This document shows positions 1 to 64,000 of a stretch of DNA of 64,000 nucleotides, piece after piece (the stretch's first letter is position 1; each line of letters starts with the position of its first letter). The notes beneath the pieces were generated by a model. The model was not told the origin of the DNA. It saw only the letters and a list, made by a program, of their open reading frames with translations, and did not search any database. Both the position numbers and the translations under genes were made by a program. Source of the DNA: Catenuloplanes niger (lineage in GTDB: Bacteria; Actinomycetota; Actinomycetes; Mycobacteriales; Micromonosporaceae); the NCBI RefSeq assembly GCF_031458255.1, contig NZ_JAVDYC010000001.1, positions 4,163,001-4,227,000 of the forward strand. Direction: 5' to 3'.

Positions 1-657
1 CAGCACCAGCCGGACCCACCGCACCGGGCGCCCCTTGTTCGCGTGGCCCATGCCGTACAGGTGCGCCTGGACCCGGTACTCCGGGCTGACCTGCTCGGCT
101 GGCGGCTTGCCCATCCGCTTGGCCCGGGCGAGCTTCTCGCGCGCGGTCTTCCCGGTGTGCTTCCAGTCGACGACCATGCCCCAGTCCTGGTCGAACGCGT
201 CGCCGGAGCCCGCGATCGGGTCGACGCCGGGGACGCCCTCGTCGATCACGAGCCGGTCCTCGGCCAACCACCGCTCGCGCCCGAGCTGCCGATTCCAGAA
301 CGCGACGACGTCCTCCATGGACGCGTGGACCGCGGTCCCCTGGAACGGCGCCCAGGTCGGCTCGGTGACCGGCACCCGCGGCGCCCCGACGAGCTTGCGC
401 GCAATCTGCTGGTCGCACGGCGTCCCCAGCTCGCTCGGGCCGAGCGCCTTCTGCATCGACCGCGGCCGCGCCGCCTCGTAGTCCATGAGGACCTGGCGCA
501 GCTCGCGCAGCGTCGACTCCGGCGGCCCGGCCGGGATTCCAGTGGCCGGCGGGACCGCGGCGGCGGCCGGCGCGGCGAGGATGCCCTGGCCACCGGTCGA
601 CCGCACGGGCGCCATGTCGGCGAGCAGCGCGGCCAGCTGGTCCTTGGAGACGGTCAC
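1..657 (-). CDS. PD-(D/E)XK exonuclease, Cas4/RecB-like (C-terminus cut by window edge)
   Basis: The first 219 residues are present and the reading frame is still open at base 1. After a loose Ala/Pro-rich N-terminus, residues 107-115 (GTAVHASME) resemble the helix that opens Cas4/RecB-type nuclease cores. The acidic residue in GSGDAFD (150-156), the D-x-K pair in VVDWK (162-166) and QAHLYG (197-202) follow in the order expected of PD-(D/E)XK exonucleases. Phage proteins of this type trim double-stranded DNA during replication or recombination, usually with a helicase or an annealing protein. The GTG start overlaps the upstream stop as GTGA. It is the last gene visible in the leftward early operon and shares that operon with a helicase. 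The class is fairly clear; the exact subfamily (Cas4, RecB or lambda-exonuclease type) is not. Confidence 0.75.
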   Translation of the reverse strand, partial: MTVSKDQLAALLADMAPVRSTGGQGILAAPAAAAVPPATGIPAGPPESTLRELRQVLMDYEAARPRSMQKALGPSELGTPCDQQIARKLVGAPRVPVTEPTWAPFQGTAVHASMEDVVAFWNRQLGRERWLAEDRLVIDEGVPGVDPIAGSGDAFDQDWGMVVDWKHTGKTAREKLARAKRMGKPPAEQVSPEYRVQAHLYGMGHANKGRPVRWVRLVL

Positions 658-1031
658 TGCTGGCCCCGGTACTTCACGACGGCGCGGTCCAGCTCGTGCA
701 GGTCCTCGTTGCTGCCGGTGTCGAACTGTCGTAGAGCCGCCTCAACGACTGGCCTCGCGCGCTCGGCCGCGTGGCGGAGCTCCGTGACCTCAGCGCTGAG
801 CCGCTCGACCTCCGCGAGCAGCGCGGGCACGTCCTTGCGTGCGTGGGCGATAAAGCGGGCGTCGGCCTTTCCGTTCCGGAGCGGATCCAGCTCGATCGGT
901 GGCAAGTTGCCGGAGATCACGGCGACGGCCGGGCCGAGAGTGCGGGCGCCGAAGTAGCTGCCGGTCATCCAAGGCCCCGGGGTCGCCGTCTCGCAGCGGC
1001 GGCGGATGGCGTTGAGGTTGAGGTCGGTCAT
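654..1031 (-). CDS. Actinophage hypothetical protein with ATPGPW and ADARFIAHA motifs
   Basis: This 125-residue protein starts MTDLNLNAIRRRC and has ATPGPW (17-22) and KADARFIAHARKDVPALLAE (55-74), a combination I recognise from many short actinophage early proteins of unknown function. The segment from about residue 64 to 100 is charged and heptad-like (LLAEVERLSAEVTELRHAAE), so a coiled coil and an oligomeric protein are likely. The start overlaps the end of the next upstream gene by 4 bases (ATGA), and its own stop overlaps the exonuclease start. No catalytic motif is visible. Its role is unknown; position suggests an early or replication-phase function. Confidence 0.7.
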   Translation of the reverse strand: MTDLNLNAIRRRCETATPGPWMTGSYFGARTLGPAVAVISGNLPPIELDPLRNGKADARFIAHARKDVPALLAEVERLSAEVTELRHAAERARPVVEAALRQFDTGSNEDLHELDRAVVKYRGQQ

Positions 1032-1192
1032 CGGGTCCTCCGGAGGTGCCGCGCGACGGCGGCGACGAGCAGGTAGATCGGGGAGGCGATCACCGCGCCG
1101 CCGAGGAGCGCGGCCGCGAGCGGCACGGTGATCAGGAGGGAGAGCAGCCCGGCCGCAGGCGCAGCCGCATCACGGTCGAGCTGCGCGGTCAT
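1028..1192 (-). CDS. Small membrane protein, 54 aa
   Basis: The ATG at 1192 overlaps the upstream stop as ATGA, which fixes the start and gives 54 residues. After about 14 polar residues there is a continuous hydrophobic stretch (roughly 15-48) broken by a Gly-Gly and a Pro, enough for one long or two short membrane segments, and a basic tail (RHLRRTR) predicting a cytoplasmic C-terminus. It is one of three small membrane proteins in this early operon. No family is recognised. Size and topology would suit a phage exclusion or membrane-perturbing protein, but nothing in the sequence proves that. Confidence 0.6.
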   Translation of the reverse strand: MTAQLDRDAAAPAAGLLSLLITVPLAAALLGGAVIASPIYLLVAAVARHLRRTR

Positions 1193-1815
1193 GCGGCCTT
1201 CTTCGCCGCGTCGTACTGCTGGAGCCCCCAGGCGATGGCGTGGCAGTTCCAGAGGAACCGGTAGTCCCAGTCCCGCAGGTCCCACTCCCACGAGTCGGAG
1301 ACGACCCCCTCTTCCTCCAGCTCGCGGAGCAGCTCGCGGACGCTCTCCTCGTAGGCGGCGTCGCCGTCGTCGATGGCCTCCTGCACGCGCTTTCGGGCCG
1401 TCTCGACGTCCTCGGCGCGCTCCGGCTCGTCGCGGGCGACGTCGTCGAGGTAGCTGAAGATCTGCGTCTTGAACACGTCCTCGGAGTAGGACATGACCGA
1501 ATTCCGGTGGCCGGCGATCTTCTCCGACCAGTACGTCGGGTTGACCCGGTAGCCGTCCATCCGGAAGAACGCGAACATGTCGTCGATCCGGGAGAACATG
1601 AAGCCGTCCATGTCGCCCTTGATCGCGAGCGAGCCGGGCCACGTGATCAGGTCGAAGTAGTAGATGCTGGTGCCGGGCTGCTGGAACCGGACGTGCCGGT
1701 AGAGGCCGTCCTCGTGCAGCACGGTCATCTCGTGCTTCTCCACGTCGCGTGGGAAGCGGTCCGCGACGCGCTTCTCCTCGGCGGTCCGGTAGTCCGGAAT
1801 CTCAGGGGTCGTCAT
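1189..1815 (-). CDS. Phage hypothetical protein, 208 aa, acidic
   Basis: I chose the ATG at 1815 because it overlaps the upstream stop (ATGA); an in-frame start 57 bases earlier would run into the neighbour and adds an unlikely Arg/Gly-rich leader. The protein is acidic and rich in aromatic residues, with FDLITWPGSLAIKGD near residues 54-68, a predicted helical charged segment around 120-165 and a Trp-rich end (WEWDLRDWDYRFLWNC). It contains no recognisable catalytic motif. It belongs to the leftward early operon and is translationally coupled on both sides. Function unknown. Confidence 0.65.
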   Translation of the reverse strand: MTTPEIPDYRTAEEKRVADRFPRDVEKHEMTVLHEDGLYRHVRFQQPGTSIYYFDLITWPGSLAIKGDMDGFMFSRIDDMFAFFRMDGYRVNPTYWSEKIAGHRNSVMSYSEDVFKTQIFSYLDDVARDEPERAEDVETARKRVQEAIDDGDAAYEESVRELLRELEEEGVVSDSWEWDLRDWDYRFLWNCHAIAWGLQQYDAAKKAA

Positions 1816-2228
1816 CGCGCTACCGCCGCGGGCCCGTCGACCAGCACCGCGAAGACCGCGCGGGCGCCCCACTCGCCGATGCTCTCGGCTGGCTCGCCGT
1901 CGGTGTCGAAACGGCGCTTGACCACCGCGCCTGGGTCGTTGATCGCCCGGGTGATCTCGTCGATCGAGGGGGCGACGCGCTGGCCGCGCTGCTCGGCGAG
2001 CATCACCACGGCGATCGCAGCGATCATCTCGACCTGGGCCGCGGACCGCCGGGAGAACTGGTAGGCCAGCGCCGCGACCGTTCCGTCCGCGTCGAGGTCG
2101 GCCAGCTGCTCGCGGGCCAACCCGATCATCTGGTCGGTGATCTGCCGCGTCCGCGCGATGTCCCGCGCAACCTCCGGCGTGACCTCCAGGCCGAGCGCCT
2201 GCAGCAAGGTGGTGATCTGCTCAGACAT
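1812..2228 (-). CDS. Phage hypothetical protein, 138 aa, mostly helical
   Basis: The ATG at 2228 lies inside the end of the preceding gene (8-base overlap) and the stop overlaps the next start as ATGA. The sequence is Ala/Leu-rich and apparently helical (ITTLLQALGLEVTPEVARD, then AAQVEMIAAIAVVMLAEQ), with a moderately hydrophobic central helix that is probably amphipathic rather than membrane-spanning. No motif allows a functional call. Membership of the coupled early operon is the only context. Confidence 0.6.
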   Translation of the reverse strand: MSEQITTLLQALGLEVTPEVARDIARTRQITDQMIGLAREQLADLDADGTVAALAYQFSRRSAAQVEMIAAIAVVMLAEQRGQRVAPSIDEITRAINDPGAVVKRRFDTDGEPAESIGEWGARAVFAVLVDGPAAVAR

Positions 2229-2613
2229 CGAGGCACTCCGTCCGGGTGCAGAGGTTGTCCGCGCGGATATATGCGACGACGGCGTCGCCGGGCGTCTGCA
2301 GGCCGGCGTCGAGTTCGCGAGCCTCCCCGCGGTCCTGCTCGGTGTCGGCGTAGGTACGGATCCGGTGCCAGCACTCCTCGCCGGTGTTGAAGATCAGGAC
2401 CAGTTCACGCACGAGCCCGCCGCCCGGGCTGAAGTGGTGGTGCCCGACCTCGATGACGAGGTCCCAGCCGCCATCGCCGTCTTCGCGGTACTCGATCTCG
2501 AAGCCCGACGAGTCCTCGTCGAAGTTGAGAAGGAAGCCCGCCTCCTGCAAGGCGGCGCTGTAGGTGTCGGTGGCCCGCGCGACGACGGTCTCCACCTCGT
2601 CCATCTCAGACAT
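2221..2613 (-). CDS. Phage hypothetical protein, 130 aa, acidic
   Basis: A strongly acidic 130-residue protein with repeated Asp/Glu clusters (FDEDSS, EDGDGGWDLVIEVG) and a pattern of short beta strands between residues 38 and 80. There are two Cys near the C-terminus (LCTRTECLDV) but no zinc-binding set. Start and stop both overlap neighbouring genes by 8 bases, so it is translated as part of the leftward operon. Acidic phage proteins of this size often inhibit host DNA-binding enzymes; that is only a possibility here. Confidence 0.6.
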   Translation of the reverse strand: MSEMDEVETVVARATDTYSAALQEAGFLLNFDEDSSGFEIEYREDGDGGWDLVIEVGHHHFSPGGGLVRELVLIFNTGEECWHRIRTYADTEQDRGEARELDAGLQTPGDAVVAYIRADNLCTRTECLDV

Positions 2614-3013
2614 CGGCGCTCCACTCAGTCCGGCGGACCACGCGGCGGACGACCGATGCCGCCGCGACGCGCTCGATCAGCACAGCGGCGGCCTCGTCGG
2701 CGACCGTGACGACCGAACCGTCCGCGAGCCGGACGCCGTACTCGATTTCGGTGCCGCCCTCGGCGCCCTCCGCGGCCGGCGTGACGACGTCGCCCGGGCC
2801 GAGGATCTCCAGCCGGTCGCCGCGGCCGTAGAAGCGCAGCAGCGCGTCCATGCGCGGCACCGTCACGGCCCGCTGGGCACGCTCGTAGGAGCCGACGACG
2901 ACGGCCTTCCAGTGGCCGAGGCTCTTCTCCTCGACCTGGGCGAGGCTGAGGCCGGCGGCCTGGCGGGCGGCGCGGAGCCGCTCGCCGATCTGGGCAGGGG
3001 TCAGGTGACTCAT
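2606..3013 (-). CDS. BldD-like XRE DNA-binding protein
   Basis: Residues 9-63 form an XRE helix-turn-helix whose core (VEEKSLGHWKAVVVGSYER, 27-45) is extremely close to the DNA-binding domain of the actinomycete developmental regulator BldD as I remember it, including the VTVPRMDALLRFYG helix that follows. BldD joins this domain to a C-terminal domain that dimerises on cyclic-di-GMP; here the remaining 70 residues are a different acidic beta-rich tail (IEYGVRLADGSVVTVADE) without an obvious cyclic-di-GMP motif. The ATG at 3013 overlaps the helicase stop (ATGA). I infer an early-operon regulator that may recognise BldD-type operators of the host. HTH assignment is firm; the BldD link is from recognition, not from a search. 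Confidence 0.8.
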   Translation of the reverse strand: MSHLTPAQIGERLRAARQAAGLSLAQVEEKSLGHWKAVVVGSYERAQRAVTVPRMDALLRFYGRGDRLEILGPGDVVTPAAEGAEGGTEIEYGVRLADGSVVTVADEAAAVLIERVAAASVVRRVVRRTEWSADV

Positions 3014-4371
3014 GCGGGGAGTCCTCTCGGGCCGGGGATGACGACGACGCGCTCGGCGGCGCGGGTGATCGCGGTGTAGAGCCAGCGCTGGCCGTTGATG
3101 TGACCGGCGGCGGCCGCGGCGTCCGGGGGATGACCGGCTCGCTCGGCCTCGGCCGCCGCGGCGCGGCTGAAGACGTAGGACTCGTCGACGACCAGGACGT
3201 GGTCGTACTGCGAGCCCTGCGACTTGTGGCAGGTGATGGCCTGGGCGAAGGTGGCCGCGGCGACCGAACCGCGCCCCTCTTTCTTCGCCTTCTTCTCGCC
3301 CTCGATGCTCTGGAAGCCGGACAGCCACACGGTCAGCGGACGCCGGTGGCCGGTGTCCTCCTCGACCAGCAGCCGCACACGGTCGGCCTCGGGGTGCAGC
3401 GGCAGCTGGTCGAGCACGCTCGCCACGCGCAGCTGCTGCCCGTTGAAGATGTCGGCCTCGGTGCTGTTCGCGAGACCGATGATCTTGTCGCCGGGCTGCG
3501 GCACCGGGCCGCAGAGACCGGCCAGCGAGCGCATCAGGTGAATCGCCTGCCACCGCGTCTTGTTGGTGCCGACGAGCACCTGGTCGAAGCCCGCCAGGTC
3601 CTCGCGGCTGACGCGCTGGCGCCGGCCGGAGTCTCCGTCGGCGAAGAGGCCGAGCGAGCGATCGCCCGGCGCCGACTTGCGGACCGAGGTGGCCAGCCGG
3701 GTCACCGGCGAGTCCAGCGCGGACCGGTGGATTTCGGTGAGCAGGTGGTCCGGCTCGGCGTCGATGAAGTAGCCGCCGCCGTCGACCGGGGGCAGCTGCG
3801 CCGGGTCGCCGAGCACCAGCAGCCGGACGCCGAACGAGAGCAGGTCCGCGGCCATCCGCGACCCGACCATCGACACCTCGTCAAGCACCAGCAGCGGCGC
3901 GGTCTCCAGCGGCGAGTCCTCGCGCAGGATGAAGTCCGGCGTCTCCAGCTTTTCCCGCTCCACCGCGATCTGGGTCTCCAGGACCGCGCGCTGCATCGGG
4001 TTGCTCTCGACGAGGAGCTTCCGCTCCAGCTCCTCCAGGTGCGCACGGACCTTGTCCTGCGGCGTGTAGATCAGCGAGTGCACGGTCGACGCGCCCTCGC
4101 AGCCCTTCGACCGCAGGACGTACGCGGCCTTGCCGGTGAAGGCCGCGTAGAGCGCGCGGACACCGAGCTGCTCGACGATCGAGCGCGCCAGCGTGGTCTT
4201 GCCGGTGCCGGCGTAGCCGAAGAGCCGGAAGACCTGCGGACCGTCCGGGTCGCGGTACCAGGCGACGATCTTCTCGATCGCCTCCTGCTGCTGCGGCGAC
4301 CAGTCCATCGCGGACGTGGCCGGTGCGGTAACGCCGGTGAACGGGTCGTCGAGGTCGAGGTGGATGGTCAC
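3010..4371 (-). CDS. RecD/Dda-like ATP-dependent DNA helicase
   Basis: A 453-residue superfamily 1 helicase. Walker A is GYAGTGKT (52-59), Walker B LVLDEVSMVG (161-170), motif III GDPAQLPPV (188-196). The C-terminal UvrD_C_2-type domain carries ITCHKSQGSQYD (379-390) and LYTAITRA (431-438). The length and lack of a long N-terminal domain match phage Dda-like or short RecD2-like helicases rather than the RecBCD subunit. Such enzymes unwind DNA 5' to 3' at forks or ends and often work with an exonuclease; one lies 2.4 kb downstream in the same operon. Both ends overlap neighbours by 4 bases. The likely role is phage DNA replication or recombination. Confidence 0.9.
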   Translation of the reverse strand: MTIHLDLDDPFTGVTAPATSAMDWSPQQQEAIEKIVAWYRDPDGPQVFRLFGYAGTGKTTLARSIVEQLGVRALYAAFTGKAAYVLRSKGCEGASTVHSLIYTPQDKVRAHLEELERKLLVESNPMQRAVLETQIAVEREKLETPDFILREDSPLETAPLLVLDEVSMVGSRMAADLLSFGVRLLVLGDPAQLPPVDGGGYFIDAEPDHLLTEIHRSALDSPVTRLATSVRKSAPGDRSLGLFADGDSGRRQRVSREDLAGFDQVLVGTNKTRWQAIHLMRSLAGLCGPVPQPGDKIIGLANSTEADIFNGQQLRVASVLDQLPLHPEADRVRLLVEEDTGHRRPLTVWLSGFQSIEGEKKAKKEGRGSVAAATFAQAITCHKSQGSQYDHVLVVDESYVFSRAAAAEAERAGHPPDAAAAAGHINGQRWLYTAITRAAERVVVIPGPRGLPA

Positions 4372-4808
4372 GGCGCCTCCCCGGTGGCCCGGTCCGTGTC
4401 GAGCACCAGCGCGCCGGTGACCTCAGCCGGAAGCCCTGCGGCGGCACCGAGGCGGCCCACGCGCGGCAGCGGCAGCGTCTCGGCGGTGCCGACGCGCGGG
4501 CGGATGACGAGCCGCTCGTCGGTCGGCACACGCACCGCGTCTGCGGCCCTGGCCACGGGGTCGAGCGCGCCGAGCAGTGGCGGCACCGGTGCGACGCCGG
4601 CACGCTCGCAGGCCTCCGCCTGGGCCCGGGCCGCCGCGTCGGCGAGCTGCTCGGCATACGCGACGCCCGCGGCGACCGACGGAGCCGGAGCCTCGTCGCG
4701 CCGGTGCCGGCCGGGCGAGGCGTAGCCCTGGATGGTGAGGGCCGCGGCCGCTCCGGCGCCCATGAGGATCAGGGCGCCGGAGGTGACCGCGATGGTCTCG
4801 GTCAGCAC
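4368..4808 (-). CDS. Membrane-anchored hypothetical protein, 146 aa
   Basis: The GTG at 4808 is preceded at good distance by GGGAG and overlaps the end of the upstream gene, so I prefer it to longer in-frame readings. Residues 3-25 (ETIAVTSGALILMGAGAAAA) form one hydrophobic segment that would anchor the protein. The rest is Ala/Arg-rich, partly helical and probably cytoplasmic (SVAAGVAYAEQLADAAARA). No enzyme motif is seen. The stop overlaps the helicase start by 4 bases. A membrane-tethered accessory factor is possible but not shown. Confidence 0.55.
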   Translation of the reverse strand: MLTETIAVTSGALILMGAGAAAALTIQGYASPGRHRRDEAPAPSVAAGVAYAEQLADAAARAQAEACERAGVAPVPPLLGALDPVARAADAVRVPTDERLVIRPRVGTAETLPLPRVGRLGAAAGLPAEVTGALVLDTDRATGEAP

Positions 4809-5068
4809 TGCTTGTCTCCCGAGGAGTCGAGGAGGCGGATGAGGTCGTCGGCCGTGGCGCACGCGTCCAGCGCGGCCAGGTCGGCGCGGATGAGGTCCTC
4901 GGCGAACACGTCGCCCTGGGCCGCCGCGCGCCGCGCCTTCCGCCGTCGGCCGGACTCGATGGCCAGGTCGACGAGGAAGGCGACGGCGAGCACCAGCAGC
5001 GAGGCGATGATCGCGATCAGGGTGAAGATGCCGAGGACGATGAGCAGCAGCTCCAGCAGGTCGGCCAT
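4802..5068 (-). CDS. Small membrane protein, 88 aa
   Basis: The ATG at 5068 shares one base with the preceding stop (TGATG) and gives 88 residues. Residues 3-33 are hydrophobic (LLELLLIVLGIFTLIAIIAS and onward), enough for one long or two tight membrane spans, followed by a basic stop-transfer sequence (RRRKARRA) and a helical acidic C-terminus (AEDLIRADLAALDACATADD). It lies between two other early-operon genes and is coupled to both. Family not recognised. Three membrane proteins of this kind in one early operon is unusual. Confidence 0.6.
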   Translation of the reverse strand: MADLLELLLIVLGIFTLIAIIASLLVLAVAFLVDLAIESGRRRKARRAAAQGDVFAEDLIRADLAALDACATADDLIRLLDSSGDKQC

Positions 5069-5526
5069 CACGCGGCCTGCCCGAGCCGGAAGCCGACGAC
5101 GCCCTCCGGCAACGCACCGCCGCACGGCTCGCGGAGGTCACGCTCAAGCGCACCGCTGACCGGCTCGTTCGATTCCAGGCCGCCGGCCATGGCCAACGCC
5201 TCCAGCACGCGGGTGAGGTCCTGCGGCGGCATGCCGGCCAGCGCGTCGCGCAGGTTCACCCGGGCGCCGCCGCCGATGGCACAGGCGATCCGGATCAGCG
5301 CCGCCTCCCGCCCGGTAACCCGCACCGCACCGTCCGTTATGGCGAGGGAGAGGTGTGACCACGCCACCACGGCGACCGTGCGGGTCATCCGGTGGATGTG
5401 CGTACGGACGTCGGGGCGGTCGATGACCTCGACCGTGCTGGTCGGCACGTGCAGCAGTAGGTGAACGGCGGCGCGCTCCTGGGCGTCCGTGGCCCCGAAG
5501 CGCAGGGCGTTGGCGAGGATGCTCAC
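5068..5526 (-). CDS. Phage hypothetical protein, 152 aa
   Basis: The GTG at 5526 overlaps the upstream stop (GTGA); the protein begins MSILANALRFGATDAQERAA. It shows alternating strands and helices (TVAVVAWSHLSLAITDGAVR) and the segment ALIRIACAIGGGARVNLRDA, but none of the motifs of known phage enzymes. It is basic to neutral and apparently cytoplasmic. It sits between the XRE-led start of the operon and the membrane-protein pair. Function unknown. Confidence 0.6.
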   Translation of the reverse strand: MSILANALRFGATDAQERAAVHLLLHVPTSTVEVIDRPDVRTHIHRMTRTVAVVAWSHLSLAITDGAVRVTGREAALIRIACAIGGGARVNLRDALAGMPPQDLTRVLEALAMAGGLESNEPVSGALERDLREPCGGALPEGVVGFRLGQAA

Positions 5527-6230
5527 GCGGCACCGCCCTTGGCCGCGAGCTGCGCCTCCAGCTCGGCGACGCGGACCGCGAGCACGGCGGCGTCGCGGTC
5601 GACGATCGTCGTGACAGCCACGTCCAGCCCGCCCTGGTGCCTCGACCCGCCGTCGCTGGCGTGTGGCGTGCCGTAGTGCATCTTGGAATCCGCGCGACTC
5701 CGGTCCTCGGCGGCCGGAAGAGCCAGCCCCGCGATCAGCGCATCGACGGCCTGCATCTTCGTGGCCTTGACCGCAGCCCTGTCCGTACCGAAGTTCATGA
5801 CGAGGACTTCGAGCGAGATGTCCGTGTGGCGCGGCAGCGTGAGGTCGAACGCGCGCAGGTTCGCGGCGAGCGCCTCCAGCGCATCGGCGAGCGCCTCCGT
5901 CGTCTTCGTGTGCGGCCAGGGCCTGCGCGGGACCGTCACGTAGTCCGGCATCTCGCCGTACATCGCGAAGTGGTCCAGCTCCGCGATGCCCTGCTCGGCC
6001 CACCGGATCGCGGTGGCGAGCGTGCCGGTGTGCTTGTGTAGCTGCACCACGTCCTCGCACAGCTCGATCAGCCAGGCGCCGGCGCCATCCTTGTGCGCGT
6101 CGATCTGGGCGAGGATCACGCCGTCGCGCCGGTCGAGCAGGTAGCAGCCGTCGGCCTTGGGCTGGACGTAGAGGCTTGTGATCTCGGGCGGCAGCAGCAT
6201 CGCTGGGCTCGTTCTGATCGGCTGGGTCAT
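5523..6230 (-). CDS. Phage hypothetical protein with C-terminal coiled coil, 235 aa
   Basis: The ATG at 6230 follows GGAG by six bases, a clear ribosome site, giving 235 residues. An N-terminal beta-rich part includes YVQPKADGCYLLDRRDGV; the middle is helical (ALADALEALAANLRAF). The C-terminus (AAVLAVRVAELEAQLAAKGG) has leucine/valine heptads typical of a short coiled coil. No catalytic residues are apparent. About 70 bases separate it from the gene upstream, so a secondary promoter could exist here, but it is still part of the leftward set and its stop overlaps the next start. Confidence 0.6.
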   Translation of the reverse strand: MTQPIRTSPAMLLPPEITSLYVQPKADGCYLLDRRDGVILAQIDAHKDGAGAWLIELCEDVVQLHKHTGTLATAIRWAEQGIAELDHFAMYGEMPDYVTVPRRPWPHTKTTEALADALEALAANLRAFDLTLPRHTDISLEVLVMNFGTDRAAVKATKMQAVDALIAGLALPAAEDRSRADSKMHYGTPHASDGGSRHQGGLDVAVTTIVDRDAAVLAVRVAELEAQLAAKGGAA

Positions 6231-6300
6231 GGGATACTCCTCGGGTCTGGGCGTCCCCGGTGCCGGCAAAGCGAGTGGGGCGCCTTTGGCGTTTCTGGAT

Positions 6301-6579
6301 TCAGGCGGCCGACGAAGCGGCCTTGATCGGCGGCTTCTGCGCCGCCTTCCGCTTGCGGGCCGCGGCCGAGGCCTGGCCCATGCGGACGAAGTGCGCCTTG
6401 CGTCGGCTCTCCGCGAGACGGAGGACCAGGGCGTCATCGAGGTCGGGGAACTCGCTGCGAACTTCGCGCTCCCACCGCGCCTCGGCGGCCTTGCGAGCCG
6501 GCGCCGTGGCCGCGGCGCGGTCGGGCGTCTTGCCCCAGCGCTCAAGAGCGCCGAGCTGGCCAGCCTGCGCGGGGGTCAT
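6301..6579 (-). CDS. Small basic phage protein, 92 aa
   Basis: The ATG at 6579 overlaps the stop of the XRE gene (ATGA). The product is short, helical and very Arg/Lys/Ala-rich (AAEARWEREVRSEF, AAARKRKAAQKPPIKAASSAA), with a basic C-terminal tail that would bind nucleic acid non-specifically. It resembles small proteins that commonly follow the Cro/XRE gene in actinophages, whose role is unknown. Its tight coupling to the XRE gene suggests that both act early after induction. Confidence 0.6.
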   Translation of the reverse strand: MTPAQAGQLGALERWGKTPDRAAATAPARKAAEARWEREVRSEFPDLDDALVLRLAESRRKAHFVRMGQASAAARKRKAAQKPPIKAASSAA

Positions 6580-6839
6580 CGCGCGCCTGCCGTGACCGGC
6601 TCGTCGGGCATGAGGTCGGTGACCCCGCAACCCAGCGCCCTCGCGATGGCGGCGAGCAGCTCAGGGCTCGGATTGCGCGTGCCGCGCTCCAGCTCAGAGA
6701 GGTGCCCCTTGCTGGCCGACGTGACCTCGGCGAGCTGCGAAAGGCTCATGCCGTTCGCGATCCGCCTGCGACGCAGCCGGGCGGGGTGGTGATCAAGCGG
6801 CTCCCGTGCTGCCTGCCGCCGTCGCTCGGTATTGGTCAT
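6576..6839 (-). CDS. XRE-family regulator, Cro-like, first gene of leftward operon
   Basis: I chose the ATG at 6839 (MTNTERRRQ); an ATG 36 bases upstream would lie within the operator repeats. Of 87 residues, about 27-80 form an XRE helix-turn-helix: RIANGMSLSQLAEVTSASKG, SELERGTRNPSPELLAAIAR and ALGCGVTDLMP. It heads the 14-gene leftward operon and faces the rightward repressor-like gene at 6994 across 154 bases full of GTTCGCAA repeats. This is the arrangement of a Cro/CI switch, so I infer a Cro-like or excision-related regulator binding those repeats. Confidence 0.8.
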   Translation of the reverse strand: MTNTERRRQAAREPLDHHPARLRRRRIANGMSLSQLAEVTSASKGHLSELERGTRNPSPELLAAIARALGCGVTDLMPDEPVTAGAR

Positions 6840-6963
6840 GCGAACGACCATAGGCAGGTTCGCAATAGTTCGCAAGCGTTCGCGCCTTCAAGTGCGAACG
6901 GTGGACGTTCGGACGATGGGAATCTCATCCGTTCGCGATTCATTCATGGGTGCCGTTGCGAAC
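6839..6963. promoter_or_regulatory. Operator region of the phage switch, GTTCGCAA repeats
   Basis: The octamer GTTCGCAA occurs at 6858 and 6868 and as GTTCGCGC at 6878, so three copies are phased exactly 10 bp apart. Further forward versions lie at 6907 (GTTCGGAC) and 6931 (GTTCGCGA). Inverted versions lie at 6839 (TGCGAACG), 6892 (GTGCGAAC) and 6956 (TTGCGAAC). The cluster fills the gap between two divergent HTH genes. I infer operators for one or both regulators; no promoter box was assigned with confidence. Confidence 0.7.
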
Positions 6964-6993
6964 TGCTGCGAAATATCGCGTACGATCACGCGC

Positions 6994-7461
6994 ATGAGCG
7001 CGCCCAGACAACTGACGCCTCACGGCCAGCTCATCGAGCAAGCCCGTGAGGCTGCCCGCCCGCGTCTGTCCGCCCGCGAGGCGGCACGCCGAGCCGGCAT
7101 CAGTGAGGGGCGCTGGCGGCAGGTCGTGACCGGGCGTCAGTCAGTGGGCGGCGGCCAGACCATCGAGATCAGTACCAAGCCCGCGACCGTCGCCGCGATG
7201 GCGCGCGCGGTCGGCCTGGATCCGCGCCCCGTGGTGGAAGCGGCCGGCTTCGCGTACGACCCGGCGGAGGAAGTCGAACCGTCAGTGGCGGAAGGCGACA
7301 CCGCGATGGAGAAGATCATGAGGGCGCCGGTCGACGAGGAGACGCGCGCGCTCATGGTGCGGTTCCTGCAGGAGCGCCGGGCGCGCAACGAGGAAGCCTT
7401 GGAGCTGGACCTCGCGCGCATGATCGAACTGGCGCTGGGGCTACACGGGAAGACTGGCTAG
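6994..7461 (+). CDS. HTH repressor-like protein (candidate immunity repressor)
   Basis: I chose the ATG at 6994 (MSAPRQLTPHG); upstream in-frame starts would translate through the operator repeats. Of 155 residues, about 8-70 form a helix-turn-helix of the type LSAREAARRAGISEGRWRQV, which in many actinobacterial elements precedes a variable C-terminus. The C-terminal half is helical and charged (RALMVRFLQERRARNEEALE), probably for oligomerisation; there is no LexA/CI-type protease motif. It is the only rightward gene before the attachment site and is divergent from the Cro-like gene, so an immunity repressor is the natural reading. Confidence 0.7.
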   Translation: MSAPRQLTPHGQLIEQAREAARPRLSAREAARRAGISEGRWRQVVTGRQSVGGGQTIEISTKPATVAAMARAVGLDPRPVVEAAGFAYDPAEEVEPSVAEGDTAMEKIMRAPVDEETRALMVRFLQERRARNEEALELDLARMIELALGLHGKTG

Positions 7462-7503
7462 TCCGCTACTCAAAGTAAATATTGGGGCGTTGGTGGCAAG
7501 ATC

Positions 7504-7545
7504 CAACGCTGTAGCAGTAACCATCTGATTCGCTGGACAGCGTTG
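7504..7545. repeat. Inverted repeat between repressor-like gene and attR
   Basis: CAACGCTGT (7504-7512) and ACAGCGTTG (7537-7545) are perfect 9-base inverted copies, and a further CAACG lies at 7548-7552. The stretch is 42 bases after the repressor-like gene and about 60 bases before the tRNA fragment. It could terminate the repressor transcript (though without a T tract) or be an arm site for integrase or excisionase. Confidence 0.4.
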
Positions 7546-7602
7546 CCCAACGCCATGGTGCAGAGCTGCGTTTCCCCAGGTCGCTACAGCGCTTGAGGCG
7601 TC

Positions 7603-7648
7603 CTGACTACGGATCAGAAGGTTAGGGGTTCGAGTCCCTTCGGGCGCA
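7603..7648 (+). other. attR: 3' half of tRNA-Arg(ACG) duplicated by integration
   Basis: From 7603 the sequence reads as the 3' part of an actinobacterial tRNA-Arg: anticodon arm CTGACTACGGATCAG with anticodon ACG, T-arm with GGTTCGAGTCC, acceptor strand CGGGCGC and discriminator A at 7648. No matching 5' half (GCGCCCG and D-arm) precedes it, so it is not a gene. I infer the right attachment site, with the intact tRNA at the other end beyond the window. Confidence 0.8.
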
Positions 7649-7657
7649 CAGTTGAGG

Positions 7658-7690
7658 AACGGCCTCCCACGGATGTGGGAGGCCGTTCTG
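7658..7690 (+). terminator. Rho-independent terminator after tRNA-Arg remnant
   Basis: A perfect 13-base stem, AACGGCCTCCCAC / GTGGGAGGCCGTT, closes a GGAT loop and is followed by CTGCTTTCC. Its place just after the tRNA 3' end suggests it was the native terminator of the host tRNA-Arg gene. It may also protect against read-through into the convergent SDR gene. Confidence 0.75.
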
Positions 7691-7740
7691 CTTTCCGGCG
7701 AATCGGCGTGTCGGCGTGTCGCGCACGGATCGCGGCGGGG

Positions 7741-8508
7741 TCAGAGTGAGGTGCCGCCGGAGGCGTTGATGACCTGGCCGGTCACCCAGCGGCCCTCGTC
7801 GGAGGCGAGGAAGGCGATGACGCTCACCACGTCGTCCGGCTCGCCGAGGCGGCCGAGAGCGACGCGGGCCGCCTGTTGCGCCGCGAGTTCCGCGTTGTCC
7901 CGCAGGTATTGGCTGTTTCTGGTCATGACGATGCCGGGTGCCACCGAGTTGACCGTGATCCCGCGTGGGCCGAGGTCGACGGCCAGGTCGAGGGTGAACG
8001 TGTTCAGTGCCGCCTTGCTGACGCCGTAGGCGAGCAGGTCCGGGCTTGCGACGGTGGCCGCGAGGCTGGAGATGTTGATGATCCGGCCGCCGTCGCGCAG
8101 CCGTGGCAGCGCCAGCTTCGTGATGAAGAACGGCGCCCGCACGTTCACCGCGATCACCTGGTCGAACTCTTCCTCGGAGAGGGCGGCCAGCCGGGCGAAG
8201 CTGCCCTTCGCGGCGTTGTGGACGAGGATGTCGAGCTGCCCGTCGGGCACGTGGTCGCGGCCCGCCTCGTCGAAGGCGTCCCAGAAGCGGGTCGCGTCGC
8301 CGGGCGTGCCCAGCTTCGTGTGGACGGCGAAGGCACGCCCGCCGTTCGTGTTGATGCGCTCCACGGTCTCGCGGGCGGCCGGCTCGTCGTGGCCGTAGCC
8401 GATCCCGACGGTGGCCCCGTCGCGGGCGAATCGCTCCGCGGTGGCCCGGCCGATGCCGTGGCTGCCGCCGGTGACGAGGGCGACCTTGCCCCGCAGTGCT
8501 CCTGACAT
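7741..8508 (-). CDS. SDR-family NAD(P)-dependent oxidoreductase
   Basis: A 255-residue classical short-chain dehydrogenase/reductase. The cofactor loop is TGGSHGIG (13-20), the NAA-type motif is HNAAKG (97-102), the catalytic set is Ser147/148 with Tyr161 and Lys165 (YGVSKAAL), and VAPGIVMT follows at the expected distance. The end of the protein (GQVINASGG) is the usual SDR C-terminal signature. The substrate cannot be read from sequence. A good GGAG site precedes the ATG. It is divergent from a TetR regulator with shared operators, so TetR control and a role in handling a small aldehyde, ketone or quinone are likely. Confidence 0.9.
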   Translation of the reverse strand: MSGALRGKVALVTGGSHGIGRATAERFARDGATVGIGYGHDEPAARETVERINTNGGRAFAVHTKLGTPGDATRFWDAFDEAGRDHVPDGQLDILVHNAAKGSFARLAALSEEEFDQVIAVNVRAPFFITKLALPRLRDGGRIINISSLAATVASPDLLAYGVSKAALNTFTLDLAVDLGPRGITVNSVAPGIVMTRNSQYLRDNAELAAQQAARVALGRLGEPDDVVSVIAFLASDEGRWVTGQVINASGGTSL

Positions 8509-8532
8509 GACGACTCCTTTGTTGAATGTTCG

Positions 8533-8607
8533 CTCAAGAAAGAGAGTACGTCTTTCTTGAGTGATCGGTCAAGAAGTCTCGCGGCCAGTCTTGAGTGATC
8601 GCTCTAG
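8533..8607. promoter_or_regulatory. TetR operators between SDR and tetR
   Basis: CTTGAGTGATCG occurs at 8556-8567 and 8590-8601. Each opens an 18-base imperfect palindrome: CTTGAGTGATCGGTCAAG (8556-8573) and CTTGAGTGATCGCTCTAG (8590-8607). A second, overlapping dyad with perfect 11-base arms, CTCAAGAAAGA / TCTTTCTTGAG, spans 8533-8561. The sites lie between the divergent SDR and TetR starts, so the regulator probably represses both. Confidence 0.75.
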
Positions 8608-8616
8608 AATGGGCGC

Positions 8617-9216
8617 ATGGACGCATCAGAAGTACGGCGTGGCCGGCCGCCGGCCTTCGACCGGGACGCGGCGCTGGCGGCCGCCACCCGCCTGTTCTGG
8701 GAGAACGGGTACGAGGCGACCTCGATCAACGACCTGACCCGGGAGATGGGCATCCGGCCCGGCAGCCTCTACGCGGCGTTCGGGGACAAGCGGTCGCTGT
8801 TCAACGAGGTGATCGAGGCGTACGGCCGGTCACCGGCCGGGGAGTTCGTCTGGGCCGCCATGGCCAGGGAGCCCACGGCCTTCGCCGCGTTCCACCGCAT
8901 CCTGCTCGACGCGGCCGCGATGTACACCGACCCGGAGACGCCGGCCGGGAACCTGCTGTGCAGCGCGGCCGCGGCCGATGTCGACGTCGCCGTCTACATG
9001 CGGGATCTGCGCAACGCCAACGTCGACACGTTCGAGAAGCGCCTGACCACCGCGCGCGAGCAGGGCGAGATCCCGGCGACGGCCGACCCGCGGAAGCTGG
9101 CCGCGTACTTCACCGCCGTCATGCACGGCATGTCCCAGCGCGCACGGGACGGCGCCACCGCGGCGGAACTCACCGACACCGCGGAACTGGCCATGGCCGC
9201 CTGGCCGGCCGCCTGA
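8617..9216 (+). CDS. TetR/AcrR-family transcriptional regulator
   Basis: A 199-residue TetR regulator. Residues 8-63 hold the HTH domain (RGRPPAFDRDAALAAATRLF, then TSINDLTREMGIRPGSLYAA and FGDKRSLFNEVI). The C-terminal helical ligand-binding domain contains GNLLCSAAAADVD, resembling the C-terminal domain of regulators such as AcrR/NemR-like proteins that respond to electrophiles; its Cys may matter for sensing, though that is inference. The ATG at 8617 is ten bases beyond the second operator, consistent with autoregulation. The divergent SDR is the obvious target. Confidence 0.9.
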   Translation: MDASEVRRGRPPAFDRDAALAAATRLFWENGYEATSINDLTREMGIRPGSLYAAFGDKRSLFNEVIEAYGRSPAGEFVWAAMAREPTAFAAFHRILLDAAAMYTDPETPAGNLLCSAAAADVDVAVYMRDLRNANVDTFEKRLTTAREQGEIPATADPRKLAAYFTAVMHGMSQRARDGATAAELTDTAELAMAAWPAA

Positions 9217-9247
9217 CAACACGCGGACTACGGCACGGGTACGCGGG

Positions 9248-10036
9248 CTACAGCCAGGACACGTGCGGGGCCAGCAGGGCGTAGCCGACGAAGGCGACGA
9301 TGTCGAGGATCGTGTGGGCGACGATCAGCGGCATGACGCGCTTGAAGCGAAGGTGGAAGAGGCAGAAGACGACGCCCATCACGATGTTGCCGATGAAACC
9401 GCCGAAGCCCTGATACAGGTGGTACGAGCCGCGGAGCACCGAGCTGGTGAGGATGATCGCGGGGACGCGCCAGCGGAGGTGTTCGAGGCGGCGCATCAGG
9501 TAGCCGACGACCAGCACCTCCTCCAGGACGGCGTTCTTCGCGGCGGCCAGGACGAGGACGGGCACGGTCCACCAGACGTCGTTGAGCGCGGACGCGACCA
9601 CCGTGGTGTTCAGGCCCAGTTCGCGGGCGACCAGGTAGAGGCCGAGGCCGGGCAGCCCGATGCCGGCGGCCAGGGCGCTGCCGGAACCGAGGTCGAAGAA
9701 CGGGCGGCGGAAGTCCAGGCCCATGCCGGCGGCGCGGTCACGGGCCAGCAGGTGCAGCGCGAGCGCGACCGGCATCAGCGCGAAGAAGATCCGCAGCAGC
9801 TGGAGTGTCAGGTCGAGGTAGGGGCGGTCGGACGCGGCCGGGTTGAGCGTGGACGTCTGTGCGGACAGCGGCGTGGACGCGGTGAGCCGGCCGACGATGT
9901 TGACCAGCGAGAAGACCGCCGACTGGCCGAGCGACAGGCCGAACACGATCAGCAGCTCGAACCGGAGGGTACGGTCGCGGTGTGCGAGGCCGTCGGGGGC
10001 GTCCAGGAGCGCGGTCACCTGAATACTGTGCCCCAT
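9248..10036 (-). CDS. CPBP-family intramembrane metalloprotease (Abi/CAAX protease-like)
   Basis: A 262-residue polytopic membrane protein when started at the ATG at 10036; a start 63 bases upstream would overlap the divergent gene. It shows several hydrophobic spans and the CPBP core: EEVLVVGYLMRRLEHL (the EExxxR-type motif, with spacing slightly varied), then GSYHLYQG and AHTILDIVAF, whose His residues complete the metal site in this family. CPBP proteins include CAAX prenyl proteases and bacteriocin self-immunity proteins; in actinomycetes most have no known substrate. The gene is convergent with tetR and divergent from the globin-reductase. Confidence 0.8.
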   Translation of the reverse strand: MGHSIQVTALLDAPDGLAHRDRTLRFELLIVFGLSLGQSAVFSLVNIVGRLTASTPLSAQTSTLNPAASDRPYLDLTLQLLRIFFALMPVALALHLLARDRAAGMGLDFRRPFFDLGSGSALAAGIGLPGLGLYLVARELGLNTTVVASALNDVWWTVPVLVLAAAKNAVLEEVLVVGYLMRRLEHLRWRVPAIILTSSVLRGSYHLYQGFGGFIGNIVMGVVFCLFHLRFKRVMPLIVAHTILDIVAFVGYALLAPHVSWL

Positions 10037-10097
10037 CAGGGTCCGGTCGCACAGTGCGTCCGCGCGGGGCGCCGGGCGGGGCCGAGGATCGCGGGTC

Positions 10098-11207
10098 ATG
10101 GGCGATCTGTCGCACCTCCTGCGCGAGAGCTGGACCGTCGTCGAGGAGCAGCAGGAGAAGCTGGCCGGCTACTTCTACGCGCGAATCTTCCTGTCCAATC
10201 CGCACCTGCGTGACCTGTTCCCGGTGCAGATGGACGCGCAGCGATCGCGGTTGCTGGGCGCGATCGTGACGGCGGTGCAGACGCTGGACGATCCGGAGCG
10301 GCTCGACGCCTACCTGCGGGATCTGGGCCGGGACCACCGGAAGTTCGAGGTGACGCCGGAGCAGTACGCGGTGGTCGGCGACGCGCTGCTGGAGTCGCTG
10401 CGGATCTTCGGGGGCGAGCGGTGGACGCCGGACTTCGACCAGGCCTGGCGGGACGCGTACGGGCTGATCGCGCAGAAGATGATCGACGCGGCGAAGGCGG
10501 ACGACGACCCGGCGTACTGGATCGCGGAGGTGCTCAGCCACGAGCGGCGCGGCCGGGACATCGCGGTGCTCACGGTGCTGCCGGGCCAGCCGCTGGAGTT
10601 CCGGGCCGGGCAGTACGTCAGCGTGGAGTGCCCGGCGTACCGGCCGCGGGTGTGGCGGGTCTACTCGATGGCGAACGCGCCGCGCCGGGACCGCACGCTG
10701 GAGTTCCATGTCCGCGCGCTGAGCAGCGGGTGGGTGTCCGGCGCGCTGGTCCGCCGGGTGCGCGCCGGTGATCTGCTGCGGCTGGCCGCGCCGATGGGGT
10801 CGATGACGCTGGACCGCCGCTCGACCCGGGACATCGTGTGCGTGGCCGGCAGCACCGGCCTGGCCCCGATCAAGGCGCTGCTGGAGGAACTCACCCGGTT
10901 CAACCGGACGCGCTGGGTGCACGTGTTCTTCGGTGCCGGGACCCGGGAGGACCTCTACGACCTGCCGGAGTTGCGGGCGATCGCGGCCCAGCACCCGTGG
11001 GTGTCGCTGGTGCCGGCGTGCAGCCGGGACGCGAGCTTCGACGGTGAGCACGGCAACGTGTCGGAGATCGTCGGACGGTACGGGCCGTGGAACGACCACG
11101 ACTTCTACGTGGCCGGCTCGGCCGGAATGGTCCAGGCCACGCTGCGCACGCTGGCCGCGCTGGAGGTGCCACCGTCACGCATAAGGTATGACGCGTTCGG
11201 CCAGTAG
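10098..11207 (+). CDS. Globin-coupled FAD/NAD(P)H reductase (flavohaemoprotein-like)
   Basis: Residues 1-135 are a globin domain with Tyr-rich B helix (GYFYARIF, 24-31) and a candidate proximal His80 (GRDHRKF). Residues about 145-369 are a ferredoxin-reductase module with FAD motif RVYSMAN (187-193) and NAD(P) motif GSTGLAPI (251-258), ending in YDAFG. This is the flavohaemoglobin architecture, somewhat shorter than the roughly 400-residue Hmp type. Such proteins detoxify nitric oxide by oxygenating it to nitrate; related actinobacterial types with lower NO activity exist. No NsrR-type site was recognised. Confidence 0.88.
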   Translation: MGDLSHLLRESWTVVEEQQEKLAGYFYARIFLSNPHLRDLFPVQMDAQRSRLLGAIVTAVQTLDDPERLDAYLRDLGRDHRKFEVTPEQYAVVGDALLESLRIFGGERWTPDFDQAWRDAYGLIAQKMIDAAKADDDPAYWIAEVLSHERRGRDIAVLTVLPGQPLEFRAGQYVSVECPAYRPRVWRVYSMANAPRRDRTLEFHVRALSSGWVSGALVRRVRAGDLLRLAAPMGSMTLDRRSTRDIVCVAGSTGLAPIKALLEELTRFNRTRWVHVFFGAGTREDLYDLPELRAIAAQHPWVSLVPACSRDASFDGEHGNVSEIVGRYGPWNDHDFYVAGSAGMVQATLRTLAALEVPPSRIRYDAFGQ

Positions 11208-11217
11208 AACCATTCGG

Positions 11218-12744
11218 TCAGTACCGCCAGGGCAGCCCGCCGTCCTGGTACTCCTCGAGCGAGACCAGCCGCGCGTCCGGCGGCATGCGGTCCAGGTAGA
11301 GCCGTCCGTCCAGGTGGTCGATCTCGTGCGCGACCAGCCGGGCCGTCGCCCGCTCGAACGTGGTGATCACCCGGGTGCCGTCCCAGCGCTCGTGTTCCAC
11401 GTCGATGCGCAACGGCCGGCGCACCGCGCCGCGCTCGTCGAAGAACGACAGGCAGCCCTCGTACTGGACGTCGGTCTCCGCCGACTCGGTCACCACCCGC
11501 GGGTTGACCAGCGTCAGCGGTTCCCCGTCCGGGTCCGGCGGCCGGATCACCGCGACCGCGACCGGCAGCCCGATCTGCGGTGCGGCGAGCCCCATGCCCT
11601 TGCGGAAGTCGTGCAGCGTCTCGACCCGGCCGGCCGCGCGGTGCAGTGCCTCGGCCACGTCGCGCGCCTCACGGGCCTGTTCGGGCAGGACGAGCCGCCG
11701 GGCCGGTGTGCCGAGGCGGGTGTCGCCGCGCTGCAGGATGCCGGCCGCGCGCATGCGGTCGCTGGCCCGCTCCCCGCCGGTCGGCGCCGGGGTGCCGCGG
11801 AACCGCCAGGACAATTTGTACCGCGCGTTGAGCGGTGGCTCGTCCGTCGACCACTCGAAGACCGCGCGGTCGTGCTCCTCGTGCCGGGTGAACGGGGTGC
11901 GCAGCGGCGCCTCCTCGGCGGAGAGCGAGGTCTCCTCGCCCCAGACCGTCGGGTCGAGCGCGGCCGGGAAGTCGAGCCGGACCGTGAGCTGCCGGGTGGG
12001 CAACCGGACCGCGCGCTGGAACCACTGGCCCCACTTCTCCTCGGCCACGGAGTACGCGTACTCGATCGTGGTCCGCTGGCCGGGGTAGAGCGGGAAGCGG
12101 CCGTTGTCGTTCTCGAAGAGCAGCCACATCTCCTTGTCCGCGTCCCGGTCGCGCTTCTTCCGCCAGCGCATGGGCTCCCGCGCGTACGGCGCGCCCCAGA
12201 ACGCGGTGAGCTTCAGCTCGTCGAAGGAGAGCGGGTGCTCACGGTGGTGCCGGTTGGAGCGCTCCGGGTCGCCGGGGTACCGGTCGACCGCGACCTTGAC
12301 CATGTAGCGGGTGACCGGTTCGGTGCCGGCGTTGTAGAGCGCCCGGCGGATCACGCAGCGGTACTCGCCGTCGGAGTAGACCAGCTCCGCGATCTCCTGC
12401 TCGACGACCAGACCGGTGCCGGGCGGCAGCCACTGCTCGGGCACGGGCGGGTCGCGGTGGGTGAGGCCGCTGGAGCGCACGTGGCGGAGTTCGTCGTACT
12501 CCTGGAAGCGCTGCCAGATGCGGCCGCCGGCGTCGAGCACGGCCTCGGCCCGGCGGGCGAAGTCCTCGGTGGGACGGTGGCGGCGGCCCTCGACGTGGCT
12601 GACGTAGGACGGGTCGAAGCCCATCCGGGCGGCCAGCTGTTTCTTGGTCATTCCGCGGTCGGCACGCCACTGGGACAGTTCGGCGGCGAACGAGTCGGCC
12701 GCCCGCTCCAGCGGCGAGGTCGGCGATGTCGGCTGTGCTGTCAT
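11218..12744 (-). CDS. XRE helix-turn-helix / unknown middle domain / peptide deformylase fusion
   Basis: A 508-residue protein in three parts. Residues about 19-75 are an XRE HTH (MTKKQLAARMGFDPSYVSHV). Residues about 95-320 are a beta-rich domain with many Trp/Tyr and no motif I know. Residues about 340-508 form a full peptide deformylase: GMGLAAPQ (383-390), EGCLSF (429-434) and HEIDH (473-477), so the Cys and two His metal ligands and the catalytic Glu are all present. Deformylases remove formyl from nascent chains and are normally about 170-200 residues alone. The fusion suggests a regulatory or self-controlling deformylase. The ATG at 12744 has AAGGA six bases upstream; a GTG just before it is possible. 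Confidence 0.88.
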   Translation of the reverse strand: MTAQPTSPTSPLERAADSFAAELSQWRADRGMTKKQLAARMGFDPSYVSHVEGRRHRPTEDFARRAEAVLDAGGRIWQRFQEYDELRHVRSSGLTHRDPPVPEQWLPPGTGLVVEQEIAELVYSDGEYRCVIRRALYNAGTEPVTRYMVKVAVDRYPGDPERSNRHHREHPLSFDELKLTAFWGAPYAREPMRWRKKRDRDADKEMWLLFENDNGRFPLYPGQRTTIEYAYSVAEEKWGQWFQRAVRLPTRQLTVRLDFPAALDPTVWGEETSLSAEEAPLRTPFTRHEEHDRAVFEWSTDEPPLNARYKLSWRFRGTPAPTGGERASDRMRAAGILQRGDTRLGTPARRLVLPEQAREARDVAEALHRAAGRVETLHDFRKGMGLAAPQIGLPVAVAVIRPPDPDGEPLTLVNPRVVTESAETDVQYEGCLSFFDERGAVRRPLRIDVEHERWDGTRVITTFERATARLVAHEIDHLDGRLYLDRMPPDARLVSLEEYQDGGLPWRY

Positions 12745-13013
12745 CACGCGTCCTTCTCGGCTCCCGGGTATTCAAGTGTCCGTTGCCCGACCGAACACCC
12801 GTGAGTGAGTAGCGCGTTACGGACAGAAGTATTGACAAACCGGTCAAGACCTTGCACGCATTGCGACTCGACCGGTACTGATGGTTACCGAGCGCGACGT
12901 CAGCCGGTGATTATGAGCTGATTTAGCGGGAATCATCGCCCTATTAGCGGAGACCGGGCCAAGCGCCGTCGGTATCGTCATCGTGAGTAACCACGCGGGC
13001 GAACGCCGCCAAG
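12745..13013. other. Intergenic region between deformylase fusion and fhuF-like gene
   Basis: No gene is supported between 12745 and 13198. The left part is less GC-rich and contains a TTGACA at 12832-12837 without a convincing -10 partner. It must hold the promoter of the leftward HTH-deformylase gene; the iron box at 13014 marks the rightward promoter. Confidence 0.5.
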
Positions 13014-13032
13014 TCTGGTTAGGCTATCCTTA
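13014..13032 (+). promoter_or_regulatory. IdeR/DmdR-type iron box
   Basis: The 19-mer TCTGGTTAGGCTATCCTTA matches 15 of 19 positions of the actinobacterial iron-regulator consensus TTAGGTTAGGCTAACCTAA, including the whole central GGTTAGGCTA block. It lies 166 bases before the fhuF-like start. By family knowledge, an iron-loaded DtxR-family repressor would bind here and switch the gene on only in iron shortage. Confidence 0.75.
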
Positions 13033-13198
13033 GCGAGCAATGGTGAGCCGTCCGTCCGGGCGGTGAACGATCTGACGAGGTGGCGGCGGCTATGCGGCGA
13101 GGCATCCGGCTCACCGGCTCCGATTCGGAGCCGTCGCGGCACGAGTCCGCGCCGATCACCCACCGTCATTCATTCATCACCCGAGTCGGCGACGCCGA

Positions 13199-13993
13199 GT
13201 GACCACCCTCGTCCACCGGCCGGCGCCCGTCGAACCGTTCGCACCGATCACCGCGACGCTCCGGGCCGCGTTCGGTCCCGCATATCCGTTGCCGAGCCTG
13301 CTGCCCGGCCTGCTGGCGCACCGGCGTCCGCACGACTGGATCTCCGGCGACGACCTGATCACCGGCGACGCGCTGCCCGCGCTGCTGGGCTCGGCCCGTC
13401 GCCTCTGGCACGCGCAGCCGCACGCGGCCGCAGCCCTGGCCTGGAAGCACTACACCTACTGGGTGGCGCTGCCGGCCGTGGTCGGCTGGGCCGGCGCGCG
13501 CCGCGTGCCGCTGCTGCGGCCGTCGGACACGCTGATCCGGGTGGACGACTCGGCGCCGCTGCTGCGCGTCGGGCTGTCCCCGACGACCGAGGTGGCGGTG
13601 CTGCCGAGCGACCCGCTGGCGGCCGGCGGCCACCCGGGCGTGCGGGTCGCGGCGGACGAGGCCGACCTGCTGGCCATGCTGCGCGGCTCACTGCTGGACG
13701 AGCACCTCGCGCCGCTGCTGGACCGGCTGCGCGGTCAGGCCCGGATCGGTGCGCGCACGCTGCTCGGCTCGCTCGCGTCCGGCGTGGCCCAGGGCGTGCT
13801 CCGCACGGCCGACGTGCTGCCCGGCCGCGCGGTGCACACCACCGAGACGCTGCTCGCCGCGCTCGGTGTCGCGGACCTGGTGGACGTGGTCCCGGACGCG
13901 GACGGCCGGCTCATGGTCCAGCGCCGCACCTGCTGCCTGGCCTTCACGCTGCCGGCGCCCAAGGTCTGCTCCGGCTGCTGCATAAAGCAGTGA
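13199..13993 (+). CDS. FhuF-like ferric-siderophore reductase
   Basis: A 264-residue protein whose C-terminus has the Cys arrangement of FhuF-type [2Fe-2S] ferric reductases: Cys245-Cys246, then Cys257 and Cys260-Cys261 (RRTCCLAF ... KVCSGCC). The family releases iron from imported ferric siderophores by reducing it in the cytoplasm. The N-terminal 200 residues are Leu/Ala-rich as usual for weakly conserved family members. The GTG at 13199 is the start that uses nearly the whole frame; the ribosome site is weak. The iron box at 13014 supports both the function and iron-dependent control. No siderophore transporter is adjacent. Confidence 0.82.
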   Translation: MTTLVHRPAPVEPFAPITATLRAAFGPAYPLPSLLPGLLAHRRPHDWISGDDLITGDALPALLGSARRLWHAQPHAAAALAWKHYTYWVALPAVVGWAGARRVPLLRPSDTLIRVDDSAPLLRVGLSPTTEVAVLPSDPLAAGGHPGVRVAADEADLLAMLRGSLLDEHLAPLLDRLRGQARIGARTLLGSLASGVAQGVLRTADVLPGRAVHTTETLLAALGVADLVDVVPDADGRLMVQRRTCCLAFTLPAPKVCSGCCIKQ

Positions 13994-14024
13994 GCCCGGC
14001 GGGGGTACGCCCCCGCCGGGCTTT
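13994..14024 (+). terminator. Rho-independent terminator of fhuF-like gene
   Basis: A perfect 12-base stem, GCCCGGCGGGGG / CCCCCGCCGGGC, closes a TACG loop and is followed by TTT. It begins immediately after the stop codon. Confidence 0.85.
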
Positions 14025-14070
14025 GTGCACAGCTCTGTCCACAGCCTGTGGATAGAACATGTGTACGAGG

Positions 14071-15939
14071 TCAGTCGTCCGCGACCGTGCTGGTCAGGTG
14101 GCGGACGTCCCAGATCCACACGCCCTCGACCCACTTCGGCTGGAAGCCGAGGATGTCGCTCATCGCGCGCCGCATCTCGATGTCGTGCGCCTGCGGCGGC
14201 AGCATGACCAGGCCGGCCTCCCAGTAGCGCAGGTCGTCGAGCGTCTGCGCGCGGCGGGTGTCGTCGACCTTCGGCACCCAGTAGCCGGCCCACAGGTTGT
14301 AGAAGTACTGACTCGTCGCGCGCGGCGTCGCGGCGAACGCGCCGGTGCCGTCGATCTCGCTGCGGAAGAGTCCGTAGCCGCGCGGCAGGCGCATGTCGTT
14401 GCCGGTGATCGCGGACCAGCGCTGGGCCGCCGGGAACGACGCGTCCGGCAGCGGCAGCGTGACGACCGTGTGCCGCTCGTCGACGTACTCCCGCCAGGTG
14501 CCGTTCGTGATGAACGCGGGCGTCTCCGTCATCGGCTGGGTCAGCAGCGGCGTCGGGAACATCGGGATCAGCGTCAGCGAGAGCACCGCGGTGGTGGCCA
14601 GCCGGACCGGGAGCACCGCCTTGGGCCGGTCCAGGACCAGGCCGTTGACGCGCTGCACGCCGAGCGCCAGCAGGATCGCGATCACCGGCGCGACCGCGAG
14701 CGCCCAGCGGGTCGGCACCACCGAGTTGAGGATCGGCACGCCGTGCAGCAGCGACCACAGGCCGGGGACGCCGGTGTCGGCGCCGATGTAGTGGATCGCC
14801 GGGCCGAGCGACATGAACGCGAAGAGCAGCGCGACGGACGCGAGGCCGATCACCACGCGGCTCCGGCGCAGCCAGACGACCAGGCCGACGAAGACGATCG
14901 GGATGCCCCAGCCGAAGAACGCGTTCTCCTCGGAGGAGTTCTGCGTCATGTACATCGTGGTCTTCCAGTCGCCCGCGATCGAGCGACGGGAGTACGTCCA
15001 GAACGACCCGAGGTCGGCGCCGAAGTGCCTGATGTCCGACGCCAGCCCGTGGTAGGACTGCGGGCCGAAGAACTGGATGTACAGCGGGTACGCCAGCAGC
15101 GTCAGCGCGACACCGGCGGTCACGCCGAGACCGGCCACGAACGTCTTGAGGTGCCGGCGGTGCTCGGCCTTGCTCAGGCCCACGATGGTGACGAAGATGC
15201 CGACGCCGACCGCGGTCATGAACAGGATCTCGAGGTTGATGAAGGCCTGCCACACGATCAGCAGGCCGAGCAGCGCGCCGTTGCGCACCGAGCGTCCGGA
15301 TTCCACCAGGCAGAGCGTCCGCCAGATGATCAGCGGGATCAGGAACTGCGAGATGATGTTGGGGTGGCCGTTGGCGTGCGCCACCATGCTCGGCGCGAAC
15401 GCGGCGAACAGCGCGCCGACCCACGCCGCGACCTTCGAGGTGACGATGTGCCGGGACAGCACGTAGTACCAGGAGACGCCGGTCAGCAGCAGCGCGCCGG
15501 TGAGGAAGACGTTGAACGCGATGTGCGGCCCGAAGGCCAGCGTGATCGGCGTCATCGGGATGGAGACGGCCAGCACCGACGTGTTCGCCATCAGGTTGAT
15601 GCCGTACGGCACGTTCACCTGGTACGACACGAAGGGGTAGGCGAAGTCGGTGACCACCCGCGCGCCGTGCGCCAGCATCCACTCGAAGAACGCCTGGTCC
15701 TGCGCGTTGACCAGCTCGTGGTCGAGGTTGAACCAGGCGGTGCGGGTGACCAGGAACGCCATCAGCGCGAAGCTCGCGACCGCGGCCAGATCCAGCAGGC
15801 GCGCGCGCCACCGGGGCGAGCGCAGGCCGGAAGACTGTTCCAGATCCTGTTCGAGAAGGATCCGCTCGGCTTCGATGTCGACCGAGGGCATGGCCACCCC
15901 GAGAGGCCGGTTCGAGGGGTCGATGTCCTGAATAGTCAT
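14071..15939 (-). CDS. Polytopic membrane protein, glycosyltransferase-like (paralogue of 56778-58625)
   Basis: About 622 residues with ten or more predicted membrane spans after a cytoplasmic acidic N-terminus, and a soluble C-terminal domain of about 150 residues. The first loop carries DQAFFEWML, and the protein shares with its paralogue at 56778 the motif NGHPNIISQFLIPLIIW (there NGHPHITSQWLIPFIIW), a YPLYIQFFGPQ segment and a C-terminal WxWDVR ending. This layout (acidic residues in the first extracytoplasmic loop, many spans, soluble tail) is that of GT-C type polyprenyl-phosphate-sugar transferases, so I infer a role in cell-envelope glycosylation. I do not recognise a characterised homologue. 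Start: ATG at 15939, with a GTG two codons upstream as an alternative. Confidence 0.7.
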   Translation of the reverse strand: MTIQDIDPSNRPLGVAMPSVDIEAERILLEQDLEQSSGLRSPRWRARLLDLAAVASFALMAFLVTRTAWFNLDHELVNAQDQAFFEWMLAHGARVVTDFAYPFVSYQVNVPYGINLMANTSVLAVSIPMTPITLAFGPHIAFNVFLTGALLLTGVSWYYVLSRHIVTSKVAAWVGALFAAFAPSMVAHANGHPNIISQFLIPLIIWRTLCLVESGRSVRNGALLGLLIVWQAFINLEILFMTAVGVGIFVTIVGLSKAEHRRHLKTFVAGLGVTAGVALTLLAYPLYIQFFGPQSYHGLASDIRHFGADLGSFWTYSRRSIAGDWKTTMYMTQNSSEENAFFGWGIPIVFVGLVVWLRRSRVVIGLASVALLFAFMSLGPAIHYIGADTGVPGLWSLLHGVPILNSVVPTRWALAVAPVIAILLALGVQRVNGLVLDRPKAVLPVRLATTAVLSLTLIPMFPTPLLTQPMTETPAFITNGTWREYVDERHTVVTLPLPDASFPAAQRWSAITGNDMRLPRGYGLFRSEIDGTGAFAATPRATSQYFYNLWAGYWVPKVDDTRRAQTLDDLRYWEAGLVMLPPQAHDIEMRRAMSDILGFQPKWVEGVWIWDVRHLTSTVADD

Positions 15940-16197
15940 AGCCACGCGAGCCTAACCGAGCTTGATAACGCGTATGTCTCTATGAGCTGGGGCAGAGGTG
16001 ACGGTTACCCGTCCCGGTGACGACCATGGTCACGACAGGATCACAGTTCCGTTATCTGCGCGTAGCCTGTGCGATACATGTCTCAAATAGGTCATAAATT
16101 CACGCTTGCGGCGCCGCTCAACTTTCGATCATCGGCGTTGAGTGGTTAACTCTTGCGGTCTCGCTGAATCCGGATCACCACATGAGGGAACCGACAC

Positions 16198-16908
16198 ATG
16201 GCAGAGCTCACCGGCGACCAGCGCGTCCAATCCGAGGTGCTTGAGGGTCTTGCGACGGCGGTCAACCACCGTCGCTGGTTCGTCGAGCTGGCGATCCCGC
16301 ACCTCGGGGACGACCCGATCGAGATCGGCAGCGGCATCGGGAACTACGCCGCCGAGTGGGCACCGCACGTGTCGAGGTTCACTGCCACCGAGGCGGAGCC
16401 GGACCGCCTCGTGGAGCTCAAGGAGCGCTTCGCCGACACCCCGAACGTCGAGGTGAAGGAGATGCTGCTGCCGACCTCCGAGACGGGGTCGCACAGCACT
16501 CTGGTCAGCTACAACGTGCTCGAGCACATCGAGGATCATGTCGCCGCGCTGCGCTGCATGAAGGGGCTCGTGCGCCCCGGCGGCAAGATCGTCCTGATCG
16601 TCCCGGCGTTCATGTTCGCGATGAGCCCGGTCGACTACGCCACCGGCCACGTGCGCCGCTACACCAAGAAGACGATGCGCGCCGCGATGGAGGAGGCGGG
16701 CCTCCAGATCGAGGTCCTGCACTACGCGAACGCGCTCGGTCTGATCGGCTACTACGGCGCGACCAGCATCTTCAAGCTGACGCCGAAGGAGGGGCCGATG
16801 GTGAAGTTCTACGACTCCCTGGTGCTCCCGGTCACCAAGGCCGCCGAGTCCCTGGTGCGCCCGCCGTTCGGCCAGTCGGTGTTCGTGGTCGCGCGAGTGC
16901 CGGAGTAA
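16198..16908 (+). CDS. Class I SAM-dependent methyltransferase
   Basis: A 236-residue methyltransferase with motif I EIGSGIGNY (42-50), an acidic residue after the next strand (ATEAEPDRL), and post-motif SYNVLEHIEDH followed by GLVRPGGKIVLIVPA, all standard for the class I fold. The C-terminal half has HVRRYTKKTMRAAMEEAGLQ, as in UbiE/Coq-like and polysaccharide-modifying enzymes. Substrate unknown; the divergent envelope-type membrane protein at 14071 makes a sugar or lipid-linked substrate plausible. GAGGGA precedes the ATG. A strong terminator follows. Confidence 0.88.
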   Translation: MAELTGDQRVQSEVLEGLATAVNHRRWFVELAIPHLGDDPIEIGSGIGNYAAEWAPHVSRFTATEAEPDRLVELKERFADTPNVEVKEMLLPTSETGSHSTLVSYNVLEHIEDHVAALRCMKGLVRPGGKIVLIVPAFMFAMSPVDYATGHVRRYTKKTMRAAMEEAGLQIEVLHYANALGLIGYYGATSIFKLTPKEGPMVKFYDSLVLPVTKAAESLVRPPFGQSVFVVARVPE

Positions 16909-16922
16909 ACGACTTATCCGGA

Positions 16923-16958
16923 AGCCGGGCCGCCCACTATCCGGGCGGCCCGGCTTTC
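16923..16958 (+). terminator. Bidirectional terminator after methyltransferase gene
   Basis: A 13-base perfect stem, AGCCGGGCCGCCC / GGGCGGCCCGGCT, encloses a 7-base loop and is followed by TTTCTG. It lies between the convergent methyltransferase and PEBP genes and may serve both strands (AGCC preceded by TTCC on the reverse strand). Confidence 0.8.
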
Positions 16959-16976
16959 TGTGTCCTAGCTCACGGT

Positions 16977-17516
16977 TTAACTCACCCGATAAGTGGAACG
17001 CAGGGTGGCCCGCGCCAATGTGTGGAACGCGAGATTGAAGCCCACCACTGCCGGGGAAACGTCCCAAGTAACGTCGAGTGCCTCGACGTCTACTGCGTGT
17101 ACCGCAAAGACGTATCGGTGTTCGCGATCGCCGGCCGGTGGCGCGGAACCACCATATGAGAGCGTGCCGTAATCGTTACGGACGTGGAATGCCCCGTCCG
17201 GGAGCCCGCCCTCGGTCGATCCGGCACCCTGCGCCAGCTCCGTCACGGTCACCGGCAGGTTCACCGCGACCCAGTGCCAGAAGCCGGAACCGGTCGGCGC
17301 GTCCGGGTCGAAGCAGGTCACCACGAAGCTCCTCGTCCCGGCCGGGAAGCCGGACCAGCTCAGCTGCGGGGACACGTTCCGCCCGCCCACGCTGTCGTGC
17401 GCGAACGTGTCGTCCAGTGCCGTGCCGTCCGCGATGTCCGTGCTGGTCAGCGCGAACGACGGGACGGGCGGCAGCAGGTCGTAGGGATCCGGGGCGACCG
17501 GGCGCTCCAAGCTCAT
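16977..17516 (-). CDS. YbhB/YbcL-type PEBP family protein
   Basis: A 179-residue phosphatidylethanolamine-binding-protein homologue of the bacterial YbhB/YbcL type. It has VSPQLSWSGFPAGTRSFVV near residue 48, the family-defining DPDAPTGSGFWHWVAVNLP (about 70-88) and HVRNDYGTLSYGGSAPPAGD (about 112-131), which build the anion-binding pocket. Family members bind small anionic ligands and are sometimes kinase or protease modulators; the bacterial role is unclear. The ATG overlaps the stop of the MFS gene (ATGA), so the two are co-transcribed. Confidence 0.9.
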   Translation of the reverse strand: MSLERPVAPDPYDLLPPVPSFALTSTDIADGTALDDTFAHDSVGGRNVSPQLSWSGFPAGTRSFVVTCFDPDAPTGSGFWHWVAVNLPVTVTELAQGAGSTEGGLPDGAFHVRNDYGTLSYGGSAPPAGDREHRYVFAVHAVDVEALDVTWDVSPAVVGFNLAFHTLARATLRSTYRVS

Positions 17517-18715
17517 GATCTGACTCCAATCGTTGTCGGGATTCTCAGGGTCACGTCCCGGCCGGCCACGGCACCGGCCGCCGCCATCGGCACCAGCAGG
17601 GCACCGAGCAGCAGCAGCGGCCAGGACCATCCGCCGGTCGCGTCGTGCAGCACGCCGGCCAGCACCGGGCCGGCCGCGGCGAGCAGATAACCGATTCCCT
17701 GCGCCATGCCGGACATCCGCGCGGCGTGGGCCGCGTCCGGCATGCGCAGCAGGATCAACGCCAGCGCGAGGCTGATCGTGGTGCCCTGGGCCAGGCCGAG
17801 CAGCGCGGCCCAGAGGAAGTCGAGCGGGCCGGCCGCGACCAGCAGCCCGGCGAACCCGGCCGCGTACAGACCGGCGCTGACCAGTGCGTACCCGATCTGG
17901 TTCCGGGTCCGGCCGACCGTGGCCGTGAAGATCAGCGAGCCGGCGATGCCCACCAGGTTGAAGACCGAGAGCACGTAGCCGGCGCGCTCCTGACCGCTGC
18001 CGGACGCGATCAGGATCTCCGGCAGCCAGGCGACGGTGGCGTAGTAGACCAGCGACTGCAGGCCCATGAAGCCGGTCACGGCCCAGGCCAGCGGCGCACG
18101 CCGGAGCGCGATCCGGGGGACGGCGGTCGCGGCCGGCGCCGCGGCGGCGCGGTTCCGCAGCAGCGGGAGCCAGGCGAGAAGCGCGAGCGCGGGCGGGATC
18201 GCCCACACCGCGAGCGCGGGACGCCAGGCGTGGCCGAAGATCAGCAGCACCGGCACCGCGGTCCCCGCCGCGATCGCGGCGCCGGTGGACAGCGCGACCG
18301 AGTAGACGCCCGTCATCGTGCCGGACCGGTCCGGGAACTCGCGCTTGACCAGCACCGGCAGCAGCACGTTGCCGGCCGCGATCGCGGCGCCGAACACCGC
18401 GGTGCCGGCGAACAGCAGCACCACCGAGTCCGGCAGCCGCAGCAGACCGCCGACCGTCATCGCGCACAGGACCGCGACCAGCGCCGGCACCAGGCCGATC
18501 CGGCGGGCCAGCGGCGGCGCGAGCGGTGCCAGCAGGCCGAAGCAGAGCACCGGGACGGTGGTCAGCAGCGCGGCCGCCGGGCTGGACAGCCCGGTGTCCG
18601 CGCGGATGTCGGTGAGCATCGGCGACACCGCGACCACGGCGGGCCGCAGGTTGGCGGCGAGCAGCACCACGGCGATCACCGTGCCGGTGCGGGCGCCTCT
18701 GCTCATCTCCCGCAT
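17513..18715 (-). CDS. MFS transporter, CynX/NimT-like
   Basis: About 400 residues with twelve hydrophobic segments. The opening NLRPAVVAVSPMLTDIRADT (first span and following loop) is characteristic of the CynX/NimT branch of the major facilitator superfamily, which includes cyanate and 2-nitroimidazole transporters. There is a mid-protein Arg-rich loop (LLRNRAAAAP) as usual between halves. Start is uncertain: ATG at 18715 or 18706 both give a normal N-terminus, and neither has a well-spaced ribosome site; earlier ATG at 18754 lacks one altogether. The gene is translationally coupled to the PEBP gene. The upstream 394 bases contain a large inverted repeat. Confidence 0.82.
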   Translation of the reverse strand: MREMSRGARTGTVIAVVLLAANLRPAVVAVSPMLTDIRADTGLSSPAAALLTTVPVLCFGLLAPLAPPLARRIGLVPALVAVLCAMTVGGLLRLPDSVVLLFAGTAVFGAAIAAGNVLLPVLVKREFPDRSGTMTGVYSVALSTGAAIAAGTAVPVLLIFGHAWRPALAVWAIPPALALLAWLPLLRNRAAAAPAATAVPRIALRRAPLAWAVTGFMGLQSLVYYATVAWLPEILIASGSGQERAGYVLSVFNLVGIAGSLIFTATVGRTRNQIGYALVSAGLYAAGFAGLLVAAGPLDFLWAALLGLAQGTTISLALALILLRMPDAAHAARMSGMAQGIGYLLAAAGPVLAGVLHDATGGWSWPLLLLGALLVPMAAAGAVAGRDVTLRIPTTIGVRS

Positions 18716-18781
18716 TCTGCCCGCAGGTCCGCCTTGGCGCGATTCCAGCCGCATCAACCCAAGAGCCGGAAATGCTGATTT

Positions 18782-19063
18782 TCCCGCTTCCGGCCCGCTC
18801 GCGTCCCGGTGCTCCCGCGGGCACCGGTCGTCGCCGGGGCTCCTCCCTGCCGGTTCCGCCGCTGGTCACCACGAGCCGGCCGGCTCACCCGACCTCGGCC
18901 GGGTTCCGCCCTGCCGGGTTCCGCCGCTGGTCACCAGGGGCATGCGAGCCGCCGGGCGCGGGAGTTCCGGGGTTGTCCGGGCCACCGCGGGACCGGCAGG
19001 GAGGCCGCCCGCGGCCGACCGGTGCCCGCGGGAGCACCGGAACTCGCCACGCCGGAAGCGGGA
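18782..19063. repeat. Long imperfect inverted repeat (about 80-base arms)
   Basis: The intergenic space 18716-19109 holds no gene but contains two arms related by inversion. A 25-base perfect core (18806-18830 against 19016-19040), a 13-base perfect block (18842-18854 against 18992-19004) and a 12-base outer block (18782-18793 against 19052-19063) are separated by equal gaps on both sides. Inside, the 20-mer starting GGTTCCGCCGCT is directly repeated at 18852 and 18917. This could be a miniature inverted-repeat element or a large RNA hairpin. No target-site duplication was seen. Confidence 0.75.
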
Positions 19064-19109
19064 CGACGAATGTGATCCTGGGTCTCTCCGGCGCCTGGAG
19101 ACGCGGGGC

Positions 19110-20741
19110 TTAGAGGTGCAGGGACTCGGGGGCGTGCAGCCGGAGCATGGTGGTGCCGATCGTGGACGGGATCTGCCGGCGGGTGGCGAGCGAGACCGCG
19201 ACCATGGTGGCGAAGGCGAGCGGGACGGTCCAGGCCGCGGGCTGGGCGACGGCCTCGGCGGTCCAGCCGGTGAGCGGCGGGCCGAGCACCGTGACCAGGA
19301 CGGCGGCCACGGCGGCGCCACCACCGACGACGATGCCGGCGGCGGCGCCGGGCGCGGTGAGGCCACGCCACCAGATGCCGAGCACCAGCAGCGGGCAGAA
19401 GCTGGACGCGGCGACCGCGAACGCGAGGCCGACCACCTGCGAGACGTCCAGTGACGCCACGTTGAGCGCGAGCAGCAGCGGGACCGCGCCACCGATCAGC
19501 GAGGCCAGGCGGAACGTGTGCACCGAGCCGCCGCGGCCGAGCACGTCGGTGGCGAGCACGCCGGCCACGCTGGTGAGCAGCCCGGAACTGGTGGACAGGA
19601 ACGCGGCGAACGCTCCGGCGGCGACCAGCGCGGAGAGCAGCTGACCGAGCAGGCCGGTGCCGATCGCGGCGCCGGGCAGCAGCAGCACCACGGCGTCGGT
19701 GTCGCCGGTGAGCAGCAGCTGCGGCGTGTAGATCCGGCCGAGCGCGCCGTAGACCGTGGGCAGCAGGTAGAAGAGGCCGACCAGGCCGAGCACGACCAGG
19801 GTGGTCCGGCGCGCGGCGGCGCCGTCCCGGTTGGTGTAGAAGCGGACCAGCACGTGCGGCAGGCCCATGGTGCCGAGGAACGTGGCGAGGATCAGCGAGT
19901 ACGTGCCGAACAGGCTGCCGCCGCGGCCGGGGAGCAGCCAGTCGAGGCCGGCCGAGACGCCCTCGACGGCCGGCACCGGCGCACCGGCCGGGAATGACAG
20001 CTCGTCGCCGGCCCGCACCTCGCGGGTGCTGCCGTCGGTGAACGTGAGCGTCGCCGGCGCCTCCACGGTCAGCACCGTGGCCTGCCGGAACGTGAGGCCG
20101 TCCGCGGGCGTGACCGGCGGTCGCGCGTCCGACTGCCAGACCAGGAGCAGGAAGATCGCGGGGACGGCCAGCGCGGTGAGCTTCAGCCAGTACTGGAACG
20201 CCTGCACGAACGTGATCGCCCGCATGCCGCCGAGCGCCACGTTCGCGGTGACGACCGCGAAGACCAGCACCGCGCCGAGCGTGTACGGCGCGCCGGTCAC
20301 GGTGGCCAGCGTGAGACCGGCGCCCTGCAGCTGCGGCACCAGGTAGAGCCAGCCGATGAAGACGACGAACACCGTGGCCAGCACCCGCAGCCGGCGGGAG
20401 CCGAGCCGCAGCTCGCAGAAGTCCGGGAGGGTGAACGCGCCGGAGCGGCGCAGCGGCGCGGCCACGAAGAGCAGCAGCGCGAGGTATCCGGCCGCGAAGC
20501 CGACCGGGTACCAGAGCACGTCCACGCCGAACTTCAGAATCAGCCCGGCCACGCCGAGGAACGACGCGGCCGAGAGGTACTCACCGCCGATCGCGGCCGC
20601 GTTCCACGTCGGGCTGACCATCCGGGACGCGACCAGGAAGTCGGACGTGGTCCGCGCCAGCCGCAGGCCGTAGAAGCCGATCGCCACGGTGACCACGGTC
20701 ATCACGACCACGGTCGGGATCAGGTACGGGTTAGGGGTCAT
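19110..20741 (-). CDS. Sodium/solute symporter (SSS family, ActP/MctP-like)
   Basis: A 543-residue polytopic protein of the sodium:solute symporter family. The family core is visible as GGEYLSAASFLGVAGL (about 52-67), RSGAFTLPDFCELRLGSR, FLGTMGLPHVLVRFYT (about 288-303) and AAFLSTSSGLLTSVAG in the second half, matching acetate/monocarboxylate permeases. An unusual loop of about 70 residues (SDARPPVTPADGL to LDWLLPGRGG) is inserted before the GLPH span. It is the last gene of an operon with a LytS-type kinase, a LytTR regulator and a small membrane protein. By analogy with pyruvate-sensing LytS/LytT systems of E. coli that control a transporter, I infer uptake of acetate, pyruvate or a similar acid. 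Confidence 0.88.
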   Translation of the reverse strand: MTPNPYLIPTVVVMTVVTVAIGFYGLRLARTTSDFLVASRMVSPTWNAAAIGGEYLSAASFLGVAGLILKFGVDVLWYPVGFAAGYLALLLFVAAPLRRSGAFTLPDFCELRLGSRRLRVLATVFVVFIGWLYLVPQLQGAGLTLATVTGAPYTLGAVLVFAVVTANVALGGMRAITFVQAFQYWLKLTALAVPAIFLLLVWQSDARPPVTPADGLTFRQATVLTVEAPATLTFTDGSTREVRAGDELSFPAGAPVPAVEGVSAGLDWLLPGRGGSLFGTYSLILATFLGTMGLPHVLVRFYTNRDGAAARRTTLVVLGLVGLFYLLPTVYGALGRIYTPQLLLTGDTDAVVLLLPGAAIGTGLLGQLLSALVAAGAFAAFLSTSSGLLTSVAGVLATDVLGRGGSVHTFRLASLIGGAVPLLLALNVASLDVSQVVGLAFAVAASSFCPLLVLGIWWRGLTAPGAAAGIVVGGGAAVAAVLVTVLGPPLTGWTAEAVAQPAAWTVPLAFATMVAVSLATRRQIPSTIGTTMLRLHAPESLHL

Positions 20742-21105
20742 GCCGCTGCACCAGCGCGGTGAAGTCCTGATCGTTGCGTTCGGCCAGGTGCACGTAGGTC
20801 CAGCCGACCGCGAGCAGGAACGGGAACGACACGCCGCCGAGCAGCAGCCACGGCAGGTTCACGCCGAGCACCTTGACGGTGGTGACGGACGGCGCGATCG
20901 CGAAGAGCAGCGGCAGCCCGCCGAGCCCGATCAGGACCACCACCGCCAGCCGTACGGCCAGCGCGAACTGCGCCCGGATCAGCCCGCGCAGCAGCGCCTC
21001 GCCGACCTGGTTCTGCTCGGCCAGGTCGATCCGGGTCCGGTCGGCGGCACGCGGCCGGCCCACCTCGGCGAGCACCACCCGGACACGGGCCGGCCGGTCG
21101 GGCAT
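20731..21105 (-). CDS. Small membrane partner of the symporter, 124 aa
   Basis: Starting at the ATG at 21105 (MPDRPARVRVVL), one base after the stop of the regulator gene, the protein has 124 residues. There are two hydrophobic spans (about 55-78, LAVVVLIGLGGLPLLFAIA; and about 88-108, LPWLLLGGVSFPFLLAVG) and a polar tail with WTYVHLAERND. Position and topology match the small subunits, often DUF485-like, that precede ActP-type symporters. Its stop overlaps the symporter start by 11 bases, which supports stoichiometric translation. A direct family match is less clear than for the DUF485 protein at 61871. Confidence 0.65.
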   Translation of the reverse strand: MPDRPARVRVVLAEVGRPRAADRTRIDLAEQNQVGEALLRGLIRAQFALAVRLAVVVLIGLGGLPLLFAIAPSVTTVKVLGVNLPWLLLGGVSFPFLLAVGWTYVHLAERNDQDFTALVQRHDP

Positions 21106-21106
21106 G

Positions 21107-21862
21107 TCAGCGGTTCCAGTCCTGCTTGGCCGCGCGGACCAGGCGGTCCTTGAGCTCACGGGTGTGCCGGCGGGAGACCGGCAGCTCGGTGCCGTCGACC
21201 ACCACGACGTAGCCGGAGTTGGCCAGCCGCAGCTCCGCGATCAGCCGCAGCTGCACCAGGTACGACCGGTGGATCCGGACGAACCCGGCGTCGGCCCAGC
21301 GTTCGGCCAGCGTGGCCAGCGGCACCCGGACCAGGTGCGAGCCGTCCGCGGTGTGCAGGCGGGCGTAGTCGCCCTGCGCCTCCACCCAGCGGACCGCGGA
21401 CCGGGGCAGCATGCGGGTGGTGCCGGCCAGCTCGACCGGGATCGTCGGGTCGTCCTCGCTCCGGGCCAGCGCGCCGCGCTGGGCCGGGATCACCCGGGCC
21501 TCGGCCACCCGGCGCAGCGACTCGGCCAGCCGCTCGGTCCGGACCGGCTTGCGCACGTAGTCGGTGACGCCGAGGTCGAACGCGTCCACCGCACCGTCGT
21601 CGTAGGCGGTGACGAACACGATCGCGGGCGGGCGGGCGAACCGGCGCAGCACCCGGGCCAGCTCCATGCCGTCCAGGCCGGGCATGCGGATGTCCAGGAA
21701 GACCGCGTCCACGTCGGTGTCCCGCAGCAGGCGCAGTGCCTCGGTGGCGTCGCCGGCCGTGTGCACCCGGGCCACCCGCGGGTCGGTGCGCAGCAGGTAG
21801 GCCAGCTCGTCCAGCGCGGGCGGCTCGTCGTCCACGGCCAGGACACGCAGGAAGGCGGTCAT
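21107..21862 (-). CDS. LytTR-family response regulator
   Basis: A 251-residue two-domain regulator. Residues 6-120 are a receiver domain with the acidic pair DDEP (11-14), phospho-acceptor Asp57 (FLDIRMP), VFVTAYDD and the Lys in YVRKPV. Residues about 140-245 are a LytTR DNA-binding domain (VRWVEAQGDYARLHTADGSH, FVRIHRSYLVQLRLI). LytTR proteins bind two direct repeats 20-22 bases apart; none was assigned here. It follows its kinase gene by 40 bases and leads into the symporter genes, its probable targets. Confidence 0.93.
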   Translation of the reverse strand: MTAFLRVLAVDDEPPALDELAYLLRTDPRVARVHTAGDATEALRLLRDTDVDAVFLDIRMPGLDGMELARVLRRFARPPAIVFVTAYDDGAVDAFDLGVTDYVRKPVRTERLAESLRRVAEARVIPAQRGALARSEDDPTIPVELAGTTRMLPRSAVRWVEAQGDYARLHTADGSHLVRVPLATLAERWADAGFVRIHRSYLVQLRLIAELRLANSGYVVVVDGTELPVSRRHTRELKDRLVRAAKQDWNR

Positions 21863-21902
21863 GCCGCCACCCCCGTACGGCGCGGGCGACCGTGGACACC
21901 GT

Positions 21903-23111
21903 TCACGCGCGCACCCCCGGGTGGAACTTCGGCACTCGCATGCTCACCTTCATCCCGGCGCCGAGGGCGGTCTCGACGACCAGTCCGAACTGGTCACCGA
22001 AGGCCGACCGCAGCCGCTCATCCACGTTCGACAGGCCGACGTGCTGGCCGGAGTCGTCGGACTCCCCGGCCGCTTGTGCCATCCCGGCGACGAGTACCGC
22101 GGGGTCCATCCCGACCCCGTCGTCCTCCACCGTGATGTGGCACTCCGCCCCGGCGTCGCTGGCCTCGATGCTGACCATGCCGGTGCCGGGCTTGCGCGAG
22201 AGGCCGTGGCGGATCGCATTTTCCACCAGCGGTTGCAGGCAGAGAAAAGGGAGGCTCACCGGAAGGACCTCCGGAGCGATCTGCAGGCGGACCTGCAGAC
22301 GGTCCCCGAACCGCGCACGCTCGATGGTCAGGTACCGATCGATCGAGCGCAACTCCTCGGCGAGCGTAGTGAACTCGCCGTGCGCCCGGAAGGAGTAGCG
22401 GGTGAATTCCGCGAACTCCAGGATCAGTTCGCGGGCGCGTTCCGGGTCGGTGCGCACGAACGAGGCGATCGCGGTCAGCGCGTTGTAGATGAAGTGCGGG
22501 CTGATCTGCGCGCGCAACGCCCGGATCTCGGCGCGGGCCAGCCGCTCGCGTGACGAGTCCAGCTCGGCCAGCGCGAGCTGCGCGGCGGCCCAGCGCGCGG
22601 TCTCCAGCGTGGCCTGCACCAGGCCGGGCGCGGGCTGGCCGTCCGCGATCGCGACCAGCGCGGCACCGGAACGGCCGTCCGGGCCGGTCAGCGGCGCCAC
22701 CACGGCACCGCGCACCACGCAGTCCATCCGGTCGCAGGGCAGGTCGTCCTGGCCGAGGACGGTGGAGCGGTTCTGTGCGATCGCGCGGGCACCGGCCGCG
22801 GCCAGCTGCGCCGTGTGGTGCGCGCCCCGGCCGTCCAGCCCGAGCAGGCCGTCCGCGCCGGTCAGCGCGAGGCCGGGCGCGCCGACCAGCGTGCGCAGGT
22901 GCCGGACCGCCTTCGCCGCGTTCACCCGGTCGAGCCCGGCGCGCAACGGTTCCGCGGCGAGGCCCGCGGTGTGCAGCACCTGGTACGTGGCGCGCTGCGC
23001 CTCGGTGGCGATGCCGCGCCGCTGCCGGAGCCGGATGACGGCGGCGACCGCCGCGGCCAGCGCGCTGATGAGCGCGAGCACGGCCGCGACCGTAGACAAA
23101 TTTGCCCCCAC
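21903..23111 (-). CDS. LytS-like sensor histidine kinase with GAF-type domain
   Basis: I chose the GTG at 23111 because TCAGGA stands seven bases upstream; a GTG at 23159 adds 16 residues without a ribosome site. The 402-residue protein has one N-terminal membrane span (about 6-28), a GAF-like region (about 60-185) with a Cys pair (Cys126, Cys131, CDRMDC), the His-kinase box ISPHFIYNAL with His206, and a HATPase with VENAIRHG (Asn298) and DDGVGMD. Unlike E. coli BtsS it has a single span instead of a multi-span sensor domain, so the signal is probably cytoplasmic, perhaps redox or a metabolite. It pairs with the LytTR regulator. Confidence 0.9.
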   Translation of the reverse strand: MGANLSTVAAVLALISALAAAVAAVIRLRQRRGIATEAQRATYQVLHTAGLAAEPLRAGLDRVNAAKAVRHLRTLVGAPGLALTGADGLLGLDGRGAHHTAQLAAAGARAIAQNRSTVLGQDDLPCDRMDCVVRGAVVAPLTGPDGRSGAALVAIADGQPAPGLVQATLETARWAAAQLALAELDSSRERLARAEIRALRAQISPHFIYNALTAIASFVRTDPERARELILEFAEFTRYSFRAHGEFTTLAEELRSIDRYLTIERARFGDRLQVRLQIAPEVLPVSLPFLCLQPLVENAIRHGLSRKPGTGMVSIEASDAGAECHITVEDDGVGMDPAVLVAGMAQAAGESDDSGQHVGLSNVDERLRSAFGDQFGLVVETALGAGMKVSMRVPKFHPGVRA

Positions 23112-23240
23112 CGCCGAATCCTGACGGTGAGGGCTGCGTTTGTCGAGTCCGGCCCCCACCGACGATCCGGGCGCCGTCCATGTCGCCGGAACGACCTGGA
23201 CGACGCCCGGATCACTGAGGAGCGGGGGCGGACCCGGCGG

Positions 23241-24806
23241 TCAGTAGGCGCCCTTCCGGGCGACGACCACGCCGACGGTGCGCCAGAGGATGCTCAGGTC
23301 GTACGCCAGCGACCAGTTGTCCACGTAGTAGAGGTCCAGCCGGACCGCCTCGTCCCAGGAGAGGTCGGAGCGGCCGGAGACCTGCCACAGGCCGGTGATG
23401 CCGGGGCGGACCAGCAGCCGTCGCCGCACGTCGCCGAGGAAGTCACCGTCGTCGGCCGGCAGCGGTCGCGGGCCGACCAGCGACATCTCGCCGAACAACA
23501 CGTTGATCAGCTGGGGCAGCTCGTCCAGCGAGCTGGCCCGCAGGAACCGGCCGGCCGGGAAGATCCGCGGGTCGTTCTTGACCTTGAAGAGCAGGCCGTC
23601 CGTCTCGTTCATGTCCTGCATCGAGGCGAGCCGTTCCTCGGCGTCGACGTACATGGTCCGGAACTTCCAGACCCGGAACGTCTTGCCCTCGTGGCCCACC
23701 CGCGACTGCCGGAAGAACGCCGGACCCGGGTCGGAGATCTTGATCGCGATGCCGATCGCCAGCAGCAGCGGCGACAGCAGGATCAGGCCGAGCCCGGCCG
23801 CGACCCGATCCATCACGTTCTTGGCCAGCCAGCCGAGACCGGAGATGGTCGGCTCCTCCACGTGCAGCAGCGGCAGACCCTCGATCGGCCGGATGTGCAC
23901 GCGCGGGCCGGCGATGTCGGTCAGCTGCGGCGCCACCACCAGGTCGATACCGGTGCCCTCCAGCTGCCAGGCCAGGCGGCGCAGCTCGCCCGGCTCGGCG
24001 CTGGCCGAGCCGCAGAACGCGATCGTGTCCGCACCCACCTCGCGGACCAGCGCCAGCACGTCCTTGCCGGCGTGCACCGGCACCGGCGTCTCCAGCCCCT
24101 TCGCGGCGGCGTAGCCGTCGGTCAGGTGTATCGCGACCGGCACCAGGCCGGCGGCCGGGCTGCGGGTGACCGCGGTGTAGACCTCGAGCGTCTCCGGCAG
24201 CGTGCCGAGCAGCACCATGCGCTGCGCGGCCGCACCGAACCGGCGGCGGGACACGTGCAGGATCAGCCGCGCGACGTATCGCGCGAACAGGATCAGCACG
24301 GTGGCGCCGACCAGCGCGAAGCCGACCGAGAGCCGGGACAGGTCGGTCTTGGTGGCGAACGCGATGAAGGACACGCTGGCCGCGACCGTCACCGAAGCCC
24401 TGGTCACCCGTTTGAACTCATCGGTGCCGAGGCCGAGGTAGCGGCGGTCGTAGGCGCCGTTGGCCCACAGCACGACCAGCCAGCCGAGCGGCAACAACAC
24501 GTACGCCACGGCCTGGAACCACGGCTCGCCGTTGTCCGGATCCTGGAAGCCCGAGGCCGCCTGCTCGAAGAGCGAGACGGCGACCAGGCTGGCGATCGCC
24601 GCGGCGCCGAAGTCGAGGAGGAGCAGCATGACCGTGTACGGCCGGTGCCATCGTGAGACGGTGCGTTTCGCCCTCGTCCAGGCCGAGCGGGGCACACCGT
24701 TCGTGGGCCGCTCGGGCGGAGCCGGTTGAATCTCGAACTCGTCGTACTGGGGCACGCTGTTGCTCCGGCCTGTTTTGACGACCGGGCGTTGGAGGCTCGT
24801 CGTCAC
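23241..24806 (-). CDS. Polyprenyl-phosphate sugar-1-phosphate transferase (WbaP/WcaJ-type)
   Basis: About 521 residues. The N-terminal half has four to five membrane spans and a CoA-binding-like/Rossmann domain (VLLGTLPETLEVYTAV). The C-terminal catalytic part is typical: KNVMDRVAAGLGLILLSPLL, the RVGHEGKTFRVWKFRTM block, LRASSLDELPQLINVL, SLVGPRPLP and RPGITGLWQVSGRSDLSW. These enzymes start capsule or exopolysaccharide repeat units by moving a sugar-1-phosphate from a nucleotide sugar to undecaprenyl phosphate at the membrane. The GTG at 24806 gives a normal family length; longer in-frame starts exist. The polysaccharide genes at 26035 and 38682 are plausible partners, although no full cluster is here. 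Confidence 0.92.
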   Translation of the reverse strand: MTTSLQRPVVKTGRSNSVPQYDEFEIQPAPPERPTNGVPRSAWTRAKRTVSRWHRPYTVMLLLLDFGAAAIASLVAVSLFEQAASGFQDPDNGEPWFQAVAYVLLPLGWLVVLWANGAYDRRYLGLGTDEFKRVTRASVTVAASVSFIAFATKTDLSRLSVGFALVGATVLILFARYVARLILHVSRRRFGAAAQRMVLLGTLPETLEVYTAVTRSPAAGLVPVAIHLTDGYAAAKGLETPVPVHAGKDVLALVREVGADTIAFCGSASAEPGELRRLAWQLEGTGIDLVVAPQLTDIAGPRVHIRPIEGLPLLHVEEPTISGLGWLAKNVMDRVAAGLGLILLSPLLLAIGIAIKISDPGPAFFRQSRVGHEGKTFRVWKFRTMYVDAEERLASMQDMNETDGLLFKVKNDPRIFPAGRFLRASSLDELPQLINVLFGEMSLVGPRPLPADDGDFLGDVRRRLLVRPGITGLWQVSGRSDLSWDEAVRLDLYYVDNWSLAYDLSILWRTVGVVVARKGAY

Positions 24807-25135
24807 CTCACCTACGTCCTCCCGCGTGACAGGTGCTACCCACCCGCCCATCGGGCCATGGGAAGCCCACCGCATCAGTTTCCCATGACTCCCGGGACGT
24901 GGCGGTGACCCGGCAGACATTACGCTCCGTCGCTCGGTCCGGGAAACCGGCACCGGCCTGACGGCCGATGGTTCCGCGCTTCAGTGCGTGAGACCGGGAC
25001 ACTATACCGACGGAACCTGTCTGCGGAAGGTCGCCGAAGCGCCTGCTTCACGGGTTGAGACCGCATTGTTCTTCTCCTGGGCATTGGGGAGTCCTCGCAG
25101 GTCACGCTGAGGGTGCGAGCGATTACTGTGGAGAT
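24807..25135. other. Intergenic region, no gene seen
   Basis: These 329 bases lie between the sugar transferase start and the Fpg stop, both leftward. The region must contain the sugar-transferase promoter. I see no supported reading frame, strong hairpin or repeat. Confidence 0.5.
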
Positions 25136-26008
25136 TTATCGCACGATTCGAGAAAGGCGGCGATCGGCGAGCGGCTTGCCCCCGGTCTGGCACGTGGGGC
25201 AGTACTGAAGACTCGTATCCGCGAACGAGACCTCACGCACAGTGTCGCCGCAAACCGGGCACGGTAGTCCGGTGCGCGCATGCACCCGGAAACCGGAGCG
25301 CTTCTCGCTCTTCAGCTCCGCGGCCCGCTGGCCCACCGAACGGGTGACCGCGTCCGTCTCCACCGACCGCATCGCCTCGAACAGCCGCGCGATCTGCTCG
25401 GCGGACAGCTTGTTCGTCAGCGCGAACGGCGACAGCTTCGCCACGTGCAGGATCTCGTCGGAGTACGCGTTGCCGATCCCGGCCAGGATCTCCTGGTCGG
25501 TGAGCACGCCCTTGACCTGCCCGCGCCGGCTGGTGATCCGCGCGGTGAACGTCTCCAGGTCGACCGCGAGCGCGTCCGGGCCGAGCCGGGACACGCCCGG
25601 CACCTCCGCCGGGTCCCGCACCAGGTAGGCGGCGAGGCTCTTCTTCGTACCGGCCTCGGTCAGGTCGAAACCGGAGCCGTCGTCCAGCCGCACCCGGACC
25701 GCGATCGGGCCCTTGCCCGGCTTCAGCGGCGTGGCGGCCGGGAACGACTCGCGGTAGTGCAGCCAGCCGGCCCGGGCCAGGTGCACCACCAGGTGAACCG
25801 GGCCGGTGTCAGCGGCGCCGAACGTGACGTCCAGGAACTTGCCGTGCCGGCCCGCGGCCGTTATCTCCAGGCCCGCGACCGCCGACGGCGGCGGATCGTA
25901 CGTCTTCAGGGCGCTGATCGCGACGACCTCCAGGCGGTCGGCCGTACGACCCACCGCGCGCTCGCGAAGGTACGCGGCGAGCGCTTCCACCTCCGGTAAC
26001 TCTGGCAC
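25136..26008 (-). CDS. Fpg/Nei-family DNA glycosylase
   Basis: A 290-residue bifunctional DNA glycosylase. It begins MPELPEVEAL, so the catalytic Pro2 and Glu3 are intact, Lys57 is in GRHGKFLD, the helix-two-turn-helix is AGIGNAYSDEIL (176-187), and the C-terminal zinc finger has Cys250, Cys253, Cys270 and Cys273. These enzymes excise oxidised bases and nick the DNA by beta/delta elimination. LTEAGTKKSLAAYLV differs from classical MutM, so it may be one of the extra actinobacterial Fpg-like/Nei-like paralogues rather than the main 8-oxoguanine glycosylase. Confidence 0.93.
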   Translation of the reverse strand: MPELPEVEALAAYLRERAVGRTADRLEVVAISALKTYDPPPSAVAGLEITAAGRHGKFLDVTFGAADTGPVHLVVHLARAGWLHYRESFPAATPLKPGKGPIAVRVRLDDGSGFDLTEAGTKKSLAAYLVRDPAEVPGVSRLGPDALAVDLETFTARITSRRGQVKGVLTDQEILAGIGNAYSDEILHVAKLSPFALTNKLSAEQIARLFEAMRSVETDAVTRSVGQRAAELKSEKRSGFRVHARTGLPCPVCGDTVREVSFADTSLQYCPTCQTGGKPLADRRLSRIVR

Positions 26009-26034
26009 GTCTCAAACGGTAGCGTCTTGGACCT

Positions 26035-27192
26035 ATGAAGGTCCTGGTCGCGCACAATCGTTACCGCGACGCCATGCCGTCCGGTGAGAACACGATCGTC
26101 GATCAGGAGATGGCGCAGCTGTCCGATGCGGGCGTCGAGGTGGTGCCGTTCCTGCGCAGCTCGGACGCCATTCCCGGGATGTCCGTGGCGAGCAAGGCGC
26201 TGCTGCCGGTCTCACCGATCTACGCGCCGGCCGCGCAGCGGGACCTGGCCGGTGTGCTCCGTGCACATCGCCCGGACGTGGTGCACCTGCACAATCCGTA
26301 CCCGCTGATCTCGCCCTGGATCGTCCGCACCGCGCACCGGCACGGCGTCCCGGTGGTGCAGACCGTGCACAACTACCGGCAGGTCTGCGCGCCCGGCCTG
26401 TTCTTCCGCGACGGCCGGATCTGCACGGACTGCCGTGATCGGACGTTCCCGCTGCCCGCGATCGTGCACGGCTGCTACCGGGGCTCGCGGGCGCAGAGCG
26501 CGGTGATGGCCACCGCGCTCGCCGTGCACCGCCCCACCTGGCGCGCGGTCGACCGCTTCATCGCGCTCACCACCGCGATCCAGGACCATCTGCTGGGGTA
26601 CGGGGTGCCACCCGCGAACATCGTGGTGAAGCCGAACGCGGTGCCCGACCCGGGTCCGCCCGCACCGCCCGGCGACGGCTTCCTCTACCTCGCCCGGCTC
26701 TCCCCGGAGAAGGGCCTCCGGCTGCTGCTCGACGCCTGGCGGCGGCACCCGGACGGCGCGCTCGGCACGCTGCGGATCGCCGGCGACGGTGAGCTGCGCC
26801 CGGAGGTCGAGGCCGCGGCGGCCGCCCGCGCGGACGTGCGGTACCTCGGCGTGCTGGACCGGGACGGCGTGCGCGCGGCCCTGCGGCGTACCGCGGTGGT
26901 CCTGGTGGTGTCGACCTGGCACGATGTGCTTCCGACGGTGACGATCGAGGCGCTGGCCGCCGGCCGGCCGGTGCTCGGCACCGCGCTCGGCGGCATTCCC
27001 TACCTGGTCGGTGACGCCGGCTGGGTGGTACGGGCGGACCCGGCCGAGCTGGCCGCGGCGCTGCCGGCCGCCCGGGACGGCGCCGCCGCGCTGACGCACG
27101 CGGCGCGGGCACGGTACGAGTCGACGTTCCACCCGCGGGTGGTCACCCGCCGGCTGCTCGACGTGTATGACGGTCTTCTCAGCAATGTGTGA
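26035..27192 (+). CDS. Glycosyltransferase family 4
   Basis: A 385-residue GT-B fold transferase. The N-terminal domain opens MKVLVAHNRYRDAMPSGEN and has PDVVHLHNPYPLISPW and VQTVHNYRQVCAPGLFFRDG; the Cys-rich stretch GRICTDCRDR (about 127-136) is common in GT4 enzymes of exopolysaccharide loci. The C-terminal domain has LYLARLSPEKGLRLLLDAW and the nucleotide-sugar site (WHDVLPTVTIEALAAGRPVL) with the EX7E-like glutamate. It would add a sugar to a lipid-linked or surface glycan in the cytoplasm. It is divergent from fpg and followed after 36 bases by the arylsulfotransferase-like lipoprotein. Confidence 0.9.
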   Translation: MKVLVAHNRYRDAMPSGENTIVDQEMAQLSDAGVEVVPFLRSSDAIPGMSVASKALLPVSPIYAPAAQRDLAGVLRAHRPDVVHLHNPYPLISPWIVRTAHRHGVPVVQTVHNYRQVCAPGLFFRDGRICTDCRDRTFPLPAIVHGCYRGSRAQSAVMATALAVHRPTWRAVDRFIALTTAIQDHLLGYGVPPANIVVKPNAVPDPGPPAPPGDGFLYLARLSPEKGLRLLLDAWRRHPDGALGTLRIAGDGELRPEVEAAAAARADVRYLGVLDRDGVRAALRRTAVVLVVSTWHDVLPTVTIEALAAGRPVLGTALGGIPYLVGDAGWVVRADPAELAAALPAARDGAAALTHAARARYESTFHPRVVTRRLLDVYDGLLSNV

Positions 27193-27228
27193 GCGTAATC
27201 CGCGGCTTCTCCGGGAAAGGTGCGACTC

Positions 27229-28812
27229 GTGACGGGAAGCGGCATGGTTCCTCCATCTCCGATCAGCGCGATGCCGGACACGCTGCCCGAACCGCCCCGC
27301 CGCTGGTCCCGGCGGCAGCTGCTGATCGCCGGCGCCGGACTCGCGGCGGTCGGACTCACCGGTTGCGGCGCCGGCTTCGTGATCGGCGCGGACTCCGCGC
27401 GCGAGGCGAACCGCGGCGCGGAGGCCGGCGGCGCGGACAACCTCCTCAACTTCATCTCCCGGCCCGACCTGCACGTGCAGCGGGTCGTGGTGTCCACCCC
27501 GGCGCCGGACCCGGACTCCGGCCTGGTGTTCCTCACACCCGCCCAGGGCCGCGGGCAGTTCGGCACGCTCATCGTGGACACGAACGGCGTGCCGGTGTGG
27601 TTCCGGCCGGTGCCCGCGCCGGCCACCGTCGCCATCGACCTCAAAGTGCAGAAATATCAGGACAAACCGGTATTGACCTGGTGGGAGGGGTTGATCGGCG
27701 GGACCGGCGGGCTCGGCATAGGACAGGGCGAGTTCGTCATCTACGACAACCGCTACCGCGAGGTGACCCGGATCCGCGCGGACGGCGTCACCCAGGCCGA
27801 CCAGCACGACCTGAAGATCACCTCACGCGGGACCGCGCTGTTCTGGGTGTACCGCCCGATCTCCGCGGACCTCACCTCGGTCGGCGGCCCGGCCGCGGGC
27901 GCGCTGCACGACGGCGTGCTCCAGGAGGTCGACATCGCCACCGGCAAGCTGCTCATGGAGTGGCGGGCCAGCGACCACGTGCCGTTCGACGAGTCCTACG
28001 CGCCGCTGCCGGCCGGCGACTCCGCGCTGCTGCCGTACGACTACTTCCACGCGAACTCGGTGGCCGAGGACAGCGACGGCAACCTGCTCGTCTCCGCCCG
28101 GCACACCTGGACCGTCTACAAGATCGACCGCTCCACCGGGGACGTGATCTGGCGGCTCGGCGGCAAGAGGAGCGACTTCCGGCTGCCCCCGGAGGCGACG
28201 TTCTCCTGGCAGCACGACGCGCGGCGGCGCAGCGACGGCACGATCGGCCTGTTCGACAACGCGGCCGGGATCACCAGGGAACACGACCGCTCCCGCGGCC
28301 TGATCCTCGCGCTGGACGAGGACGCCGGCGCGGCCACGCTGGTCCGGGAGTACGTGCACCCGCGCCGCCTGTCCGCACCCACCCAGGGCAGCATGGAGGA
28401 ACGGCCGGACGGCCGCTCGTTCATCGGCTGGGGCGAACTGCCGTACTTCACCGAGTTCGCCGAGGACGGCACCGTGCTCTTCGACGGCCGGCTCCCGTCG
28501 GACAGCCAGTCGTACCGCGCGACCCGCGCCACGTGGACCGCCGAGCCCGCCGACCAGCCCGCCGTGGGGTTGCGCCGGGAGGCCGGCAAACTCGTCGCCT
28601 ACGCCAGCTGGAACGGCGCCACCGAGGTCGAGACCTGGCAGATCCGCGCCGGCAGCCAGCCCGGCAGCCTCGGCGTCGTCGCCGAGGGCGACCGCACCGG
28701 CTTCGAAACCGCGCTGACCGTCCCCACCGACCCGGAATACCTCCGCGCCGACGCCTTCGCCGCCAACGGCCGCCTCCTCGGCTCCTCCGCCATCATCCCG
28801 GTCCGCGGCTGA
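27229..28812 (+). CDS. Arylsulfotransferase (ASST)-like Tat-exported lipoprotein
   Basis: About 527 residues. The N-terminus carries RRWSRRQLL, a hydrophobic stretch and LTGC, that is, a twin-arginine signal overlapping a lipobox, so the protein is probably folded before export and then lipid-anchored outside. The mature part has repeated beta blades (GTLIVDTNGVPVWFRPV, GDVIWRLGGKRSDFRLP, FSWQHDARRRSDGTIGLFDN) and the ASST-type His motifs YDYFHANSVAEDSDGN and QHDA. ASST-family enzymes move sulfate between phenols; actinobacterial relatives are uncharacterised and may be sugar- or quinone-binding propellers instead. GTG 27229 is my preferred start (GGGAAAGG upstream); GTG 27220 and ATG 27244 are alternatives. 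Confidence 0.78.
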   Translation: MTGSGMVPPSPISAMPDTLPEPPRRWSRRQLLIAGAGLAAVGLTGCGAGFVIGADSAREANRGAEAGGADNLLNFISRPDLHVQRVVVSTPAPDPDSGLVFLTPAQGRGQFGTLIVDTNGVPVWFRPVPAPATVAIDLKVQKYQDKPVLTWWEGLIGGTGGLGIGQGEFVIYDNRYREVTRIRADGVTQADQHDLKITSRGTALFWVYRPISADLTSVGGPAAGALHDGVLQEVDIATGKLLMEWRASDHVPFDESYAPLPAGDSALLPYDYFHANSVAEDSDGNLLVSARHTWTVYKIDRSTGDVIWRLGGKRSDFRLPPEATFSWQHDARRRSDGTIGLFDNAAGITREHDRSRGLILALDEDAGAATLVREYVHPRRLSAPTQGSMEERPDGRSFIGWGELPYFTEFAEDGTVLFDGRLPSDSQSYRATRATWTAEPADQPAVGLRREAGKLVAYASWNGATEVETWQIRAGSQPGSLGVVAEGDRTGFETALTVPTDPEYLRADAFAANGRLLGSSAIIPVRG

Positions 28813-28854
28813 CCTGCCGCGTGCCCGGCCGGGCCGTCAGGACCGCGGCAGGTC
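28811..28854. terminator. Inverted repeat between convergent genes (possible terminator)
   Basis: GACCTGCCGCG (28811-28821) and CGCGGCAGGTC (28844-28854) are perfect 11-base inverted copies spanning the ends of the two convergent genes. There is no T tract, so it may act only as a stem-loop barrier to read-through. Confidence 0.45.
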
Positions 28855-29574
28855 GTGGGCGCGGAGGGCGTTGCGGGCGCTGAAGGCGATGCTGGTGAGG
28901 AGGAAGGCGCCGTTGACCAGGGTGAAGATGCCGATGAACCAGACCATGGCGATCGGGGCGACGGTGAGGACGACGGCGGCCACGGCGATGATGGCGCCGT
29001 AGTCGCGGGCCAGTTTCACCACGCGGATCGGCCACGTGTTGGACTTCAGCATGCTGACCGCCTGCGGGCCGGTGGCCAGGACCGAGGTGATCAGGTTGAC
29101 CATCCAGCCGCCGGCGAACAGCGCGATCAGCCAGGCGGGGGTCTCCGGTTCCTGGGCGACCGCGACCGCGGAGAGCGCGCCGACCAGCGCGATCTGGCCG
29201 GCCACGTCGCAGAGGATGTCGACGCGGGCGCCGTCCGTGCTGGTCTGGCCGGTGACGCGGGCGAGCTGGCCGTCGGCGCAGTCGAACGCGTAGGCGAGCT
29301 GCCAGCCGGCCAGCGCGATCAGGCCGATCACGACGCCGGGCACCTCGCCGGCCGCGACCGGGCCGGCGGTCACGATGACCAGTGCGGAGACGACCGCGCT
29401 GATGCCGAGGTTGAAGATGGTGAGCGTGGTCGGTGCGAGCTTCTTGCGGTAGCCGAAGAGTGCGAGCTTGGCGCCGAGTCGCTGGCTGACCGCCTCGCTG
29501 TAGAGGCCGCCGCCGCGGTTGACGCGGTAGAAGTCGGACTCGGCCGGCTGGTGCTCAGGAGCGCTGGACTGCAT
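28837..29574 (-). CDS. CDP-alcohol phosphatidyltransferase-family membrane enzyme
   Basis: A 245-residue membrane protein from the ATG at 29574. It has the complete CDP-alcohol phosphotransferase signature D-x2-DG-x2-AR-x8-G-x3-D-x3-D at residues 98-123 (DCADGQLARV then GARVDILCD), which binds the metal and CDP, and about six hydrophobic spans. These enzymes transfer a substituted phosphate from a CDP-alcohol to an acceptor alcohol in the membrane, making phospholipids or, in some cases, inositol- or polyol-phosphate linked products. It overlaps the dehydrogenase gene by 20 bases and ends an operon that also supplies a nucleotidyltransferase, so it probably uses the activated product of those two. 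Confidence 0.9.
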   Translation of the reverse strand: MQSSAPEHQPAESDFYRVNRGGGLYSEAVSQRLGAKLALFGYRKKLAPTTLTIFNLGISAVVSALVIVTAGPVAAGEVPGVVIGLIALAGWQLAYAFDCADGQLARVTGQTSTDGARVDILCDVAGQIALVGALSAVAVAQEPETPAWLIALFAGGWMVNLITSVLATGPQAVSMLKSNTWPIRVVKLARDYGAIIAVAAVVLTVAPIAMVWFIGIFTLVNGAFLLTSIAFSARNALRAHDLPRS

Positions 29575-30616
29575 CAACGTAGTCTGCCAGCCGCGCGCGA
29601 ATCTCCTTCGCACCCATCGCCAGGTGCTCGATGATCGTGTACCGGTCGGGCCGGGTGCGCGGCGCGAAGCCGACCACGTCCACGAACTGTTCGTCGCTCA
29701 GGCCGAACTCCCGGTGCGTACGGTGCAGGCCGTGCCGGCGCAGGCAGCGGGAGATCTGCCGGAAGCGTGCCTCGTCGCCGCGCAGGAACGTGCAGAACAG
29801 CGCGCCCATGCCGGCCAGTTCGCCGTGCGAGCCGGTGCCTGGGTTGAGCACGTCGACCGCGTGCATGATCTCGTGGCAGCCGCCGCTGCACGGGCGGCTG
29901 GAACCGGACACGGCCATCGCCAGCCCGCTCGCGATCAGGCTCTCGGCGAGCACCGTGACGAAGCCGTCGTCGGTCATGTCGCCGGGGTGGCTGAGCAGCG
30001 CCTCCGCGCCCATCCGGGCCAGTGACGCGGACAGCCCGTCGACCGGTTCGCCGCGGATGTCGCGGGCCAGTTCCCAGTCCGCGAGCGCGCTGAGGTTGCT
30101 GAGCACGTCACCGATCCCGCCACGGTTGTAGCGGGACGGGCCGGCCTCGACGAAGTCCAGGTCGACGATGACCGCGATCGGGATGTGCACGCCGTACGAA
30201 CCCTTGATCCCGTCGTTGACCAGGCTGGCGACCGGCGAGCCGATGCCGTCGTTGGCGAGGCTGGTGGCGACGGACACCATCGGGATGCCGTAGCGGGTGG
30301 CCGCGTACTTCGCGGTGTCCAGCGTGGTGCCGCCGCCGATCCCGACCACCGCGTCGTACGAGCGGGCGCGCAGCTTCGCGGCCAGCTCGTTCGCGCTGTC
30401 CAGGGTGCCGCCGGCGACCGTGAAGATGTCGGCGGCGCCGAGGTTCGGCCGGATCAGGTCGGCGACGCGCGCGCCGACGCCGTGCCCGACCACGACGGCC
30501 ACGTCACCGCCGGCGGATATCCGGCCGTCGGCGAGGATCCGGCCGAGGTCGGCCACGGCGCCGCGGCGCACGTCGACGTGCAGCGGCGTGAGGATCGTGC
30601 GGGCTAGTAGCGGCAT
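29555..30616 (-). CDS. Glycerol-1-phosphate dehydrogenase-like / iron-containing alcohol dehydrogenase
   Basis: A 353-residue enzyme of the dehydroquinate synthase/GldA superfamily. The NAD(P) motif is GIGGGTTLDTAKYAA (92-106); SVATSLANDGIGSPVA (115-130) and GIGDVLSNLSALADWELA (168-185) follow, and Asp170, His248 (CHEIMHAVD) and His264 (GSHGELAG) are placed as metal ligands. The ANDGIGSP segment is typical of sn-glycerol-1-phosphate dehydrogenases (archaeal EgsA, bacterial AraM) rather than GldA. G1PDH reduces dihydroxyacetone phosphate to G1P, the archaeal lipid backbone. It sits between a nucleotidyltransferase and a CDP-alcohol transferase, so the reduced polyol phosphate is probably activated to a CDP derivative. 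Substrate is inferred. Confidence 0.85.
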   Translation of the reverse strand: MPLLARTILTPLHVDVRRGAVADLGRILADGRISAGGDVAVVVGHGVGARVADLIRPNLGAADIFTVAGGTLDSANELAAKLRARSYDAVVGIGGGTTLDTAKYAATRYGIPMVSVATSLANDGIGSPVASLVNDGIKGSYGVHIPIAVIVDLDFVEAGPSRYNRGGIGDVLSNLSALADWELARDIRGEPVDGLSASLARMGAEALLSHPGDMTDDGFVTVLAESLIASGLAMAVSGSSRPCSGGCHEIMHAVDVLNPGTGSHGELAGMGALFCTFLRGDEARFRQISRCLRRHGLHRTHREFGLSDEQFVDVVGFAPRTRPDRYTIIEHLAMGAKEIRARLADYVDAVQRS

Positions 30617-31341
30617 GCGATGGCCCGGGCGCGCGCCAGGTCGTCGTGGTTGTCCACCTCGACCCAGGGGACGTCGCCGATGTCCGCGTACCGGATGGCG
30701 CCGCCGCGGTCCGCGTACTCCTGGAAGCCGTCCTCGTAGTAGAGGTTCGGGTCGCGGCGCCAGACCGTCTCCAGCGCGTCCGCGAGCCCGCCGGCCGCGG
30801 CCGGTGAGATGAGCGAGACGCCGATGTACTCGCCGGTCGCGGCGGCCGGGTCCATCAGCTTGGTGATCCGGCTGAGCCGCCCGTCGGGTGAGAAATCGGC
30901 TTTCATCTCCTCGTCGGCGAGGTGCTTCGCGGTGTCCAGCGCCAGCACGATCGACGGGCCGCGCGCGGCGAGCAGCGTCTTCTGCACGCTCACCGGGTGC
31001 ACGGTGTCGCCGTTGACCAGCAGCGCGCCGTTCGTGAAGTGGTCACGGGCGAGCCACAGCGAGTACGCGTTGTTCCACTCCTCGGCCCGGTCGTTGTGCA
31101 CCAGCGTCAGCCGTACCCCGTATCGGTCCTGGAGTTCCGGCACCCGGGACAGCACCGCCGGGGCCCGGTAGCCGACCACGATCGTGACGTCGGCCAGGCC
31201 CACGGACGCGAGGTTGCGCAGCGCGATGTCCAGGATCGTGGTGTCCCCGTCCACCGGGACGAGTGCCTTCGGCAGTTCGTCGGTGTACGGGCGCAGACGT
31301 CGTCCGGCACCGGCGGCGAGCACGAGCCCGATCATTCCCAT
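30604..31341 (-). CDS. NTP transferase (cytidylyltransferase-like)
   Basis: A 245-residue sugar/polyol-phosphate nucleotidyltransferase with the signature LVLAAGAGRRLRPYTDELPK and KALVPVDG in the first 33 residues, NGDT at about 110 and VEVDNHDDLARA near the C-terminus. The overall pattern, including NDRAEEWNNAYSLWLAR, is like phosphocholine/phosphoethanolamine cytidylyltransferases (LicC type) more than glucose-1-phosphate enzymes. It heads the three-gene operon, overlapping the dehydrogenase start by 13 bases. I infer formation of a CDP-activated polyol or amino-alcohol for the phosphotransferase. Confidence 0.88.
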   Translation of the reverse strand: MGMIGLVLAAGAGRRLRPYTDELPKALVPVDGDTTILDIALRNLASVGLADVTIVVGYRAPAVLSRVPELQDRYGVRLTLVHNDRAEEWNNAYSLWLARDHFTNGALLVNGDTVHPVSVQKTLLAARGPSIVLALDTAKHLADEEMKADFSPDGRLSRITKLMDPAAATGEYIGVSLISPAAAGGLADALETVWRRDPNLYYEDGFQEYADRGGAIRYADIGDVPWVEVDNHDDLARARAIACRY

Positions 31342-31362
31342 ACCGGGAACAACGACCGACCG

Positions 31363-31839
31363 TCAGAAACCGAACACCCGGAGCATGGCGAACCCGTCCG
31401 CGACGATCCGCCGGATGGTGTCGTCGTCCGGCCGGTTCTCGTCCAGCAGGTCCAGCTCGGCCTCGGTGACCCAGGCGAAGTCGGTGTGTTTTCCGGCCTC
31501 CAGCCGCGGCCGGGTCAGGTCGCCGTCCACCCGGCAGAGGTAGTCGGTCTCCAGCCGGTAGAGCCCGTCGTCGCCCTTCCAGGTGTGCTCGCCGACCGTG
31601 CCGAGCACGTGCGACAGGATCCAGCCGGTCTCCTCGCGGACCTCGCGGTGCAGCGCCTCGTCGACGCTCTCCCCCGCCTCCACGTGCCCGCCGACGATGT
31701 CCCAGGTGTCCGGGAACAACCGCCGGTCCGCCGACCGCCGCTGCACGAAGATCCGGCCGTCGTCGTCGACGATCAGCGCACCGGCGCAGAGCAGCGGGTC
31801 CGCGGGCGTCCGACCGGAGGGCTCAGGTGGTGCAGTCAC
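31363..31839 (-). CDS. NUDIX hydrolase
   Basis: A 158-residue Nudix enzyme with an intact Nudix box at residues 50-72 (GGHVEAGESVDEAL then REVREETGW). The strands before it (LLCAGALIVDDDGRIFVQRR) are typical. Such enzymes hydrolyse nucleoside diphosphates linked to another group; the substrate is not readable. It starts with GTG at 31839 and lies 21 bases upstream of the nucleotidyltransferase gene in the same direction. It may be co-transcribed and could control the pool of the CDP-intermediate, which is speculation. Confidence 0.9.
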   Translation of the reverse strand: MTAPPEPSGRTPADPLLCAGALIVDDDGRIFVQRRSADRRLFPDTWDIVGGHVEAGESVDEALHREVREETGWILSHVLGTVGEHTWKGDDGLYRLETDYLCRVDGDLTRPRLEAGKHTDFAWVTEAELDLLDENRPDDDTIRRIVADGFAMLRVFGF

Positions 31840-31940
31840 GGACGAGAGATTAGCGGAACCCGGCGCTCTTGCCGCTCCGCCTGCGGATTCGCCACCATGA
31901 GTGGCAGCACGAACAGCAGCCGTATCAAGGGAGATGCGCC

Positions 31941-32333
31941 ATGCACGTTCGCGATGCCATGTCCGCCCTGGTGCTCACGCTGGGGCCCGATCACACACTC
32001 CGCCAGGCGGCCACGATGATGGCCGACCGCGGCATCGGATCCGCCGTGATCCTCGACCCGGACGGCGAGGGCGTCGGGATCATGACCGAACGGGACCTGC
32101 TCAAGGCGATCGGCGCCGGGCTGGACCCGGACACCGAACGCATCGGCGCCCACCTGACCTGGGACGTCGTCTACGCGAGTCCGCGCTGGACGCTGGAGGA
32201 GGCCGCGCTCGCGATGGCCCGCGGCGGGTTCCGGCACCTGGTCGTGCTGGAGGGCGACGAGGTCCTCGGCGTGATCTCGGTCCGCGACGTCATGCGCGTC
32301 TGGGCGCGGGAAAGAGCCTTGAAAACCTCCTGA
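31941..32333 (+). CDS. CBS-domain pair protein
   Basis: A 130-residue protein made of two CBS domains: MHVRDAMSALVLTLGPDHTL to GIMTERDLLKAI (about 1-57) and LTWDVVYASPRWTLEEAA to VLGVISVRDVMRVW (about 70-122). CBS pairs bind adenosyl ligands such as AMP, ATP or SAM and usually regulate a partner. As a stand-alone protein its partner is unknown. AAGGGAG precedes the ATG at 31941. It is divergent from the Nudix gene. Confidence 0.93.
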   Translation: MHVRDAMSALVLTLGPDHTLRQAATMMADRGIGSAVILDPDGEGVGIMTERDLLKAIGAGLDPDTERIGAHLTWDVVYASPRWTLEEAALAMARGGFRHLVVLEGDEVLGVISVRDVMRVWARERALKTS

Positions 32334-32457
32334 CGGTACGGGTGGAGCCGGTCGCTTTCTGCGGCCGGCGCACCCGTCGCCGCCGCTTTTTCCGAGGGCT
32401 TTCACCAGGCGGGAACGGGCATGGGGAAGATCATGCCCGGCTCGTAAGCTGTAGCGC

Positions 32458-33552
32458 ATGACCGCTGAGCAGCTGATCTCCTTCGCCCGTGGCGCCCCCT
32501 CCCTCGACATCGTGGACATCGAGGGCCTGAAGGCCGCGGCGGTGCGTGCGTTCGACGCCGACCCGGCGGGCATCACCGCCTACGGCACCTCGGTGGGTTA
32601 CGTCCCGCTCCGCGCGTGGATCGCGGAGAAGCACGGCGTCACGCCGGAGCAGGTGCTGATCACGAACGGCTCGCTGCAGGCCGACGCGTTCCTCTTCGAC
32701 CACCTGGTCAAGGCCGGCGACGCGGTCGTGGTGGAGAGGCCGACGTACGACCGGACGCTGCTCAACCTGCAGAACCTGGGCGGCAAGGTGCACCAGGTGA
32801 CGCTGGACGCGGACGGCATCGACACCGCGGAGCTGCGCACCCTGCTGGAGTCCGGCGTGCGCCCGACGCTCGCCCACATCATCCCGAACTACCAGAACCC
32901 GGCCGGGGTGACGCTGTCCCTGGAGCGCCGCCGTGAGCTGCTGGCGCTGGCGAAGGAGTTCGGTTTCACCATCTTCGAGGACGACCCGTACGCGGACATC
33001 CGATTCCGTGGCGAGGCGCTGCCGTCGATGCTGTCGATGGACACCGAGGGCGTGGTGGTGCACGCGTCCAGCTTCACCAAGACGGTCTGCCCCGGCGTGC
33101 GCGTCGGTTACCTGGTCGGCCCCGCGAAGCTGATCGGCGACATCGCGAAGCGCGCGACCAACCTCTACATCTCGCCCGGCATGGTGTCCGAGGCGATCGT
33201 GCACCAGTTCTGCGTGTCCGGTGACATCGACCGGTCGATCGCGACGGTCAGCGCGGCGCTGGGCGAGCGGGCCCGGGTGCTGGCCGAGTCGCTGCGGGCG
33301 CACATCCCGGGGGTGCGGTTCACGGAGCCGGACGGCGGCTACTTCCTCTGGATCGACCTGCCCGACGACGTGTACGTGGACAAGCTGCTCCCGGCCGCGG
33401 CCGAGCGCGGCGTGGCGGTCGTGAAGGGCACGGACTTCCTGCTGGAGGGCGGCGAGCACTCGCTGCGGCTGGCGTTCTCCGCGGTGACCGTGGACCAGAT
33501 CGACGAGGGCGTGCGCCGGCTGGCCGCCGCCATCGACGCGGTGCGCGGCTGA
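32458..33552 (+). CDS. PLP-dependent aminotransferase, class I/II (LysN/ARO8-like)
   Basis: A 364-residue fold-type I aminotransferase without an N-terminal GntR domain. NYQNPAG (144-150), DDPY (175-178), the PLP lysine Lys208 (SSFTKTVCPG) and Arg215 are all present, and the ITNGSLQADAFLFDHL segment is typical of 2-aminoadipate/aromatic aminotransferases of the LysN/ARO8 group and the MocR catalytic domain. It interconverts an amino acid and its 2-oxo acid with 2-oxoglutarate as likely partner; the substrate is not determined. It starts with ATG 124 bases after the CBS gene and is probably expressed alone. Confidence 0.92.
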   Translation: MTAEQLISFARGAPSLDIVDIEGLKAAAVRAFDADPAGITAYGTSVGYVPLRAWIAEKHGVTPEQVLITNGSLQADAFLFDHLVKAGDAVVVERPTYDRTLLNLQNLGGKVHQVTLDADGIDTAELRTLLESGVRPTLAHIIPNYQNPAGVTLSLERRRELLALAKEFGFTIFEDDPYADIRFRGEALPSMLSMDTEGVVVHASSFTKTVCPGVRVGYLVGPAKLIGDIAKRATNLYISPGMVSEAIVHQFCVSGDIDRSIATVSAALGERARVLAESLRAHIPGVRFTEPDGGYFLWIDLPDDVYVDKLLPAAAERGVAVVKGTDFLLEGGEHSLRLAFSAVTVDQIDEGVRRLAAAIDAVRG

Positions 33553-33864
33553 AAATAGAGCCCACTAACGCCTGACAGCACCAAAAGGTGCCCTTTTGAT
33601 CTGTCGGGTTTACGACATTGAGCGGTCAGACCCGGTCCGGGGTTTCCTTCCGGCCGGGCCTGCCGCCACAATGCGGGAGGCCAATCGCCGTGCGATGGCG
33701 CTCATAGACCTAACCCCGCCCCCTTGGCGCCGGGTGGACCGATCCGCACCCCCCACCCCCCAAAGCGGCCGGTCCACCCGGCGCCACCCCCCTCACCCGC
33801 GTCACGCCCACCGGCGCCGCCCGCGCGTAATGTCCATGCGGGATACGACGAGGGGGTGAAGCGG
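33553..33864. other. Intergenic region upstream of corA
   Basis: No gene is supported. It contains a weak hairpin CAAAAGG / CCTTTTG at 33582-33598, probably the end of the aminotransferase transcript, and then the C-rich inverted repeat at 33725-33786 before corA. Confidence 0.5.
33725..33786 (+). repeat. 16-base inverted repeat with C-tract loop, upstream of corA
   Basis: TGGCGCCGGGTGGACC (33725-33740) and GGTCCACCCGGCGCCA (33771-33786) are perfect inverted copies. The 30-base loop contains two runs of six C. It ends 78 bases before the corA start and could fold in the mRNA leader or be a protein-binding dyad. It does not resemble the ykoK or mgtA-type leaders that I know. Confidence 0.7.
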
Positions 33865-35010
33865 ATGGTTGAGCGGAACAATCCGACGGCCGGCGGCAAC
33901 GGACACTCGGGGGGACGCTCCCGAACGTGGACGGCGCCGGTCCGGGCGATGACCCGGATCATCGGGGCCGACGGCTCGCCTCCTCCCCCACCGGCGAACG
34001 ACGTGGTCCGCAGCGCGGTCGTCGACTGCGCGCTCTACGTCGACGGCGTGCGTCAGGAGGGCCCGCAGGACTACGCGTCCGCGCTGGCCGCGGCCCGGGA
34101 GCAGCCGACCGCGTTCGTCTGGCTCGGCCTGCACGAGCCGAGCGAGGCCGAGATGGCACCGATCGCGGAGGCGTACGGTCTGCACGAGCTCGCGGTCGAG
34201 GACGCGGTCAAGGCGGAGCAGCGGCCGAAGCTGGAGCGCTTCAACGACGTGGTGTTCCTGGTCTGCCGCACCGCCCGGTATCTGGAGCACGGCCGGCTGA
34301 CCGAGCACTCCGAGGTGGTGGAGACGGGCCAGGTGCTGATGTTCATCGGCCCGGCCTTCGTGATCACGGTCCGGCACGGCAACGCCTCGCGGCTCGCCCC
34401 GGTCCGCGCGGACCTGGAGGCGCGTCAGGAGCTGCTGGCCCAGGGCCCGTGGGCGGTCGCGTACGCGGTCTCGGACCGGATCGTCGACCACTACATCGAG
34501 GTCGCGGACGGCATCGAGGACGACCTGGACGCGCTGGAGGAGGACGTCTTCTCGCGCGCCGGCAACAGCAGCATCCAGTCGATCTACCAGCTCAAGCGCG
34601 AGCTGGTGGAGTTCCGCCGCGCGGTGGTGCCGTTCCAGCGGCCGCTGCTCACGCTCACCTCGGACGCCAGCCGCGGCACGGTGCCGAAGGAGATCCGCCG
34701 GTACTTCCGGGACGTGCAGGACCACCTCAGCCGCACGATCGAGCAGGTCACCGCGAACGACGACCTGCTCAACTCGATCCTGCAGGCGCGGCTGGCGCAG
34801 GTCACGGTCGACCAGAACAACGACATGCGGAAGATCGCCGCCTGGGCCGCGATCGCCACGGTCTGGACCGCGGCCGCCGGCATCTACGGCATGAACTTCA
34901 AGTTCATGCCGGAGCTGGAGTGGCGCTTCTCGTACCCGGTGCTGATCACCCTGCTGGTGATCACGTCAGCCACGCTCTACCGCCTGTTCCGGCGCAACGG
35001 CTGGCTGTAG
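33865..35010 (+). CDS. corA: CorA-family magnesium/cobalt transporter
   Basis: From the ATG at 33865 (GGGGGTGAA upstream) the protein has 381 residues. A cytoplasmic alpha/beta domain (WLGLHEPSEAEMAPIAEAYG, VFLVCRTARYLE) leads into long helices (DLDALEEDVFSRAGNSSIQS). Two C-terminal spans follow, the first ending in the pore signature YGMNFKFMPE (about 341-350) and the second in a basic tail (LYRLFRRNGWL). The pentamer mediates Mg2+ uptake, with Co2+ and Ni2+ as alternates. The N-terminal 50 residues are Pro/Gly-rich and not conserved. The inverted repeat upstream may be a control element. Confidence 0.93.
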   Translation: MVERNNPTAGGNGHSGGRSRTWTAPVRAMTRIIGADGSPPPPPANDVVRSAVVDCALYVDGVRQEGPQDYASALAAAREQPTAFVWLGLHEPSEAEMAPIAEAYGLHELAVEDAVKAEQRPKLERFNDVVFLVCRTARYLEHGRLTEHSEVVETGQVLMFIGPAFVITVRHGNASRLAPVRADLEARQELLAQGPWAVAYAVSDRIVDHYIEVADGIEDDLDALEEDVFSRAGNSSIQSIYQLKRELVEFRRAVVPFQRPLLTLTSDASRGTVPKEIRRYFRDVQDHLSRTIEQVTANDDLLNSILQARLAQVTVDQNNDMRKIAAWAAIATVWTAAAGIYGMNFKFMPELEWRFSYPVLITLLVITSATLYRLFRRNGWL

Positions 35011-35029
35011 GACCGAAACACGAGCAGGA

Positions 35030-35063
35030 ACGGCCGGGGGTACGGCGTACCCCCGGCCGTTTC
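35030..35063 (+). terminator. Rho-independent terminator of corA (bidirectional)
   Basis: A 14-base perfect stem, ACGGCCGGGGGTAC / GTACCCCCGGCCGT, closes a GGC loop and is followed by TTTCG. It lies between convergent genes and may serve both. Confidence 0.85.
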
Positions 35064-35074
35064 GTCGCGTGTCC

Positions 35075-35914
35075 TCAGCCGTTGGCCCAGCGGTCCGGGC
35101 CGGTGACCGGGTCACCGTGCATCTTGTTGCCGGCGCCGGCCATGCCGGTCGCGCCCGCCATCCCGGCCGGCCGGATCGACGAGGCGGACGACGTGCCGGG
35201 CGACTGCGTGTCCGGGTTCAGCCGGTCGGACGCGGCCATCCGGTCCGCGGCCGGCTGCTTGTCCTGGTCCTTCTTGTCCTGGTCCTTGTCGCCGGGGGCG
35301 GCGTGCATCGCGGTCTTCGCGGTGTCCGCCGCGCTCTTCACGGTCTCCTTCGCCGACTCGGCCGCCGTCGCGATCTTGTCCTTCGCGTTCTCGGACATCT
35401 GCTTCGCGTTCTCGGTCATCTGCCGGGCCGCGTCGGTGGCGCTGCGCGCGGTGCTGGACTCGTGGGTGGTCCACTGATCCTCTTCGCGCTGCCGCCGCTT
35501 CTTCATGATCATCGACCCGGCCACACCGGCGGCGACGCCGATCATGAGCAGACCGGTCAGCTTGCGGTTCCGCGACATGCCTCGCTCCTCCCGGCCGACG
35601 GCGCGTCGCAGCGCCTTGGCGTTCTTCCGCTTCATCCGCCGGGTCTGCTTCCCGGCCTGCTTACCGGCCTGTCGCGCGTTCTCCGCGGCCGACATGGCCA
35701 GCGGGGTGAACGCCGCGATGCCACCGGCGGCCGCGGTGCGCGCACGGCTGGCGGCCGGTGTCACGACCTCGCGCGCGGCGTGCACCCGCGGGCCGACCGT
35801 CGCACCGACGCCCTCCGCCGCGTGCGTGGCCGCCTGCCTCAGGTGACCCAGGCCCTCTTCGAGCTCTTCCCGGACCATCTGGCTGCGGGTCTTGCTTCGC
35901 CCGATACCGAACAC
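35075..35914 (-). CDS. Membrane-associated Ala/Lys-rich protein (YtxH/LEA-like)
   Basis: I chose the GTG at 35914 because GGAGG stands eight bases upstream; the protein then has 279 residues. Its N-terminal half is helical and Ala-rich (RQAATHAAEGVGATVGPRV), with a basic block (RRMKRKNAKALRRAVGREER), one membrane span (KLTGLLMIGVAAGVAGSMIM) and then a charged 11-mer-like repeat region (NAKQMSENAKDKIATAAES) resembling YtxH or late-embryogenesis-abundant-type stress proteins. The C-terminus is low-complexity. The function is unknown; an envelope stress or spacer role is inferred from composition. Confidence 0.65.
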   Translation of the reverse strand: MFGIGRSKTRSQMVREELEEGLGHLRQAATHAAEGVGATVGPRVHAAREVVTPAASRARTAAAGGIAAFTPLAMSAAENARQAGKQAGKQTRRMKRKNAKALRRAVGREERGMSRNRKLTGLLMIGVAAGVAGSMIMKKRRQREEDQWTTHESSTARSATDAARQMTENAKQMSENAKDKIATAAESAKETVKSAADTAKTAMHAAPGDKDQDKKDQDKQPAADRMAASDRLNPDTQSPGTSSASSIRPAGMAGATGMAGAGNKMHGDPVTGPDRWANG

Positions 35915-36044
35915 CAGCCCCACCTCCGTAAGGGTGTCTGTCCCTGTGGTGATCCTGCCCCTTCGGGTGCCGCCGTGTAGGCGGAACTCGTACATGGGAG
36001 GATCCGCTTGGAAACTGAACTGTCCAACCGACGAAGGAGTACCC

Positions 36045-36572
36045 GTGGCCCAGGCTGTATATGCCACCCTGCACACCAACCACGGTGCGATCCGGCTCGA
36101 GCTGTTTCCGCTGCACGCCCCGAAGACGGTTGCCAACTTCGTAGAGCTGGCCGAGGGCACCAAGGAGTACACCGACCCGCGCACCGGCCAGGCCGGCAAG
36201 GGCCCGTACTACGACGGCACCATCTCGCACCGGGTGATCAGCGGCTTCATGGTCCAGATGGGCGACCCGACCGGCACCGGCACCGGCGGCCCCGGCTACA
36301 AGTTCGCCGACGAGTTCCACCCGGACCTGGTCTTCAACCGGCCGTACCTGCTCGCGATGGCGAACGCGGGGCCCGGCACGAACGGCTCGCAGTTCTTCAT
36401 CACGGTGTCGCCGACGCCGCACCTGAACCACCGGCACACCATCTTCGGCCAGGTGGCCGACGACGAGTCCGCGCGCGTGGTCGACTCGATCGCCACCACG
36501 CCGACCGGCCCGATGGACCGTCCGAAGCAGGACGTGATCATCGAGAAGGTCGAGATCGAACGCGTCGGCTGA
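36045..36572 (+). CDS. ppiA: Peptidyl-prolyl cis-trans isomerase, cyclophilin type
   Basis: A 175-residue single-domain cyclophilin started at the GTG at 36045 (AAGGAG upstream). It has FHRVI-like SHRVISGFMVQMGDPTGTG (active-site Arg and Gln), GPGYKFADEF, LAMANAGPGTNGSQFFIT (substrate groove) and NHRHTIFGQV. There is no signal peptide, so it acts in the cytoplasm on proline peptide bonds during folding. It is followed after 20 bases by the rhomboid gene, a pairing I recall as common in actinobacteria. Confidence 0.95.
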   Translation: MAQAVYATLHTNHGAIRLELFPLHAPKTVANFVELAEGTKEYTDPRTGQAGKGPYYDGTISHRVISGFMVQMGDPTGTGTGGPGYKFADEFHPDLVFNRPYLLAMANAGPGTNGSQFFITVSPTPHLNHRHTIFGQVADDESARVVDSIATTPTGPMDRPKQDVIIEKVEIERVG

Positions 36573-36592
36573 TCTGACGTACTTTTGATCGT

Positions 36593-37516
36593 ATGAGTGA
36601 CGTTCCGGCGACCGTCCCGGTCTGCTACCGGCATCCCGGCCGGGAAACGCATGTCCGGTGCACGAGGTGCGACCGATCGATATGCCCCGACTGCATGAAC
36701 GAGGCGTCGGTCGGCCACCAGTGCCCGGAGTGCGTGGCCGAGGGGAGACGTACGCAACGGCCGGTCCGCACCGCCTTCGGCGGGAGCGCGGCCGGCCGTG
36801 CCGGAGTCGTCACGACCACGCTGATCGGGCTGAACGTGCTGGCCGCCGTGCTCGGCGTGGTCTTCTCCGGCATGAACGCGCTGGTCGGCAGCGGGCTGTT
36901 CAGCGGCGCGTCGATCATCCATTACGCCGGCGCGGTGGTCGGGCCGTCGATCACCGTGCTCGCCGACGGCAACGCGACGTTCGGGGCGCTGCCGCAGTAC
37001 GGCACGGTCTTCCCCGGCGTCTGGGACGGCGGCTACTACCGGCTGTTCACCGCCATGTTCATCCACTTCGGAATCCTGCACCTGCTGATGAACATGTGGG
37101 CGCTGTGGATTCTCGGCCGGCAGCTGGAGACCGCGCTCGGCCCGCTGCGGTTCCTCGCGCTCTACCTGGTCGCCGGCTTCGGCGGCAACGTGGCCGCGCT
37201 GCTGATCGACGCGGAGTCGGTGTCGGCCGGCGCCTCCACCGCGATCTTCGGGCTCTTCGCCGCGCTCTTCGTGCTGCTGCGCCGCCTCGGCCGGGACACG
37301 TCGTCCGTGCTGCCGATCCTGATCGTCAACCTGGTCATCACGTTCGTGGTGCCGAGCATCTCGATCGCCGGGCACATCGGCGGGCTGGCCGTCGGCGGGC
37401 TGGCCGCGGCCGCGCTCGCCTACGCCCCGGCGCGCAACCGGGGGCTGATCCAGGGCGGCGCGCTCGGGCTGATCTTCGTGATCCTGGCGGTGCTCGCGCT
37501 CACCGCGTCGTCCTAG
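36593..37516 (+). CDS. Rhomboid-family intramembrane serine protease with zinc-ribbon N-terminus
   Basis: A 307-residue protein. Residues 11-47 form a Cys/His-rich, B-box-like zinc-binding module (CYRHPGRETHVRCTRCDRS, CPDC, CPEC). Six or seven membrane spans follow. Catalytic residues are Ser215 (GASTAIFG) and His261 (IAGHIGGLAVG); the HxxxN motif is His163-Asn167 (HLLMNMWAL). Rhomboids cleave single-span membrane proteins inside the bilayer; the actinobacterial substrates are mostly unknown. It is downstream of the cyclophilin gene in the same direction and overlaps the convergent PH-domain gene by 17 bases. Confidence 0.94.
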   Translation: MSDVPATVPVCYRHPGRETHVRCTRCDRSICPDCMNEASVGHQCPECVAEGRRTQRPVRTAFGGSAAGRAGVVTTTLIGLNVLAAVLGVVFSGMNALVGSGLFSGASIIHYAGAVVGPSITVLADGNATFGALPQYGTVFPGVWDGGYYRLFTAMFIHFGILHLLMNMWALWILGRQLETALGPLRFLALYLVAGFGGNVAALLIDAESVSAGASTAIFGLFAALFVLLRRLGRDTSSVLPILIVNLVITFVVPSISIAGHIGGLAVGGLAAAALAYAPARNRGLIQGGALGLIFVILAVLALTASS

Positions 37517-37916
37517 ACGACAGGTGCGGCAACACCTCCTCCGGCGGTACGCCGAGGTCGGCCTTGGTGAACACGTGCAGCGTGTCGCCGGTGTCGACCT
37601 CGAGCGTCTCGGTGCGCACGCCGAGGCGCGGGCGGGTGTCCAGCCGCACCGCCTCGACCCGCTCCCAGGTCAGCCGGGTCCGGCGGGCGAAGCCGGTCAC
37701 CACGGTCAGCCCGTCCTCGTCGACCGCGAGCCGCACCGGAGCCAGCAGGTCCCGTGCGGCCCACCCCGCCAGCCCGGCGCAGACCACGGCGCCGGCACCG
37801 AGCTGGGCGCGGTCCCCGTCGGCCAGCGCGAGCGCGAGCAGCAGCAGCGCGACGCCGCCGGCCAGCTTGACCACCGGTAACCAGATGGGCACTCTCCAGG
37901 ACATCGGGTCGGTCAT
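37500..37916 (-). CDS. PH-domain membrane protein, 138 aa
   Basis: From the ATG at 37916 the protein has two adjacent membrane spans (about 9-50) followed by a small beta-rich domain (VRLAVDEDGLTVVTGFARRT, LTWERVEAVRLDTRP, LEVDTGDTLHVFTKADLG) of the type annotated as bacterial PH domain (PF10756-like). These are common, short and uncharacterised in actinobacteria and often lie next to rhomboid or cyclophilin genes. An ATG four codons upstream is an alternative start. The 3' end overlaps the rhomboid gene. Confidence 0.75.
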   Translation of the reverse strand: MTDPMSWRVPIWLPVVKLAGGVALLLLALALADGDRAQLGAGAVVCAGLAGWAARDLLAPVRLAVDEDGLTVVTGFARRTRLTWERVEAVRLDTRPRLGVRTETLEVDTGDTLHVFTKADLGVPPEEVLPHLSSRTTR

Positions 37917-38015
37917 GCCCGCCAGCATGTCAAACCGTGTCCGGAAACCGCAGCGGACACTGTCCGGTCCGCGCAGCCGGCGCGTCATATCCGGTTCACG
38001 CGTCGTTGAACCGGC

Positions 38016-38474
38016 ATGGACGTCTTCTCGCGAACGTTCCTGCCAGCCGCCGCCGAAGCCGGAGTGGCCGTCCCGACCGTCAGCCGGCACATGCCGGTCT
38101 TCCGCCGGTGCGTCGAAGCCGACGACACCGCCGTGCTGGTGGCCCGATGCCTCCGTCCCGACCGGCCGCTGCAGGGAGAGTTCCTGCTCCTACTGACCCA
38201 ACGCCGGCTGGTGGTGACCCAGGAGACCCGGGTGCTGCGCCGGCTGCGACTGCACCTCAACGCAGAGCTACGACACCTGGGGAACGTCAACTGGAACCCG
38301 GACGTGCAACTCTCCGCGGTCGAGCTCGCGGCCACCGCGATCGACGGCGTGCGGGAGCGGTTCTGGATCCGGGTCGGTCACCCCAAGCAGCTGTGGCACC
38401 TGGACGCACTGCTCAGCCGGGTCTTCCGGCCGAAGCTCCTGCCCCGCCCGACCCCGGCGGCCGCCGCCGGCTGA
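38016..38474 (+). CDS. Hypothetical protein, 152 aa, PH-like fold suspected
   Basis: A soluble 152-residue protein starting MDVFSRTFLPAAAEAGVAVP. It has a strand-rich middle (GEFLLLLTQRRLVVTQETRV, LNAELRHLGNVNW) that resembles the GRAM/PH-like YokE-type domains, in which the phrase 'LLLTQRRLVV' is typical, followed by WIRVGHPKQLWHLDALLSRV. No catalytic motif is present. It is divergent from the PH-domain gene at 37500 by 99 bases. Function unknown. Confidence 0.65.
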   Translation: MDVFSRTFLPAAAEAGVAVPTVSRHMPVFRRCVEADDTAVLVARCLRPDRPLQGEFLLLLTQRRLVVTQETRVLRRLRLHLNAELRHLGNVNWNPDVQLSAVELAATAIDGVRERFWIRVGHPKQLWHLDALLSRVFRPKLLPRPTPAAAAG

Positions 38475-38681
38475 CCCGCCGCGCCGTGCCGGTGCGGGGC
38501 CGCTCCTCGCACCAACGGTGACGACGAAAGCGCAATTAGTAAGAGAAAGTAGATCAGGGATCTAATACGCTGTAGTGACGCAAAGTTGATCACGCCATAC
38601 CCCAAACCCGGGATACACCTGAAGCGATCCTGCGGCTAGGCTATGGCCGATCTCGTCGTCCCGCAGTGTGGAGAAAACCCG

Positions 38682-39380
38682 GTGAAGCTTTCGATCCTCA
38701 TGCCGGTCTACAACGAGGAAGCCCGTCTGGCTAACGCGTTGAAGCAGGCACTGGCGGTGGACTACCCATGCGAGATCGAGCTCGTCGTCGTCGACGACGG
38801 CAGCTCTGACCGTACCGGAGAGATCCTGGCTGCCGTTGACGACACGCGGGTGCGTGTCATCACCCACGCGAAGAACGCGGGCAAGGGCGCCGCGATCAAG
38901 ACCGCGGTGGACAACGCCGAGGGTGAGTTCATGGTCATCCTCGACGCCGACCTGGAGTACGACCCGCAGGACATCCCGCGCCTGCTCCAGCCGGTGCTGG
39001 ACGGTCACGCCCAGGTCGTCTACGGCAATCGGACCTTCGGCAGCCACAGCGCGTACAGCTTCTGGTACGTGATGGGCAACAAGGGCGTCACCACCGCCGC
39101 GAACGTGCTCTACAACTCGTACATCGGCGACCTGGAGACCTGCTTCAAGCTGATGCCGGTCTCGCTCTACCGGTCGCTCGCGATCAAGTCGCGCGGCTTC
39201 GGCATGGAGGCCGAGGTCACCGGCAAGCTGCTCCGCCAGCGCATCCGGCCGTACGAGGTGCCGATCTCCTACCGTGCCCGTGGGCGCGAGGAGGGCAAGA
39301 AGATCACGTGGAAGGACGGCGTGGAGGCGATCTGGATCCTCGCCCGCGAGCGCGTCCGGAAGCCGAAGGCCACGCGCTGA
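38682..39380 (+). CDS. Glycosyltransferase family 2 (dolichol-phosphate-mannose-synthase-like)
   Basis: A 232-residue GT-A fold transferase. KLSILMPVYNEEARL opens the fold, VVVDDGSSDRTGEIL binds the nucleotide, NAGKGAAIKTAVDNA and the metal motif DADLEYDP (DxD) follow, and the acceptor region has GDLETCFKLMP and RGFGMEAEVTGKL. There is no C-terminal membrane domain. Such enzymes charge polyprenyl phosphate or act on surface glycans. I prefer the GTG at 38682 (GGAGAAAACCCG upstream) to the ATG at 38643, since a possible -10 (TAGGCT) directly abuts that ATG. Confidence 0.9.
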   Translation: MKLSILMPVYNEEARLANALKQALAVDYPCEIELVVVDDGSSDRTGEILAAVDDTRVRVITHAKNAGKGAAIKTAVDNAEGEFMVILDADLEYDPQDIPRLLQPVLDGHAQVVYGNRTFGSHSAYSFWYVMGNKGVTTAANVLYNSYIGDLETCFKLMPVSLYRSLAIKSRGFGMEAEVTGKLLRQRIRPYEVPISYRARGREEGKKITWKDGVEAIWILARERVRKPKATR

Positions 39381-39394
39381 TCTGAGAACGTCCA

Positions 39395-39428
39395 CAACGC
39401 TCGGGTGCACCGCACCCGAGCGTTGTTG
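39395..39428 (+). terminator. Rho-independent terminator of GT2 gene
   Basis: A 14-base perfect stem, CAACGCTCGGGTGC / GCACCCGAGCGTTG, closes an ACC loop and is followed by TTG. It lies 15 bases after the glycosyltransferase stop. Confidence 0.85.
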
Positions 39429-39543
39429 CGTATACCTCGCGCGAAACGCGATGCACGGGCCTTCCCGTACCGTTGAATTGCTTTTGTCGTGTTTGCTTTT
39501 GACGGGCTGGGCGAAAACTCAAGCATGATTTAACTTTGGGTCC

Positions 39544-39993
39544 GTGACGACCATGCAGGATCTCCTCACGATCGGCGACATGGCGGCCCGGAGCGGCGTC
39601 GCACCGTCCGCGTTGCGGTACTACGAGCGCCTCGGCCTGATCCACGCGGTCCGCACCGGCGGCAACCAGCGGCGATATCAGCGCGCGGAGCTGCGCCGGA
39701 TCGCGTTCATCCGGGTGTCGCAGCAGGTCGGCGTGTCGCTGGAGGAGATCCGGGAGGCGCTCGCCTCGCTGCCGGACGGGCGCGTGCCCACGAAGGCCGA
39801 CTGGGCGCGGCTCTCCGCCGGCTGGCACGACAAGCTGGCGGAGCGGATCGCGCTGCTCGAACGGCTCCGCGACAACCTCACCGGCTGCATCGGCTGCGGC
39901 TGCCTGTCGCTGCAGAAGTGCACGCTCTACAACCCCGGCGACGAACTGGCCGCGTTCGGACCCGGCCCGCGGATACTGCTGTCAGGCAACTAG
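39544..39993 (+). CDS. soxR: Redox-sensitive MerR-family regulator SoxR
   Basis: A 149-residue MerR-family protein with N-terminal winged helix (TIGDMAARSGVAPSALRYYE) and a dimerisation helix. The four cysteines Cys115, Cys118, Cys120 and Cys126 have the exact SoxR spacing CX2CXCX5C (CIGCGCLSLQKC) that holds the [2Fe-2S] cluster. In actinomycetes SoxR answers redox-active compounds such as actinorhodin-like quinones and switches on oxidoreductases, monooxygenases or pumps. The start is GTG 39544 or ATG 39553. The 3' end overlaps the convergent quinone oxidoreductase gene by 12 bases. Confidence 0.95.
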   Translation: MTTMQDLLTIGDMAARSGVAPSALRYYERLGLIHAVRTGGNQRRYQRAELRRIAFIRVSQQVGVSLEEIREALASLPDGRVPTKADWARLSAGWHDKLAERIALLERLRDNLTGCIGCGCLSLQKCTLYNPGDELAAFGPGPRILLSGN

Positions 39994-40935
39994 CAGGACC
40001 TTGCCGAGGTGGCCGCCGGACTCGACCACGCGATGCGCCTCCGCGGCGTCGCGCATCGGGATCCGGCGGTCCACGACCGGCCGGACCGCGCCGGACTCGA
40101 TCAGCGGCCAGACGTGCTCGCGCACCTGCCGGACGATCTCCGCCTTCTGCGCCGCCGGCCGGAACCGCAGCGCCGTCGCGATCAGTGTGCCGCGCTTGGC
40201 CAGCAGCTTCGAGATGTGCAGCTCGGCCGTGCGACCGCCCTGCGTACCGATGATCACGAGGCGCCCGTCGGGCCGGAGCGCCTCCACGTTCCGCGCGAGG
40301 TAGGAGCCGCCCATGATGTCCAGGATGACGTCCGGCGCGACCCGCTTCTCGAACTCCTCGGTCGCGTAGTCGATCGTCTCGTCCGCGCCCAGCTCCCGCA
40401 GCGCCGCGTGCTTGCCCCGGCTCGCCGTGGTGGCCACCGTCGCCCCGAGCGCCCGGCCCAGCTGGATCGCGAACGTGCCGATGCCGCTGCCGCCACCGTG
40501 CACCAGCAGCGTCTCACCCTTCGCCAGGTGCGCGGCCATCACCACGTTCGACCAGACCGTGCACGCCACCTCCGGGAGCGCGGCCGCGTCCACCAGGTCC
40601 GTGCCCGCCGGCACCGGGAGCACCTGCGCGGCCGGCACCACGACGCGCTCCGCGTAACCGCCGCCGGCCAGCAGCGCACAGACGCGCTCGCCGACCTCGA
40701 ACCCGGTCACGCCCTCGCCGAGCGCGGCGACGGCCCCGGAGCACTCCAGCCCCGGGTACGGTGACGCGCCCTTGGGCGGCGGGTAGTCCCCCTGGCGCTG
40801 CATCAGGTCCGCCCGGTTCACCGCGCTCGCCGCCGTCTCGATCAGCAGCTCGCCCGGACCCGGCACCGGATCCGGCACCTCCGACCAGACGAGCGCCTCC
40901 GGCCCGCCGGGCTCCGGGATCGTGATCGCATGCAT
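39982..40935 (-). CDS. NAD(P)H:quinone oxidoreductase, zinc-free MDR family
   Basis: A 317-residue medium-chain dehydrogenase/reductase of the quinone oxidoreductase type. It has VNRADLMQRQGDYPPP, GLECSGAVAALGEGV, the nucleotide-binding GGGSGIGTFAIQLGRALGA and the terminal VESGGHLGKVLLV. Structural-zinc cysteines are missing, as expected for QOR/PIG3-like enzymes. The ATG at 40935 replaces a longer in-frame start. Functionally it would fit a SoxR-type response to quinones, but no SoxR box was found in front of it. Confidence 0.92.
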   Translation of the reverse strand: MHAITIPEPGGPEALVWSEVPDPVPGPGELLIETAASAVNRADLMQRQGDYPPPKGASPYPGLECSGAVAALGEGVTGFEVGERVCALLAGGGYAERVVVPAAQVLPVPAGTDLVDAAALPEVACTVWSNVVMAAHLAKGETLLVHGGGSGIGTFAIQLGRALGATVATTASRGKHAALRELGADETIDYATEEFEKRVAPDVILDIMGGSYLARNVEALRPDGRLVIIGTQGGRTAELHISKLLAKRGTLIATALRFRPAAQKAEIVRQVREHVWPLIESGAVRPVVDRRIPMRDAAEAHRVVESGGHLGKVLLVA

Positions 40936-41158
40936 ACGATCCTTATACCCACCCGCGCGGACGATCCGACACCCGGCGTACCCGCCCACATCGGCGCTGG
41001 TAGAAAACTTGCGAACCGCGGGTGATCCGCGACCTGCCACCGGGGTTGAAAATCCACCCGACCGGTCTGGCAAACTGGTGGTCGGGTAGTCGCATGGCCG
41101 GAACTTTTTTGCGACTCCCAGGCGGCGGAGCGTGCCCGAGCACCCTCCGACGAAGCCG

Positions 41159-41247
41159 GGAGGGCTCGCCTAGTGGCCGATGGCGGTGGTCTTGAAAACC
41201 ACTAAGGGTGGTGACACTCTTCCAGGGTTCGAATCCCTGGCCCTCCG
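41159..41247 (+). tRNA. tRNA-Ser (anticodon TGA), integration target of the AICE
   Basis: An 89-base type II tRNA. Acceptor arms GGAGGGC (41159-41165) and GCCCTCC (41240-41246) pair, followed by discriminator G at 41247; CCA is not encoded. The anticodon arm GTGGT-CTTGAAA-ACCAC gives anticodon TGA at 41193-41195. The long variable arm AAGGGTG-GTGA-CACTCTT and the T-arm CCAGG...CCTGG fit tRNA-Ser. The 3' part from 41190 is duplicated at 56533, so the 3' half of this gene is now supplied by the integrated element. Confidence 0.95.
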
Positions 41248-41250
41248 CAT
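41190..41250 (+). repeat. attL: 61-base direct repeat inside tRNA-Ser
   Basis: 61 bases starting TCTTGAAAACCACTA are repeated at 56533-56593 with two differences (A41205/G56548 and T41220/C56563). The repeat runs from the anticodon loop to just beyond the tRNA 3' end. The two differing bases pair with each other in the variable arm, so the change is A-T to G-C. Confidence 0.95.
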
Positions 41251-41263
41251 CCACGTGCGGAAA

Positions 41264-41306
41264 GCGGGTCGTCAGCAGCGGAAACGCTGCGGCGGCCCGC
41301 TTCTTG
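41264..41306 (+). terminator. Terminator behind tRNA-Ser, element-borne copy
   Basis: GCGGGTCG...GCAGCG and CGCTGC...CGGCCCGC form a long stem around GAAA, followed by TTCTTG. A related but diverged stem stands at the same distance after the attR repeat, so the element brought its own tRNA 3' end with terminator. Confidence 0.75.
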
Positions 41307-41630
41307 CTTCTCCGGCTGCGGTCCCACTGTGTCTCGCTTGATCTTGCTGTCGCTCGGCGTTCGGGGGCGTATCGGGGGGAAGGTCTCGACGGGCTCCCGC
41401 CACGCTTCCGGGGGCTTGTGCGCCGTCGGACCGCTTGTGGTCCGGGCGGCGCGTGTTCGGTACGTCACAGGTGCGGTCGACGGTCCGGGCGTCCGGCTTG
41501 CGCCGCGCGGTGGGTAACCCGAGGGGACCGGAGGCAAGCCGCGCAGCGGCGCGGCAGCCGATCGCCGGGAGCAACAGCGGCGGCCGGCCACCCACGCGAT
41601 CGTCACGGTCTGGACCACCACGGGTCGTCG
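41307..41630. other. Left end of AICE, no gene seen
   Basis: Between the terminator and the Mrr-like gene there is no supported reading frame. The stretch holds a 19-mer related to one near the right end (41363-41381) and several G-rich runs. It is the left half of what would be attP-flanking DNA after excision. Confidence 0.5.
41363..41381 (+). repeat. 19-mer shared by both element ends (left copy)
   Basis: GGGGGCGTATCGGGGGGAA here and GGGGGCGTATCCGGGGGAA at 56439-56457 differ at one position and have the same orientation. They lie 113 bases right of the attL repeat and 76 bases left of the attR repeat, so they would flank the core in the circular form. They may be integrase or excisionase arm sites. 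Confidence 0.5.
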
Positions 41631-42179
41631 TCAGTTGGGCGACTGTGGCCGCAACCAGAGGTAGAGCAGGAAGTCCAACTCCGTGATCTCCTCAGCGTCG
41701 TGCGGCGGCAGAAACGCCTCGTCCTCCCCCGGCTCGCGCTGCTTCGGGATCGTCAGCTCTCGGTACCGGCCAGGTCGGTTGAGCGCGAGCAGCATGACCG
41801 CGGGGCTCCTTATCGCTGCGGCGCGGGCTCGGGCGTTCCTGGTGAATCCGGAGATCGAGTAGAGGATGCCGCAGTCCGCCGCGATGTCCAGGAGCTTGCC
41901 CGCGAAGTGCTCGACCGCTCCGACGCCTACTGCCTGCTGCCGCTGCCTGCATTCGATCGCGACGGCGACATCCTCTCCCATGACCGGTCCCCACATCAGG
42001 ATCTCGACCGGCCGCGGGCTGCCGCTGAGCCGGCCGATCAGAGTCCGGTTGTACAGAGTGGTGGGCCGCCCGTCGAAGCAGAAGGTGAGCCGGCTGATCG
42101 AGCGCTGGTACCGCTCCAACGCGAGAGCCGCGTTCTGGTCCAGCGCGGGCGCGACTTGGGCATCGTCGGGAGAAACCAT
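41631..42179 (-). CDS. Mrr-like restriction-endonuclease-fold protein
   Basis: A 182-residue protein. Residues about 56-120 follow the Mrr/PD-(D/E)XK core: VEILMWGPVMGEDVAVAIEC, then AVEHFAGKLLDIAADCGILY, then ISGFTRNARARAAA. The usual catalytic E-x-K appears as IECRQR, with Arg in the Lys place, and the helix-strand-helix after it (nuclease domain 'v..f...l.d...gil.t..gft..a...A') is well kept. Mrr-type nucleases cut modified or foreign DNA. Arg for Lys could lower or change activity. It is the first gene inside attL and diverges from the OLD-like gene, with 263 bases between starts. I infer a defence-related cargo gene. Confidence 0.65.
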   Translation of the reverse strand: MVSPDDAQVAPALDQNAALALERYQRSISRLTFCFDGRPTTLYNRTLIGRLSGSPRPVEILMWGPVMGEDVAVAIECRQRQQAVGVGAVEHFAGKLLDIAADCGILYSISGFTRNARARAAAIRSPAVMLLALNRPGRYRELTIPKQREPGEDEAFLPPHDAEEITELDFLLYLWLRPQSPN

Positions 42180-42442
42180 GCCGCGACGTTAAAAGCACTC
42201 ACCTGCTCAAGGTCGCCCACCGTGTGCGTCGCCGGCGGCCGATGCCGGCCGGAGGCCGCCAGCAGGCCGCTGGCGACGCGGCACCGCTTGCGGTGCCCTT
42301 GATCCAGGAGAGACCAATTCGGCAGCTAGCTACTAGCTACCGAATTCTGAAGTTTCATACAGGTTGCAGAAGCAGCACAAAGCCAGCCAATTTGCTATGC
42401 CTTGATACGGCTTGGCCAGGTTCAAGACTGACCCACCTCTGC
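42180..42442. promoter_or_regulatory. Divergent promoter region of nuclease and OLD-like gene; GC drop begins here
   Basis: These 263 bases separate two divergent starts. Base composition falls abruptly at about 42310. GCTAGCTACTAGCTA (about 42324-42339) is a partly palindromic repeat. No clear ribosome site precedes either start, so one or both messages may be leaderless. Longer readings of the OLD-like frame into this region are possible. Confidence 0.45.
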
Positions 42443-44272
42443 ATGATCAACCATGTCGGGCATGATGTCTTAGTGGATACAGGAAAACCGGACTTGCTCA
42501 AGCTGACACGAGTTTCGCTCTTGAGTGGAGAGCAGATTGCTGTAGCTGAAGGTCTAACCGTGGTGGTTGGACCTAACAATGCCGGCAAGAGTAGATTGCT
42601 CCAGGAAATTGCTGAGCGCCTAACGCTTGTACAACTAGAGCCGCACATCCGGCCAAAGGTGACTGCTGGGATTGAGGTTGAAAGAAGGTGCGAGGAGGAG
42701 GCACTGATTGACTGGATGCGTGGGCGGTATAAGTTCTACGCCCCTGGATCGTATCCGCATGGGATCTACGAAGAAGAGAGCTTCACTTCACTCGGTGGGC
42801 CAGGGGTCGCGGTACGCGAGATCAAAAGAAGTTGGACCTCCGGGCAATCCAGTTTTGGCAAGCTCGCAAACTTCTTGCTGCGTCACATTCCCGCCGGGCA
42901 GGCTCAGAGCGCGGTGGCTACTTCCTCGTCTTTCAACGCCCTGCAAGAGGCTCCGACGCAACCGCTTCAATTCCTCTACGCTAATCGAGACCTAGAACGC
43001 CTTGCAAGCGAGGAGATGAGGTCGGCATTCGGCGAGCACCTTACCGTCAATCGATATGGCGGTAGTCAGATTACTCTGCACGTTGGAACTGTGGCCGCAG
43101 AGGAAGGCCCCGCCCCAGCCTCACCCGAGTATCTTGAAGAAATCAAATCACTTCCTCTTCTTCAAGATCAAGGTGACGGCGTTAAGTCATTCATGGGAAT
43201 GGTTCTAACTGTCATAACTGCAGGATACCCACTTCTTTTAATTGACGAGCCAGAAGCGTTTCTCCACCCACCTCAGGCCTACATGCTTGGTCGGTTCCTT
43301 GCGAGGCAGCACGATCGTGGCGTCCAAGTAATAGTTGCCACACACAGTGACGACATCCTTCGCGGAATTATGTCTGAAAAGTCGTCAGCAAGTGCGGTTA
43401 CCGTTGTGCGACTGACGCGTTCAAGCAAGGGCAATCACGCTGCGCAAGTGCATGTCGATAGGGTCCAACAGGTATACGAGGACCCACTGATCAAGTATTT
43501 CGGCATCCTGGACGGGCTTTTCTCTCATGGTGTAATGCTTTGCGAGGCAGGATCTGACTGCACGTATTATCGTGCGGTTCTTGAGTCTACCGTTAAGGTA
43601 TTGGACGGCGGCTTTGAGGTTTCAGCCCTAAGCGTGCACTTCGCACACTGCGGAGGCAAAACGGGCATCCCAAAAGCGGTGAGGGCACTAAGGGCCGCCC
43701 GGGTTCCTGTGGGATGCGCCGTGGACATCGACTTCCTGCAGGACGATGGAGACTTCACCGCATTAGTGGAAGCATGTGGTGGCAATTCAAAGAGTATGCA
43801 AAAAAATCGCAGTGTCGTACTGGCGGCAATCAAGTCCCGCATGAAGTACGCCGACAAAGATTTTGCCCGTTTTAAAATCACTGAAATCCTTAATAATGTT
43901 GATGGAGATCGGATCATGCCGGCCCAGGCAGCAGAAATTCGGTCTCTTATCACGCCGTCCAGTGGATGGAAGCTGTTCAAAAGCCAAGGTAAGGCACTCT
44001 TGATGGGCGAGGCGGCCGCCGCGTATGCATCACTAGACTCGGCACTGAAGAGTATAGGAATCTTCCTCGTCCCCGTGGGTGAACTTGAGTGTTTCCATAG
44101 GGATGTTCCTTCAAAGGACAAGGCAGCTTGGCTGCGTCAAGTTCTTGAATCCCGCGCTTACGAGGAGTCAGCGGAGGCTACAGCATACGTGAAGAATATC
44201 GCTGAATTTATCTGGCAACACCAAGATCAGGCGGCAACCACGGAAGGTAAAATCATCGGGGCCGCCGATTAG
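42443..44272 (+). CDS. OLD-family ATPase with C-terminal TOPRIM nuclease domain
   Basis: 609 residues from the ATG at 42443 (GTG 42473 is an alternative; an earlier ATG would add an unlikely Arg-rich leader). The ATPase has Walker A GPNNAGKS (43-50), ABC-type signature QGDGVKS (243-249), Walker B LLLIDEPEA (264-272) and His301 (VATHSDD). The TOPRIM domain follows: Glu368 (LCEAGSD), GGKTGIPKAVRAL, and Asp428/Asp430 (VDIDFL). This is the layout of OLD nucleases, which include GajA and phage-defence proteins. No UvrD (GajB), reverse transcriptase or separate AriB lies next to it, so a class 1 OLD or a new pairing with the nuclease is likely. GC is far below the neighbours and TTA codons encode Leu266 and Leu441. 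Confidence 0.88.
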   Translation: MINHVGHDVLVDTGKPDLLKLTRVSLLSGEQIAVAEGLTVVVGPNNAGKSRLLQEIAERLTLVQLEPHIRPKVTAGIEVERRCEEEALIDWMRGRYKFYAPGSYPHGIYEEESFTSLGGPGVAVREIKRSWTSGQSSFGKLANFLLRHIPAGQAQSAVATSSSFNALQEAPTQPLQFLYANRDLERLASEEMRSAFGEHLTVNRYGGSQITLHVGTVAAEEGPAPASPEYLEEIKSLPLLQDQGDGVKSFMGMVLTVITAGYPLLLIDEPEAFLHPPQAYMLGRFLARQHDRGVQVIVATHSDDILRGIMSEKSSASAVTVVRLTRSSKGNHAAQVHVDRVQQVYEDPLIKYFGILDGLFSHGVMLCEAGSDCTYYRAVLESTVKVLDGGFEVSALSVHFAHCGGKTGIPKAVRALRAARVPVGCAVDIDFLQDDGDFTALVEACGGNSKSMQKNRSVVLAAIKSRMKYADKDFARFKITEILNNVDGDRIMPAQAAEIRSLITPSSGWKLFKSQGKALLMGEAAAAYASLDSALKSIGIFLVPVGELECFHRDVPSKDKAAWLRQVLESRAYEESAEATAYVKNIAEFIWQHQDQAATTEGKIIGAAD

Positions 44273-44366
44273 TTTACGTGCATCCCTCTCACCGTCTGCC
44301 ACGCCGAACCGCCGCGTCGTGGAGTTTCATGCAATCCGATTATCTGTGATCTAATCGCGATCAGCA

Positions 44367-44585
44367 TTAAGCGGGATTTTTGGGCGGGCTTCCGTTTATT
44401 GCGTACTTACGTCCAATATCTTGAATCAAGGCAATCCATGAGGGTGGGCTGAACTGGAGGGTCGGCCCAGATCGAAATTTGCTATCCCGAACCCAAACCT
44501 GGCGGGAAGCTGTAAAGGCTACCTCAACGCAGTGGCCGCCGTTGGGACTGCTGCGGGTGGACTTTTTCCATGTCAGGTTGTCCAT
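44367..44585 (-). CDS. DUF397 protein
   Basis: A 72-residue DUF397 protein: NLTWKKSTRSSPNGGHCVEV, then VWVRDSK and LQFSPPSWIALI. DUF397 proteins in actinomycetes nearly always follow an XRE/DUF5753 regulator and act as small partner or antagonist of it, as with the WhiJ and Scr1/Scr2 type loci. Here the start overlaps the end of such a gene by 13 bases. The gene has the same low GC as the OLD-like gene, unlike its partner, so the two parts of the pair may have different histories. Confidence 0.93.
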   Translation of the reverse strand: MDNLTWKKSTRSSPNGGHCVEVAFTASRQVWVRDSKFRSGPTLQFSPPSWIALIQDIGRKYAINGSPPKNPA

Positions 44586-45412
44586 GACTCTGTGGCCTCC
44601 TGGATCAGCTTGAGGGACTGACGTTGGGGAAGGGCTTCTCCTAGGAGACCTTCCCAGATGTGGTGGATGGCATCAACGTCTGTCGTGGCCTCGATGACCA
44701 GGCCGCGGAGTTGGGTGTCGATGTAGGCGATCTCGGGATGGCCTGGGATAGTGGCGAGTGCGAAGGCGCCGGCTAGGCCTCTGTGTGTGCCGACCTCGGT
44801 GCGGAGGATGTGGATCTCGATGGTGCCGCCGCGGCTGGCCGTGGCTAGGTGGTCGAGTTGGTTGCGCATCACCTCGGGTGTTGGGCCGATGGGGCGGTGG
44901 AGGACTGACTCTTCGAGGATCGTGATGAGCCGTGGGGGGTTTGGGCGGTTGAAGATCTGCTGCCGGTCGATGCGGGCCGCTACTGCGCGTTGGAGAGTGT
45001 CCTCATCGGCTGCTGGGTCGCCGGCTTGGAACATGGCGTGGGCGTAGGCGGGGGTCTGTAGCAAGCCGTCCAGGACGAGTGGTTGGTATGAGCGGAGCTT
45101 GGTGGCGGCCTGCTCGATGTCTGCCCAGGGGCGGAACCACTCGGGCAAGGTCTCCCGGGTTGCGGTTGCCTGTGCGGTTTCCAAGAGTCGAACGAGCAGA
45201 CCCGCGGTACCGAGTATCTCGTCGGCGCGACGAATGAGGGCGTCGCTCGGCAGGCGCCGGCCGGTCTCGACAGCGGAGATCTGGCTGTCGGAGAAGTGGA
45301 TCTCTGCGCCGAGTTCTTGTTGAGTTATGCCGCGAGATTCGCGTGCGATCCGGAGTTCTCTGCCTAGAGAGATCAGCGTCGGGTGAGGTGTGCGTGTTGG
45401 ATTGTTGATCAC
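44573..45412 (-). CDS. XRE-family regulator with DUF5753 domain
   Basis: A 279-residue protein started with GTG at 45412. Residues about 12-70 are an XRE HTH (GRELRIARESRGITQQELGA, SDSQISAVETGRRLP). Residues about 90-275 are a DUF5753 domain (SYQPLVLDGLLQTPAYAHAM, DRQQIFNRPNPPRLITILEE, GTHRGLAGAFALATIPGHPE). The pair with a DUF397 protein is the classic actinomycete regulatory module. In WhiJ-type systems, loss of one partner releases developmental or antibiotic genes. On this AICE it may control cargo or host functions. Confidence 0.93.
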   Translation of the reverse strand: MINNPTRTPHPTLISLGRELRIARESRGITQQELGAEIHFSDSQISAVETGRRLPSDALIRRADEILGTAGLLVRLLETAQATATRETLPEWFRPWADIEQAATKLRSYQPLVLDGLLQTPAYAHAMFQAGDPAADEDTLQRAVAARIDRQQIFNRPNPPRLITILEESVLHRPIGPTPEVMRNQLDHLATASRGGTIEIHILRTEVGTHRGLAGAFALATIPGHPEIAYIDTQLRGLVIEATTDVDAIHHIWEGLLGEALPQRQSLKLIQEATESWTT

Positions 45413-45602
45413 GGCGCACCACAGCTATTCCACATGAAAGGTCTCAGATTCCCTTGCTGGCTCGCTGCTTCTGACTGCTGGGCATGGGGAGTCGGATCGG
45501 TTCCGTCGAGCGGTGCTGTCGGAAATAGTGTTCTCAGGTTCGATTGGTTACGAGGCGGGCGAGGCGGCCGCCTTGGTCGACATCCCTGTGCGAGGAGAAT
45601 CG

Positions 45603-45959
45603 ATGTCTGCGGAAGCTTCTGAGGACAAGACGGAAAGAGCGAACGATGATCACCCGCTCTGGTGCGATTCGGCTGAGTGTCGGGTGAACACGCCGGGCGC
45701 ATGGCATCGGTCGCGTATGGAGTTCATGCAATTGAGTGATGCGCTGGGTACTCGGGTTGGAATGCGCCTGCTCAGGTGCACGTCGTCGCCGGACGTGACC
45801 TGCGTCGAGTTCGAGGCATACGCCGTCGGTATCGAGGAGCCGGTGATGGAGCTGATCCTCGTGGAGGAAGACCTTGAGAGGTTCTCCAGCCTGCTCACCT
45901 CCACGGCGCACGCCTTGGGCGTGGAGACGGCGCAGTCGGTGCGCCTTGCGATTGTGTGA
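45603..45959 (+). CDS. AICE accessory protein, DUF6907-like, 118 aa
   Basis: The ATG at 45603 follows GAGGAGA by four bases, so I reject a longer reading from 45513. The N-terminal DHPLWCDSAECRVNT, then AWHRS, is the short Cys/His pattern seen in DUF6907-type proteins on actinobacterial plasmids. The rest is a beta-rich domain (MRLLRCTSSPDVTCVEFEAY) and an acidic helix (EEDLERFSSLLTSTAHALG). There may be a metal site formed by Cys, Cys and His. It stands alone between the XRE and YdcF genes. Function unknown. Confidence 0.65.
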   Translation: MSAEASEDKTERANDDHPLWCDSAECRVNTPGAWHRSRMEFMQLSDALGTRVGMRLLRCTSSPDVTCVEFEAYAVGIEEPVMELILVEEDLERFSSLLTSTAHALGVETAQSVRLAIV

Positions 45960-46003
45960 GCGCACGGGGCAAGCCGGGGGAGGTGGGCTTCGAGCTTGAG
46001 CCC

Positions 46004-46669
46004 TCAGACCAGGCGGCTTGTGTAGCCGGCTGCCACGAGGCGCCCGTATGCCGCGCGGACTGAGTCGGGCATCGGCTGGGGGATCGCCCAGCCGGCCTCG
46101 GCCCACGTATCGATGCGTTGGGTATCGCCGACCATGGTGTCGATGACCTTCTTCGCGTTGCCGATGAAGGCGAAGTAGTCGTCGATGGGCAGAGGGTGTG
46201 AGGCGCAAATGACGTCGACCTCGGGCCAGTGCTTCTTGCAGATGGAGTAGCCACGTCGCTGCTGGTAGGGGCGGGACATGAGGGTGACGGTCTTGATGTC
46301 CTTGTAGCCACGCTCCTCCAGCAGCTCGCGGGAAAGGACGATGTTCTCCGCGGTGTGCCGGGCCTTCGTCTCGATGAGGATTGCCTCGTCAGGGACGCCG
46401 TGCTCAAGGGCGTACTCGCGGTAGTGCACGGCCTCGCCGCGCGGGAAGACCTCAACCGTGGGCGGCGCGTTGGCGCCTGTGAACAGCAGGATCGGGTACA
46501 TGCCGCGGTGGTAGAGGTCGGTGCCGATCATGGCTACACCGATGTCATGGCTGCCCAGTCCGATGCCGATGTCGGTGGGACGGAGTTCGTGGCCCATCTG
46601 GTGGTAGTTCCACAGGGTCTCGACATCCTCGCGGATCTCGGCGGGGATGACGGCCGGGCTGTTCGTCAT
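46004..46669 (-). CDS. YdcF-family protein (DUF218)
   Basis: A 221-residue soluble protein with the DUF218 pattern: IGIGLGSHDIGVAM, ILLFTGANAPP, GEAVHYREYALEHGVP, ETKARHTAENIVLSRELL and TVTLMSRPYQQRRGYSICKK. There is no membrane segment, unlike SanA/ElyC types, so it is the small YdcF form, for which SAM binding was reported in E. coli. Its activity is unknown. GGAGG precedes the ATG at 46669. It follows the GntR gene by 21 bases, and I recall GntR-YdcF pairs as recurring on AICEs and actinobacterial plasmids. Confidence 0.9.
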   Translation of the reverse strand: MTNSPAVIPAEIREDVETLWNYHQMGHELRPTDIGIGLGSHDIGVAMIGTDLYHRGMYPILLFTGANAPPTVEVFPRGEAVHYREYALEHGVPDEAILIETKARHTAENIVLSRELLEERGYKDIKTVTLMSRPYQQRRGYSICKKHWPEVDVICASHPLPIDDYFAFIGNAKKVIDTMVGDTQRIDTWAEAGWAIPQPMPDSVRAAYGRLVAAGYTSRLV

Positions 46670-46690
46670 GGCGTGGCCTCCGGGTGAAGG

Positions 46691-47458
46691 TCAGTCGGGG
46701 ATCTGGAAGTGGTAGGTCCAGGCGAAGCGGGAAGCGGCATGGACGCCGCGGGCGAACTCGACCGGGCGTCCCTCGGCCGTGTACGTGATGCGGTGCAGGA
46801 TCATCACCGGCTCGCCGCCGGGGAGTTGGAGTAGCTCGATCTCGTCGGGCGTCGGCATCCGGGCGCGAACGGTTTCGGTGATGTTGTCCGGCTCCAAGCC
46901 CTGGCTTGTCAGGACGGCGAAGCCACCACCGCGGCCGGCCGGGCCGGCCTTCGCGTCGACGAGCGGTGTGCCCTCGACGTCCTCCGGCCGGTAGTAGCTG
47001 TTCAGGGTGTGCGTCGGCGCGCCGGCTTCCTTGACCAGACGCGCTCGCTCGTAGACCTGATCACCGACCTCGAGACCGAGCGCTTCCGCGATGTCGGCGT
47101 CCGCGGTCGTCATCCGTACCGTCTGGGTCTGGTCTCCGGGTTTCCATGGCCGGCCGGTGGCCTCGCGGTCGGCGGCGAACGCGACCAGGCCGGCGGCCTT
47201 CCACTTGCTCTTCGCGTAGCGGTCGGCGCCGAGGCGCTTCATCGGCAGGCGTGGGCGGACCACGGTGCCGCGACGGCGGACCGGAGTGACGAGACCTTCG
47301 GCTTCGAGGATGCGTACCGCCTGGCGAACGGTCTTGATGTTGACGCCGTGCAGCGTCGCGATCTCCTCCTGTTTGGGCAGCGTGGTGCCCTCGGCGTACT
47401 CGCCGCGTGAGATCGCCGCTCGCAGGATGGCCGCCAGTTCTCGGTAGCCGGTGGTCAT
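46691..47458 (-). CDS. GntR-family regulator (HutC/UTRA type)
   Basis: A 255-residue regulator. Residues about 1-70 are the GntR winged helix (YRELAAILRAAISRGEYAEG, TTLPKQEEIATLHGVNIKTV). Residues about 100-250 are a UTRA effector domain (VYERARLVKEAGAPTHTLNS, GEPVMILHRITYTAEGRPVE). In pSAM2-type elements a GntR protein, KorSA, represses pra and transfer genes. This is one of two such proteins here; its adjacent YdcF partner and the palindrome at 47559 suggest it mainly controls its own divergent region. Confidence 0.92.
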   Translation of the reverse strand: MTTGYRELAAILRAAISRGEYAEGTTLPKQEEIATLHGVNIKTVRQAVRILEAEGLVTPVRRRGTVVRPRLPMKRLGADRYAKSKWKAAGLVAFAADREATGRPWKPGDQTQTVRMTTADADIAEALGLEVGDQVYERARLVKEAGAPTHTLNSYYRPEDVEGTPLVDAKAGPAGRGGGFAVLTSQGLEPDNITETVRARMPTPDEIELLQLPGGEPVMILHRITYTAEGRPVEFARGVHAASRFAWTYHFQIPD

Positions 47459-47521
47459 GGTCCCCCCTCGGTTGAGCGCCCTGAAGCTAGCACCTCAGAG
47501 GTCGATCTTTTTGCTTAGGAG

Positions 47522-47572
47522 TAGCTCTATTGACAGCGCTGACCCGCAGTGTCTCTAATAGAGCTAGCTCTA
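47522..47572. promoter_or_regulatory. Candidate GntR operator, palindrome TAGAGCTAGCTCTA
   Basis: A perfect 14-base palindrome, TAGAGCTAGCTCTA, lies at 47559-47572, and a half-site TAGCTCTA at 47522-47529. They are in the 136 bases between the divergent GntR gene (46691-47458) and the small zinc-ribbon gene at 47595. AT-rich half-sites of this kind suit GntR dimers. Confidence 0.6.
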
Positions 47573-47594
47573 ATGGTGATGGCGGGGAGGCCGG

Positions 47595-47912
47595 ATGTCG
47601 GCGAGCGAGATCGAGACGGGTTCCTCCGAGCGGTTCCCGGATCGGGGCGAGCGGGCCGGTGATCCGCTCCCGGCCTTCGCCGTGGAGTTTCTGGTCTGCA
47701 CCTCGTGCCGGGGTGCCGGCTGGAAGTACGTGGTCAGGCGGTCGGCTATGCGAGTTATGGCCTGCACCTGCGAACGGGTTGACGCGTCGTTTCGTCGGCC
47801 CTGCCTTGACTGCGGTGGCTCTGGGAAGTTGCCACGGTTCGATGTGGCGTCGGTGCAGGTCATGCGAGCCAAGCTGGCGCCGTTCCTTAATCCCGGCCCG
47901 CACCAGGAGTAG
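47595..47912 (+). CDS. DnaJ-type zinc-ribbon protein, 105 aa
   Basis: A 105-residue protein with two CxxC pairs in DnaJ-like context: CTSCRGAGWKYVV (35-47) and CLDCGGSGKLP, with ACTCER between, so six cysteines could hold one or two zinc ions. The N-terminus is acidic and disordered. GGGGAGG stands ahead of the ATG at 47595. It is the first of three closely spaced small rightward genes between the two GntR regulators. Its role is unknown; similar CxxCxGxG proteins are frequent on actinomycete plasmids. Confidence 0.65.
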   Translation: MSASEIETGSSERFPDRGERAGDPLPAFAVEFLVCTSCRGAGWKYVVRRSAMRVMACTCERVDASFRRPCLDCGGSGKLPRFDVASVQVMRAKLAPFLNPGPHQE

Positions 47913-47957
47913 GAATGGGCTGCATCGGCGCCCTGCACCGTTGATTTCGACGGGGGC

Positions 47958-48233
47958 GTGATGGATCCCAAGGTCGGGGACGTGCTGATCGTCGATCGGC
48001 GGGCATCGGTGCAGTTCAGCGGCGTGAATTCGCTGATCCTGCGGGTGATCTCGGTGTCCGACGGGGCGACCTACGACGGATGGGCCTGGGTTGCCGGCTA
48101 TGTCATCGACCCGGCGACGGGTGAGGCAACCGTGCGTCGAGAGATCTTCGTGCTTCGTGGCGGCTTGCGACTCGCCGCACCCGGCCCGGTATTGATGAGG
48201 GGGTTGAGCGATGACGGTCTACCTGAGCGCTGA
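47958..48233 (+). CDS. AICE hypothetical protein, 91 aa
   Basis: A small beta-rich protein, MDPKVGDVLIVDRRASVQFS, with VNSLILRVISVSDGATYDGW and AWVAGYVIDPATGEATVRRE, consistent with an SH3-like or OB-like barrel. Start is GTG 47958 or the adjoining ATG 47961. It overlaps the next gene by 23 bases. No family recognised; it is probably one of the variable accessory proteins of AICEs. Confidence 0.6.
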   Translation: MMDPKVGDVLIVDRRASVQFSGVNSLILRVISVSDGATYDGWAWVAGYVIDPATGEATVRREIFVLRGGLRLAAPGPVLMRGLSDDGLPER

Positions 48234-48492
48234 GGCTCGTTCCGAGTTGCGGGAGGCGCAGCGACAGTTGGACCGGCATACCGACCTCTCCAACGACGGC
48301 CGTTGTCCGGTCTGTGGTTTGGAAGGGCCGTGTCCTCTGCGGCGCGCGGCCTTGCGAGTGTTCGGCCGCTATTCCTGGTTGCCGGCGCGGCGGCCCGGCG
48401 CGACTCGTCCGCAGTTGATCGGGCTTCGCAGGGTGGGCGTCCGGTCGGAGTGGTTCGGCGATCAGGCGGTTGAGCAGTCCTCCGACGCATGA
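48211..48492 (+). CDS. AICE hypothetical protein with zinc-knuckle, 93 aa
   Basis: A 93-residue protein. After a helical start (SAEARSELREAQRQLDRHTD) comes RCPVCGLEGPCPLRRAAL, a CxxC plus Cys motif likely to bind zinc, followed by a basic Trp/Pro-rich tail. It overlaps the previous gene by 23 bases. Similar small proteins with 'CPVCG...GPC' occur on AICE-like elements as I recall, without known function. Confidence 0.6.
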   Translation: MTVYLSAEARSELREAQRQLDRHTDLSNDGRCPVCGLEGPCPLRRAALRVFGRYSWLPARRPGATRPQLIGLRRVGVRSEWFGDQAVEQSSDA

Positions 48493-48528
48493 CCGGTCTT
48501 GCCTGCTCATGTGCATCAGGTTTAGTGT

Positions 48529-48542
48529 CTTGTGTTGTCAAG
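48529..48542. promoter_or_regulatory. CTTGT-N-AAG box before the second GntR gene
   Basis: CTTGTGTTGTCAAG lies 28 bases before the GntR start at 48570. It resembles the two boxes at 49733 and 49756 in front of the pra-tra-rep operon (common frame CTTGTnTnnnnAAG). I infer an operator for KorSA-like autorepression. Confidence 0.55.
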
Positions 48543-48569
48543 TGGGTTGTGTGATGGGGCGGAGTGTGT

Positions 48570-49298
48570 GTGAGCGCGTACGAGGTGCCGACGCCGAAGT
48601 ACCTGCGGGTGCTCAACACGATCCGTGAGCGCATCGAGAGCGACAAGTACCCGCCGGGAACTTCGCTGCCGTCGGAGAACACGCTCGCCAAGGAGTTCGG
48701 GGTCGCGCGGCCGACCGTGTTGAAGGCGCTGGGCATCCTGCGGCAGGACGGGTGGATCGAGTCGCAGCAGGGCAAGGGGCACTTCGTGCGTGGTCGGCCG
48801 TCCGCTGCCGGTGTCTCGCCGCAGTACGCGCGGGAAGCGCTGTACCTGGACGAGACCGTTTCCACGAGCGTGTTGCACGTGGGGCCGGTGCTGGCTCCGC
48901 CGCGCATCGCGGCCTCGCTGCACATCCCGGATGACACGCCGGTCTACGTGCGTCACCGGATCACGGTGTCGGAGTTCGGGCCGGTCGACATGGTGTCGAC
49001 GTACGTTCCGGTGGATGTGGCGGTCGGCACCGACATCATCAAGCCGGCGCCGATCGCTGGCAGCCTTCTCGACCACATCAATCGGGTACGCGGCATCCGC
49101 GGGGACTATGTGATTGAGCGGCTGACTGCTCGCCGCATCACCGAGCACGAGGCCGGCATGCTTGAGGTGCCTTACGACGAGTCCGTGATCAGCACCGTGA
49201 TCACGGTGTACCAGTCGTCGGGTGAGGCCGTGCTGTCGTCCCAGCTGGTGATGCCCGGTTCGCGACACGAGATCGACGACGCCTACCCGCTGCCGTAG
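48570..49298 (+). CDS. GntR-family regulator, KorSA-like
   Basis: A 242-residue GntR/UTRA protein from the GTG at 48570 (GGCGGAG upstream). The winged helix is at about 8-75 (RVLNTIRERIESDKYPPGTS, ENTLAKEFGVARPTVLKALG, WIESQQGKGHFVRGRP); the UTRA-like domain follows (TPVYVRHRITVSEFGPVDMV, SLLDHINRVRGIRGDYVIER). In pSAM2, KorSA binds upstream of pra and of its own gene to keep the element integrated. Position next to the pra-like gene and shared boxes at 48529, 49733 and 49756 support the same role. The last 16 bases overlap the convergent Imm35-like gene. Confidence 0.9.
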   Translation: MSAYEVPTPKYLRVLNTIRERIESDKYPPGTSLPSENTLAKEFGVARPTVLKALGILRQDGWIESQQGKGHFVRGRPSAAGVSPQYAREALYLDETVSTSVLHVGPVLAPPRIAASLHIPDDTPVYVRHRITVSEFGPVDMVSTYVPVDVAVGTDIIKPAPIAGSLLDHINRVRGIRGDYVIERLTARRITEHEAGMLEVPYDESVISTVITVYQSSGEAVLSSQLVMPGSRHEIDDAYPLP

Positions 49299-49630
49299 CG
49301 CAGTTGCATCAAGCCTTGCCGTCCGGCTGGGGGGCACTCTGTGCATGCGTGCGTTCCCGCGTCGAGTTCGGTCAGATAGTAGCCGGTGCTACGGGCTGTG
49401 CCCGTGATGTGCGCTTGGCCTGTCGCGCGCTCGACCACGATCGGCGCGTTTCCTACGGTGGCGTCCATGAAGTTGCCGGTTCGGACGTACTTCGCGGAGT
49501 CGTAGTAGAACACCCAACCGATCGGGTGCTCCTGGACGTGGACGATGGCCAGGGTCGGTGTGCCCGGCCGGGTTGCATCCTGGGCCAGGATCTTTTCCGC
49601 GATGTGCCTCGCCCGTGCCTCGTCGATCAT
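49283..49630 (-). CDS. Imm35/YrhB-like immunity-type protein
   Basis: A 115-residue protein with ARHIAEKILAQDATRPGTP, the core GWVFYYDSAKYVRTGNFMDA, GNAPIVVERATGQAHITGTA and a C-terminal YLTELDAGTHACTECPP. This follows the immunity protein 35 (YrhB) pattern: Trp/Phe-rich strand, then GNxPIiV and a second strand. Family members were predicted as antidotes to polymorphic toxins. No toxin gene is next to it, so it may be an orphan immunity protein, or the fold may serve another role. It is convergent with the GntR gene. Confidence 0.75.
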   Translation of the reverse strand: MIDEARARHIAEKILAQDATRPGTPTLAIVHVQEHPIGWVFYYDSAKYVRTGNFMDATVGNAPIVVERATGQAHITGTARSTGYYLTELDAGTHACTECPPAGRQGLMQLRYGSG

Positions 49631-49732
49631 TCGGGCACCGTACGTGGGCGTGTACGCAGACGGAAGCCACTCGTCAAGCCGGGATCGAAGCGTCCGGATG
49701 TGCGTGATCTGAAAACCAAGTCTCGGTCCTTG

Positions 49733-49769
49733 CTTGTGTGTATAAGTCGGCCTAACTTGTCTGCATAAG
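49733..49769 (+). promoter_or_regulatory. Tandem boxes before pra-like gene
   Basis: CTTGTGTGTATAAG (49733-49746) and CTTGTCTGCATAAG (49756-49769) are 14-base direct copies, 11 of 14 identical, 23 bases apart. They precede the pra-like start by about 40 bases and probably overlap its promoter. A related box stands before the GntR gene at 48529. Confidence 0.6.
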
Positions 49770-49810
49770 AGGTCATTACTTAGATGGCTGTGCGGCTAGG
49801 AGGTTGGTTC

Positions 49811-50242
49811 GTGGTTCCGCTGACGTTGAAGGTGCCGGTGCCGTCCGAGTACGTGTTTCCGCGTGGAGCGCTCTGCCTGGGGGTGGACGCGCAGGTCGAC
49901 TTCGACCGGCGTGGGGAGGCGGACAACCAGGCGCGGGACAAGGAGACGGGGGAGCGGGTCTGGGTGGTCAAGGTGATGGACCTGGACCCGGAGGCCGGGA
50001 AGTTCGGGCGGACGACCGAGGTGAAAGTGAAGGTCGTCGCGCCGCATCAGCCGGTGCCGCCCGCGTCGAGCGTGCCCGGTTACCCGCCGGCGGTGGAGTT
50101 CGACGGTCTGACGATCACGCCGTATGTGGACGGCAACCGCTGTGGCGGGTCGTCGAGCAAGTGCCGGGCGCGGATGGCGTATTCGCTGCGCGCCACCGGG
50201 ATGCGTGCCGCGGGGGCTGTGCCCGGCGCGGCTGCTGCTTGA
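49811..50242 (+). CDS. Pra-like activator of AICE replication, integration and excision
   Basis: A 143-residue protein from the GTG at 49811 (AGGAGG seven bases upstream; an ATG at 49784 lacks a site). It has VPLTLKVPVPSEYVFPRGAL, VDFDRRGEADNQARDKETGE with VWVVKVMDLDPEAGKFG, and VVAPHQPVPP leading to VEFDGLTITPYVDGN and RMAYSLRATGM. This order matches proteins annotated as plasmid replication, integration and excision activators in AICEs. In pSAM2, Pra turns on the rep-xis-int operon. It heads the main rightward operon here and lies behind two candidate GntR boxes. Confidence 0.82.
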   Translation: MVPLTLKVPVPSEYVFPRGALCLGVDAQVDFDRRGEADNQARDKETGERVWVVKVMDLDPEAGKFGRTTEVKVKVVAPHQPVPPASSVPGYPPAVEFDGLTITPYVDGNRCGGSSSKCRARMAYSLRATGMRAAGAVPGAAAA

Positions 50243-50256
50243 GCAGAGAGTTTGAC

Positions 50257-50301
50257 GCGGGGCGGGCCGTCCTCCGACCAAAGACTTCGGCCCTGCCCCG
50301 C
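50257..50301 (+). terminator. Strong hairpin between pra-like gene and tra operon (attenuator?)
   Basis: GCGGGGCGGGCC (50257-50268) pairs with GGCCCTGCCCCGC (50289-50301) through one bulged base, around a 20-base loop. No T tract follows, and the next gene has its own ribosome site at about 50322. It could attenuate transcription from the pra promoter into the transfer genes. Confidence 0.45.
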
Positions 50302-50336
50302 GCTGCCAACCCGTACCCCTTGGAAGGAGTGGGGCT

Positions 50337-50561
50337 GTGAAGCCCACGGTAGATGAGGCTGCCCGCGTGCAGTCGTTCGGCGCGCAACTGTCGGCGTTGC
50401 TGGGTGCGATGCCGGACCGGAATTCGAGTGATCTGGAGCGGGCGGACTGGTGCGACGCGAAGGCTGACCTGCTGGAGCGCGTCGGATCCGCGGAAGCCGT
50501 CGAGCTGGCGGGGACGGCGCGGGCAACCGCGGTCCGGCTGCGCGGGCCGGGGGTGGCGTGA
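50337..50561 (+). CDS. AICE hypothetical protein, 74 aa
   Basis: A 74-residue helical protein (SFGAQLSALLGAMPDRNSSD, DAKADLLERVGSAEAVELAG) started at the GTG at 50337 behind GAAGGAG. Its stop overlaps the next ATG by one base. Proteins of this kind are regular small members of AICE transfer operons without known function. Confidence 0.65.
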   Translation: MKPTVDEAARVQSFGAQLSALLGAMPDRNSSDLERADWCDAKADLLERVGSAEAVELAGTARATAVRLRGPGVA

Positions 50562-50743
50562 TGACCACGGCCACGCTGTCCACGATCGTCCGGCTGCACT
50601 GCGGTGCGCCGTCGACGGTCTCCGCGATGTGGTGCATGTACTGCGAGAAGTGGGTCAAGCCGCGCCGGTTCGACCCGAAGCGGATGTGCTGCCGTCGCTG
50701 CCGGGCGCGGCTTGGCCGGCCGGTGTGGCGGTGGTCGCTGTGA
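50561..50743 (+). CDS. Small zinc-ribbon AICE protein, 60 aa
   Basis: The ATG at 50561 overlaps the previous stop (TGATG), and the stop overlaps the next start (GTGA). The 60 residues include LHCGAPS, CMYCEKWVKP and CCRRCRARL, so four to six cysteines can form a treble-clef-like zinc ribbon on a basic protein. Nucleic-acid binding is likely. It is one of the coupled small genes before traB. Confidence 0.65.
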   Translation: MTTATLSTIVRLHCGAPSTVSAMWCMYCEKWVKPRRFDPKRMCCRRCRARLGRPVWRWSL

Positions 50744-51123
50744 CCGCGCGTCGCGTTGTCGTGAAGAAGCTGGCCGAGCTGGGGATCGCGGCGGTCCGGC
50801 ACGTCTACGTCTCGTGCCCGGTCGACGTGCTGCGGGTGGCGGCCCTGGTGGAGATCTCCGCTGCCGCCGCATCCCTGGCCCGGACGATCGTGAAGCTCAA
50901 TCACCTGGACCCGGCCGGTATCGCGCCGTATGTCTCCGATCCGGCGGACATGCGCGCGGTGCTCGGCCGGGGCCGCTGGCTGCCCACCATGATCCGGCAC
51001 GTCCCGGAGGTCAACACCAAGCTGGGCCAGCACAGCCGGCGCCCGGAGCCTGCACAGCTCCCGGATCAGATCCCGCTCTTTCCCGCGACGGAGACGGAAG
51101 CGGGGGCCGCAGAGTGCCGCTGA
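50740..51123 (+). CDS. AICE hypothetical protein, 127 aa
   Basis: Started at the GTG at 50740 (GTGA overlap), the protein has 127 residues, mostly helical: VVKKLAELGIAAVRHVYVSC, VAALVEISAAAASLARTIVK and a Pro-rich acidic tail. It overlaps traB by 10 bases and so is translated with it. No motif recognised. Confidence 0.6.
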   Translation: MTARRVVVKKLAELGIAAVRHVYVSCPVDVLRVAALVEISAAAASLARTIVKLNHLDPAGIAPYVSDPADMRAVLGRGRWLPTMIRHVPEVNTKLGQHSRRPEPAQLPDQIPLFPATETEAGAAECR

Positions 51124-52547
51124 TCAACGTGATTCCGGGAGACAAGATCCCAACCGCGCCGATGAACGTCCGGGTGCCGGTATGGCGGGTGCCCGGCTGG
51201 CTCCTCGTCCTGTGGTGGACGCTCCGCGGCGTGTTCCGGGCGACGGTGCTCGCGGTCCGCTACTGGTGGCTGACCGGCCCGGCCGCGCTGATCGTCTGGA
51301 TCTGGGCCGACTTCGGCTGGGAGATCCTTCTCGCGGTGCTCGCGACGCTGACGGCGGGTGGCGCGGGGTGGTGGCGGTGGCATCGCACGACCTGGCACCG
51401 GTTCGTATGGTGGCCGCTGCTGGGCCGGTGGCGTCGGCTGTTCGTCTACCGGCGCGGCTGGGCGCCGGCCATGGCCACGTGCGGGCTGGCCACGGTGTTC
51501 GGCGGTGACAAGTACGTCCCGCAGCTCCTCGGCGTCCGCGCCACCGAGTTCGGCGACGAAGTGACCGTGCGGATGCTGCCCGGCCAGCACCCGGACGACT
51601 GGGGCAAAGCCGCACCGCGCCTGGCCTACACGTTCCGCGTCCGGGAGGGCCGTGCCCGCACGCACCGCCGTCCCGACCGAATCGTCCTGGTGTTCCTGCG
51701 CCGCGATCCGCTGGCGGCAACGATCGCGCCGATCCCGACTCCCACGAGCCTCGACCTCGCCCGGCTGCCGCTCGGCGTCCAGGAGAACGGCGACGCGTAC
51801 GCGCTGCGGCTCGCCGGATCGCACGTGCTGATCGGCGGGGCCACGAACGCGGGCAAGGGATCGGTCATCTGGGCGCTGATCGCCGCGCTCGCGGGCGGTA
51901 TCCAACAACGTCTCGTCGAGCTGTGGGTCTTCGACCCGAAGGGCGGCATGGAACTGGCCGGCGGCCTGCCGCTGTACACCCGCTTCGTCTACGACACCGC
52001 CGAGACCATGGCCGGCGTCCTGGAAGACGCGGTGGTGCGCATGCGGGCTCGCGCCAACCGGCTCCGCGGCGTCACCCGCCAGCACACCCCGACGCCGGGC
52101 GACTCGCTGATCATCATCGTGATCGACGAGCTGGCCGCGCTCACCTCATACATCTCGGACCGGAAGGTCCGCGATCGCATCCGGGAGTCGCTGTCGCTGC
52201 TGCTGTCCCAGGGCCGCGCGGTCGGCGTCCACGTGATCGCCGCGCTTCAGGACCCGCGCAAGGAGGTGTTGCCGTTCCGGGACCTGTTCCCGACCCGGAT
52301 CGCACTCCGGCTGACCGAGGCCGAGCAGGTGGATCTCATCCTCGGCGACGGTGCCCGCAACCGGGGTGCGCTCGCGGACGAGATCCCGGAGACCTCGCCG
52401 GGCGTCGCGTTCGTCTCGCTTGACGGCGTGCGTGAGCCGGTGAAAGTGCGGTTCGCCTATCACTCCGACAGCGACATCCAAGACCTTTGCCACCGGTACG
52501 GATACGAGCAGGTCGTCGAGGGCGAGATCGTGGGGGAGACCCGATGA
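51114..52547 (+). CDS. traB: TraB-like FtsK/SpoIIIE DNA translocase (conjugative transfer)
   Basis: A 477-residue protein from the GTG at 51114. Two N-terminal membrane spans (about 28-48 and 54-83) are followed by an FtsK/SpoIIIE motor: Walker A GGATNAGKGS (241-250), WVFDPKGGMELAG, Walker B LIIIVIDELAAL (332-343) and the sensor-like VHVIAALQDPRKEVLPF. TraB of actinomycete plasmids is the only element protein needed to move double-stranded DNA between mycelia, acting as a hexameric pore and recognising clt repeats through a C-terminal winged helix. The C-terminal part here is short (about 100 residues), so the clt-binding module may be reduced or different. No clt repeat array was recognised. 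Confidence 0.92.
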   Translation: MPLINVIPGDKIPTAPMNVRVPVWRVPGWLLVLWWTLRGVFRATVLAVRYWWLTGPAALIVWIWADFGWEILLAVLATLTAGGAGWWRWHRTTWHRFVWWPLLGRWRRLFVYRRGWAPAMATCGLATVFGGDKYVPQLLGVRATEFGDEVTVRMLPGQHPDDWGKAAPRLAYTFRVREGRARTHRRPDRIVLVFLRRDPLAATIAPIPTPTSLDLARLPLGVQENGDAYALRLAGSHVLIGGATNAGKGSVIWALIAALAGGIQQRLVELWVFDPKGGMELAGGLPLYTRFVYDTAETMAGVLEDAVVRMRARANRLRGVTRQHTPTPGDSLIIIVIDELAALTSYISDRKVRDRIRESLSLLLSQGRAVGVHVIAALQDPRKEVLPFRDLFPTRIALRLTEAEQVDLILGDGARNRGALADEIPETSPGVAFVSLDGVREPVKVRFAYHSDSDIQDLCHRYGYEQVVEGEIVGETR

Positions 52548-53122
52548 CCCGCGCGGAGCGTTTCGAGGGCGTGGTCCTGGTCGCGATCCTGCTGACCGTG
52601 GGCACGCTGGCCGGGGCGGCGTCGTTCACGCACGTGCACGACTGGACCATGCACAACAGCCCGGCCGGTACGCCGGATTGGTTCGGCTGGGCGAATGCCG
52701 CGATCTCCGAACTCCTCCCGATCGCCGCGCTGCTGACCATCCGCGCCCGGCGGCGGGCCGACAGGCCGATCGGCTACCCGATGTTCCTGCTCGTCTGCGG
52801 GGTCGCGTTGTCGCTGTCGGCTCAGCTCGCGGTCGCCAAGCCGGGCATCTCCGGCTGGCTGCTGTCGGCCGTACCGGCGCTGGCCTTCATGGGTCTGTCC
52901 AAGCTCGTCCTGTCCGGGAAGCCGGCCATGCCCGCGGCGCCGATCAAGGCTCCGGTCATGGAACCGGCGCACTGGGTGCCGACCGAGCCCACGCCGGCCA
53001 CCGAAGCGCATCCGTCACCGGGCGGCGATGAGCCGCAACCGCGCCCGGCGAACGACCGGTCCGGTCTCGTTCCGGTGCCCGCGCTGGCCTTCACCCGCCC
53101 GAACGCGGAGGTGGCGCGATGA
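52544..53122 (+). CDS. DUF2637 membrane protein
   Basis: A 192-residue protein with ATGA overlap to traB and ATGA overlap to repSA. Four hydrophobic segments lie in the first 130 residues (VVLVAILLTVGTLAGAASFT, ISELLPIAALLTI, MFLLVCGVALSLSA, LLSAVPALAFMGL), including the DUF2637-like SFTHVHDW and GWANAAISELLPIA. The C-terminal 60 residues are Pro/Glu-rich and cytoplasmic. DUF2637 proteins are fixed members of AICE and plasmid transfer operons and probably help spreading in the mycelium (Spd-like role); this is inferred. Confidence 0.85.
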   Translation: MTRAERFEGVVLVAILLTVGTLAGAASFTHVHDWTMHNSPAGTPDWFGWANAAISELLPIAALLTIRARRRADRPIGYPMFLLVCGVALSLSAQLAVAKPGISGWLLSAVPALAFMGLSKLVLSGKPAMPAAPIKAPVMEPAHWVPTEPTPATEAHPSPGGDEPQPRPANDRSGLVPVPALAFTRPNAEVAR

Positions 53123-54867
53123 CTCAGCCGGCGCTGATCCCGGCCGCGGGTGACGAGCCCCGGCCGGGGTCGCGGGCCGCGCGGATGCGGCAGCCGCTCG
53201 CCAAGGACGCGCTCAAGCAGCTCGCGGAGAACAACGGCGTCTGCGTCCGTCCGGTCGTCCTGCGCCGCACCGACACGTTCACCGGCGTCACGGAGATCGT
53301 CGAGGTGCCGTGCGGGGCGACCCTGGCGGCGAAGTGCAAGCCGTGCGCCGAGCGTGGCCGGCGGCTGCGCATCCAGCAGATCCGGGAGGGCTGGCACCTC
53401 GCCGACGAGCCCGCGATCGACCTGGACCCACCAACCGCGGACGTGTTCGACCTCGTGGCCCAGCGAGCGCACCTGGAGTTCGACCGGGAAGCGCTCAACT
53501 ACCAACCGATGACCCCGGACGAGCGGGCCGCGCAGATCACCGCCCTGGACGAGGAGATCGCACAGGCTGACGAGCTGCTGGCCGAGACGAATCTCCGCGG
53601 CCACCTGACCCCACGCGACCGAGACGAGCGCCCACGGCGGAAGCGGTCGACGAAGCGCCGGCAGGACTCCCCGGACCTGCCCCGGCTGCCGGTCGACGGG
53701 CGCACGGTCGGCCGGGCCTTCGCCGGCCGGGCGGGCAAGACCTACCGGCCGTCGATGCTCGTCACCCTGACCCTCGACTCACACGGCCCGGTCCACTCGC
53801 ACATCCGGCGCGGCGCCTACGTCGTCCCGTGTGAGTGCGGCGCCCGGCACGGCCGGTACGACCCGGAACTCGGCACACCGGTCGACCCGGACACCTACGA
53901 CTACCGGCGGGCCGCACTCGACGCGATCCACTTCGCGCGGGTGATGGATCGCTGGTGGCAGAACCTCCGCCGGGCGACGGGTTGGAACGTGCAGTACGCG
54001 GGCGCGGTGGAACTGCAACGTCGGCTCGCTCCGCACGCGCACTTTGCGATCCGGGGCACGATCCCGCGGCGGCTGCTCAAGCAGGTAGCGGCGGCCACCT
54101 ACCACCAGGTGTGGTGGCCGCCGTTCGATCGGGCGTCCTACTCGGTGGACAAGCCGCCGGTCTGGGATACGGACGAGGGCGGCTACGTCGACCCGAAAAC
54201 CCGCGTGCCGCTGCCGACGTGGGATGAGGCGCTGGATGCGATCGACGAAGACCCGGCCTACGTCGCCCGGCTCGGCCGGATCGACGCGCGCGGGATCGAG
54301 TCCGGCACCAAAGACGCGGAGCGCGCGATTCGGTACGTGACCAAGTACGTCACCAAGGACCTGACCGAACACGCGACCCCCAAGACGGACCCGCAGCGGG
54401 CGCACTTCGACCGGCTCCACGCGGAGCTGTCCACGCTCCCGTGCTCACCGACCTGCGCGAACTGGCTGCTCTACAACGTCCAGCCGGACGGCGCGAAACC
54501 CGGCCTCACACCGGGCCGCTGCACCGGCAAGGTGCACCAGCGCTCGACGCTCGGCTTCACCGGCCGCCGCGTCCTGGTGTCTCGGCAGTGGTCCGGCAAG
54601 ACCCTGGCCGACCACCGCGCGGACAACCGCGCCTGGGTCCGCGCCGTCCTGGCCGGCGGTCTCGCTGACACCGAGGACAGCCAACCGGCGACCGAGGAAG
54701 ACCCGAAGCGCTTCCGCTTCGAGCTGGCCCGACCGGACGACCCGGACGTCCTCCCGCTCGAACATCGCGTTCTACGTGCTGTTTCAGCCCGCATCCGATG
54801 GCGCGGTCAACTTGCCGCCGCTCAACAGCGCCCCCTTTCAGCAGTCCCCACTCAGCAGGCTGCATGA
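53119..54867 (+). CDS. repSA: RepSA-type rolling-circle replication initiator
   Basis: A 582-residue protein. Cysteines at the N-terminal side (CKPC 73-76, PCECG about 237) suggest a zinc module. The HUH metal motif is PHAHF (305-309) and the candidate catalytic tyrosines lie in YVTKYVTKDL (Tyr406, Tyr410), the order found in RepSA of pSAM2. The enzyme nicks the double-strand origin of the excised circle and starts rolling-circle replication before transfer. The origin itself was not located; in pSAM2 it is close to or within the rep gene. The ATG overlaps the DUF2637 stop. Confidence 0.93.
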   Translation: MTQPALIPAAGDEPRPGSRAARMRQPLAKDALKQLAENNGVCVRPVVLRRTDTFTGVTEIVEVPCGATLAAKCKPCAERGRRLRIQQIREGWHLADEPAIDLDPPTADVFDLVAQRAHLEFDREALNYQPMTPDERAAQITALDEEIAQADELLAETNLRGHLTPRDRDERPRRKRSTKRRQDSPDLPRLPVDGRTVGRAFAGRAGKTYRPSMLVTLTLDSHGPVHSHIRRGAYVVPCECGARHGRYDPELGTPVDPDTYDYRRAALDAIHFARVMDRWWQNLRRATGWNVQYAGAVELQRRLAPHAHFAIRGTIPRRLLKQVAAATYHQVWWPPFDRASYSVDKPPVWDTDEGGYVDPKTRVPLPTWDEALDAIDEDPAYVARLGRIDARGIESGTKDAERAIRYVTKYVTKDLTEHATPKTDPQRAHFDRLHAELSTLPCSPTCANWLLYNVQPDGAKPGLTPGRCTGKVHQRSTLGFTGRRVLVSRQWSGKTLADHRADNRAWVRAVLAGGLADTEDSQPATEEDPKRFRFELARPDDPDVLPLEHRVLRAVSARIRWRGQLAAAQQRPLSAVPTQQAA

Positions 54868-55076
54868 AGACGAAGGAGATGACCGGAGGCTTGGATCGCA
54901 AGCTGCTGTCCGTTCCTGAGGTGCTCACCGAACTCGTCGTCCCCCGTTCGACCTTCTACAAGTGGCGTCGCCTCGGCATCGCCCCACGCTGCATCAAGCT
55001 GCCCAACGGTGAGGTCCGCATCCGACGTGCCGACCTCGACGCGTGGCTGTGCCAGCGGGAGGACAACGCCGCATGA
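54864..55076 (+). CDS. xis: Excisionase (Xis), MerR-like HTH
   Basis: A 70-residue protein whose ATG overlaps the repSA stop. KLLSVPEVLTELVVPRSTFY then KWRRLGIAPRCIKL and VRIRRADLDAWL form the winged helix typical of AICE excisionases of the helix_turn_helix_17/MerR type. It binds near attR/attL to steer the integrase towards excision. The stop overlaps the integrase start (ATGA), giving the usual rep-xis-int order. Confidence 0.93.
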   Translation: MKTKEMTGGLDRKLLSVPEVLTELVVPRSTFYKWRRLGIAPRCIKLPNGEVRIRRADLDAWLCQREDNAA

Positions 55077-56548
55077 GCAGCTACGACGTGAAGATCCACG
55101 ACATGGGCAAGCGCGATGACCGCGGTAAGAGCAAGAGTCATCGCGTCCGCTGGGTCGTGGCCGGCAAGCGGTTCGAGCGCTCGTTCACCACGAAGGCGCT
55201 CGCTGACCGCTTCCGCTCCGACCTGGTGAAGGCCGCCGCGGCGGGTGAGCCTTTCGACGAACTCACCGGCCTCCCCGAGTCCAAGCTGCGCGAGCAGGAC
55301 CGCACCACCTGGTACGACCACGCCCGCGCCTACATCGAGATGAAGTGGCCGCACGCTGCGGCGAAGTCCCGCAAGTCCATGGTCGATGCGCTGCTCACGG
55401 TCACCCCCGTGCTGATCGTCGCTGACCGTGGGGCGCCGGACGCGGAGACTTTGCGCCGGGCGCTCTACCGCTGGGCGTTCAACCCGAACACCAGGTCCGA
55501 GTCCGTTCCGGCAGCTGAGGAGGCAGCCCTCGCCTGGCTGAGTCGGCAGTCTCTCCCGGTCGGCCGGTTGCGCGACACCGACCACATCCGTACCGCGCTG
55601 AACGCCTGCTCCCGGCGACTCGACGGAAAGCCGGCGGCGGCCACCACGGTTCAGCGCAAACGCGCCGTCTTCTACAACGCGCTCGGCTACGCCGTCGAGC
55701 GGAACCTCCTCGACTTCAACCCGATCGACCGCACCCAGTGGAAGGCACCCGCGGTCGCGGAGGCGGTCGACCGGCGGGTGGTCGCCAACACCGCCCAGGT
55801 GGAATCGCTTCTCGACGCTGTTCCGGCAGTGCACCCGCAGGGCGCCCACCTGGTCGCCTTCTTCGCCTGCCTCTACTTCGCCGGTCTCCGTCCGTCCGAG
55901 GCCGCGTCGCTGCGCCGGGCCGACTGTCACCTTCCGGAAAGTGGCTGGGGGCGGATCGATCTCGCTGAGACCGCGCCACCGACCGGGGCCGACTGGACGG
56001 ACGACGGAGAGGTCCGCCAGGTACGCGGTTTGAAGCACCGGGCCGAGACGGAGATGCGCAGCGTCCCGATCCCGCCCGACCTGGTGCGCATCCTCCGCGC
56101 TCACCTGGCCGAGTTCGGGACCGCCGATGACGGCCGGCTGTTCCGCGCGGCTCGTGGCGGCTACCTGGTCGAGTCGACCTACGGCGAGATCTGGCGCGAC
56201 GCGCGGAAGGCTGCGCTGACTCCCGAGCAGGCCGTCTCCCCGCTCGCCGGCCGACCCTACGATCTGCGGCACGCCGCGGTGACGCTCTGGTTGAACGGCG
56301 GTGTTCCGGCAACCGAGGTCGCCAGCCGGGCCGGCCACGGTGTCGCCGTGCTCCTGAAGGTCTACGCCGGTTGCATCGATGGGGACGAGGAGCACATCAA
56401 CCAGCAGATCGAGCGGGCGATCAAGGCAAGTCGGGGGCGGGGGCGTATCCGGGGGAACCGCCCGGTGAATCCGGCGCGTTCCAAGTCGAAACCGCAGGTC
56501 GCGTCGGGTAAGGGTTCACCGAAACGCAGTTCTCTTGAAAACCACTAG
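55073..56548 (+). CDS. int: Tyrosine recombinase (integrase) of the AICE
   Basis: A 491-residue tyrosine recombinase. An N-terminal arm-binding part (about 1-80), a core-binding domain (about 130-230) and a catalytic domain with Arg273 (GLRPSEAASL), YDLRH (396-400, with Arg399 and His400; the usual first His is Tyr), His422 (RAGHG) and nucleophile Tyr431 (LLKVYAG). The last 60 residues are basic and rich in Arg/Gly/Lys. The stop TAG (56546-56548) lies inside the attR repeat, so the final codons LENH are tRNA-Ser sequence. The enzyme recombines attP with the tRNA-Ser gene. Confidence 0.96.
   Translation: MSSYDVKIHDMGKRDDRGKSKSHRVRWVVAGKRFERSFTTKALADRFRSDLVKAAAAGEPFDELTGLPESKLREQDRTTWYDHARAYIEMKWPHAAAKSRKSMVDALLTVTPVLIVADRGAPDAETLRRALYRWAFNPNTRSESVPAAEEAALAWLSRQSLPVGRLRDTDHIRTALNACSRRLDGKPAAATTVQRKRAVFYNALGYAVERNLLDFNPIDRTQWKAPAVAEAVDRRVVANTAQVESLLDAVPAVHPQGAHLVAFFACLYFAGLRPSEAASLRRADCHLPESGWGRIDLAETAPPTGADWTDDGEVRQVRGLKHRAETEMRSVPIPPDLVRILRAHLAEFGTADDGRLFRAARGGYLVESTYGEIWRDARKAALTPEQAVSPLAGRPYDLRHAAVTLWLNGGVPATEVASRAGHGVAVLLKVYAGCIDGDEEHINQQIERAIKASRGRGRIRGNRPVNPARSKSKPQVASGKGSPKRSSLENH
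56439..56457 (+). repeat. 19-mer shared by both element ends (right copy, inside int)
   Basis: GGGGGCGTATCCGGGGGAA differs from the copy at 41363 by one base. It lies within the coding region for the Arg/Gly-rich integrase tail, 76 bases before the attR repeat. It may double as a recombinase arm site. Confidence 0.5.
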
Positions 56549-56593
56549 GGGTGGTGACACTCCTCCAGGGTTCGAATCCCTGGCCCTCCGCAT
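56533..56593 (+). repeat. attR: 61-base direct repeat (original host tRNA-Ser 3' end)
   Basis: The second copy of the 61-base repeat. It starts at TCTTGAAAACCACTA and ends just after the tRNA 3' end. By the logic of site-specific integration this is the host's former tRNA 3' half; its variable arm has G56548-C56563 where the present tRNA has A-T. Confidence 0.95.
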
Positions 56594-56604
56594 CTGCGTG
56601 CGGA

Positions 56605-56648
56605 AAAGCCGGGTTGACCAGCGGAGACGCTGATCGGCCCGGCTTTCG
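56605..56648 (+). terminator. Original host terminator of tRNA-Ser, behind attR
   Basis: AAGCCGGGT...CCAGCG and CGCTGATCGGCCCGGCTT form a long stem around GAGA, followed by TCGTG. It corresponds in position and layout to the element-borne stem at 41264 but differs in sequence. Confidence 0.75.
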
Positions 56649-56777
56649 TGTTTCGGTGGGCGGTCCGCCTGACCGTCCTGGTGGACGGCGGCCGTCCGGT
56701 GAAGGTGCTGTGACACGGCGAGGGGCCGCCGAGATCTTGTCGATCTCGGCGGCCCCGGCCGTGTGGGCTGCGGCGAT

Positions 56778-58625
56778 CTAGTTGTTGGTCAGCGGGCGCA
56801 CGTCCCAGAGCCAGACGTCGGAGACGCGCTGGCCGGGGCCGAGGAGCGACTCCAGGGCGAGGAGGAGCTTGACGTCGGTGCCCCGGTCGCGGGGGAGGAC
56901 GACGGCGTCGGCCTTCCAGTAGCGGAGGTCCTCGACGGCGGCGGTACGGTCGGCGTCCGTGATGACGACGGGCTCGTCCTTGCTGCCCTGGATCTTCTCG
57001 AAGAGCTGCCAGGTCGGGCGCGGCGGGGCGCCCCAGCGGCCGGTGTTGTCGTCCGGCGAGGACGGGCCGAGGAAGTAGCCGCTCGGCACCGCGAAGCCGA
57101 CCTCGGCGGCCGAGCCGTAGCGGATGCTGGTCAGGCCGTTGACCGGGACCGGGACCAGCGTGCGGCCCTCGGCGACGTAGTCGCGCCAGGTGCCGGCCGT
57201 GACGAAGTCGGGGACCGGCGGGCGGTCGTGGCCGGCCAGCGGCGTCGGCATGATCGGGATGAGCGCGCCGGCGAGCACCGTGAGGCCGAGCAGCCGGATC
57301 GGCAGGCCGGAGGTCTCGGCCGGGCGGGCGCGCTCGGCGACCCGGGCGACGATCACCGCGAGCAGCACGCCCATCGCGACCGTGGTGATCAGGTTGAAGC
57401 GGGCCACCACCATCGCGTTGACCACCGGCAGGTGCTCGAGCAGCGCGAACGGGCCGGGGATCCGGAGGTTGCGCTGGTTGTTCAGGTGGATGACCGGGCC
57501 GAGCGAGAGGATCGCGGCGCCGGCGCCGGTGACGGCCAGCACCCGGACGATGTTCTCCCGGCGCAGCCAGACGATGCCGGCCAGCGCGATCAGCATCAGC
57601 GGCCAGCCGAAGAACGTGACCTCTTCGGTGAAGTTCGGCGCGAGGCCGGCGGCGCTGTTCTTCCCGCCGCCGATCGACTCGGTCGCGAACGCGAAGTACG
57701 ACTCGATCGTCGCCGGCTTCGGGTCGCCGGGGTGGCCGCTGTAGTGCTGCGGGCCGGCGAACTGGTGGTAGAGCGGGTACGCGGCGAACAGCAGCACCAG
57801 GCCGCCGCCGATCGCGAGACTGCCCGCGGCGCGGGCGAACCGGGCGCGGACGTCGGCCCAGTTGAAGATCGCGTAGCCGATCACCATGAACGCGCACGCG
57901 ATCGCGGTGAGGAACAGGTTCTCCTCGCCGACGAACAGCTGCGCGAGCACCAGCGCGCCGAGCGTCAGGCCGTTGCGGACCGTACGGCCGGGCTCGCCGA
58001 GCCGGATGACCGACCAGATGATGAACGGGATCAGCCACTGCGACGTGATGTGCGGGTGCCCGTTGCTGTGCGAGATGATCGCCGGCCCGAAGCCGATCAC
58101 GAGCGCGCCGGCGAACGCGCCCACGCGGGACTTGACCAGGCGGCGGGAGAGCAGCCAGTACCAGGTGAGCGCCGTGAAGAACAGGTTGGCGGTCATCAGG
58201 GACAGGTAGGTCACCTCGGGCCCGGCGACCATGGTCAGCGGCGACAGCAGGATGCCGGGCAGCTGCATGGCGACGTTGCCCATGAGGTTGACGCCGTCCG
58301 GCGCGTTCTGCAGCGTCGTGAAGAACGGATTGTCCAGGTTCCGCACGACGTGCGCGTCGTAGGCGAACATCCACTCGTTGAACGCCTGGTCCTTGGCCTG
58401 CTCGCCGAGGACGCGGCCCCACGGGTCGATCCAGGTGCGGATGGTCACCCAGAAGGCGCCCAGCAGGTAGACGAGCGTGACCAGGACGTCCGCCCGACGT
58501 CCGGTCCAGCGCGGGGGCCGGCCCGCGGGATTGCTGCTGCTCTCGGTCGCCGGAGGCGCCTCGGCGGCGGCCTTTTCCGGCTCGCCGGCCTCAGCGGCCT
58601 GCGACACGGTGCTCGAAGTGGTCAC
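56778..58625 (-). CDS. Polytopic membrane protein, glycosyltransferase-like (paralogue of 14071-15939)
   Basis: A 615-residue protein started at the GTG at 58625. A disordered, Glu/Ala-rich N-terminus precedes ten or more membrane spans and a soluble C-terminal domain. It shares with the paralogue an acidic first loop (KDQAFNEWMFAYDAHVVRN), NGHPHITSQWLIPFIIW, YPLYHQFAGPQHY, EEVTFFGWPL and the ending VWLWDVRPL. As with the paralogue, a GT-C-like lipid-linked sugar transferase is my best inference, with no characterised homologue recognised. It is the first host gene after attR and ends at 56778, convergent with the element. Confidence 0.7.
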   Translation of the reverse strand: MTTSSTVSQAAEAGEPEKAAAEAPPATESSSNPAGRPPRWTGRRADVLVTLVYLLGAFWVTIRTWIDPWGRVLGEQAKDQAFNEWMFAYDAHVVRNLDNPFFTTLQNAPDGVNLMGNVAMQLPGILLSPLTMVAGPEVTYLSLMTANLFFTALTWYWLLSRRLVKSRVGAFAGALVIGFGPAIISHSNGHPHITSQWLIPFIIWSVIRLGEPGRTVRNGLTLGALVLAQLFVGEENLFLTAIACAFMVIGYAIFNWADVRARFARAAGSLAIGGGLVLLFAAYPLYHQFAGPQHYSGHPGDPKPATIESYFAFATESIGGGKNSAAGLAPNFTEEVTFFGWPLMLIALAGIVWLRRENIVRVLAVTGAGAAILSLGPVIHLNNQRNLRIPGPFALLEHLPVVNAMVVARFNLITTVAMGVLLAVIVARVAERARPAETSGLPIRLLGLTVLAGALIPIMPTPLAGHDRPPVPDFVTAGTWRDYVAEGRTLVPVPVNGLTSIRYGSAAEVGFAVPSGYFLGPSSPDDNTGRWGAPPRPTWQLFEKIQGSKDEPVVITDADRTAAVEDLRYWKADAVVLPRDRGTDVKLLLALESLLGPGQRVSDVWLWDVRPLTNN

Positions 58626-58764
58626 GGCGAAAGAGGGTAACCCGTGCGTGTGACGCGCGTCGCCGAGCTATCGCATGCATAACACCCAACTACCGCCAAG
58701 CAACCGATAAGGGTTCCCCCGATCGGACGGTGCCGGTGCGCCGGAACCGGATACCGTCGAGCCC

Positions 58765-59514
58765 ATGACGTTCGCCCTGGCGCTGCACGGACTGGTGAAG
58801 CGGTTCGCGGACAGGGTCGCGGTGGCCGGGGTCGATCTCGAGGTGCCGTCCGGATCGTTCTACGGCCTGCTCGGGCCGAACGGCGCCGGCAAGACCACCA
58901 CGCTCTCGATGGCCGTGGGCCTGCTCCGGCCGGACGCCGGCACCGCGACCGTGCTCGGCCACGACGTCTGGTCCGACCCGCTGACCGCGAAGCGGATGAT
59001 GGGCGTGATGCCGGACGGCGCGCGGCTGTTCGACCGGCTCACCGGCGCGGAGCTGCTGGCCTGCCACGGGCTGCTGCGCGGCATGCCGGCCGACGTGGTC
59101 GACCAGCGGGCCCGCGAGCTGCTCGACGTGCTGGCGCTCACCGACGCGGACCGGACGCTGGTGGTCGACTACTCGGCCGGCATGAAGAAGAAGATCGGGC
59201 TCGCCTGCGCGTTGCTGCACGGCCCGCGCATGCTGGTGCTGGACGAGCCGTTCGAGGCGGTCGACCCGGTGTCCGCCGCGCTGATCCGGGACATCCTCCA
59301 GCGGTACGTGGCGAGCGGCAACACCGTGATCTTCTCCAGCCACGTGATGGAGGTGGTGGAGCGGCTCTGCACGCACGTGGCGATCCTGGCGCAGGGCCGG
59401 ATCCTGACCGCGGGCACGATCGCGGACGTCCGGGCCGGGCAGTCGCTGGAGGAGGTCTTCGTGCGGGTGGTCGGTGGGCGCACCGCCACCGGCCAGGAAC
59501 TCGCATGGCTGTGA
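58765..59514 (+). CDS. ABC transporter ATP-binding protein
   Basis: A 249-residue ABC ATPase: Walker A GPNGAGKT (37-44), a Q-loop region replaced by GVMPDGARLFDRLTGAELL, signature YSAGMKKKIGLA, Walker B MLVLDEPFEAVDP and switch His in FSSHVMEVVERL. The SAGMKKK signature (instead of SGGQ) is common in two-component exporters of the CcmA/drug-resistance type. The 3' end overlaps the permease gene by 10 bases. Substrate unknown. Confidence 0.93.
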   Translation: MTFALALHGLVKRFADRVAVAGVDLEVPSGSFYGLLGPNGAGKTTTLSMAVGLLRPDAGTATVLGHDVWSDPLTAKRMMGVMPDGARLFDRLTGAELLACHGLLRGMPADVVDQRARELLDVLALTDADRTLVVDYSAGMKKKIGLACALLHGPRMLVLDEPFEAVDPVSAALIRDILQRYVASGNTVIFSSHVMEVVERLCTHVAILAQGRILTAGTIADVRAGQSLEEVFVRVVGGRTATGQELAWL

Positions 59515-61148
59515 CGCCCTGGCACTTCGTGCTGCTGAAGCTGCGGGTGATGCGCAACGGGCTGCGCGGGCAGCGATGGCGGATCGCGCTGTTCGTGATC
59601 GGGCTGTTCTTCGGCGCCTGGTTCGCCGTGGTCGGCTTCACGCTCTTCGCCGTGACCGGGTTCAGCCGCGACCACACCGGCATGGCGCTCGGCGGCGGGC
59701 TGGGCGGTGCCGCCGTGGTGCTGGGCTGGCTGCTGATGCCACTGGTCTTCTTCGGCGTGGACGAGACGCTGGACCCGGCCCGGTTCGCGTTGCTGCCGCT
59801 GCGCCGCCGGACGCTGGTCGCCGGCATGTTCGCGGCCGCGCTGGCCGGCGTGCCCGCGATCACCACGCTCGCGGCCACGTCCGGCCTGGCCGTGGCCGCG
59901 GGGTTGCTCGGTGGTGCGCCGGCCGGGCTGGTGCAGCTGGCCGGCGCGGTGGCCGGGCTGCTGCTGTGCGTGTCGCTGAGCCGCGCCACGACCAGCGCGT
60001 TCTCCGCGATGCTGCGGTCGCGGCGGGTCCGGGACCTGGCCGCGATCCTGCTGGCCGTGCTGGCCGCGCTGCTCGGGCCGCTGCAGATCGGGCTGCTGGC
60101 CGCGGCCCGCACCGCGGACTGGGTCGCGCTGGCCGGCGTGGCCCGGGTGCTGGGCTGGACGCCGCTGGCCGCGGCGTACACCGTGGGGCTGGACGCGGTG
60201 GAGGGCCGCTGGTTCGCCGTACCCGCGAAGTTCCTGATCGTGGGTGGGTCCGTCGCGGTGCTGCTCCGGTGGTGGTCGTCGACGCTGGAGAGCGCGATGG
60301 CCGGCACCGCGACCACCACGTCGGGCCGGGGCACCCGGGAGGCGCCGGGCGCGTCGCCGACCACCCGGCTGTTCCCGCGGCTGCTGCGCGGGCTGCCGCG
60401 GAACCGGTTCGGCGCGCTGGTCGCGCTGCAGGTGCGGTACTGGTGGCGGGACACCCGGCGGCGGGCGAACCTGATCACGTTCGCGGTGGTCGGCGTGTTC
60501 GTGCCGCTGATGGTGAACATCGGCAGCCGGGGCCTGATCGAGGGGACCGCGGCGGCACCGCCGTCGCTGGCCACGGTGACCGCGTCGATGGTGTTCCTGG
60601 GCGTGCTCGGCGGCGTCGGGCTGGCGAACCAGTTCGGTTACGACGGGACCGCGTACGCCGCGAACGTGGTGGCCGGCGTGCCGGGCACGGCCGAGCTGCG
60701 TGCCCGGGTGGCCGGCTTCTCGTGCTACCTGGTGCCGCTGATCACGGTGATCCCGGTGGCGCTGGCGCTGGTGCTGGGCCGGCCGGGCTGGGTGCCGTCG
60801 ATGTGGGGCGCGACCGCGGCCGCGTACGGCTGCGGGGTGGCGATCAACCTGTTCGTCTCCGTGCTGGGCGCGTTCTCGCTGCCGGAGACCACGAACCCGT
60901 TCGCGGTGAACACCGGTGCGGGCGTGACGAAGAGCCTGTTCAGCTTCGCCGCGATGCTCTGCACGCTGGTGCTGATGGTGCCGGTCTTCGTGGTGTCCGC
61001 GCTGGCCGGTGACGTGTGGGTGTGGGCCGGGCTGCCGGCCGGGCTGCTCTACGGCGGCGTCGCGCTGTGGTTCGGCTCCGGTCTCGCCGGGCGTCTGCTC
61101 GACCGTCGCATGCCCGAGCTGCTCTCGGCGATCTCCCCGCGGCGATGA
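59505..61148 (+). CDS. ABC-2-type membrane permease
   Basis: A 547-residue polytopic protein with about twelve hydrophobic segments, in two halves joined by a cytoplasmic stretch (STLESAMAGTATTTSGRGTR to RGLPRNRFGALVALQVRYWW). The beginning WHFVLLKLRVMRNGLRGQRW, which precedes the first span, is typical of large actinobacterial ABC-2 permeases that pair with a single ATPase gene. It overlaps the ATPase gene and together they form an exporter at the cell membrane; cargo is unknown. Confidence 0.88.
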   Translation: MAVTPWHFVLLKLRVMRNGLRGQRWRIALFVIGLFFGAWFAVVGFTLFAVTGFSRDHTGMALGGGLGGAAVVLGWLLMPLVFFGVDETLDPARFALLPLRRRTLVAGMFAAALAGVPAITTLAATSGLAVAAGLLGGAPAGLVQLAGAVAGLLLCVSLSRATTSAFSAMLRSRRVRDLAAILLAVLAALLGPLQIGLLAAARTADWVALAGVARVLGWTPLAAAYTVGLDAVEGRWFAVPAKFLIVGGSVAVLLRWWSSTLESAMAGTATTTSGRGTREAPGASPTTRLFPRLLRGLPRNRFGALVALQVRYWWRDTRRRANLITFAVVGVFVPLMVNIGSRGLIEGTAAAPPSLATVTASMVFLGVLGGVGLANQFGYDGTAYAANVVAGVPGTAELRARVAGFSCYLVPLITVIPVALALVLGRPGWVPSMWGATAAAYGCGVAINLFVSVLGAFSLPETTNPFAVNTGAGVTKSLFSFAAMLCTLVLMVPVFVVSALAGDVWVWAGLPAGLLYGGVALWFGSGLAGRLLDRRMPELLSAISPRR

Positions 61149-61188
61149 CGACGAGCGGGCTCGCGGGCGACTCCCTAGGCTCGACCGC

Positions 61189-61719
61189 ATGAACGTCGAG
61201 GAGCCGGGTGCCCGCATTCACGCCACCGATCCGTTCGCGACGCCGGACGCGGACCGGTCGCCGGTCCGGCGGCTGCGCGGCCGGCTGGCCTCGCCGGTCA
61301 CGCTCTGGACCACGCCCGGCCCGGCCGGCCTGACCGTCTCCTCCACGCTGGTCGCGGACGGTGACCCGGCGCGGGTGCTGGGCCTGATCGACCCGGAGTC
61401 GGAGCTGTGGGAGACGGCCGAGGAGACCGGCCGGATCGCGGTCACGCCGCTGGACCCGTCGCACCGGCAGCTGGCGGACCGGTTCGCCGGGCTGATGCCG
61501 GCGCCCGGCGGCCTGTTCCGCGCGGACGCGTGGACCGAGACCGCGTGGGGTCCGGTGCCGGCCGGCAGCGGGACGTGGGCGGGCGCGCGCATCGACGGTG
61601 CTCGCGAGTTCGGCTGGGGTCTGCTGGTCGAGGCGACGGTCGAACACGTCGAGGCAGGTCGGGACGCAGTGCCGCTGCTGCACTACCGAGGGCGATACCG
61701 CGAGCTGAGCGAGCGGTAG
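61189..61719 (+). CDS. Flavin-reductase-like domain protein
   Basis: A 176-residue protein from the ATG at 61189. RRLRGRLASPVTLWTTPGPA then GLTVSSTLVADGDPARVLGL, LWETAEETGRIAVTPLDPSH and LLHYRGRYREL follow the pattern of split-barrel flavin reductases (FMN-binding, SpV/SST-type strand). These use NAD(P)H to reduce flavin or act as FMN-containing oxidoreductases. It lies 40 bases downstream of the permease and may be co-transcribed. Confidence 0.8.
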   Translation: MNVEEPGARIHATDPFATPDADRSPVRRLRGRLASPVTLWTTPGPAGLTVSSTLVADGDPARVLGLIDPESELWETAEETGRIAVTPLDPSHRQLADRFAGLMPAPGGLFRADAWTETAWGPVPAGSGTWAGARIDGAREFGWGLLVEATVEHVEAGRDAVPLLHYRGRYRELSER

Positions 61720-61870
61720 ACGGCGTGACCGGGGTCACTGGGCGCATCGGTACGTCCGTTCGGCGCACCGCCGCGCCGGGATGACGATCAATGCTTTCAC
61801 CGCCGGTCCCCGCTTTCTACGGTGCGGTGCGAATCGGACCACACACCCGCGAAGGTGGTGCACCGGAACC

Positions 61871-62200
61871 ATGAGTACGGACACTTCCCCGGACCAGAGC
61901 AGATATGTCGCCGTGCAGGAGTCGGAGGAGTTCGCGGGGCTGCGCAAGGCGTTGCGCGGCTTCGTCTTCCCGATGACGGTCGCGTTCTTCCTCTGGTACT
62001 CGCTCTACGTCATCCTGTCCGCCTACGCGCGTGACTTCATGGCCATCAAGGTCATCGGCCACATCAACGTCGCGCTGATCTTCGGCCTGCTGCAGTTCGT
62101 GACCACGTTCCTGATCGCGTGGCTCTACTCGCGGTACGCGAACAAGCGTCTCGACCCGATCGCGGACAAGATCCGCGCGGAGCTGGAGGGCGACAAGTGA
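61871..62200 (+). CDS. DUF485 small subunit of acetate-type symporter
   Basis: The ATG at 61871 gives 109 residues; an in-frame earlier ATG adds an unlikely leader. ESEEFAGLRKALRGFVFPMT, two spans (VAFFLWYSLYVILSAYA and VALIFGLLQFVTTFLIAWLY) and YSRYANKRLDPIADKIRAEL are the DUF485 (YjcH) signature. Such proteins are encoded just before ActP-type permeases and may assist their assembly. The stop overlaps the symporter start (GTGA). Confidence 0.93.
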   Translation: MSTDTSPDQSRYVAVQESEEFAGLRKALRGFVFPMTVAFFLWYSLYVILSAYARDFMAIKVIGHINVALIFGLLQFVTTFLIAWLYSRYANKRLDPIADKIRAELEGDK

Positions 62201-63873
62201 GAGACCTGATCTTCGCGGCGGAGGCGACGAACACCACCGCCCGCACGTTGACCATCGTCCTCTTCCTGGTCTTCGTGCTCTTCACGCTCGGGATCACGAT
62301 CTGGGCCAGCCGGCAGACCAAGAGCGCTGCGGACTTCTACGCCGGCGGCCGCTCGTTCTCCGGCTTCCAGAACGGCATGGCGATCGGTGGCGACTACATG
62401 TCGGCCGCGTCGTTCCTCGGCATCGCCGGCATCATCGCACTCTCCGGCTACGACGGCTTCCTCTACTCGATCGGCTTCCTGGTCGCCTGGCTGGTGGCGC
62501 TGCTGCTGGTCGCGGAGCTGCTGCGGAACTCCGGCAAGTACACGATGGCGGACGTGCTGGCGTTCCGGATGCGGCAGAAGCCGGTCCGGACCGCGGCCGC
62601 GGTCTCCACCATCACGGTGTCGATCTTCTACCTGCTGGCCCAGATGGTCGGCGCGGGCGCGCTGGTGGCGCTGCTGCTCGGCATCCGGCCGGGCACCACG
62701 TTCCTCGGCATGGACGCGGACGCGGCGAAGCTGCTCACCATCGTGCTGGTCGGCGTGCTCATGATCGTCTACGTGACGATCGGCGGCATGAAGGGCACCA
62801 CGTACGTCCAGATCGTCAAGGCGTTCCTGCTGATGACCGGCGCGGCCGTGATGACGATCCTGGTCTTCGCGTACTTCTCGTTCAACCTGTCGTCGCTGCT
62901 CGGCGCCGCCGCGGACGCGTCCGGCAAGGGCGACGCGTTCCTCCAGCCCGGCCTGCGGTACGGCGTGGAGTCCGACGACGCGCTGAAGACGCTGTGGAGC
63001 AAGCTGGACCTGCTCTCGCTCGGCATCGCGCTGGTGCTCGGCACGGCCGGGCTGCCGCACATCCTGATCCGCTTCTACACGGTGCCGACCGCGAAGGCGG
63101 CCCGGCAGAGCGTGCTCTGGGCGATCGGCATCATCGGCGTCTTCTACCTGATGACGCTCGCGCTCGGCTTCGGCGCGGCCGCGCTGGTCGGCAGCGAGGC
63201 GATCATCGCGCAGGACAAGGCCGGCAACACGGCCGCGCCACAGCTGGCGCAGGTCCTCGGCGAGGAGTACCTGGGCGGCGGCACCGGCGGCTCGGTGCTG
63301 CTGGCCGTGATCGCCGCGGTGGCGTTCGCGACCATCCTCGCGGTGGTGGCCGGCCTGACGCTCGCCTCGTCCAGCTCGCTGGCGCACGACTTCTACGCCA
63401 ACGTGATCAAGGGTGGGCAGGCGTCGGAGCGGCAGGAGGTGACTGTGGCGAGGATCTCCGCGTTCGTCATCGGCGCGGTCTCCATCGTGCTGGCGATCTT
63501 CGCGCAGAGCCTGAACGTGGCGTTCCTGGTGGCGCTCGCGTTCGCGGTGGCCGCGTCCGGCAACCTGCCGGCGATCCTCTACTCGCTGTTCTGGAAGCGG
63601 TTCAACACCAACGGCGCGGTCTGGGCCATCTACGGCGGCCTGATCACCGCGGTCGGGCTCGTGTTCTTCTCGCCGGTGGTGTCCGGTTCGGCGACCGCGA
63701 TGTTCCCGAACGCCGACTGGCACTTCTTCCCGCTGTCCAACCCGGGCCTGGTGTCGATCCCGGTCGGCTTCCTGTGCGGCTGGCTCGGGACGATCATCTC
63801 GAAGGAGCCCGCGGACGCCGGTAAGTTCGCCGAACTCGAGGTCCGGTCGATCACCGGAGCGGGAGCTCACTGA
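62197..63873 (+). CDS. actP: Cation/acetate symporter (SSS family)
   Basis: A 558-residue symporter from the GTG at 62197 (GGAGGG upstream). It has GGDYMSAASFLGIAGIIALS, RNSGKYTMADVLAFRMRQ, GGMKGTTYVQIVKAFLLM, LGTAGLPHILIRFYTVPTAK and the sodium-site region AFATILAVVAGLTLASSSSL AHD-type sequence, all as in ActP of E. coli. It would take up acetate (perhaps also propionate or pyruvate) with Na+ at the cell membrane. It resembles the symporter at 19110 but lacks that protein's long extra loop and its kinase/regulator pair. Confidence 0.93.
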   Translation: MRDLIFAAEATNTTARTLTIVLFLVFVLFTLGITIWASRQTKSAADFYAGGRSFSGFQNGMAIGGDYMSAASFLGIAGIIALSGYDGFLYSIGFLVAWLVALLLVAELLRNSGKYTMADVLAFRMRQKPVRTAAAVSTITVSIFYLLAQMVGAGALVALLLGIRPGTTFLGMDADAAKLLTIVLVGVLMIVYVTIGGMKGTTYVQIVKAFLLMTGAAVMTILVFAYFSFNLSSLLGAAADASGKGDAFLQPGLRYGVESDDALKTLWSKLDLLSLGIALVLGTAGLPHILIRFYTVPTAKAARQSVLWAIGIIGVFYLMTLALGFGAAALVGSEAIIAQDKAGNTAAPQLAQVLGEEYLGGGTGGSVLLAVIAAVAFATILAVVAGLTLASSSSLAHDFYANVIKGGQASERQEVTVARISAFVIGAVSIVLAIFAQSLNVAFLVALAFAVAASGNLPAILYSLFWKRFNTNGAVWAIYGGLITAVGLVFFSPVVSGSATAMFPNADWHFFPLSNPGLVSIPVGFLCGWLGTIISKEPADAGKFAELEVRSITGAGAH

Positions 63874-63898
63874 CACACACCGTTCGCACGATCCCCGG

Positions 63899-63930
63899 AG
63901 GGGCGGTCCGAGATGGGACCGCCCCTTCGC
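63899..63930 (+). terminator. Rho-independent terminator of actP operon
   Basis: AGGGGCGGTCC (63899-63909) and GGACCGCCCCT (63916-63926) form a perfect 11-base stem around a 6-base loop, followed by TCGCTG. Confidence 0.75.
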
Positions 63931-63947
63931 TGCGTCCGGCGACGACC

Positions 63948-63953
63948 TATAGT
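63948..63953 (+). promoter_or_regulatory. Candidate -10 box (TATAGT) for a leaderless gene
   Basis: TATAGT ends eight bases before an ATG at 63962. With the usual 6-8 base distance to the first transcribed base, the message would start one or two bases before the ATG, so it would be leaderless or nearly so. Confidence 0.5.
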
Positions 63954-63961
63954 CTGGCGCC

Positions 63962-64000
63962 ATGGTCATTGCCCAGCGTTTCGGAGAGGGCCACCGGGTT
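63962..64000 (+). CDS. Start of a further gene (13 codons, cut by window edge)
   Basis: The frame ATG GTC ATT GCC is open to the window end and encodes MVIAQRFGEGHRV. Support comes from the preceding -10 box and the terminator just upstream. Nothing can be said about function. Confidence 0.4.
   Translation, partial: MVIAQRFGEGHRV

Follow-up and report, generated by a model that had tools for sequence, protein, structure and literature searches.

The window, a 64,000-nucleotide stretch of the Catenuloplanes niger genome, carries what is, judging from its genes, a RepSA-type actinomycete integrative and conjugative element (AICE). The tRNA attachment repeat, tyrosine integrase, RepSA, and FtsK-type transfer protein were all found, in agreement with the identity assigned by an initial annotation. 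The two genes on which that annotation centered, an OLD-type gene and an Mrr-like gene, also lie where it had placed them, among the following features.

41159..41248, + strand: tRNA-Ser(tga), the attachment gene (ARAGORN), with the attL core at 41221-41251 (31-bp exact repeat)
41631..42179, - strand: Mrr_cat-fold protein, 182 aa, usual backbone gene present in 4/5 copies (Pfam, sister elements, alignment, dN/dS)
42180..42325: conserved left edge of the slot, matched in four other genomes of the genus
42326..44366: variable cargo slot, 2,041 bp, GC 0.529 here, with differing content in each of five copies
42443..44272, + strand: OLD-type ATPase-TOPRIM protein, 609 aa, the sole cargo gene seen
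44367..44585, - strand: small ORF aligning with the sister DUF397 gene, right slot edge (DNA alignment)
44573..45412, - strand: XRE-DUF5753 regulator, proposed slot anchor (Pfam DUF5753 2e-53; in 5/5 copies)
46691..47458, - strand: GntR-UTRA regulator of the element
51039..52547, + strand: FtsK/SpoIIIE-type transfer protein (Pfam 5.5e-10)
53119..54867, + strand: RepSA replication initiator (Pfam 3.3e-96; 5/5 genomes of the genus)
55043..56548, + strand: tyrosine integrase (Pfam 5.9e-8)
56564..56594, + strand: attR core, 31-bp exact repeat of 41221-41251

The element is present in all five genomes of the genus. In G095 the RepSA gene contains an in-frame TGA, so not every copy is intact. A search of the available G095 and G097 stretches for an exact 16-mer repeat of the tRNA region found none, and the outer ends of these tRNA-Pro elements are therefore mapped only approximately. 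In G095 the stretch is homologous at its far end to the tRNA-Pro sides of G097 and G096, which suggests that the element ends just beyond the Mrr-like gene. The available part of a study of Streptomyces AICEs (PMC9513070) describes the same mobility modules with differing cargo, a family of elements inserted at more than one site, and phage-resistance genes among the cargo, all as found here; in our case, however, a single defined slot next to one XRE-DUF397 subfamily takes up the cargo.

The OLD ORF is open from a GTG at 42224, and the ATG at 42443 is the likely start since it fits the relatives; the residue numbering used in the initial annotation (K49, D268, E368, and D428/D430) is therefore right. 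The protein matches the PADLOC profile Old (8.7e-22) and Pfam AAA_21 (2e-15), with AAA_21 and AAA_15 above cut-off and OLD-like_TOPRIM just below it (1.1e-4; 23.1 bits against 23.2). A scan of genome contigs found at least 294 relatives, of which we took the best 80; these come from many bacterial phyla and share 26-56% identity with the window protein. From the 66 full-length ORFs among them, 37 were aligned with the window's own sequence. Across these 38 sequences, K49, D268, E269, and H301, which include Walker A and B of the N-terminal ABC ATPase, are invariant, as are E368, D372, D428, and D430, the counterparts of the TOPRIM metal ligands E377, D381, D431, and D433 of Ts OLD. The earlier reading of an intact ATPase-TOPRIM protein is thus upheld. 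Ts OLD also has the second metal-site residues S478 and E480 and the basic R487; the invariant E549 and the at least 90% conserved E547 are candidates for the S478/E480 site, lying past the point at which the alignment to 6p74 ends. That structure, the Thermus scotoductus class 1 OLD, is the best PDB match of the family profile (4.2e-15, with GajA behind at 4.3e-6), and the alignment spans the TOPRIM region as far as DxD. The single-sequence PDB search was weak, with 6p74 (0.0049) ranked after UvrA (0.0016). The gene has a GC content of 0.531 against 0.697 for the window, consistent with the foreign, low-GC origin ascribed to it.

Isolation as a single gene defines class 1 OLD in the available parts of two published accounts (PMC10568477, PMC7049728). 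Here the neighbors of OLD are the Mrr-like gene and DUF397/XRE, and neither a helicase nor a retron. Gabija, PARIS, and retron type I OLD effectors share the ATPase-TOPRIM architecture with the window OLD, but their partners (a UvrD-like gene, the AriA/AriB pair, and a reverse transcriptase, respectively) are not beside it. For Gabija, a class 2 OLD system, no UvrD/PcrA-like helicase adjoins the gene. For retrons, the class 3 setting, no reverse transcriptase or ncRNA lies next to it, and Rfam over 40,900-50,500 returned the tRNA and one sub-threshold match within it, with no retron RNA; Gabija and retron partners are thus absent, as had been noted. PARIS profiles also match the protein (AriA 5.5e-18, AriAB 1.5e-13), more weakly than Old does, and PARIS has an AriA ATPase and a separate AriB TOPRIM whereas the window OLD is one fused gene. 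Like the class 1 proteins 6p74, P2 Old, and E. coli YbjD/OldB, it is a single isolated gene with an N-terminal ABC ATPase and a C-terminal TOPRIM bearing E...D and DxD, and it has neither a helicase nor a reverse transcriptase partner. It differs from these examples in its 609 aa, in being AICE-borne rather than prophage-borne, and in having an activity predicted from sequence. Class 1 proteins average about 50 aa less than class 2, which is an average and not a rule, and GajA chains in the PDB listing span 575-675 aa; the window OLD is long for class 1, but class 1 is defined by context. The isolation of the gene and the 6p74 match bear out one of the two options originally offered, a class 1 OLD alone, and we consider it very probable that OLD is a stand-alone, class-1-like protein carried as exchangeable cargo in a fixed AICE slot.

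Comparison of the five element copies delimits this slot. Its left edge (42180..42325) matches four other genomes at 72-95% over the matched part, with only 100 bases at 72% in G096, and alignments to the three sister copies with the Mrr-like gene end at 42325, 42325, and 42327. On the right, similarity restarts at 44435 or at 44518-44521 in four sister copies; the DUF397 assignment (Pfam 8.6e-17) was scored on a sister copy (L031:8191-8373). Between these edges each copy holds a different, low-GC cargo: OLD; a pentapeptide protein; REase-NACHT with NUDIX; a GmrSD-like protein with a type VII retron (PDC-M55C 2.1e-78, RT_VII-A2 1.1e-62, DUF3800_VII 6.2e-14); or a toxin-like/HTH/SecB-like trio. 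The five slots have no mutual similarity by blastn (E<=1e-3) or by blastp of all 136 ORFs of at least 50 aa (E<=1e-3), with self-matches as the control; slot ORFs were selected on their length and on GC by codon position. The G096 copy has cargo and lacks the Mrr-like gene, so this gene may sometimes swap along with the cargo. The proposed cargo slot beside attL therefore holds up as a site of fixed edges and variable content, with 5/5 contents differing, the right edge in 5/5 copies, and the left edge partial in G096. Since the five copies all come from a single genus, they are not independent samples. In the available parts of reports on the P2 prophage old/tin hotspot (PMC9122126, PMC10568477), the OLD position likewise holds other anti-phage systems in other element copies; here, by contrast, the element is an actinomycete AICE and the edges are the Mrr-like gene and the XRE-DUF397 pair.

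The same XRE-DUF397 subfamily marks seven further elements, one of which was scored for backbone families. These also have low-GC cargo past DUF397, including Pycsar, PARIS-like, NACHT-LRR, and CapP-like genes. Among the 12 XRE loci at E<=1e-85, the DNA past XRE-DUF397 is low in GC in every case (0.50-0.55 in 11, 0.61 in one), whereas no GC drop occurs at any of the 19 other XRE paralogues of the host genome (0.66-0.76). In scans of selected ORFs, six of the 12 slots gave strong defense-family matches, four weak or indirect ones, and two none.

Our best reading is that OLD sits in a defense cargo slot anchored by XRE-DUF397 and, from its family and its company, that it is probably anti-phage. 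The slot would be bounded by the upstream segment of the Mrr-like gene (to 42325) and by the DUF397/XRE-DUF5753 pair (DUF397 ending at 44367), and the pattern of edges suggests that recombination within these conserved flanks exchanges the cassettes. The OLD ATPase would sense a phage-caused event, and the TOPRIM would then cut nucleic acid, either DNA or tRNA, which P2 Old reportedly cuts. Cutting would stop the phage, and perhaps the cell too, and so benefit both the element and its host. This nuclease step is uncertain because YbjD, another lone OLD, still showed an anti-phage phenotype once its TOPRIM domain was removed (PMC13261556). Alternatively, OLD might mainly serve the element, by countering rival plasmids or AICEs or by acting as an addiction gene. 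It is element cargo, relatives occur on plasmids (7 of 72,556 records) and next to AICE genes in Actinomadura (L078), and a set of 50,697 phage records contained none at E<=1e-10. Against this, half of the 12 same-subfamily slots hold strong matches to anti-phage families, and we consider this alternative unlikely.

The Mrr-like protein matches Pfam Mrr_cat (PF04471) over residues 70-124 (1.6e-7; 31.9 bits against a cut-off of 21); NCBIfam gave no match and PDB only chance-like ones. Its gene has a GC content of 67% and diverges from OLD. The catalytic motif of Mrr endonucleases is D...(E/Q)xK. While the protein shares the fold match with these enzymes, its motif reads E59...E76-C-R78, with E59 for the expected D and R78 for the expected catalytic K, and it is 182 aa long with no second domain found. 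In an alignment judged by eye, the lysine is present in 2 of 21 family members. The active site thus appears mostly degenerate, and the label of nuclease given to this protein does not fit. Its dN/dS of 0.17-0.43 (six pairwise comparisons, four copies) indicates purifying selection. We envisage it as an element gene whose job (DNA binding, regulation, or maintenance) would not be tied to OLD. Could it be a generic helper or gatekeeper for any slot cargo, controlling cassette expression, for example, or acting on slot DNA to promote exchange? The gene is constant next to four different cargos and under selection, and in four copies the main cargo reads away from it, starting 44-118 bp past the conserved edge. 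However, the G096 copy has cargo without it, the expected lysine is rare in the family, seven other XRE-DUF397 loci have cargo and no match to the Mrr-like profile (E<=1e-4, 20 kb scanned), and its chromosomal paralogues lie away from any slot. Such a role seems distinctly improbable.

The other option originally offered joined OLD to the Mrr-like protein, as its partner or regulator, in a two-component defense system. The proposed check, conserved co-occurrence, went against it. The family-wide searches each scored a fixed number of top candidates in a genome (3, 9, or 7), so that misses are possible. Of the 354 genomes of the host family, 7 had relatives of OLD (E<=1e-20) and 5 had relatives of the Mrr-like protein (E<=1e-6), and only the window's own genome had both. 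OLD is found in the window's element copy alone of the five, the Mrr-like gene in four, and all three sister elements with the latter carry other cargo at the OLD position. Among the matches listed, no Mrr-like relative lies near OLD relatives at any of 86 loci (84 distinct, two contigs being counted twice, L038/L060 and L040/L127), some on short contigs with little flank; as a control, the Mrr-like profile does find its own family members. The genes are adjacent, divergent, and both just inside attL, and a pair could be young, confined to this element and linked in this one genome, but with separate distributions, replacement of OLD in the sisters, OLD loci that lack the Mrr-like family, and conserved DNA that breaks off between the two genes at 42325, we reject the pair as very unlikely.

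No other partner emerged. ORFs lying up to 4 kb from OLD relatives at the 86 loci were compared all-against-all by blastp (E<=1e-8), a test that distant partner families could escape. Among the matches listed, no neighbor family occurred at more than four loci; four families reached that number, and three of them resemble, on inspection by eye, transposases or a serine recombinase. XRE-DUF5753 was likewise rejected as an OLD-specific partner: it lies near OLD at three loci outside the genus (L041, L042, and L059), which we judged informally to be not clearly more than chance would give, since actinomycetes commonly carry such genes. The host genome has 22 at E<=1e-10.

Taken together, these results remove a false two-gene system and put in its place a testable rule on XRE-DUF397 slots: in this genus, the DNA past one XRE-DUF397 pair is a cargo slot, and at least half of the cassettes are defense-type. 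The lone OLD also bears on whether single class 1 OLD genes alone give broad protection, a point put as a question in the available part of PMC10568477. More tentatively, and with considerable doubt on our part, one XRE-DUF5753/DUF397 subfamily might be the dedicated anchor, perhaps the switch, of swappable defense cassettes in at least two element backbones (RepSA and DnaB/DUF3987) of one actinomycete genus. If so, the lone OLD and the slot genes with no recognized family (the pentapeptide protein and the unmatched genes of L161 and L159) would be new or candidate defense systems, and such systems would be findable through DUF397 adjacency. A discovery bias concerning actinomycetes is noted in the available part of a published survey (PMC10482375), and the XRE-DUF397 marker could guide the search for new defense systems in these organisms.

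The initial annotation had placed two divergent genes just inside the attL end of an actinomycete integrative and conjugative element (AICE), and our analysis bore this out. The element is ∼15 kb in size, is inserted in a tRNA-Ser gene between the two copies of a 31-bp repeat, and has backbone matches to RepSA (3.3e-96), FtsK/SpoIIIE (5.5e-10), and a tyrosine integrase (5.9e-8). Both genes, one of the OLD type and one with the Mrr_cat fold, were found as reported among the following features of the window:

41221-41251 and 56564-56594, att repeat, 31 bp, exact
41631-42179, minus strand, Mrr_cat-fold gene, 182 aa, first gene inside attL (Pfam 1.6e-7)
42443 (likely ATG) to 44272, OLD-type gene, 609 aa, divergent from the Mrr-like gene
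44367-44585, DUF397 gene, convergent with the OLD gene (ORF listing and alignment to the sister copies)
Beyond the DUF397 gene as read from the OLD gene, XRE-DUF5753 gene

The Pfam DUF397 score of 8.6e-17 belongs to the sister copy in locus L031 and not to the window's own ORF. Separately, an Imm35-type immunity protein gene lies within the AICE at 49283-49630 (7.9e-13), with no toxin gene noticed beside it.

A two-component system was one of the two readings proposed for these genes, the other being a class 1 OLD alone, and conserved co-occurrence was the suggested check; we found none. Among 354 Micromonosporaceae genomes, OLD relatives (E ≤ 1e-20) occurred in seven and Mrr-like relatives (E ≤ 1e-6) in five, the latter being all five genomes of the window's genus, and only the window's genome held both. 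We then scored 86 OLD loci, namely the best 80 of at least 294 relatives retrieved with a seven-sequence OLD alignment plus six other-genus loci (84 distinct, two contigs being counted twice, and some contigs short). A profile of 21 Mrr-like proteins, which necessarily recovers the copies in control loci from which it was built, matched in none of the 86 at E ≤ 0.1 within the sequence available around each, and no neighbor family recurred in more than four. With distributions this separate, we rejected the two-gene system. The genes do not co-occur because the AICE copies share a backbone but differ in the cargo of one slot.

The backbone is found in all five genomes of the genus, with RepSA at 90 to 94% in the other four (G095-G098); in G095 the gene contains one in-frame TGA, and an additional, split copy is present in G096. 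The G098 element occupies the same tRNA-Ser with ∼92% DNA identity to the window. For G095, G096, and G097, the match stops near 54,821-54,824. Past this point, the integrase of G095 and G097 is a different one and is followed by a tRNA-Pro gene that neighbors the trigger-factor gene; the G096 DNA can be aligned with that of G095 over this stretch. Loci L045 and L046 compared with the window display one backbone with two integrase modules, for tRNA-Ser in two genomes and for tRNA-Pro by the trigger-factor gene in others. Similarly, Streptomyces AICEs combine like mobility genes with differing cargo, and one family occupies several sites (PMC9513070). The five copies carried five different cargos:

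Window, OLD
G095, 1,308-aa protein with an REase-like N-terminus and NACHT (PDC-S73 2.8e-8; NACHT 4.2e-4, below cut-off), alongside a NUDIX gene
G096, toxin-like ORF (without a profile match; designation by eye and from context), HTH_3 (2e-8), and SecB-like (2e-4, below cut-off)
G097, L034:13008-16777, GmrSD-like PDC-M55C (2.1e-78), DUF3800_VII (6.2e-14), and a retron type VII reverse transcriptase (RT_VII-A2 1.1e-62; RT_III-A comparable, 4.3e-63)
G098, 474-aa pentapeptide-repeat protein (Pfam 2.4e-12; no PADLOC match) with a hydrophobic stretch at its N-terminus, by eye

We detected no similarity between the five slots. All are low in GC (0.51-0.56), in agreement with the earlier description of OLD as foreign, low-GC cargo. 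The G095 NUDIX gene may be an element gene rather than defense cargo, since NUDIX, like XRE, GntR, and RepSA, is listed among the usual AICE genes in PMC11706625, which also describes a nuclease family carried by AICEs. On the left, alignment to the window halts at 42325, 42325, and 42327 in the three copies with an Mrr-like gene; G096 lacks this gene and partly keeps the edge (72% over ∼100 bases). On the right, similarity restarts at 44435 (G098), 44518 (G095 and G096), and 44521 (G097), all within the DUF397 gene, whose far end has diverged. Because these edges are sharp, we infer that cassettes would be exchanged by recombination in the conserved flanks.

The XRE subfamily beside the slot (E ≤ 1e-85) occurs at 12 places in the five genus genomes, five of them in the window's element family, and was absent from the other 349 family genomes when the best seven candidates per genome were scored. 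The seven other loci (L159-L165, with outer stretches L185-L193) showed integrase matches in six and a tRNA gene in all seven of the stretches examined. In place of RepSA, L165, the one backbone scored, has DnaB/DUF3987 and GntR-AAA genes with a weak FtsK match, and ORFs in L161 and L164 resemble it by eye. Their cargo was as follows:

L159, PIN-domain gene (Pfam 9e-9; no PADLOC match) and one unmatched gene
L160, NNH1-NACHT-LRR (Pfam 3.6e-36, 4e-22)
L161, unmatched genes
L162, CapP-like peptidase (4.4e-32) and HTH gene
L163:10640-12888, window's own genome, ∼4.967 Mb, by an XRE-DUF397 pair, two different PycC cyclases (2.1e-88, 2e-93) and a PycTM-like effector (4.4e-27)
L164:10466-11935, actinomycete element slot, weak pair of RexA-like (5.3e-5) and RexB-like (1.1e-4) genes
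L165:10793-13116, window's own genome, ∼4.42 Mb, by an XRE-DUF397 pair, AriA/PtuA-like ATPase (∼2.5e-23) and AriB-like gene (5.8e-5)

The L165 genes are PARIS-like. We graded six of the 12 slots as strong (window, G097, L160, L162, L163, and L165) and four as weak or indirect (G095, G096, L159, and L164), and two had no defense match (G098 and L161); PADLOC matches of HTH genes were left out since the XRE gene itself attracts them. GC at 300 to 1500 bases downstream of the XRE gene was 0.50-0.55 in 11 of 12 places and 0.61 in G095, where the NUDIX gene comes first, against 0.66-0.76 for the remaining 19 XRE paralogues in the window's genome; upstream it was 0.61-0.66, below most of these paralogues (0.65-0.75). 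As this control sets mobile loci against probably chromosomal ones, it identifies the subfamily as a marker of cargo, and control over cargo does not follow from it. The main cargo points toward DUF397 in 11 of 12 slots (exception, L161) and is therefore not in one operon with the XRE and DUF397 genes. In the literature, XRE-DUF397 pairs figure as regulators or have been proposed to be toxin-antitoxin pairs (PMC10364602 and PMC7159879), and searches of article listings in an open-access library turned up no XRE-DUF397-anchored defense slot.

For the Mrr-like gene, annotated as a nuclease, the fold held (Pfam Mrr_cat 1.6e-7) but the catalytic motif did not. Mrr enzymes carry D...(E/Q)xK; the window protein reads E59...E76-C-R78, with Arg for the expected Lys, and two sister copies read E-C-D and E-C-K. 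Counted by eye, 2 of the 21 members retain the lysine. The gene has a host-like GC of 0.672 and is under purifying selection (dN/dS 0.17-0.43 in six pairwise comparisons). Three further chromosomal paralogues stand in tandem in the window's genome, G095, G096, and G098, while G097 has two adjacent and others ≤7 kb away; in each of the five genomes, 16 to 36 kb separate the cluster from the trigger-factor gene, whether or not the element is between. In the window's genome this tandem, kept in the genus, is:

L036:8838-10472, ∼2.69 Mb, tandem of three Mrr-like genes

These genes mostly lack the expected lysine. Most likely, the Mrr-like gene belongs to the element or the lineage and has a role other than nucleolysis.

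The OLD protein looks intact by sequence, as first described: an alignment of 38 sequences shows no variation at Walker A K49, Walker B D268-E269, H301, or the TOPRIM residues E368, D372, D428, and D430. In a profile alignment, E368/D372 and D428/D430 correspond to E377/D381 and D431/D433 of Thermus scotoductus OLD, its named metal ligands (PMC7049728); the alignment ends short of the counterparts to S478/E480 and R487. Against the PDB, the family profile matched 6p74, the T. scotoductus OLD, best (4.2e-15), then AriA (3.7e-8), the Eco8 effector (3.9e-7), and GajA (4.3e-6); the single sequence gave only weak matches (UvrA 0.0016 and 6p74 0.0049). The protein would dimerize via its ATPase region and answer a phage-caused signal, upon which the TOPRIM would cut nucleic acid. 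P2 Old reportedly senses RecBC inhibition and cuts a tRNA, and the YbjD anti-phage phenotype persists without TOPRIM (PMC13261556). As an independent case, an OLD relative in Actinomadura sp. DC4 (L078) lies ≤ ∼10 kb from AICE-type RepSA, FtsK, and GntR genes.

By definition, a class 1 OLD gene is a single gene (PMC10568477), and the window OLD likewise stands alone; the P2 old locus is itself also a site of other systems (PMC10568477 and PMC9122126). The window OLD is most probably a stand-alone, class-1-like OLD in a probable defense cargo slot of an AICE. It is ordinary as a family member, and the useful part is the slot together with its marker.
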